Positions 1-23,433 of a stretch of DNA of 23,433 nucleotides are shown here, one piece after another; within the stretch, counting starts at the first letter, position 1, and every line of letters begins with the position of its first letter. This DNA comes from a virus. A program made the translations under genes and the position numbers. The notes under the pieces are model-generated. The model did not search any database, was not told where the DNA came from, and saw only the letters and a program-made list of their open reading frames with translations. The stretch covers positions 1 through 23,433 of IMG/VR virus record IMGVR_UViG_3300020185_002458, one strand, 5' to 3'.

Positions 1-22
1 CTATGTGTATTTTTTCTTTCAT
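1..22 (-). CDS. 5' start of a gene running off the left edge
   Basis: An ATG at 22-20 on the minus strand opens a frame reading MKEKIHI before the window ends. It is preceded by an AT-rich leader (TATAATATAAT at 33-23) like those in front of other minus-strand genes here, and it lies just downstream of the terminator at 69-97. That is where the next transcription unit would be expected to begin. Only seven codons are visible, so no function can be given and the call rests on position and leader alone. Confidence 0.4.
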
Positions 23-68
23 ATTATATTATAAGGAAAAAAAAATGGTAAATAAAGTTATCTTGATC

Positions 69-97
69 AAAAAAAAAACCCCGAATTAATCGGGGTT
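69..97 (-). terminator. Rho-independent terminator
   Basis: Read on the minus strand, AACCCCG, a 7-nt loop (ATTAATT) and CGGGGTT form a perfect hairpin followed by a run of ten T. It begins a few bases after the stop codon of the 510-aa gene and should end the minus-strand transcript carrying the IscA, ParB-like and 510-aa genes. Confidence 0.93.
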
Positions 98-104
98 TAG
101 TTTG

Positions 105-1637
105 TTACTTATTTAAAAGGGTTTGTTTCACAAAGTCTCGAATTTCATCTTCATTCATTTGTGATTGTTGTGGTCTCACTGATCTTGCACCTAACACATC
201 AATAGAACTAATAGCTCTTTTAATTGATTGAGCCTCGTTAGCACTCATTATCTCACCTTTAAATTCACCCAATACGGTTTCTAAACCTTTAAGGATGGTT
301 TGGTTAGTTAATGGATGATTCTCACCAGTGTCACGTTCTGAACCTGGCTTGATACCACTTAATGTTTTAGGATCAGCAATGTATTTACCATCAAATACCA
401 TTGGTTCTGGTAATGTTACAGTTACTTTTTTATTAATATCACCATCTGTAACAGTATTTCTAATTCGATCCTCTTTTTCCAATCTCTTACCATACTTCAA
501 ATCATAGTCAATCGTCCATGTCCACTCAGTTACCTTTCCTTCATCATCTTTATTAGTTGCTTCACCCTTTAATCCAAAATCAGTAAACACTACAACTTCG
601 AAATTTTCTTCAGGTATATCGTATTTATCCAAACCAAGTACTTCGGTTTTACCGTAGTTACCAACTTGACCCATTTTTGGAACTGATGTTGGGGTATTTC
701 TTCTTGAATACTTACCTCTTAATGCCGTTGTCTTAACATCCGGAATTTCATTAGGGTTTTTAGACCTTATAGCCTCTCCGGAGTGGGTCAAGAAATTTTC
801 TTGTGATGGGTATAGTTGTATCGAGTGTGATCCAAATTCAATAAGTTCGTTGTTAGTCACTGAGAATCGATCGCGATGAGGTGGAACTCGATCATCTTCC
901 TCACCTGATGGGTTAGTTATGTTGTCAACAAATAATGGTGGGATACTAAGTTTTTTCATTCGATTTTGAAGTTCTTGGTCACCAAAACTATCTCTTAGTA
1001 CATCATATAATGTTCTTCTAATTTTAGCACGTGTTGGTTCCGGTTTTTTTGGTTTACCGTCTTTAGGTCCAATATATTGTTTCTCAAATTCTTCTGAATC
1101 ACCATCTTCACCTGGTATAGGATAAACAGTTAAAGTATCGATGTTTCTTGTTCTTGGTTCTGAAGTGTTACAGTTATCATTAACAAATTTAACTTTACCA
1201 TACTTATCCTTCAACATTTCAATAAGTTGTGGACTTCTTTCCAATAACTCCTCCCATTCACATGAAAAAACAATTGGTGTTGATGTTTCCTTGGAAGGTT
1301 CAACACCTTCTGGTGTGTAGTACCAACCTACATGTTCCTCCGGTTTTGTTTTGTCGTCAGTTTCGTAAGGTGGGTAAAACATCGGTCTATATAGTTTGTG
1401 TTCCGCACCCTCTTTTGGTTTTCTTTCAGGTTTTTCTGTTGGTATTCCCTTTTTAGCTGTTGGCCATTTCTTATTACGAACCATCGCCCCTGTTTTAGGA
1501 TCAGTTTTATATTTTTCAATAGGCATCTCATCAACATCCTCTTCTTCAGAATATTCGGTTTTGTAACCTGAGTGTCTAATGTCCGTTAAATTCTCCCCTA
1601 AAATCGTGAGAATATCTTTTTTTGTTAATTCTTCCAT
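105..1637 (-). CDS. Hypothetical phage protein, 510 aa, possibly virion-associated
   Basis: I do not recognise this protein. It is long, hydrophilic and rich in D, E, K and P, with a low-complexity charged segment in the first ~110 residues (EYSEEEDVDE, then repeated K/P/E). There are no membrane segments, no signal peptide and no catalytic motif I can name. The N-terminus (EELTKKDILTILGENL) and the C-terminus (NEDEIRDFVKQTLLNK) both look like short amphipathic helices, the kind of end seen on many virion or scaffold-associated phage proteins. The ATG start follows a TATATATAAAAG leader about 5 nt away, and there is no Shine-Dalgarno sequence. It is the last gene before the strong terminator at 69-97, 22 nt after the ParB-like gene. 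A structural role is a guess. Confidence 0.8.
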   Translation of the reverse strand: MEELTKKDILTILGENLTDIRHSGYKTEYSEEEDVDEMPIEKYKTDPKTGAMVRNKKWPTAKKGIPTEKPERKPKEGAEHKLYRPMFYPPYETDDKTKPEEHVGWYYTPEGVEPSKETSTPIVFSCEWEELLERSPQLIEMLKDKYGKVKFVNDNCNTSEPRTRNIDTLTVYPIPGEDGDSEEFEKQYIGPKDGKPKKPEPTRAKIRRTLYDVLRDSFGDQELQNRMKKLSIPPLFVDNITNPSGEEDDRVPPHRDRFSVTNNELIEFGSHSIQLYPSQENFLTHSGEAIRSKNPNEIPDVKTTALRGKYSRRNTPTSVPKMGQVGNYGKTEVLGLDKYDIPEENFEVVVFTDFGLKGEATNKDDEGKVTEWTWTIDYDLKYGKRLEKEDRIRNTVTDGDINKKVTVTLPEPMVFDGKYIADPKTLSGIKPGSERDTGENHPLTNQTILKGLETVLGEFKGEIMSANEAQSIKRAISSIDVLGARSVRPQQSQMNEDEIRDFVKQTLLNK

Positions 1638-1659
1638 TTAACTTTTATATATAAATACT

Positions 1660-2166
1660 TTATTTATTCGAATTGTCATTATAATCGTATTGATCTTCAT
1701 CACTTAGAACACCAATAAATACTTTTGGTTTGATACCTAAAGCCGCGGACGTACATAATCTTGTATTTCCAGCAACTAAATGGTACCTATTACCAAACTG
1801 TATAATTAGTGGCCTTTTGTATGAACCATCTTTTAATTTTTCTGTAAGTTTATCGGGATTACTTTTATCGTACGTGTCCGCAATTTTATAAACGGACTCC
1901 ATATCACCTTGTTCGATTTGATTTGATTCGGTGTTCTCTAAATTAGACCAAACATCTTCTGGTATGGTAACCTCAATTGACTTATCAAATGAACTAATAA
2001 CTTCAGATACATTAGTGTGAAAACCTTCATCTCTATTAAGGTACTGTGTGACTCTTTGGATTTCTTCCATTTCACCATCGATGTCAGGTCGATTTATTTT
2101 ATCAACCCCCATCATCTCACAGATACGTTTTATTTCTTCAGATATTAACACATAGATAAATATCAA
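1660..2166 (-). CDS. ParB/sulfiredoxin-fold domain protein
   Basis: The C-terminal half carries a ParB/Srx-type core: KRPLIIQFGNRYHLVAGNTR at about 117-136, with the GNTRL box at 133-137 in the place of the GHRRL-like nucleotide/phosphate-binding box of ParB N-terminal domains. This domain is common in phage proteins as a putative nuclease or nucleotide-binding module. No helix-turn-helix follows it, so this is not a full partition ParB. Residues 8-20 (ISEEIKRICEMMG) form a probable helix that may be a targeting sequence. The start is uncertain: the longest frame begins at a TTG, with a GTG at codon 6 (2151) and an ATG at codon 18 (2115) as alternatives. It lies 20 nt after the IscA-like gene in the same transcription unit. 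The biochemical activity is unknown. Confidence 0.72.
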   Translation of the reverse strand: MIFIYVLISEEIKRICEMMGVDKINRPDIDGEMEEIQRVTQYLNRDEGFHTNVSEVISSFDKSIEVTIPEDVWSNLENTESNQIEQGDMESVYKIADTYDKSNPDKLTEKLKDGSYKRPLIIQFGNRYHLVAGNTRLCTSAALGIKPKVFIGVLSDEDQYDYNDNSNK

Positions 2167-2186
2167 CTAAGAAAGTTTAATCCTTA

Positions 2187-2516
2187 TTACAAACTAAAAC
2201 TTTCACCACAACCACATGTACGTGACGCGTTTGGGTTAATCCACTCGAACCCCTTACCATTTAAACCTCCTTGAAAGTTAAGTTCTGTCCCAATCAGATA
2301 AAGTAATGAGGGTTTATTGATAACAACGTTGAATGTCTCTAATTCAACAAGAGTATCAGATTCATCTACAACATTGTCGAAGTCCATCTTATATGAAAGA
2401 CCACTACAACCACCACCCAACACACCAACTCGTAAGTTATGTGTCTCAGGTGATATACCCTCCTCAATCATAACTTCATTTAGTTTCTCAACCGCCGCTT
2501 TAGTAATTGTTACCAT
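2187..2516 (-). CDS. A-type iron-sulfur cluster carrier (IscA/ErpA/HesB family)
   Basis: This is a 109-aa full-length A-type carrier of the Fe-S biogenesis family. The three conserved cysteine ligands are present: C37 in GGGCSGLSY and C101/C103 in RTCGCGESFSL at the C-terminus. The body (VNKP-like INKPSLLYLIGTELNF, then GFEWINPNA) follows the usual IscA/SufA/ErpA layout. Family members accept [2Fe-2S] or [4Fe-4S] clusters from a scaffold and pass them to apo-enzymes in the cytoplasm. No scaffold or desulfurase gene is nearby, so it would have to plug into host Isc/Suf machinery. Possible clients in this window are the radical SAM and U32-like proteins. It lies 3 nt downstream of the PcfJ-like gene. 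Which of IscA, SufA or ErpA it is closest to cannot be decided here. Confidence 0.92.
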   Translation of the reverse strand: MVTITKAAVEKLNEVMIEEGISPETHNLRVGVLGGGCSGLSYKMDFDNVVDESDTLVELETFNVVINKPSLLYLIGTELNFQGGLNGKGFEWINPNASRTCGCGESFSL

Positions 2517-2519
2517 AAT

Positions 2520-3929
2520 TTATTTTATTATATCGTATTTTTCTTTTATCCATGAAATTTCACCGAACTTCTTAACTCTTTTTGTTAATGTATCAACCAC
2601 TATTTTGAAGTCATCAGGGATTGGAGAGTTCGCTTTACCATAGACCATGGTTTGTTCCCCCTTATTGAATCTTACATTAACCCACTTCTTACCTTTCCTT
2701 AGTGATATAAAGATAAATATAGACCCATGGTTAAATTGACCACCCATACAATTTTTCATTATGTGTCCTTCTACCTTGAAATCTTCCTCACTACTTAATA
2801 CTTTTGGTGTGTACCTAACGTCACCAATTTGGATGTCCTTTTCAATATACTCTAAAAACTCATCAGGAAACGTATATCGTATTTTATATCCTCTCGAGAA
2901 GTATTTCTTCAAACCCTTCCAATTTTCTTCTAACCTCTTAAATTCCTCATCGTTAGTTGCTGTATATTTTAAATCAATCCCCGTTTTTTCTAACTTTTGT
3001 CTTAATGACAATAACTCATAAACAGAGTGAATTAGTGCTTCCATATTCAAACCATCTTTCTCCCAATTAATCATGGTTTTTAACATGTTCTTTTTCTCTC
3101 TTTCGTTTTTTAATTGGTGGGTTTTGTTTGTTGGTGGTACTCTGTAACAATGAAGGTGCCAGTCAACTTTGTTCATATAATCAATATAGTTTTCACCAAA
3201 TAATTTACTGAAATAATTAAGTGTTTTTATAATGATCGGCATACCCTCATCGTTATTTGTGAGAGTACTAACATATTGTTTTGTTTTGATACCATACCCA
3301 TCCAATACAGAAGGTATGAACTTCCTATCGTTTACTTTTAAAAATTTTAGTTTGGGGTAGTCATTTTGTATGTCGAGATATACCAAATCATGACCTTTTA
3401 TTTTTTTACGATCTAAATGAAAATCAACTATCATATCGAACATTGGGTCAACTTCAACTTTATTGTAACCCTTACTCCTTAGATACTCATTCTTAATTCT
3501 TGGTTGTATAATTTTACTCATCTCCGACCAAGCCTCTTCTATTTTTCTATTAAATCTAACACCCCAACCTTTTTCTTTTCCACCTTTATAGAATCCGAAC
3601 GAGGTCATTTCAGCTAATAGATCAAACCTATTCTTATTTGTTTTTGGTTTTGCTGATTTTAAGTCACCAAAGAATCCTTTAGTGTGTGTGTGGTTGTATA
3701 CGGTGAAGTTAGAAGTTTTCAAATCTAACCTGAACCTTCGTACTGTTTCAACTTCACGACTCAGTGTAAATTCTTCAGCACCATTATCATTAGGTCGTCT
3801 ATATGTAAAAGTGTACTCACTTTCCATCATGAGTGTGTCATCTGCGTAGTAAATTGATATGTCACATTTTTCGTAACATTTACCCTTGTCGGTTTTCCTT
3901 AATTGAGTGTGATTAAAGATTCTTTCCAT
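2520..3929 (-). CDS. PcfJ-like protein
   Basis: The 469-aa protein has a C-terminal block typical of the PcfJ-like family found in phages and conjugative elements: EGHIMKNCMGG at about 387-397 with the conserved NC pair at 393-394, then a beta-rich stretch (SIFIFISLRKGKKWVNVRF) and a QxxxxYGxxN-like element (QTMVYGKANSPIP). The N-terminal ~380 residues are lysine-rich and mostly helical, with no recognised enzymatic motif. The molecular function of PcfJ-like proteins is not established. It is the first gene of the transcription unit running to the terminator at 69-97. Its ATG (3929) faces the divergent 44-aa gene across a 95-nt spacer. The assignment rests on the motif block only. Confidence 0.72.
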   Translation of the reverse strand: MERIFNHTQLRKTDKGKCYEKCDISIYYADDTLMMESEYTFTYRRPNDNGAEEFTLSREVETVRRFRLDLKTSNFTVYNHTHTKGFFGDLKSAKPKTNKNRFDLLAEMTSFGFYKGGKEKGWGVRFNRKIEEAWSEMSKIIQPRIKNEYLRSKGYNKVEVDPMFDMIVDFHLDRKKIKGHDLVYLDIQNDYPKLKFLKVNDRKFIPSVLDGYGIKTKQYVSTLTNNDEGMPIIIKTLNYFSKLFGENYIDYMNKVDWHLHCYRVPPTNKTHQLKNEREKKNMLKTMINWEKDGLNMEALIHSVYELLSLRQKLEKTGIDLKYTATNDEEFKRLEENWKGLKKYFSRGYKIRYTFPDEFLEYIEKDIQIGDVRYTPKVLSSEEDFKVEGHIMKNCMGGQFNHGSIFIFISLRKGKKWVNVRFNKGEQTMVYGKANSPIPDDFKIVVDTLTKRVKKFGEISWIKEKYDIIK

Positions 3930-3966
3930 CCATATAAAGTAGATGAAAAAAATGAAATTGTGAAGT

Positions 3967-3988
3967 CTTTAAGTTGTTAAAGTTTTTT
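3967..3988. promoter_or_regulatory. AT-rich inverted repeat in a divergent spacer
   Basis: CTTTAA, GTTG, TTAAAG is a perfect 6-bp inverted repeat followed on the plus strand by six T. It lies in the 95-nt spacer between the divergent PcfJ-like and 44-aa genes. It could be an operator or a weak hairpin. A TTGACT element overlaps its T-run at 3987-3992, but a matching -10 box at normal spacing is not clear, so I do not call a promoter. Confidence 0.35.
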
Positions 3989-4024
3989 GACTTATTTGAT
4001 GTATTTATTGGATAAAATACGATA

Positions 4025-4159
4025 ATGGCAAAAGCAACAACACTTAGTACCTATAGATCAAACGCTCGAAAAAGACCTGGGATCCATGCAAAAAGTAAAA
4101 CTTCTAAACTTAAAGGTTCTGCGAACTATAAGAAGAAGTATAGAGGTCAGGGTAAATAA
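4025..4159 (+). CDS. Small highly basic protein, 44 aa
   Basis: The frame begins MAKATTLSTYRSNARKRPGI and ends KKKYRGQGK. It has 14 K/R and no D or E in 44 residues. This resembles small basic proteins (RPGxHAKxKTSK...NYKKxYRGQG pattern) that I associate with marine and Bacteroidota phages, none with a known function. Binding to nucleic acid or ribosomes is a reasonable inference from charge alone. It is the only plus-strand gene among minus-strand neighbours. It has its own hairpin terminator, and its stop codon lies 1 nt from the convergent stop of the AroQ-like gene. The start is the only ATG in frame, 6 nt after a GATAAAAT element. Confidence 0.75.
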   Translation: MAKATTLSTYRSNARKRPGIHAKSKTSKLKGSANYKKKYRGQGK

Positions 4160-4176
4160 ATTAACCCTTACTTTTT
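4149..4176 (+). terminator. Compact terminator for the 44-aa gene
   Basis: AGGGT(AA) pairs with (TT)A-ACCCT around a 5-nt loop, with one bulged A, and is followed by TACTTTTT on the plus strand. The hairpin spans the stop codons of both the 44-aa gene and the convergent AroQ-like gene. No T-run follows on the minus strand, so it should act only on the plus-strand transcript. Confidence 0.6.
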
Positions 4177-4451
4177 AGTATCATTTGTTGTAACTCTACG
4201 GAGTGATCAATCAAAACTTCAAATATCTTTTTAGTGAGATATGTTGGTGTGCTTTGTTCCTCAGACTTTTTAATAACTCGGTCAAGTATTTCTTTTCTTC
4301 TATCTTGAGACATTTCAGTAATTCCGTGTTCTTTTTTTAACACACCAATTTCCATCGCAAGATCAATTCTCATTATTACCGAATTAAGTATAACATCGTC
4401 TGTAATGTCAATTACATTCCTAAGTTCTTCTAACTCTTCTTTATATCCCAT
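4161..4451 (-). CDS. AroQ-fold chorismate-mutase-like protein
   Basis: The 96-aa protein aligns without gaps to the E. coli AroQ chorismate mutase domain from residue 7 (L-E-E-L-R-x-x-I-D) to about 89 (F-E-V-L-I-D-H-S-V-E-L-Q-Q). Active-site positions R11, R28, K39, R51, S84 and Q88 fall at exactly the same numbers. D48 is replaced by S and E52 by R, and E52 normally contacts the substrate C4-hydroxyl region. AroQ enzymes convert chorismate to prephenate; the related PchB lyases split isochorismate and also lack the acidic residue. The protein is therefore probably an all-helical AroQ-fold dimer, but its substrate is uncertain. It is the last gene of the thyA-metK operon, 20 nt after its neighbour. 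The fold is confident, the activity is not. Confidence 0.8.
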   Translation of the reverse strand: MGYKEELEELRNVIDITDDVILNSVIMRIDLAMEIGVLKKEHGITEMSQDRRKEILDRVIKKSEEQSTPTYLTKKIFEVLIDHSVELQQMILKSKG

Positions 4452-4471
4452 ATTATAAGTTGTGTTCTAAT

Positions 4472-5104
4472 TTAGTCCCACCATTTTTCTATATTCTCTT
4501 CAATTATTTTAAAAAGTAATTTGTGTGATCTATCCTGATTTAAATGTGCAATGTTCATCGCAATTATTTGTTTATCCTCAATCCCCTTTGTTTTAAAATA
4601 CCCTTCACCATTTAAAACTCTTTTATATATAAGTGGATACTTTTTAAAGTAGTCATCGAAGTTTTCACCTAACAATTTACTTTCCCACGTAGAATAACCT
4701 TCTTTATCTTCAGAGGGTTCAAACCAATGTTTAGTCTTATGGTAATCCCCATATTCACTCGAGTACCATCCATCACTTACCTTATTAATTAAACGAACAC
4801 AAGTCATCATAATTTCTGCATCTCTTTTCGCACCTTCATGCCAATCTCTGTGTCCAATATATTCCGATTGTGCTTTAAGTTTATGTTGAAGTATTGTGTA
4901 GATATAACGATGGTCCCAATTGCGGTCTTTCCATATGATAGGTAACCAATACTTAAGATTCTCAAACCCCTGTTTAATATTTTTAGGAATGTATTTCCAA
5001 TCGTTACGCCAACGTATTGTTATACTGTTCCACACTCTTTTGTACCACGAAAGTTGTTCACGTTCAAGTCTCCATTGTTCAAATATGTCGTTTTCTGGTT
5101 CCAT
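4472..5104 (-). CDS. Conserved phage hypothetical protein, 210 aa, Trp/Tyr-rich
   Basis: No function is recognised. The protein is unusually rich in W and Y (WRNDWKYIPK, YWLPIIWKDRNWDHRYIY) and has a central segment GHRDWHEGAKRDAEIMMTCV, followed by YSSEYGDYHKTKHWF, of a type I associate with phage hypotheticals of unknown role. There is no signal peptide and no clear membrane segment despite the aromatic patches. The ATG at 5104 is preferred. A TTG five codons upstream would overlap metK, whereas the ATG starts 5 nt after the metK stop, matching the very short spacings of this operon. The C-terminus ends EENIEKWWD. Confidence 0.75.
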   Translation of the reverse strand: MEPENDIFEQWRLEREQLSWYKRVWNSITIRWRNDWKYIPKNIKQGFENLKYWLPIIWKDRNWDHRYIYTILQHKLKAQSEYIGHRDWHEGAKRDAEIMMTCVRLINKVSDGWYSSEYGDYHKTKHWFEPSEDKEGYSTWESKLLGENFDDYFKKYPLIYKRVLNGEGYFKTKGIEDKQIIAMNIAHLNQDRSHKLLFKIIEENIEKWWD

Positions 5105-5109
5105 AATGA

Positions 5110-6078
5110 TTATTTCCAATTAAACCCACACCCCATATGTCCAAACATTGAGGTTTCTTTGTAAATCGGATTCCTTAATTCTAAGAAATCTATTATACCC
5201 CGAGGGGTTAGGTCGTAACCTTCGATAGGTACGATATGTCCATTACAGTCTGCAGTTGCTTGTATTGGTTGGTCGTAACCTATGGCGTACGCCAAGGTAA
5301 CAATACACTCAATACCACCATATAATTTTAGGTAGTCCACCGCGATTCTCCTTGCCATATATGCTGCCGATCTGTCAACTTTAGTTGCGTCCTTACCACT
5401 AAAAGCACCACCACCAATAGGTACACGTGGTCCGTAGTTGTCTACCGCAAGTTTTCTACCTGTTAACCCTGCATCTGCAGTGAAACCACCAATATTCCAA
5501 TCTCCCGCAGGGTTACAATGTAGTGATTGTATAGTGTATTTGGGATATCTCTCTTCAAAAAATAGGACAACTAATTCCTCTAATTTTTCTTTAGGTGCGT
5601 TTTGGAATGAACATACGACTCTAACGCCAAGTTCATCATCAATTGTAACTTGAGTTTTACCATCGTATGGGAAGAACCCATAAACAAGTTTATTTAATTC
5701 ACGAGCCAAATAATATTCTTGAGGTAACTTTTGTTCGTTGTCATTACATGCATATCCAATCATGATTCCTTGGTCACCTGCACCACCATTATCAACTCCT
5801 TGAGATATTTCAGGTGATTGGGTATTGATATTTATAATAACTTTAATTGAATCATCAGTAGTTATGTCATGAACTACCTTTACAATGATTTCTCTTGTTA
5901 CCACTGCGTTGGAGGTTATTTCTCCTGTAATGTAAACCTCACCTATACCACCACATGTTTCAATTGCACATCGTGAATTAGGGTCTTGTTCTAAGTGTAG
6001 GTCTAATAATGTGTCTGAAATTCTATCACACATCTTATCTGGGTGCATTGGAGATACACATTCTGCGGTTCTAATCAT
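5110..6078 (-). CDS. metK: S-adenosylmethionine synthetase, compact form
   Basis: This cytoplasmic enzyme makes S-adenosylmethionine from methionine and ATP. Diagnostic motifs are all present: HPDK at 12-15, GEITS at 52-56, GAGDQG at 99-104, DGKTQVTID at 139-147, DAGLTGRK at 202-209, GGGAFSGKD at 222-230, DRSAAY at 235-240, and a C-terminal LRNPIY...FGHMG. It has 322 residues against about 380-400 in bacterial MetK, with the shortening mostly between conserved blocks, so it looks like a streamlined but intact enzyme. The usual GHPDK reads MHPDK. It starts 1 nt after the thioesterase gene. SAM consumers in the window are the DNA methyltransferase, the TylF-like methyltransferase and the radical SAM protein. 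Phage SAM synthesis could also offset host or phage SAM depletion. Confidence 0.95.
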   Translation of the reverse strand: MIRTAECVSPMHPDKMCDRISDTLLDLHLEQDPNSRCAIETCGGIGEVYITGEITSNAVVTREIIVKVVHDITTDDSIKVIININTQSPEISQGVDNGGAGDQGIMIGYACNDNEQKLPQEYYLARELNKLVYGFFPYDGKTQVTIDDELGVRVVCSFQNAPKEKLEELVVLFFEERYPKYTIQSLHCNPAGDWNIGGFTADAGLTGRKLAVDNYGPRVPIGGGAFSGKDATKVDRSAAYMARRIAVDYLKLYGGIECIVTLAYAIGYDQPIQATADCNGHIVPIEGYDLTPRGIIDFLELRNPIYKETSMFGHMGCGFNWK

Positions 6079-6079
6079 A

Positions 6080-6469
6080 TTAATCTATTTTAAATTTGTT
6101 TTTAACTCTTTCTGTAATTGGAATCGGGTCATTGTTTTCATCAATTCTTACGAACTTAATCTTTGTCGATAAAATAACCGACTGTTGTCCTGAATAAACA
6201 TTATGTGCCCTCGCCTCTAATTGTAACGTAACTGATGTTACTCCGATTGTATTAACACAACCATATATTTTTAATAAGTGACCTTCTCTCGCTGGTTTTT
6301 TAAATAGACACTCCTCAATTAACACGGTAACCATTCTTGGTGTGTCACAAACCTGAGTCGCAAACGCGGCTCCCGCAGCATCAACCCATGCAAGAAGTTT
6401 ACCACCAAATAGATTTCCATGAAAACCTAAATCAGATTTCTTTACTGGGTGGGTAGATATTAATTCCAT
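6080..6469 (-). CDS. Acyl-CoA thioesterase, hotdog fold (YciA-like)
   Basis: The 129-aa protein matches the YciA/BFIT acyl-CoA hydrolase family. It has HGNLFGGKLLAWVDAAGAAF at 17-36 (the HGxxFGG turn and D30 at the catalytic position), then MVTVLIEECLFKKPAREGHL, then the central strand TSVTLQLEARAHN. Such enzymes hydrolyse acyl-CoA to free acid and CoA, usually as hexamers of hotdog domains. I chose the ATG at 6469. A longer frame up to 6529 overlaps a clean 34-aa gene upstream, and the family begins with about this much sequence before the FGG turn. The start lies 4 nt after that peptide's TGA and the stop 1 nt before metK. The chain-length preference cannot be read from sequence. A lipid enzyme in a phage nucleotide/SAM operon is unusual. 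Confidence 0.88.
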   Translation of the reverse strand: MELISTHPVKKSDLGFHGNLFGGKLLAWVDAAGAAFATQVCDTPRMVTVLIEECLFKKPAREGHLLKIYGCVNTIGVTSVTLQLEARAHNVYSGQQSVILSTKIKFVRIDENNDPIPITERVKNKFKID

Positions 6470-6473
6470 ACTT

Positions 6474-6578
6474 TCAATAGTCGTATTCGTCATCGTTGTA
6501 TTCTGTTGTTTCGGGTACAGTAAACCCATCGTAATCCGTATTATCTAAGTCAGTATCCTCCTTTTCGTTGGGGTCCAT
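6474..6578 (-). CDS. Small acidic protein, 34 aa
   Basis: The frame reads MDPNEKEDTDLDNTDYDGFT and ends DDEYDY. It has 14 acidic residues and one lysine, so it is strongly negatively charged. The ATG is 1 nt after the thyA stop (TAA at 6582-6580) and the TGA is 4 nt before the thioesterase ATG, which is exactly the packing of the surrounding operon. That fit is the main evidence that it is real. No family is recognised. Such acidic peptides could be DNA mimics or protein-binding inhibitors, but nothing in the sequence proves it. Confidence 0.6.
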   Translation of the reverse strand: MDPNEKEDTDLDNTDYDGFTVPETTEYNDDEYDY

Positions 6579-6579
6579 C

Positions 6580-7608
6580 TTAATTACTTATTGGTGCCTT
6601 AATGGGTGGGTGAGAATGGTAGTGTAAGATTTCATAATCAAATTCACCATTCAATATATCTGAACTTATAATTTTTAATTTTGGTAAATGTGGTTTAGGT
6701 TCTCTACCAAGTTGTGTCTTAGCCTGTTCAATGTGGTTTGAGTATAAATGTACATCACCTAAATTTCCTATCAACTCACCAGGTATCATACCAACTTCTT
6801 CAGATAACAACGACAACAACATACCATACGATGCAATATTAAACGGAAGACCTAAAAATGTATCTACACTTCTCTGACTCCACATAAGAGATAGTGATCG
6901 TTTAGGTATTCCCATAGAATCTAAATGTTCGTGGAAGTAATCCGAAGATTTAGATATCTTACCTTTATTCATGTAATCAATTCTCTCGTCCAAACCTAAC
7001 ACCCGAGTATATACTTGAAACCCATAATGACAAGGTGGTAATGTCATGTTATCTAACTCCCCAACGTTCCACGCATTAACCATAAGTCTACGAGAATCAG
7101 GATTTGTTTTTAATTCTGATATAAGATCTTGTATTTGATCTATTTGTTTTGTATAAACACCAGGGTCAACTATTTTCTCATCACGAGTTGCGTTTCTACT
7201 CCAATTTCTCCACTGCTTTCCATAGATAGGACCTAAGTCTCCCCATTTCTTAGCAAACTCATCATCTGTCTTTATACGATTGATGAATTCTTCTGATGTT
7301 TCCTCCATCCCAAACTCCCTAATCTTGTTGATGTAGTTCTTATAAGCATCACCATTCCAAATGTTACACCCATTATCCACAAGATACTTAATGTTAGTAT
7401 CTCCTTTTAAGAACCATTTCAATTCAGTCATCATAGTTTTGATCGCCATCTTCTTTGTGGTTAGTAAAGGAAAACCGTCTGACATATCATGTCTTATCTG
7501 TCGACCAAAAATTGAAGTTGTTCCCGTTCCTGTTCGATCGTCCTTAAGTGTACCCATATCTAACACATCTCTTAGAAGTGTTTGGTAGTTACTATCTAAT
7601 CTATTCAT
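6580..7608 (-). CDS. thyA: Thymidylate synthase
   Basis: This folate-dependent ThyA methylates dUMP to dTMP. Recognisable elements are DRTGTGT near 24-30 with GRQIRHD after it, the catalytic cysteine C193 in LPPCHYGFQVY, RRLMVNAWN at about 173-181, and RSVDTFLGLPFNIASYG. It is 342 aa against 264 in E. coli. The extra length lies in a segment at about 90-150 (before and after the WGDLGPIYGKQWR block) and in a second one after QVYTRVLG, at about 203-236. Insertions of this kind are common in phage and larger bacterial ThyA. It is followed 1 nt later by the 34-aa peptide and preceded by a 124-aa hypothetical with a 4-nt gap. In a phage it serves dTTP supply for replication. Confidence 0.97.
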   Translation of the reverse strand: MNRLDSNYQTLLRDVLDMGTLKDDRTGTGTTSIFGRQIRHDMSDGFPLLTTKKMAIKTMMTELKWFLKGDTNIKYLVDNGCNIWNGDAYKNYINKIREFGMEETSEEFINRIKTDDEFAKKWGDLGPIYGKQWRNWSRNATRDEKIVDPGVYTKQIDQIQDLISELKTNPDSRRLMVNAWNVGELDNMTLPPCHYGFQVYTRVLGLDERIDYMNKGKISKSSDYFHEHLDSMGIPKRSLSLMWSQRSVDTFLGLPFNIASYGMLLSLLSEEVGMIPGELIGNLGDVHLYSNHIEQAKTQLGREPKPHLPKLKIISSDILNGEFDYEILHYHSHPPIKAPISN

Positions 7609-7612
7609 CTAT

Positions 7613-7987
7613 TTAATATTCGTATTCTCCGTTTGCTAATGGTTGAAAACCACCAGTTTTTGTCCACTCTTTATTTGGTACTCCCACTTGAAGAGATTCA
7701 TCCGCTCCTTTATTACGAGAATCAAAGAACTCATTTTCAGTATAAACTTCTTCCATACATAAATCATACACCTCATCCTCACCGTAAACTTCTTTATTGG
7801 TTTCATTATCATAGAAGTCATATTCATTCCACACATTGTTTTGTAGATAGTTTACCAATTCTTGTTCTGAATCACCTTCATATGGTGGTTCACATTTTCT
7901 TAATGCTTCTACGTTAACCACAATCGGTTCACTTGCGGCTGAGATTGTCCAAGTCTCAATTTTACGGACGTAAATTTTTTCACTCAT
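7613..7987 (-). CDS. Acidic hypothetical protein, 124 aa
   Basis: I do not recognise it. It begins MSEKIYVRKIETWTISAASE, a probable beta-hairpin, followed by an extremely acidic and aromatic region (DSEQELVNYLQNNVWNEYDF, VYGEDEVYDLCMEEVYTENE). There are no membrane segments. The leader is A/T-rich (AATTAAAAAATA directly before the ATG) with no Shine-Dalgarno sequence. It lies between a small membrane protein (20-nt gap) and thyA (4-nt gap), so it is co-transcribed with the metabolic operon. Confidence 0.72.
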   Translation of the reverse strand: MSEKIYVRKIETWTISAASEPIVVNVEALRKCEPPYEGDSEQELVNYLQNNVWNEYDFYDNETNKEVYGEDEVYDLCMEEVYTENEFFDSRNKGADESLQVGVPNKEWTKTGGFQPLANGEYEY

Positions 7988-8007
7988 TATTTTTTAATTT
8001 AAATTTA

Positions 8008-8355
8008 TTATTTCCATAAAACTTGTATACAAATCAAAACCAAACATAGTATCAAACTTACTATGGTCTTATTCGTTATACCTTCATTAAAATGGTAACT
8101 CACCATAACTGCGTAGATTACCATTCCTATTCCAAAACCAATAAATCTTGCTGGCCAAAGTAAACCATTAGTACCTAACACAGTATACTTCGTACCGTAT
8201 ACGTAAAAGATAGATAGTACCGCACCACATCCCATAACAAAGTATTCATTATTACGAAACCATTTATTTATAAACTGACCATTAAGTTGGTAGAATGTAA
8301 GTAAATGTGCAATAAAGAACAATATTACTCCGGTAATTAGACTATTTAACTTCAT
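8008..8355 (-). CDS. Small membrane protein, four predicted TM helices
   Basis: The 115-aa protein is hydrophobic with about four membrane spans (roughly 5-22, 37-53, 69-87 and 96-113) separated by short charged loops such as NKWFRNNEY and NEGITNKT. There is no signal peptidase site and no catalytic motif, and the family is not recognised. The ATG at 8355 is preferred over a TTG two codons upstream. It is the first gene of the thyA-metK operon and is divergent from the DUF192 gene across about 47 nt. Small phage inner-membrane proteins often act in superinfection exclusion or lysis timing, but nothing specific points to either. Confidence 0.72.
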   Translation of the reverse strand: MKLNSLITGVILFFIAHLLTFYQLNGQFINKWFRNNEYFVMGCGAVLSIFYVYGTKYTVLGTNGLLWPARFIGFGIGMVIYAVMVSYHFNEGITNKTIVSLILCLVLICIQVLWK

Positions 8356-8402
8356 AATCAAAATATAAGTATTATTTTTGTTAAAGTCAAATAATTATTG
8401 GT

Positions 8403-8768
8403 ATGGGAGTAAGAATTAATGAAACGTTTTTTAAAGCTGAATATATGACTAAACCTGAGGAAATTAGTCAGGGGATGATGGGACGTAAAAGTCTCGATGG
8501 TTGTATGGTATTTAAAATGGGTAAGGGTCATCACCGTTTTTGGATGAGAAGATGTTTGATACCATTAGATATTGTTTTCGTTAATAATAACAGAATAACT
8601 GGTATTCACCACGATTGTCAACCATGTGATGTTGATTGTCCTAAAAGGTATTCAGGTATCGGTGATCACGTGGTTGAATTCCCATCAGGAACGTGTAAGT
8701 TTGAAAATTTTAAAGTTAATGATCGAGTTAACCTTTATCAAGGGTTTCACGAGAATCCTCTTGGATAA
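8403..8768 (+). CDS. DUF192 family protein
   Basis: The 121-aa protein follows the DUF192 (UPF0127) pattern: EISQGMMGRKSL at 20-31, then FWMRRCLIPLDIVFVNNNRI at 46-65 (the FWMxxxxxPLDIxF core), then GIHHDCQPCD, and a GDHVVEFPSGTCK strand near the end. Many bacterial DUF192 proteins are secreted; this one has no signal peptide and should be cytoplasmic. The function of the family is unknown. It is the only gene of its short plus-strand unit. Its last 41 nt overlap the 3' end of the convergent DNA methyltransferase gene. The ATG is chosen because the domain starts within 20 residues of it. Confidence 0.87.
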   Translation: MGVRINETFFKAEYMTKPEEISQGMMGRKSLDGCMVFKMGKGHHRFWMRRCLIPLDIVFVNNNRITGIHHDCQPCDVDCPKRYSGIGDHVVEFPSGTCKFENFKVNDRVNLYQGFHENPLG

Positions 8769-9420
8769 ATGTATACGGTACTTTAGGTCTAACCTTTTGA
8801 AATACCCAAAAGTAAGAGTGGTATTTTCTTGCATGATGTTGTTGAGTCCACTTAGTACCATTGAATGAATTAACCCTAACGTTTGACGTTAGTACAAACA
8901 TATCTTTCGGATAGAATCCAAGTGAGTGTGCCATGTTCATAACCATAACATGAGTAAAATGTTGTTTACCTCCCGACACAGTGTCCTGACATTTCATTAC
9001 AACAAAACCACCTTTAATTGTTATTCTATATAATTCCTTTAAGGTGTTATAATAGTTGTCCTTTAAATCCTTGTAGGTTCTGTACCCTTCAAAACGTTTA
9101 GCCATTATAGAACTACCCACTTTGTTTTCTTTATACTTACCACCTGAAATAATAAATGGTGGATCGTACATGATATTAGTCATTGAATTGTCCTCAAAGG
9201 GTAGATCCTCAGAGTTTGCTCTTACTACATGATCATAATGTGGATAAAGATCCGTCTTATGTGTTGGGTCAGGTAACCCTTTCCAAAAATTCCCTTTTGA
9301 ATATGTACAGTCAAGATCAAACTTCTCTATTTTATAGAGGTGCATTATATTCGTAATTGTTTCAAGGTTTGATGTGTACACACTCTTAACCATATGAAAA
9401 TCTTTATCCATTTCTCCCAT
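8728..9420 (-). CDS. DNA methyltransferase (DPPF-type, N6-adenine or N4-cytosine)
   Basis: The 230-aa protein has the catalytic DPPF motif at 86-89 (NIMYDPPFI), which marks N6-adenine or N4-cytosine DNA methyltransferases. Upstream is FDLDCTYSKGNFWKGLP at 34-50, an arrangement I associate with short phage methyltransferases, and downstream GGFVVMKCQD, a strand typical of the Rossmann core. A classical FxGxG SAM motif is not evident, so the SAM pocket may be divergent. No restriction endonuclease is adjacent, so it is an orphan enzyme that may protect phage DNA from host restriction. Target bases cannot be predicted. The 3' end overlaps the convergent DUF192 gene by 41 nt. ATG codons at 4 and 10 are alternative starts. 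Confidence 0.83.
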   Translation of the reverse strand: MGEMDKDFHMVKSVYTSNLETITNIMHLYKIEKFDLDCTYSKGNFWKGLPDPTHKTDLYPHYDHVVRANSEDLPFEDNSMTNIMYDPPFIISGGKYKENKVGSSIMAKRFEGYRTYKDLKDNYYNTLKELYRITIKGGFVVMKCQDTVSGGKQHFTHVMVMNMAHSLGFYPKDMFVLTSNVRVNSFNGTKWTQQHHARKYHSYFWVFQKVRPKVPYTFIQEDSRETLDKG

Positions 9421-9463
9421 GTCTATGTTTCTTTGTTGTTAAAATATACATAAAAAAAATGAC

Positions 9464-9492
9464 AAAAAAAACCCCCATTATAAAATGGAGGT
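9464..9492 (-). terminator. Minus-strand terminator with no gene in front of it
   Basis: On the minus strand ACCTCCAT, TTTATA, ATGGGGGT forms an 8-bp hairpin with a central U:G wobble, followed by seven T. The wobble would be a C-A mismatch on the plus strand, which argues that the minus strand is the acting one. Upstream on this strand (9493 to about 9700) there is no convincing coding frame, so it must end a non-coding transcript or stop antisense transcription from the glycan operon. Confidence 0.7.
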
Positions 9493-9597
9493 GATTGTTT
9501 TTATCTTAGGTCGTAACCAAGGGTAACAACACCCTAACTCATATTGGTAGTTTTTACTTTAAATCTCTGTGTTTTTCACACTTTATAACAAAAACTT
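9464..9597 (-). ncRNA. Candidate small structured RNA
   Basis: The stretch before the orphan terminator can fold. AGTTTTT (9596-9590 on the minus strand) pairs perfectly with AAAAACT (9555-9549) and encloses a TGTG/CACA hairpin at 9580-9568. It is followed by AGGGT/ACCCT (9535-9520) and then the terminator. An exact TATAAATA element lies upstream at 9638-9631. No coding frame explains this 277-nt intergenic region, which otherwise holds only AT-rich DNA. AT-rich DNA gives short stems by chance, so this is a candidate only. Confidence 0.35.
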
Positions 9598-9697
9598 TCT
9601 CTGTAATAGACTTGATTTTATAATATTTATTATTTATAATAATACAAAGGTAGTGATATCTTTCAATAAATAAAAAAAATATACTAAAAATTCTATT

Positions 9698-9814
9698 ATG
9701 GGGTGCGGATGTAAAAAAAAGAAACAACCAGTGGTAACACAAGAATCAACTAACACAGAAACAAGTACATCAAGTCCTGTTGTTGTGAAAGTTGAAGAAA
9801 TTAAAGAGTCGTAA
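9698..9814 (+). CDS. MGCGC small protein, 38 aa
   Basis: The frame starts MGCGCKKKKQPVVTQESTNT and ends VVVKVEEIKES. A Cys pair and four lysines at the N-terminus are followed by a low-complexity S/T/E tail. It lacks a lipobox and a hydrophobic signal. The cysteines could bind metal or be acylated, but the sequence does not decide. It is a separate transcription unit: an AT-rich region lies upstream and a terminator 28 nt downstream. A minus-strand frame across 9554-9742 was judged a chance frame because the plus-strand gene fits the terminator. Confidence 0.6.
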   Translation: MGCGCKKKKQPVVTQESTNTETSTSSPVVVKVEEIKES

Positions 9815-9841
9815 AACTTACGACACTATCAAAATAAAGGG

Positions 9842-9871
9842 AACCATCAACTACAATTGGTGGTTTTTTTT
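9842..9871 (+). terminator. Rho-independent terminator after the 38-aa gene
   Basis: AACCATCAA, CTACA, TTGGTGGTT forms a 9-bp hairpin with one T:G wobble, followed by a T-run (8 T in all, the first two within the stem). It separates the 38-aa gene from the ribbon-helix-helix gene, so the glycan operon should have its own promoter in the 34 nt after it, which hold TGATATATATAG-type sequence. Confidence 0.85.
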
Positions 9872-9905
9872 AATTAAATTGATATATATAGAAATATATA
9901 CTAAT

Positions 9906-10106
9906 ATGAAAGCAAACACTAAATTAACAACAGTCAACGTAATTGAGGATACGTACAAACAATTTAAAATTAACACAATTGAATCAGATGGTGTTAATTT
10001 TCAAAAGTTAGTAAATAGAACACTTGACCTTTACAATACAGATGAAAAGTTTAAGGATCTAATAAACAATCACACAGTTTTAGCTGTGAGTGGATCAAGA
10101 TTCTAA
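9906..10106 (+). CDS. Ribbon-helix-helix DNA-binding protein, 66 aa
   Basis: The protein has the MetJ/Arc layout: a polar strand KLTTVNVIEDTYKQFK at 6-21 (ribbon followed by helix A) and FQKLVNRTLDLYNTDEKFK as helix B. Such proteins bind DNA as dimers through the paired strands and often repress their own promoter. The start at 9906 is chosen because a frame from 9792 would run through the terminator at 9842-9871. It is the first gene of the plus-strand glycan operon and ends 5 nt before the first glycosyltransferase, so it may be the operon's autoregulator. No clear palindromic operator is visible in the 34-nt leader beyond alternating TA tracts. Confidence 0.72.
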   Translation: MKANTKLTTVNVIEDTYKQFKINTIESDGVNFQKLVNRTLDLYNTDEKFKDLINNHTVLAVSGSRF

Positions 10107-10111
10107 AACAG

Positions 10112-11494
10112 ATGAAGAAGAAGAAAATATTATTACTTTCTGATGACATGAGAATGACATCAGGTATTGCAACAATGTCCAAAGAATTTGTTTTGGGTAC
10201 TGTCCATAAATTTGATTGGGTACAATTGGGTGCCGCAATCAAACATCCTGAATCTGGTAAGATTATCGACCTTAACGATGATGTTAGAAAAAAGACCGGT
10301 GTTGAAGATGCTAACGTGAGGATATACCCCAACAATGGATATGGTGACATCTCACGACTAAGACAGTTAATTGAGTTGGAGAAACCTGACGCAATTTTAC
10401 ATTTTACTGATCCACACTATTGGCAGTGGTTGTACGATAATGAACAAGAGATAAGAAATCAAATACCAATTCTATATTACCATATATGGGATGATCTACC
10501 TGACCCACACTATAATAGGAATTACTATGAGAGTTGTGATTGGTTAGGTTGTATTTCTAAACAAACCTACGGTATTGTTGATCGTGTTGGTAAATCAACA
10601 CGTGAGTCTACACATCAACCACTTAAGAATTGGCAAGTATCTTACGTACCTCACGGTATTAATATTGAAACTTATAAACCGGTTGATTCTGACGACGAAA
10701 TGAAAAAATTCGTTCATGGTGATAAGGAATATGACTTCGTACTATTCTATAATAATAGAAACATTAAAAGGAAACAACCTTCGGATGTTATATATACATA
10801 CAGATTATTCTGTGACTCTTTACCTAAAGAAAAATCAGATAAATGTTTACTCTTAATGCACACATCTTCCGTTGATAAAAATGGAACTGATTTAGTTGCG
10901 GTAGTAAATGAGTTATGTGTTGATTACGATGTGAAGTTTACCAATGAGAAGTTTGATCAGTCTAAATTAAACCGTATGTATAATATGGTTGACTGTACCA
11001 TAAACATTGCTAACAATGAAGGTTTTGGTTTGACCACCGCTGAAAGTGTGATGTCGGGTACACCAATCATTGTCAACGTAACCGGTGGACTACAAGATCA
11101 ATGTGGTTTTAAATTAGAAGGAAAATACCTCACCGAAAAAGACTACGTAAAAATAGGTTCTCTACATGACAAAAGAAAGTGGTCTGGAGATTTAGGACTT
11201 ACTTGGGGTGAGTGGGTTAAACCTGTATGGTCATCATCCACGACTTTAAATGGTTCACCTAACACACCTTACATTTTTGATGATAGGATTAATCACTATG
11301 ACGTGGTAGATTCAATCAAGGAAGTATATGAATGGGGAAGACCTGAAAGAAAAAGAAGAGGTTTGATTGGACGTGAGTTTATGATCAAACATTTCTCAAA
11401 TAAAACAATGTGTGATTCTTTAATTAAAGGTATTAACAATACGTTTAAGAATTTTAAGAAGAAACCTAAACATCAATTACATAAGATAACATGA
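10112..11494 (+). CDS. Glycosyltransferase, GT-B fold (GT4-like)
   Basis: The 460-aa protein has a GT4-type C-terminal donor-binding domain with the E-x7-E motif, E303 and E311 in NNEGFGLTTAESVMSGTPII. The N-terminus starts KKKILLLSDDMRMTSGIATM, the glycine-containing acceptor-side loop. Mid-protein VPHGINIETYKP (about 179-190) matches the VxxGxDxxxF linker typical of retaining GT4 enzymes. A second conserved-looking patch, YHIWDDLPDPHYN (123-135), is less usual. It is cytoplasmic with no membrane anchor. It would transfer a nucleotide-activated sugar to an unknown acceptor. The stop overlaps the next start as ATGA, so the two glycosyltransferases are translationally coupled. Confidence 0.88.
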   Translation: MKKKKILLLSDDMRMTSGIATMSKEFVLGTVHKFDWVQLGAAIKHPESGKIIDLNDDVRKKTGVEDANVRIYPNNGYGDISRLRQLIELEKPDAILHFTDPHYWQWLYDNEQEIRNQIPILYYHIWDDLPDPHYNRNYYESCDWLGCISKQTYGIVDRVGKSTRESTHQPLKNWQVSYVPHGINIETYKPVDSDDEMKKFVHGDKEYDFVLFYNNRNIKRKQPSDVIYTYRLFCDSLPKEKSDKCLLLMHTSSVDKNGTDLVAVVNELCVDYDVKFTNEKFDQSKLNRMYNMVDCTINIANNEGFGLTTAESVMSGTPIIVNVTGGLQDQCGFKLEGKYLTEKDYVKIGSLHDKRKWSGDLGLTWGEWVKPVWSSSTTLNGSPNTPYIFDDRINHYDVVDSIKEVYEWGRPERKRRGLIGREFMIKHFSNKTMCDSLIKGINNTFKNFKKKPKHQLHKIT

Positions 11495-12750
11495 GTAAAC
11501 CAACATTATTATTTAGAGGACCAGTAAAAACTTTAAGTGGGTATGGTTCACACTCGAGAGATCTACTGAAATCTCTTTTCGATATGGATCTTTTCAACAT
11601 TTACATCGACAGTTCTAATTGGGGATCAACACCAATGACCGCATTGGAACCTGAGACGAATCTATTTCATTTGTGGATTGAGGAGAATGTCATCACCCAA
11701 TCAATATCACAACCCGATATCTATGTTCAGGTTACAGTACCTAATGAGTTTCAAAGGATCGGTAAATATAACATAGGAATAACAGCTGGTATTGAAACAA
11801 CAGTAGCCCCCAAATCATGGATCGATGGTTGTAATAGAATGGATAAAGTTATAACCACCTCAACGTTTTCTCGGGATGTATTATTACAAACCGTTTATAA
11901 TGAAAATGATAAAGTAAGTGGTAAGTTATTAAAACAACATAAGATTGAAGTACCACTTGAAATTCTTCACGAGGGTGTTGACACATCCATCTACAATAAT
12001 ATACCTAACGATTTTAAATTAGATATTAAGGAAGACTTTGCATATCTATTTGTTGGTCATTGGTTGACAGGTAAGATAGGACATGACAGGAAAGATGTTG
12101 GGATGTTGATTAAATGTTTCTGCGATTCATTTAATGATGTTGAGGATAAACCAGCGTTGATTTTAAAAACATCAAGTGCTACCTTCTCCGTCAAACAAAG
12201 AGAACATCTTAGAAGTAAAATCACTGACATTACCAAACACTATAGTAACCCACCATCAATCTACTTGTTGTTTGGTCAACTTACTGATGGTGAGATGAAT
12301 GGGTTATATAACCACCCCAAAGTTAAATCAATGGTTACAATAACTAAAGGTGAGGGTTATGGTAGACCACTTCTTGAATATACAATGACGGGTAAACCTG
12401 TAATCGCATCAAATTGGTCAGGACATAAAGACTTCTTACCTATGGATAAAGCAATAATGATTGGTGGGAAGTTAGTTGAAGTTGATGAAAGTGCAACAAA
12501 TGATTTTATTTTAAAGACATCTAAATGGTTCACAGCAAATTATAGTGAAGTTGTAGAAGTTTTTAAAATTGTCCACAGAGATTATGATACTTTCCTTGAA
12601 AAATCCGAATCGTTAAGGTCGGAAAACTTAGAGAAGTTTTCGATAGAATCAATAACTGAGAAGTTTAAAACAATTATGGAACCTCTATTAGTGGAGAAAC
12701 CTAAACAAGTTAAATTAAACATACCTCAACTAACAAAAATAGAAAAATAA
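11491..12750 (+). CDS. Glycosyltransferase, GT-B fold (GT4-like), second
   Basis: The 419-aa protein also has the GT4 E-x7-E signature, E288 and E296 in TKGEGYGRPLLEYTMTGKPV, and an N-terminal GPVKTLSGYGSHSRDLLKSL acceptor loop at 10-29. The linker ILHEGVDTSIYNN is at 158-170. It differs enough from the upstream enzyme to be a separate specificity rather than a recent duplicate. The start codon lies inside the previous stop (ATGA), and its TAA shares the A with the epimerase ATG (TAATG). The acceptor and sugar are unknown. It probably acts in the cytoplasm on a growing glycan or a protein. Confidence 0.88.
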   Translation: MSKPTLLFRGPVKTLSGYGSHSRDLLKSLFDMDLFNIYIDSSNWGSTPMTALEPETNLFHLWIEENVITQSISQPDIYVQVTVPNEFQRIGKYNIGITAGIETTVAPKSWIDGCNRMDKVITTSTFSRDVLLQTVYNENDKVSGKLLKQHKIEVPLEILHEGVDTSIYNNIPNDFKLDIKEDFAYLFVGHWLTGKIGHDRKDVGMLIKCFCDSFNDVEDKPALILKTSSATFSVKQREHLRSKITDITKHYSNPPSIYLLFGQLTDGEMNGLYNHPKVKSMVTITKGEGYGRPLLEYTMTGKPVIASNWSGHKDFLPMDKAIMIGGKLVEVDESATNDFILKTSKWFTANYSEVVEVFKIVHRDYDTFLEKSESLRSENLEKFSIESITEKFKTIMEPLLVEKPKQVKLNIPQLTKIEK

Positions 12751-13595
12751 TGAAGATATTAGTGACAGGTGGTGCAGGATTTATAGGGACCAACCTTATT
12801 AAAAGATTATTAAGTGAGGGACATAATGTACACTCAATAGATAATTACGACAGTGGTTTGAAAGAAAACGAAGTTGAAGGGTGTAACTACCATACGGGTG
12901 ACATACTAATTGTTAGTCTTATGGATAAAGATTTTGATATCATATATCATTTGGCTGCTCTTTCAAGAATACAACCTTCTTTTGATAATCCATTGTTAAC
13001 TTACGACACTAACGTAACCGGTACTCAAATGGTTTGTGAATTTGCAAAATCCATCGGTGCTAAAGTAATTTATGCTGGGTCATCGTCAAGATGGCACAAT
13101 CCATACCAATCACCATACGCATGTTACAAACATCTTGGTGAGGAAATATTAAAAATGTACCGTAAGGTTTATGGTTTAAACTGTGAAATTGCACGTTTCT
13201 ATAATGTTTATGGTCCTAATGAAGTTGTTGATGGAGATTGGGCAGCAGTTATAGGTATTTGGAGAAGACAGGTAAGAGATGGTGAAAAAATAACAATTGT
13301 GGGTGACGGAGAACAAAGAAGAGACTTCACACATGTTGTTGATATTGTTGACGGTCTTTATAAGATTGGAATGACCGATGAGTCCCATGATGATGCATGG
13401 GAGTTGGGAACAGGTACGAACTATTCTATTAATGAAATGTATTCAATGTTTAAAAAGAAATTTGGGACCGACCACGTATCAATACCTGATCAACCTGGTA
13501 ATTACAGGGTTACATTAAGAGAAAATAATGACACAGTAGAACGATTGGAGTGGGAACCTAAAGATAGATTACAAACCTATATAGATTCTTTATGA
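12750..13595 (+). CDS. NAD-dependent sugar epimerase/dehydratase (extended SDR)
   Basis: The Rossmann NAD-binding motif GGAGFIG is at 7-13 after MKILVT. The acidic D31-N-Y-D element for the adenosine ribose follows, then YHLAA at 66-70, and the catalytic triad S111-S113 with Y123-x3-K127 (SPYACYKHLGE). The RFYNVYGP block and GDGEQRRDFTHVVD are typical of UDP-glucose 4-epimerase and dTDP-glucose dehydratase relatives. At 281 aa it is shorter than most (about 310-340). It would interconvert a nucleotide sugar to supply the adjacent glycosyltransferases. The exact sugar cannot be read off. It overlaps both neighbours by 1 and 4 nt. Confidence 0.92.
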   Translation: MKILVTGGAGFIGTNLIKRLLSEGHNVHSIDNYDSGLKENEVEGCNYHTGDILIVSLMDKDFDIIYHLAALSRIQPSFDNPLLTYDTNVTGTQMVCEFAKSIGAKVIYAGSSSRWHNPYQSPYACYKHLGEEILKMYRKVYGLNCEIARFYNVYGPNEVVDGDWAAVIGIWRRQVRDGEKITIVGDGEQRRDFTHVVDIVDGLYKIGMTDESHDDAWELGTGTNYSINEMYSMFKKKFGTDHVSIPDQPGNYRVTLRENNDTVERLEWEPKDRLQTYIDSL

Positions 13596-14230
13596 AGATA
13601 AGTTACGCAATCACAGTGAAAGATGAGTTCATTCAAATTCAAAACCTAATTAATCATATACTTAAATTGAAACGTCACAATGACGAAATAGTCATACTAT
13701 TTGATCAAAAGAATGGGAGTACAGAATTGTTAAGTTATCTTTTAAAGTTTAATAAACTACCCAATGTACAAACATGGAGGGGATTTGATTTTAATGGTCA
13801 TTTTGCTGATTGGAAAAATCAACTGAGTGAATATTGTTCGGGTGATTATATTTTTCAAATAGATGCGGATGAGATACCAAACACTAACCTTATTAATTCA
13901 TTACCAAATATAATTGAAATGAATCCCGAAAATGAAGTTTTTTTAGTACCTCGCGTTAATACCGTAAGTGGTTTAACAGAAGAACATATTAAAAAGTGGG
14001 GTTGGAATGTATCTGAAAAGGGTTGGGTTAATTGGCCCGATTACCAATGGAGAATATGGAAAAACATACCATCAATTAAATGGGTTAATAAAGTACATGA
14101 AAAATTAGATGGTTTTAAAACGTTTTCACCTTTACCCGATAAAGAGGAGTTCTCCCTATCCCATCCAAAAGACATAAAACGTCAAGAAGAACAGAATAAT
14201 TTTTATAATAATTTGATGAATGGACATTAG
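13592..14230 (+). CDS. Glycosyltransferase, GT-A fold (GT2-like), short
   Basis: The 212-aa protein starts MKISYAITVKDE. Its DxD metal/nucleotide-sugar motif is D91-A92-D93 in IFQIDADEIPN. A C-terminal WRIWKNIPSIKWVNKVHEKL element resembles the RLxRN...VHE ending of small GT2 enzymes such as the lipopolysaccharide core glucosyltransferases. There are no membrane segments. Its start overlaps the epimerase stop (ATGA), and its 3' end overlaps the next gene by 11 nt, so expression is coupled. Acceptor and donor are unknown. Confidence 0.85.
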   Translation: MKISYAITVKDEFIQIQNLINHILKLKRHNDEIVILFDQKNGSTELLSYLLKFNKLPNVQTWRGFDFNGHFADWKNQLSEYCSGDYIFQIDADEIPNTNLINSLPNIIEMNPENEVFLVPRVNTVSGLTEEHIKKWGWNVSEKGWVNWPDYQWRIWKNIPSIKWVNKVHEKLDGFKTFSPLPDKEEFSLSHPKDIKRQEEQNNFYNNLMNGH

Positions 14231-15317
14231 TTTAGTCTTAGCTGTATATAACAACCTTGACTACACAAAAGATTGTTATGATAGGATAAGAGAAATCTAT
14301 CCCAACGCACCTATGGTAATTAGTAGTGGTGGATCGACAGATGGTACCCTATCATGGTTAGAGTCGTTGAATGATGATTTTCTATCTTACATGCACGATG
14401 ATGATAAATTATGTTTCTCCGACAATTATAACTCCGCAATCAAATTAGTTGATACTGAGAAGTTGGTACTCATACATAACGATATGGTTATTGGTGAGAA
14501 CTTCCTTGAAAATCTTTCAGATCTTATCGATGAGAAGACCCTCCTTTCGTATACAACAATAGAACCACCAATCTTTAAAGGACATAAAAGAGCGGGTAAA
14601 GTAATATTAGATTTAGGTTCTTCGTTTCATGACTTTAAGTATGATTTGTTTAACCAATACGTTGAAAAAGTTAAACAAAAGAAAACACTTGTAAATGGTG
14701 CATCATTCTTTATGTCAGGTTATAAAACTATGTTTGAAGATGTGGGATTCTTTGATGGATTCTCGTTTGATCCATTCTTTTGTGAAGACGACGACTTTCT
14801 AATACGTGCAAAATTAAAAGGGTATAATTTAAAGACGACCGAATGCGCAGTCACTTATCATTTTGTTTCCAAAACAAGTAGAGTATTAAGATCTTCCGAA
14901 AGTAAACTTAGTGAACATAAAAACATCAGAAACTTTATAAGAAAATGGGGTATACCTATTCCAATATTCAATGAGTTATATTATTGGGAAGACAATATCT
15001 TCAACTACAAGACGTTTTCGATGGGTCTAACGACACGTAACAACACTAAACTATATAATGTGGAACCTTACTTCGATAAGATCGATTTAGGGACAATTCC
15101 TGAAGATTATATATCCAACGAACAACCCAACACCAATTACGATCTTAGATCTAAATTCATACTGACTGACATAGTAGATGTTATGATAACAGAAACAAGT
15201 CCATTCACGGATGAAGATCTTTATACTATAAACAAAATCCGATTATCAATTCCTCACTATGAAGTAGGGGAATATCAAATCGGAAATATGTTAATTGATA
15301 TTAAGAGAAGAGTTTAG
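14220..15317 (+). CDS. Glycosyltransferase, GT-A fold (GT2-like), with C-terminal extension
   Basis: The N-terminal GT-A domain begins MDISLVLAVYNNLDYTKDCY. It has the GGSTDGT nucleotide-binding turn at 37-43 and a metal-binding-like HND (LVLIHNDMVIG) in place of a canonical DxD. A later CEDDDFLIRAKLKGY block corresponds to the catalytic ED(D/E) region of GT2 enzymes. The last ~130 residues (from about YYWEDNIFNY) have no recognised similarity and may bind the acceptor or a partner. It is the last gene of the glycan operon. It converges on the 150-aa minus-strand gene, the two stop codons sharing TTAG. Confidence 0.87.
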   Translation: MDISLVLAVYNNLDYTKDCYDRIREIYPNAPMVISSGGSTDGTLSWLESLNDDFLSYMHDDDKLCFSDNYNSAIKLVDTEKLVLIHNDMVIGENFLENLSDLIDEKTLLSYTTIEPPIFKGHKRAGKVILDLGSSFHDFKYDLFNQYVEKVKQKKTLVNGASFFMSGYKTMFEDVGFFDGFSFDPFFCEDDDFLIRAKLKGYNLKTTECAVTYHFVSKTSRVLRSSESKLSEHKNIRNFIRKWGIPIPIFNELYYWEDNIFNYKTFSMGLTTRNNTKLYNVEPYFDKIDLGTIPEDYISNEQPNTNYDLRSKFILTDIVDVMITETSPFTDEDLYTINKIRLSIPHYEVGEYQIGNMLIDIKRRV

Positions 15318-15766
15318 TCTTTCGAAATTAATTTAAAAAGTATATTGTATTGGTCTTTTGTTTTACCAGCATCTTTTAAATCATCTTTAGTGATGGTAGG
15401 ATGTTCCAATTCGATATCCTTAGCTAAAAGTTTTTGATATTCATTAAGAAATTCAACATACTTAGGGTTCTTAACCTCTTCAGTTCCTTTACCTTTTTTC
15501 TTTTCAATTGTTGGACTGATTTGAATACCACCTTCTTCGGTTGCTTCACCGTATGTTGTGATTAGTTCATTACGTAACCCATCAACTTTCTCTCTTTCCG
15601 CACTAAGTTTTGCTGAAAATTCAGACAACTCATACTTCAAAAGAATCGATAAAGGTTGTTTATTGAAACCTTCATACACAACTTCTTCTGTTTGAGGGTT
15701 TTTAAATCCGTTAATTTCAGCGTCTAACTGTAGGATTTGGTCAATTGTTAAATTTGTTACTGCCAT
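15314..15766 (-). CDS. Hypothetical phage protein, 150 aa, helical
   Basis: No family is recognised with confidence. The protein is charged and mostly helical. LTIDQILQLDAEINGFKNPQ is at the N-terminus, a predicted coiled coil lies around LLKYELSEFSAKLSAEREKV, and the C-terminal half is lysine-rich (EKKKGKGTEEVKNPKYVEFL). It is preceded by a TATATTATATTAAAAT leader and is 56 nt downstream of the permease gene. It could be a small virion or chaperone protein, but nothing in the sequence shows it. Confidence 0.72.
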   Translation of the reverse strand: MAVTNLTIDQILQLDAEINGFKNPQTEEVVYEGFNKQPLSILLKYELSEFSAKLSAEREKVDGLRNELITTYGEATEEGGIQISPTIEKKKGKGTEEVKNPKYVEFLNEYQKLLAKDIELEHPTITKDDLKDAGKTKDQYNILFKLISKD

Positions 15767-15822
15767 TTTGTTTTTAATTTTAATATAATATAAGGTTTAT
15801 TCATTTAAAAATCAAGTCTTTT

Positions 15823-16827
15823 TTATAAAATAGTATAGACTCCATACATAATCATTAGTCCAATCCAAATAATCAATGCCTTTAGGTACGTTAAAAATCC
15901 CGTATGGAAGTATTTTTGTCCTATTGGTAGACATTTATGTGCTGGTGATATTAAGTAACCCGAGTATTCTAAAGTAAAGAACAACACAAAGTACTCCACA
16001 CCAAACACAATAGTTAAGAGACTCACAATACTTGCATATTTAGCTGATGAACCCAACACAAATGAGGACATGAAACCTAAGAAGGACACGAGAAGTATGT
16101 GTTTTGGATCTGAGTATTGTCTTATTACAAGTTCAATATCGTCGTAATAAAAATTTGTAATGTTACCTAAGATAATAACACCCGCGACAATCCATAGTAA
16201 CTCACCATTCACATAACCATATAGTTTTCTCCAACTATTTGAATAATGTATTAGGTAAATTGTGAATGCACTAAACGTCTCAAAGTAATAATCCGTAAAA
16301 CACGAAACTAAGATTGTCAGTAAGAATGGTATTACCACAAAAACAACGTTTCTCCATTCTACAGGTTCGTCATTTATTTCGATATCAATTTCATCATCCT
16401 TTAACGATATTATATAATACGCAATGTACAACGCACTTATTAAAAGTAATGGCCAAACGTATCCCATAAATTCATTATAGGTTAGTCCGATAACTGCCAT
16501 TGGAATGATAACCGACTTCTCTAACGGTGACCACAAGTAGTAGTGATGTGTGGCTAAGTAATCAATAATACCAAACTTCTTTCTTTTCTTTCTATCAATA
16601 GGTGCAATACTATTTAATAGACTTGCAGATAATGCTACCCTACCCGGTATTGGTAGGACACCACCAAAAAGAGATATCAAAAACACCACCAATTTCTTTG
16701 ACTTCACATTCTTAGCTAACCATCTAAAGATATCCGACAGATATCCCCTTTCTTTGAGGATACCCGTTACGAACATTATAAATGTTAGATACAATAAAAA
16801 GTGTTGTCCCTTTATTAGAATCTCCAT
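15823..16827 (-). CDS. DUF401-like inner-membrane permease
   Basis: The 334-aa polytopic membrane protein has roughly nine or more hydrophobic segments. Several blocks fit the DUF401 family of the ion-transporter superfamily: GGVLPIPGRVALSAS at 55-69, DYLATHHYYLWSPLEKSVII at 89-108, GFMSSFVLGSSAKYAS at 251-266 and LISPAHKCLPIGQKYF at 292-307. DUF401 transporters have no established substrate. The ATG lies inside the 3' end of the outer-membrane protein gene (13-nt overlap), so the two are translationally coupled and probably act as an envelope pair. A complete transporter gene is uncommon in phage genomes. Another ion-transporter-superfamily assignment (GntP- or ArsB-like) is possible. Confidence 0.72.
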   Translation of the reverse strand: MEILIKGQHFLLYLTFIMFVTGILKERGYLSDIFRWLAKNVKSKKLVVFLISLFGGVLPIPGRVALSASLLNSIAPIDRKKRKKFGIIDYLATHHYYLWSPLEKSVIIPMAVIGLTYNEFMGYVWPLLLISALYIAYYIISLKDDEIDIEINDEPVEWRNVVFVVIPFLLTILVSCFTDYYFETFSAFTIYLIHYSNSWRKLYGYVNGELLWIVAGVIILGNITNFYYDDIELVIRQYSDPKHILLVSFLGFMSSFVLGSSAKYASIVSLLTIVFGVEYFVLFFTLEYSGYLISPAHKCLPIGQKYFHTGFLTYLKALIIWIGLMIMYGVYTIL

Positions 16828-17729
16828 CCGAATATAATTGTGTTTCTAAATTGTTTAGCGTCTTGATTAAGACCTGGTAAAATCTCAAAGTTTACGTACC
16901 CATTTGCATTAAACCTGTATTGAAGTGCCGGTCCAACATACCATTCATTAGTACCATCAACGTCATTATGTCTAAACATGTTTGACACACCGATTGTTAA
17001 ATCATCATTGATAATTTTACCATAAGATGCTGTATATGCGTACTCTCTCTGTTGTAATTGTCTTGTAGGTGCCGCGTAAGCTTCGTATATTAAATTTAGA
17101 CCCCAAATTCCATTCTTACCTATTCTGTCACCTAATAAAATTTTAGGTTCAATTCCTTGGTACTTACCCTGTAGTAGTTTGTGTTCGAAGTAAAGTGTTG
17201 GGTTACCCCAAATTTTACCCCAATCAGCAAGAGCATATCTAATTTCCCATGACATACCTCTGAATCCAAATGATGATTGTAACCCATCACTTTTATAAAC
17301 AGTGTGGAGATATAAATCCAATTCTAATCTGTCCGCAAGACCAAACGCAAATTCATCTCTCATTCTGACTTCTGTTCCACCACCGTTCCTTTCGGTTCTC
17401 ATATCAAACCACTTCTCATACATTACAGTTCCCTTAGGTACCATAATGTAAACTCGAGTTGCTGGGAACTTTCGTACCAACGTCCACGCTGGTTGATTAT
17501 TCTCACCAACCCTTTGGAATTGTGGATATAGTTTAGCGGATACGACAACCTCTTTCAATGTTCTTACTGAATCCTGTTGTCCATTGTTTAATACTCGACT
17601 GGTGTATTGCGCAGATAAACTTTGACTACACATGGTGAGTATAATTAATAACACTTTGTTGTTTGCGAACCTAATGATCGACCCCAACGACTTTGTCAAC
17701 ACATATGATGACTTTTTTTGTTTTAACAT
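16815..17729 (-). CDS. Outer-membrane beta-barrel protein with signal peptide
   Basis: The 304-aa protein starts with a positively charged region and a hydrophobic core (NKVLLIILTMCSQSLSAQ at 24-41) ending in a plausible signal peptidase I site after LSA. LKEVVVSA at 58-65 is like the region before the barrel in Bacteroidota TonB-dependent proteins. The mature part, from about PAWTLVRKFPATRVYIMVPK (80-99), has alternating strands (RLELDLYLHTVY, LTIGVSNMFRHN) and ends FGWRF, with the terminal aromatic residue that barrel assembly machinery recognises. The barrel is small, perhaps 10-12 strands. It overlaps the permease gene by 13 nt and follows the methyltransferase gene after 75 nt, where TTTATATAAAAAAAAC precedes its ATG. 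It may be a transport partner or a superinfection-exclusion factor. Confidence 0.82.
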   Translation of the reverse strand: MLKQKKSSYVLTKSLGSIIRFANNKVLLIILTMCSQSLSAQYTSRVLNNGQQDSVRTLKEVVVSAKLYPQFQRVGENNQPAWTLVRKFPATRVYIMVPKGTVMYEKWFDMRTERNGGGTEVRMRDEFAFGLADRLELDLYLHTVYKSDGLQSSFGFRGMSWEIRYALADWGKIWGNPTLYFEHKLLQGKYQGIEPKILLGDRIGKNGIWGLNLIYEAYAAPTRQLQQREYAYTASYGKIINDDLTIGVSNMFRHNDVDGTNEWYVGPALQYRFNANGYVNFEILPGLNQDAKQFRNTIIFGWRF

Positions 17730-17804
17730 GTTTTTTTTATATAAATGTTGTTTTTATGTACATACGTACCATCATAATATAAATAAAATGTTTTTAAATG
17801 TCAA

Positions 17805-18467
17805 CTATCGTTCGATAAGAAATACCCCTAATCCATTCCAAAAGTGTTCCATATCTTCACCCTCAGTAAATATTTCACGTTGATGTGAAACATAAAGGTT
17901 CTCTTCTGTGATGACTTGTCTAAGTGCACCACTATCCCAATTCCAATCATCCATTATTAGTATGGTTTGATCCGCAAACTGTGGGATTAGTTTTTTAAGT
18001 ACTGTGTATTGATCATGGTAACGAGTGTCACCATCGTAAAATATAATATCTAATTTTGGTAATTGTGAGTAATCAAAAGTTGTGTAGTCCGTTCTATAAA
18101 CATCAATCATATCAGTGTTACCAAACCTTTTAACATTACCTAAGAAATCATCTTGTGGGGACACGTCAAGACGTTTTTTAAGGTATGTCGCTAATTTTTG
18201 ACTGACACCCATCGGCATTAAGTTGGGTGACGCAAAATTATCTATACCTATTGAGTGAATATCATTTTGGTATATGGCCGAACAGAAAGTAGCACCTCTA
18301 AAAACACCAACCTCTAAGTAGGTTCCACCAATACTACAAATGTTATTTAAGAAACACCTGACCTTATTACTCGTAATTCCATGGATGTCTATTACATCCT
18401 GATTTAGTTTCGAGACTTCGTGGTTACCCCACTCAATTGAATCGTCAATATGATTAATTAGATTCAT
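17805..18467 (-). CDS. Class I SAM-dependent methyltransferase (TylF/Methyltransf_24-like)
   Basis: The 220-aa protein has a SAM-binding motif I, TYLEVGVFRGATF at 49-61, and a later LDIIFYDGDTRY element with DGD near residue 144. It also has ILIMDDWNWDSGA, which is like the acidic metal-binding patch of TylF-type O-methyltransferases and FkbM relatives that act on sugars or small molecules. There is no membrane segment. It overlaps the U32-like gene by 14 nt, so the two are coupled. The substrate could be a glycan made by the plus-strand operon or the product of the radical SAM pathway next to it. Confidence 0.83.
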   Translation of the reverse strand: MNLINHIDDSIEWGNHEVSKLNQDVIDIHGITSNKVRCFLNNICSIGGTYLEVGVFRGATFCSAIYQNDIHSIGIDNFASPNLMPMGVSQKLATYLKKRLDVSPQDDFLGNVKRFGNTDMIDVYRTDYTTFDYSQLPKLDIIFYDGDTRYHDQYTVLKKLIPQFADQTILIMDDWNWDSGALRQVITEENLYVSHQREIFTEGEDMEHFWNGLGVFLIER

Positions 18468-19494
18468 TTAATTTCTTTTTTTTGTGTTCCGAAACAACAT
18501 CACAGTAATTACAGTCCCAACATTGAAACTTACACTTCTTTATTTTATTCCTCCAACCTTTTAATTCTTCATGTGGAATACCATCTAAATATATCTTTGA
18601 ACTCTCAGCCAATACCTCATTACCTTTTGCGTATGATTCAACAATTTCCATAGTTTCATTCAACCTGTCGAAACTATCCCTACCATGCATCTTAAAAACA
18701 TCAACATGGTTTAAGAACTCATCGAACTCTTCTTTGAATGGTGGTATTGTAGCCGTTTTAAAGAAGAATGCACCCATTTCTTTCTCCCACTTATACTCAC
18801 ATGTCACTTTAGATATTTCGTGTCTAAAATAAGGTAATTCATTGTCCTTACGTAGATTATTATAAGAGTAGTGTTCGTCCATTACTGGACATCTACCTAA
18901 ACAACCTTCATTAGTTAAAAGTGCTATCTCAACATACCTACCATGTTTCTGTTGAAACATCAATTGTGCTCTCCTAATGTTTTTTAATTCCTCAATATCT
19001 CTCATAAGGATTCTATCCACATTGATGTAGTCGAATCCTTGTTCTGCTGAATACCAAAAGTCTTGTGCGGTTGCGACCTTACGTAAGATTGTGTTTTTAA
19101 TCTTCATCTCAGGGAAATGTTCCTTTAATCCCATAGCAACCCAATGACCATGTGGTATTGTTATACAACGTAAACCTCTTTTATATAAAGGTTTTAGATT
19201 ATCGATAAATAATTTATAGTTTTCGTGTTTTGGTGACACGTTAAAGTTGTTGAAGGTAGCACTAACACTTATACCTAAAGTCTCCTGAATGATCATTGCA
19301 TTTTCAAATACAGAATCTCTATCTTCTTCTTTGAAGATACCACCCATAGCATCTTGCGTGAATGGAGGTATTCTACATGTGAAGTATATGTCGTATATCC
19401 AATCTTTATTCTTTTGTAAAAAAGGGTAGAATAGATGTGTGAACGCTTGTTCACTTAACATTGGATTTAGTGGTACTGAAAATATTTTACTCAT
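18454..19494 (-). CDS. U32-like Fe-S protein, TIM-barrel type
   Basis: The 346-aa protein looks like a relative of the peptidase U32 family (which includes the RlhA, TrhP and UbiU/UbiV hydroxylation factors). GFDYINVDRILMRDIEELKN at 153-172 precedes ALLTNEGCLGRCPVMDEH at 191-208, with C198 and C202 in the NEGCxxxCP block. C232 follows, and a C-terminal cluster C321, C325, C328 and C331 (CKFQCWDCNYC). Seven cysteines in two groups suggest one or two Fe-S clusters. Known U32 relatives support oxygen-independent hydroxylation of RNA or quinones and are not classic peptidases. It overlaps the radical SAM gene by 8 nt and the methyltransferase by 14 nt. The family call is moderate, the substrate is unknown, and a paired radical SAM partner is suggested only by context. 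Confidence 0.68.
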   Translation of the reverse strand: MSKIFSVPLNPMLSEQAFTHLFYPFLQKNKDWIYDIYFTCRIPPFTQDAMGGIFKEEDRDSVFENAMIIQETLGISVSATFNNFNVSPKHENYKLFIDNLKPLYKRGLRCITIPHGHWVAMGLKEHFPEMKIKNTILRKVATAQDFWYSAEQGFDYINVDRILMRDIEELKNIRRAQLMFQQKHGRYVEIALLTNEGCLGRCPVMDEHYSYNNLRKDNELPYFRHEISKVTCEYKWEKEMGAFFFKTATIPPFKEEFDEFLNHVDVFKMHGRDSFDRLNETMEIVESYAKGNEVLAESSKIYLDGIPHEELKGWRNKIKKCKFQCWDCNYCDVVSEHKKKKLNESN

Positions 19495-20485
19495 TCTCTA
19501 AACAACCCCCACATATACCATTACATTCTGTCTTATAGAAGACACAATCTAAACAGTCTTGTGGTAAGGTGTAGTTTTTATGGTTCTCTTTATAGAGATT
19601 ATCGAATTCATCTCTAAGTGTTAATATATTGTTTTTTCCTGAGACTTTCAAGACATTATCAATCTTTACTTTGTCTTGTAACGGATAACAATGTATCGAA
19701 CTCCCATCAGGAAATATATCTAACGGCATAAACCCACAAACTGTTTCATGTCCTGGTACTTTAAATGTTGCAAACCCTAATGAATTAATATTGACAGACT
19801 CCTTAGTTTCTCCTTCCCATAAACATGGTGGTACTTGACAATCTGACGTTATCCTTATGTCATTGTAAAAACCAAAGTTAAGTATTTTAGTAATCTCCTG
19901 TCCCATCTCCTTATTGTTAATGAGGTAGTTACCTGTTAAATCAACACCGAGTCTAAACGCATTAATTCGACCATCTAATTGAAGGTATAACCATTTGACG
20001 TATTCATACAATTTACGTTCTTTCCAATCGGATGACATAGTAATTGCAATGAACAATCTCGCGTTGTCTTCAAACCCCCATATATTTGAGTAAGCGGTGT
20101 GTAGTGCTAAGTAATTCTTTTTAAATAAACCGATTCTATTTTTCTCATCTAACTCAGCTCCATTAGGTAACATCCAACGTATGTGTTCGAGATTATTGAT
20201 GATATAATCCAATGTCTTTTTACCAAACAATAGATTACTCACAAGATTTATTGTGTAACCTCTCGATATAATGTAATCTATAATACCTGTGAAGTTTGGG
20301 TGTTGTGTAGGTTCACCACCTAATATTGTAACCTCCTCATCACTATTAACCATATCAAAATGATCTAATAGTTCGGTCACTTTGTCTATTGACATATCAC
20401 CTAAGGTATGTTTAACTCTCGCATCTTCTTTAGTGAAACAAAATGAACAACCTTTAGCACATGTACCGTTAATTGCTAAGTTCAT
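19487..20485 (-). CDS. Radical SAM enzyme with SPASM-like C-terminus
   Basis: The N-terminus has a canonical C9-x3-C13-x2-C16 motif (CAKGCSFC) for the [4Fe-4S] cluster that cleaves SAM. It is followed by GGEP at 56-59 for methionine-amino recognition. Later CGFMPLDIFPDGSSIHCYPL and a final CLDCVFYKTECNGICGGC with C311, C314, C321, C325 and C328 resemble a SPASM or twitch auxiliary-cluster domain, as in peptide-modifying radical SAM enzymes. It acts in the cytoplasm and makes a 5'-deoxyadenosyl radical. It lies between the structural-looking 246-aa gene (9-nt gap) and the U32-like gene (8-nt overlap). No RiPP-like precursor peptide frame is visible nearby. The substrate may be a protein, a sugar or a small molecule. 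Confidence 0.9.
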   Translation of the reverse strand: MNLAINGTCAKGCSFCFTKEDARVKHTLGDMSIDKVTELLDHFDMVNSDEEVTILGGEPTQHPNFTGIIDYIISRGYTINLVSNLLFGKKTLDYIINNLEHIRWMLPNGAELDEKNRIGLFKKNYLALHTAYSNIWGFEDNARLFIAITMSSDWKERKLYEYVKWLYLQLDGRINAFRLGVDLTGNYLINNKEMGQEITKILNFGFYNDIRITSDCQVPPCLWEGETKESVNINSLGFATFKVPGHETVCGFMPLDIFPDGSSIHCYPLQDKVKIDNVLKVSGKNNILTLRDEFDNLYKENHKNYTLPQDCLDCVFYKTECNGICGGCLENE

Positions 20486-20494
20486 TTTATGTTT

Positions 20495-21235
20495 TTAGAA
20501 ATCCATTTTTAGTGTGAGTGGTGTACTTTCAATACCCTCCGCTTCTTTTTGTTGTCTACTAAGTGCAATTCCGAATTTTTCATGTTTAAGTCTATGACAA
20601 TCGGCAATACTTTCACAATCTTTAACTTTTGTTTCTAATAGTTGTTGTTCAAGAAGTAGTGTCGCTAATTTTGTGTTATATGTCGTAACGTTTGATATAA
20701 TCTTATCTACCAATACTTGTTTGCCTATACCCCTACCGTTTGAAAGTATATCTATTACAGGTGTTGGGTAGTTACTGTTCTCTTGATATGCGAACGCCTC
20801 TCTCTTCTGTTCCTCCCACGTATCTTTCTCAAGATTAGATGCATCAACCATTAATGTTTTGTGTCTTTCAGAAAATCTATCAGCAATGATCTTTTTCATT
20901 ACTACCTTATTAAACTCTACACCCGATAACTTATCTTCATCGGTTAATACGTGTCTAACTTTTTCAGCGTCGGTTTCAGATGATTCCGCCAATTGTGGAA
21001 CTTCGTCCATAATATGTGAATTAGTTCTAATACTGATGTAGTCGTTATAATTGTCAGCAAATACAAATCCCCGTGCAATGTCTGCCGGAATTATCTCAGC
21101 ACCCATACCAACAAGTTCAACTCTCATATCATTGTATTCGTCAGCAATTCTACCGTAATAGTAATTCATATACATCCCAACCACATTAATGTAACCGGGT
21201 ATATTACCTTGCAATTTGAAGATTATGTGTGTCAT
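20495..21235 (-). CDS. Hypothetical phage structural-type protein, 246 aa
   Basis: Not recognised. It begins MTHIIFKLQGNIPGYINVVG, followed by MYMNYYYGRIADEYNDMRVE, a beta-rich, aromatic N-terminal region. Then come charged helical segments (MKKIIADRFSERHKTLMVDA, WEEQKREAFAYQEN) and a C-terminal coiled-coil-like stretch (LLLEQQLLETKVKDCESIAD). There is no signal peptide. Its ATG shares one base with the stop of the 255-aa gene upstream (TAATG), and it sits downstream of the tail genes. A virion or tail-assembly role is inferred from position only. Confidence 0.72.
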   Translation of the reverse strand: MTHIIFKLQGNIPGYINVVGMYMNYYYGRIADEYNDMRVELVGMGAEIIPADIARGFVFADNYNDYISIRTNSHIMDEVPQLAESSETDAEKVRHVLTDEDKLSGVEFNKVVMKKIIADRFSERHKTLMVDASNLEKDTWEEQKREAFAYQENSNYPTPVIDILSNGRGIGKQVLVDKIISNVTTYNTKLATLLLEQQLLETKVKDCESIADCHRLKHEKFGIALSRQQKEAEGIESTPLTLKMDF

Positions 21236-22002
21236 TATAATAGTTTTTCTGTTTCAGTTTTATTAGTTGTCCCTAACTTTAGTTGGTTCCTCAAAGATTC
21301 CTCAATAGAGAAATTGTTTTGAGTTGCCGAAACCATGGAACTTTGAACGTTCTTTTCAATAAATACAGTGTAAGAAGACGCAAGTGATAAAACTTGTGTT
21401 TGTTGTTCAGGTGACATCATTAATATTGAGTCTAAATTTCCTGTACCAATTCTTCCATAAGATATCATATCTAACATTGCTTGTTTCGCCATACGAACAG
21501 TCCAATACTCATGTTCAAACTTATCTTCTAATTCGCTATTACCAAATACATCCATTAATGATGTCCCATCGGGTAATTTAGAATCGTCACTTTCGATAAA
21601 TTCTTTTACTAAATCTAAAAACCCCTGACGTTCAATATAAGAATCTTTTAAATTCCTTCTAAATTTTCTTAGATCAATCTCCATATCTGCAATCGACAAT
21701 TCAATCAATTCCTTTTTAAGTGGATCTGTAATATGTTCAAAACCTCTTTGTTGTAATTCAATCTCGATCTCCTGTTTTCTCACCTTATGTTCTAAGTGTT
21801 GTACAGCATCTTCTCTTCCCCTAAGTTCGAGTAACCATTGTTTTAACTTTGCATATGGTGTGATTTGTGCACCCCCAACAAAACTCTCCGCTTTGTATTT
21901 TGGTAATGCAAATGAGATGTTCTCAGATACCTCCATTAATTTAAGATCAATTGGGTCTTTTAAATTCTCTTCTCTATTGTATTTGTAACCTTGTTCGGAC
22001 AT
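21235..22002 (-). CDS. Hypothetical phage protein, 255 aa, coiled-coil rich
   Basis: Not recognised by family. The long central part is strongly helical and charged (LEHKVRKQEIEIELQQRGFE, DMEIDLRKFRRNLKDSYIER), consistent with extended coiled coil. The C-terminal part carries YWTVRMAKQAMLDMISYG and the Q-rich SPEQQTQVLSLASSY. There is no membrane segment or enzyme motif. It is 56 nt after the 3' end of the tail-fibre gene and is followed immediately by the 246-aa gene. The two look like a structural or assembly pair. Its leader contains a perfect 8-bp AT inverted repeat, and a TATTAAAAG element lies about 10 nt before the ATG. Confidence 0.72.
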   Translation of the reverse strand: MSEQGYKYNREENLKDPIDLKLMEVSENISFALPKYKAESFVGGAQITPYAKLKQWLLELRGREDAVQHLEHKVRKQEIEIELQQRGFEHITDPLKKELIELSIADMEIDLRKFRRNLKDSYIERQGFLDLVKEFIESDDSKLPDGTSLMDVFGNSELEDKFEHEYWTVRMAKQAMLDMISYGRIGTGNLDSILMMSPEQQTQVLSLASSYTVFIEKNVQSSMVSATQNNFSIEESLRNQLKLGTTNKTETEKLL

Positions 22003-22017
22003 GTATTGTTTTTCTTT

Positions 22018-22038
22018 TAATATATGGAAAATATATTA
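22018..22038. repeat. Perfect AT inverted repeat in a gene leader
   Basis: TAATATAT, GGAAA, ATATATTA is an 8-bp perfect inverted repeat in the 56-nt gap between the tail gene and the 255-aa gene. It lies within the leader of the latter. It could be a regulatory site, an RNA hairpin or a weak terminator, but no T-run follows it on either strand. AT-only stems arise easily by chance in this base composition. Confidence 0.35.
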
Positions 22039-22058
22039 CATTATAAAGTGATCTTGAA

Positions 22059-23162
22059 TTATTCTCTCCAACCACAATGTCCTGATGATGTTCCCGCATT
22101 AACCCCTGGGTTTAATCCTTGAACACTTGTTGTACCTGTGTCTGTTGAGTAGATGAATTTCCAACTCGTATTATTTTGTGTACCATCGTAAACACCTAAC
22201 ATGTATTGATGATCTTGTCCCATTGTGAAATTTTCTTCACCACAATTTGGATGTGGTTTCACCACATTACCAATATTAGTGTCACTTGTGTTGTCCCATC
22301 TTCTTAAGTTATATCCACCTGCGTAAGATCCCTCATTACCAGCATAACCTTTACCAACTTTGGAACTTATTCCTTTTTGTTGTCCGTGTGCACCCCACTT
22401 AGTTCCAGTAACATGTGTCTCAGTTGCAAAAGCAAATTTAAATCCACCAAATCCACCCCAACCATAACCATGGTTCTCATCAGAGAATCCACTTGCACCT
22501 TCACCACCATTATATGATGAAAGAATACCAGCGTGTGATTCATTGGTTAGATTAAATCTTTCCATATTTGTGTTTCCACCATCAAACAAATAAGCAAACT
22601 CAGTCTCCTTGAATAACGTACCTAAATCATGCCGAATATATGTTATATCAAACTTAGCTTGATGTGCATAATTGGTGTCGTTAAACATATTTACTGCAGA
22701 AGTTGTGGTTCCATGTGTGTTAGTTGCTGATTTCCAAGCACCATCTGTGTTAACTGACCATATAAATAAAATAGACTTACTACAAGCACCTGAACTATAT
22801 GACATAGGATAATCCAATAACTCACCAATGTGATTCGTTTGGTCTGTCGAGTTAACTGTTTTATGTACGTTCTTCCATGGGGATGATGATTTGTATCCAC
22901 CCGCTAAATACGAATAATTAATTACTTGTCTATATTTGAAATCCGTTGGTCTTGGTTCCTGTGCACCAATCATTTCCCAACCATCATCAATGTTTGAGAT
23001 ACCAGTATATAACATCATAAAACTACCACTATCGGATTGTTCCATAAATAAGGACCCCGACAAAGGACTTGATGGTCTATTAGCACGAGTCCCTTTTGGT
23101 GGTCTCGCAACTACTTTGTCCACATTAAGTGAACCACTAACCGACATATTTCCGTATTCCAT
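22059..23162 (-). CDS. Tail fibre or adhesin protein, 367 aa
   Basis: The N-terminus has the layout seen in phage fibre proteins: GSLNVDKVVARPPKGT, then RPSSPLSGSLFMEQSDSGSF, then MLYTGISNIDDGWEMIGA, a trimer-forming or attachment region. The middle is glycine, serine, asparagine and aromatic rich with no catalytic motif (YGWGGFGGFKFAFATETHVT). The C-terminal ~75 residues end SSGHCGWRE and are nearly identical to the next gene upstream. Such proteins bind host receptors on the phage tail. Start: ATG at 23162, 15 nt after the previous stop, preceded by TAATATAAAAAAAG. The host receptor is unknown. Confidence 0.85.
   Translation of the reverse strand: MEYGNMSVSGSLNVDKVVARPPKGTRANRPSSPLSGSLFMEQSDSGSFMMLYTGISNIDDGWEMIGAQEPRPTDFKYRQVINYSYLAGGYKSSSPWKNVHKTVNSTDQTNHIGELLDYPMSYSSGACSKSILFIWSVNTDGAWKSATNTHGTTTSAVNMFNDTNYAHQAKFDITYIRHDLGTLFKETEFAYLFDGGNTNMERFNLTNESHAGILSSYNGGEGASGFSDENHGYGWGGFGGFKFAFATETHVTGTKWGAHGQQKGISSKVGKGYAGNEGSYAGGYNLRRWDNTSDTNIGNVVKPHPNCGEENFTMGQDHQYMLGVYDGTQNNTSWKFIYSTDTGTTSVQGLNPGVNAGTSSGHCGWRE
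22228..22274. repeat. Direct repeat, copy 1 (47 bp identical)
   Basis: This 47-bp stretch within the fibre gene's 3' region is identical to 23347-23393. It lies within a longer similar block that runs to the stop codons of both genes, and it encodes NIGNVVKPHPNCGEENF-type sequence. Confidence 0.9.
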
Positions 23163-23177
23163 TCTTCTTTTTTTATA

Positions 23178-23433
23178 TTATCTCCAACCACAATGTCCTG
23201 AGGATGTTCCCGCATTAACTGCCGGAGCCAACCCTGGTATATTTGTAGTTCCTGTATCTGTTGAATAATTAAATTTCCAACTTGTATTATTTTGACCAGT
23301 CCCGTCGTAGTTACCTAACATATATTGGGAATCTTGACCTAATGCAAAATTTTCTTCACCACAATTTGGATGTGGTTTCACCACATTACCAATGTTAGTA
23401 TCACTTGTGTTGGACCATCGTCTTAAGTTGTAC
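23178..23433 (-). CDS. Tail fibre or adhesin paralogue, C-terminal fragment (cut by window edge)
   Basis: The open frame enters from the right edge and reads YNLRRWSNTSDTNIGNVVKP onward to SSGHCGWR at the stop (23180-23178). It aligns along its whole visible length with the end of the adjacent 367-aa fibre gene, with scattered substitutions (for example FALGQDSQ against FTMGQDHQ, and IPGLAPAV against VQGLNPGV). It is the 3' end of a longer gene, not a small gene of its own. The two genes are tandem paralogues sharing a C-terminal knob, and its stop codon also forms part of the leader of the next gene. Confidence 0.88.
   Translation of the reverse strand, partial: YNLRRWSNTSDTNIGNVVKPHPNCGEENFALGQDSQYMLGNYDGTGQNNTSWKFNYSTDTGTTNIPGLAPAVNAGTSSGHCGWR
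23347..23393. repeat. Direct repeat, copy 2 (47 bp identical)
   Basis: Second copy of the 47-bp direct repeat, in the paralogous fibre gene fragment. Copies about 1.1 kb apart could recombine and delete or swap the intervening fibre gene. Confidence 0.9.

Follow-up and report, generated by a model that had tools for sequence, protein, structure and literature searches.

A conserved phage module of a U32-like barrel and an O-methyltransferase: a probable pathway of hydroxylation and O-methylation linked to fibre type

Which reactions are encoded by three overlapping genes situated directly behind the fibre genes of a virus, and on which molecule do these reactions take place? The window (the whole stretch of 23,433 bases of a virus record that was analysed) carries the three genes on the minus strand (Table 1). 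The coordinates agree with the initial annotation as to the overlaps of 8 and 14 nt and as to the position of the radical SAM gene 9 nt behind the gene for the 246-aa protein. That annotation read the genes as a multi-step modification pathway with a fibre, a glycan, RNA or a host metabolite as possible targets. What follows reports, as computed, the gene structure and folds, the invariant cysteines and the residues of the metal site, as well as fusion, conservation, co-occurrence and the exchange of cassettes.

Table 1. Features of the window that bear on the three-gene cassette and its surroundings
Feature	Coordinates	Strand	Evidence
Radical SAM protein, SPASM-like auxiliary Cys, 332 aa	19487..20485	-	Pfam Radical_SAM 1.4e-9; 12 invariant Cys
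U32-like TIM barrel, 346 aa, seven invariant Cys, putative O2-independent hydroxylase	18454..19494	-	AF2; fold match; PHROG 2895
Predicted cation-dependent COMT/TrmR-type O-methyltransferase, 220 aa	17805..18467	-	Methyltransf_24; AF2; VIA; invariant D145/D173/D174/N176
Fibre-region protein, 246 aa, phrog_1604 (cyanophage T4-GC 352)	20495..21235	-	PHROG 1.9e-26
Fibre-region protein, 255 aa, phrog_1409 (T4-GC 353)	21235..22002	-	PHROG 3.4e-47
Fibre protein, conserved C-terminal domain, phrog_1417 (T4-GC 351 'sericin 1 precursor-like')	22059..23162	-	PHROG 1.2e-42
Fibre protein second copy, truncated tandem paralogue	23178..23433	-	blastp 86% identity to fibre gene; leaves window end
Promoter-like site, gap after methyltransferase gene	17776..17804	-	TTGACA-17-TATATT, 11/12 matches
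Outer-membrane-barrel-like protein	16815..17729	-	Weak Phenol_MetA_deg match below cut-off; position conserved
DUF401/CitMHS-like membrane transporter	15823..16827	-	Pfam DUF401 7e-11; position conserved
A-type Fe-S carrier, IscA/SufA-like	2187..2516	-	Pfam Fe-S_biosyn 2.6e-14
S-adenosylmethionine synthetase	5110..6078	-	Three Pfam MetK domains

By sequence, the 332-aa product of the first gene is a member of the radical SAM superfamily, with a PF04055 profile match (1.4e-9) above cut-off. The CxxxCxxC site (C9xxxC13xxC16) and the five-cysteine C-terminal cluster (C311, C314, C321, C325 and C328) that had been pointed out initially are both present and are invariant in 18 relatives; C216, C221, C250 and C266 are invariant in the same set, giving 12 such residues in total. 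As a SPASM criterion we used the motif CX9-15GX4C, CX2CX5CX3C, C or the Pfam SPASM profile. In the pattern of the protein (C250x10Gx4C266, C311x2C314x6C321x3C325x2C328) the CX10GX4C part fits and the CX2CX6CX3C part with its following C is one residue longer; no match to the Pfam SPASM profile was reported at E-values up to 1. With this near-SPASM cysteine pattern the protein is best described as SPASM-like. A profile search of the PDB with the radical SAM alignment returned nothing useful.

The second gene encodes a 346-aa protein with NEGC198xxxC202P, C232 and C321x3C325x2C328x2C331. All seven cysteines, i.e. including the NEGCxxxCP pair and the four C-terminal residues of the initial annotation, are invariant in 46 relatives. 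The AlphaFold2 model (pLDDT 85.8) is a TIM barrel. The U32 peptidase Mk0906 (5D88) is the closest fold both in Foldseek (1.5e-7; next match 6.8e-6) and in VIA-align (Z 16.1, 3.3 Å over 222 residues; runner-up Z 14.4 at 4.7 Å); methylenetetrahydrofolate reductases reached Z ~14 with an rmsd near 5 Å. On the model, a U32-type TIM barrel, as proposed earlier, is thus the closest fold, ahead of other TIM barrels. Independently of structure, the protein matches phrog_2895 at 1.9e-5; this profile scores TrhP with 1010 bits, RlhA with 193 and UbiU with 167, and therefore represents a U32 family. Alignment of the 346-aa profile to nine U32 proteins by hhalign was weak and in register (P 9.5e-4, 22% probability; reversed control, P 0.079), and global hhalign aligned K-M-H-G-R of the protein to the K-I-E-G-R (KxxGR) motif of U32. 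These comparisons indicate sequence homology to TrhP, UbiU and RlhA.

Formal membership in the U32 family was rejected on two grounds, the missing Pfam match and the altered catalytic motif. Searched up to E 10, Pfam U32 (PF01136) matches nothing in the window, and it has a weak match in only 3 of the 46 relatives (best 0.012); nor did a U32 protein turn up when PDB sequences were searched with phmmer or by profile. The catalytic motif was taken as E-x7-C-x6-C, since E162, C170 and C177 of TrhP are essential (PMC6599085). It is absent from the 346-aa protein, which has C198-x3-C202 instead, preceded by a variable Glu. The protein thus appears U32-like, too diverged for family membership, and because the motif is altered and the essential Glu is not kept, hydroxylation by the barrel may have been lost or replaced. 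Sub-threshold Pfam 'v110' matches at the C-terminus, which is rich in Cys, were put down to composition.

For the 220-aa product of the third gene, the class I SAM site proposed initially is borne out by the motif YLE-x-G-x3-G-x-T and by a Pfam Methyltransf_24 match (1.5e-7, above the curated cut-off) that recurs in 37 of 37 sequences. The top VIA matches of its AF2 model (pLDDT 91.5) were O-methyltransferases of the cation-dependent COMT group (Z 17.2-15.3), including TomG, a Leptospira O-methyltransferase, SafC, TrmR (Z 16.6), a Synechocystis enzyme and MycF; the best PDB profile match (0.0028) was an O-methyltransferase as well. Residues D145, D173, D174 and N176 are invariant and occupy the expected metal-site positions, which we take to be equivalent to D141, D169 and N170 of COMT. 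Judged by fold, SAM motif and metal-site residues, the protein is predicted to be a cation-dependent O-methyltransferase of COMT/TrmR type.

A search of viral contigs with the 346-aa protein gave 80 close loci, to which a search with the radical SAM protein was added. The co-occurrence expected from the initial annotation was found: of 90 related viral loci (some of them sharing one contig), 86 have the full trio in synteny, and the other four are cut by contig ends. The order is phrog_1417 (usually in tandem copies), phrog_1409, phrog_1604, radical SAM, U32-like and methyltransferase; behind these, in most cases, come the barrel-like protein, DUF401 and glycosyltransferases. The 14-nt overlap of the U32-like and methyltransferase genes recurs in 168 loci. 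Purifying selection acts strongly on each of the three genes, with dN/dS of ~0.04-0.06 for closer pairs, the only ones where it is unsaturated. Synteny, the kept overlap and the low dN/dS together exclude chance by far.

The 346-aa and 220-aa proteins are both covered by phrog_1458 (3.5e-95 and 2.5e-33), and in cyanophages the two are parts of a single protein: fusion was seen in 73 of the 74 testable cyanophage-type loci. Nearly all of the 80 loci of this type have the same fibre-region genes in front of the duo, and a radical SAM homologue was detectable in none of the 80. The conserved unit is therefore the duo of U32-like barrel and O-methyltransferase, the radical SAM gene being optional, either a gain in the window's clade or a loss in the cyanophage clade. 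In isolated cyanophages the fused gene is T4-GC 354/phrog_1458, unannotated (hypothetical). Its product has the same two domains, is 43-47% identical in the barrel and is encoded in the same place, behind T4-GC 351-353 homologues; it is fused and has no radical SAM companion, whereas here the domains are split and a radical SAM gene is present. The 'trio' of the initial annotation thus stands for the window's clade and gives way to a duo in cyanophages. A paper on the pair in phages was not found in the open-access literature. The parts are known; the combination and the setting are new.

The host range and origin of the module were also considered. A scan of bacterial genomes with phage-specific patterns, which more distant bacterial relatives may have escaped, yielded a single MAG contig, which encodes a 581-aa fusion protein; it was read as cyanophage-type contamination, and a bacterial origin was set aside. 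A cyanobacterial host for the trio clade is unsupported, psbA being present in 0 of 11 trio records, most of which are fragments. The gp23 of one of these records has its nearest counterparts in an uncultured phage and in phages of Rhodothermus, Microcystis and Flavobacterium.

The fusion in cyanophage-type loci implies that the U32-like barrel and the methyltransferase act in the same pathway, so that the multi-step pathway suggested at the outset is well supported, two of its steps being one fused protein in cyanophages. A known counterpart is the trmR-trhP1-trhP2 operon of B. subtilis, which makes mo5U by hydroxylation and then O-methylation of tRNA U34 (PMC6599085). This operon (yrrMNO) pairs the O-methyltransferase TrmR, which is cation-dependent and of class I, with two U32 proteins (TrhP); as the phage duo consists of the same two components, it is most naturally read as hydroxylating first and O-methylating afterwards, and the logic would be the same. 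The phage barrel differs from TrhP in having no Pfam U32 match and in its C-x3-C and extra C-terminal CX3CX2CX2C; the duo differs from TrhP and TrmR in being fused in cyanophages and linked to fibre genes. UbiU-UbiV are U32 proteins that hydroxylate quinone precursors independently of O2 and carry [4Fe-4S] clusters (PMC6747719). Compared with this U32 barrel pair, the phage barrel is U32-like, its cluster is putative, its cysteine spacing differs, it is phage-borne and no SCP2 partner gene was seen. Its near-invariant C40, after strand 2, presumably resembles UbiV C39 by position.

We propose that the U32-like barrel would hydroxylate the substrate without oxygen at a putative [4Fe-4S] centre, that the COMT/TrmR-type enzyme would then O-methylate the new hydroxyl and that, in the window's clade, the SPASM-like radical SAM enzyme would add a further radical step. 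The likeliest substrates would be the upstream-encoded fibre-region proteins phrog_1417, 1409 and 1604, and the phage would thereby chemically mature its own receptor-binding apparatus. Fe-S binding, hydroxylation, O-methylation, the order of steps and the target are all what we infer. The locus carries a real enzyme module that is conserved among phages and had gone unrecognised; most likely it is a pathway of hydroxylation and O-methylation linked to fibre type. Many marine and freshwater phages carry it, as duo or trio, and it probably adds hydroxyl and methyl groups without oxygen.

The tie to the fibre genes was seen in several ways. In the phage collection the U32-like, methyltransferase and phrog_1409 genes each occur in 123 records (77 Synechococcus, 38 Cyanophage and 8 Prochlorococcus), a number that includes ~90 close S-RIM2/S-RIM12 isolates. 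The same 77/38/8 tally, with 2 other records in addition, was obtained for phrog_1604; such equal tallies of the duo and the fibre-region genes are totals, not record-by-record matches. T4-GC 347, a control fibre-region gene, occurs in 318 records, 313 of them cyanophages. The phrog_1417 fibre gene accompanies the duo in both clades, and 121 records have it at nearly its full length; others, P-SSM7 among them, have only the N-terminus in common, and T4-GC 352-354 are absent at this place in P-SSM7. Adjacency alone does not explain the link, since ~5.8 kb separate the fused gene from phrog_1409 in S-ShM2, a stretch that includes petE, gnd and three genes for 2OG-Fe(II) oxygenases.

The sharpest evidence comes from the sister phages P-HM1 and P-HM2, which exchange the whole fibre block. 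Their nucleotide homology extends to the end of T4-GC 514 and begins again just before T4-GC 517; the intervening genes are 351-352-353-354-585-586 in P-HM2, and 515-516 plus a 2OG-Fe(II) oxygenase gene in P-HM1. Given this exchange, fibre types appear to travel with their own hydroxylase, if the chemistry is as proposed. Cyanophage 2OG-Fe(II) oxygenase genes occupy the same exchangeable block, yet their products are oxygen-dependent, belong to an unrelated family and have no methyltransferase partner. Exchangeable radical SAM genes are likewise reported for the Campylobacter T4-like phages CP220/CPt10 and for the host-recognition clusters of pelagimyophages; the U32-like/O-methyltransferase pair is not described in the parts of these papers that were available (PMC2853527, PMC7029224).

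Among the four targets named initially, the fibre is favoured by co-inheritance and cassette exchange, and the other three keep lower probabilities. Even so, we put O2-independent hydroxylation and O-methylation (with a radical SAM step here) of the co-inherited fibre-tip proteins at slightly below an even chance. The more specific version is more tentative: a diverged U32 enzyme would hydroxylate those fibre proteins that bind the receptor, the fused O-methyltransferase would cap the hydroxyl and, in some phages, a radical SAM enzyme would take part. Fold similarity is no proof of function and the substrate of TrmR is tRNA, two points that speak against the favoured reading. We know of no modified residue on fibre proteins of the T4-GC 351-353 type. 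Two candidate substrate tags, a conserved motif at the C-terminus of phrog_1417 and the C-terminal Phe that phrog_1604 conserves, proved unconvincing.

The region around the module is rich in AMGs, and the target may instead be a molecule of the host. The cassette could build or decorate a glycan or small molecule (a host surface polysaccharide or a virion sugar) together with the neighbouring glycosyltransferase/epimerase genes, five of which come next and are syntenic in the trio clade. Close fold matches include MycF and SpnH, which O-methylate sugars, and LPS genes are abundant in this region in related phages (PMC7029224). However, these glycan genes are encoded on the other strand, past the porin and DUF401 genes, and the window's glycosyltransferases/epimerases were detected in 0 of 80 duo-bearing cyanophage-type loci, seen as stretches of 4-13 kb; we regard a glycan target as unlikely.

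Slightly less probable still is that the duo modifies tRNA or rRNA, with U32-dependent pyrimidine hydroxylation and subsequent O-methylation tuning decoding during infection. TrhP with TrmR is the closest bacterial pairing (PMC6599085), TrmR is among the best fold matches of the methyltransferase model and two RNA hydroxylases are among the U32 enzymes of known function. Against this, many small-molecule COMT-type O-methyltransferases match equally well, the window has no tRNA gene, and an RNA target gives no reason for co-occurrence and swapping with fibre-region genes. It is improbable that the genes are a metabolic set for host cofactors (quinone or similar) hitch-hiking in the fibre region, as a free-standing metabolic gene would have no reason for a tally equal to those of three fibre-region genes, even though UbiU-UbiV with O-methylation follows the logic of ubiquinone synthesis (PMC6747719) and the hypervariable region of these phages also has metabolic genes, e.g. 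petE and gnd.

If modification of the fibre-region proteins is true, the chemistry of host recognition exceeds fibre sequence, with fibres finished by enzymes that move with them, and U32 enzymes would extend from RNA and quinones to proteins; this would be, to our knowledge, the first U32-type enzyme acting on proteins. It would also give a role to T4-GC 354, annotated as hypothetical and present in 123 of ~313 searched cyanophage records, and may point to one for certain 2OG-Fe(II) oxygenases encoded in the fibre regions of cyanophages. A natural comparison is at hand in P-HM1 and P-HM2, which were isolated together on one Prochlorococcus host.

The top-scoring promoter-like match of the window (TTGACA-17-TATATT) falls in the gap after the methyltransferase gene; as the total of such sites is not above that in shuffled sequence, a separate unit formed by the genes after it is suggestive only. 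The S-adenosylmethionine synthetase of the window is a possible SAM supplier, a role weakened by the presence of metK in only 3 of 11 trio records. The A-type Fe-S carrier is a possible supplier of clusters; consistent with a larger Fe-S demand, though no proof of it, its gene occurs in 7 of 11 trio records and in 0 of 5 cyanophage-type records.

The fibre genes are tandem paralogues, of which there are as many as three; their C-terminal domain is conserved and in most of them ends in SSGHCGWR-x. In several of the related loci L079-L084 an insertion of ∼650 bp between phrog_1604 (the 246-aa fibre-region gene) and the radical SAM gene parts the fibre genes from the trio of radical SAM, U32-like and methyltransferase genes; in L081 just ∼90 bp lie between these two genes. 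Between the sister cyanophages P-HM1 and P-HM2 the entire fibre block has been swapped with clean boundaries, the P-HM1 version carrying a 2OG-Fe(II) oxygenase and the P-HM2 version a U32-methyltransferase.

Behind the trio lies a conserved pair of genes, for an outer-membrane-barrel-like protein and a transporter; a homologue of the latter is likewise close to the U32-like/O-methyltransferase duo in cyanophage S-H25. Five glycosyltransferase/epimerase genes follow on the opposite strand. Their order differs among contigs of the trio clade (viral relatives with all three genes), where GT365, GT212 and the epimerase swap positions.

Further along, genes for SAM synthetase, 4HBT thioesterase and thymidylate synthase adjoin one another. 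The phage also encodes an A-type Fe-S carrier, whose gene was found in most long trio-clade records and in none of the five cyanophage-type records (duo, no radical SAM gene) checked.

Locations of the features in the window and in related loci
Feature	Window	Related loci
Tandem fibre paralogues	22059-23433	L005:53-3436
Swapped fibre block, P-HM1/P-HM2		L312:12176-14179 vs L303:4395-10246
Outer-membrane-barrel-like protein	16815-17729	
DUF401/CitMHS-like transporter	15823-16827	L003:8185-9207 (S-H25, DUF401 homologue)
Glycosyltransferase/epimerase genes	10112-15317	
SAM synthetase, thioesterase, thymidylate synthase	5110-7608	
A-type Fe-S carrier (IscA/SufA-like)	2187-2516	

The fused gene of cyanophage type was also observed in a MAG contig assigned by GTDB to 'Dehalococcoidia' (L094), which is probably a misbinned phage contig.
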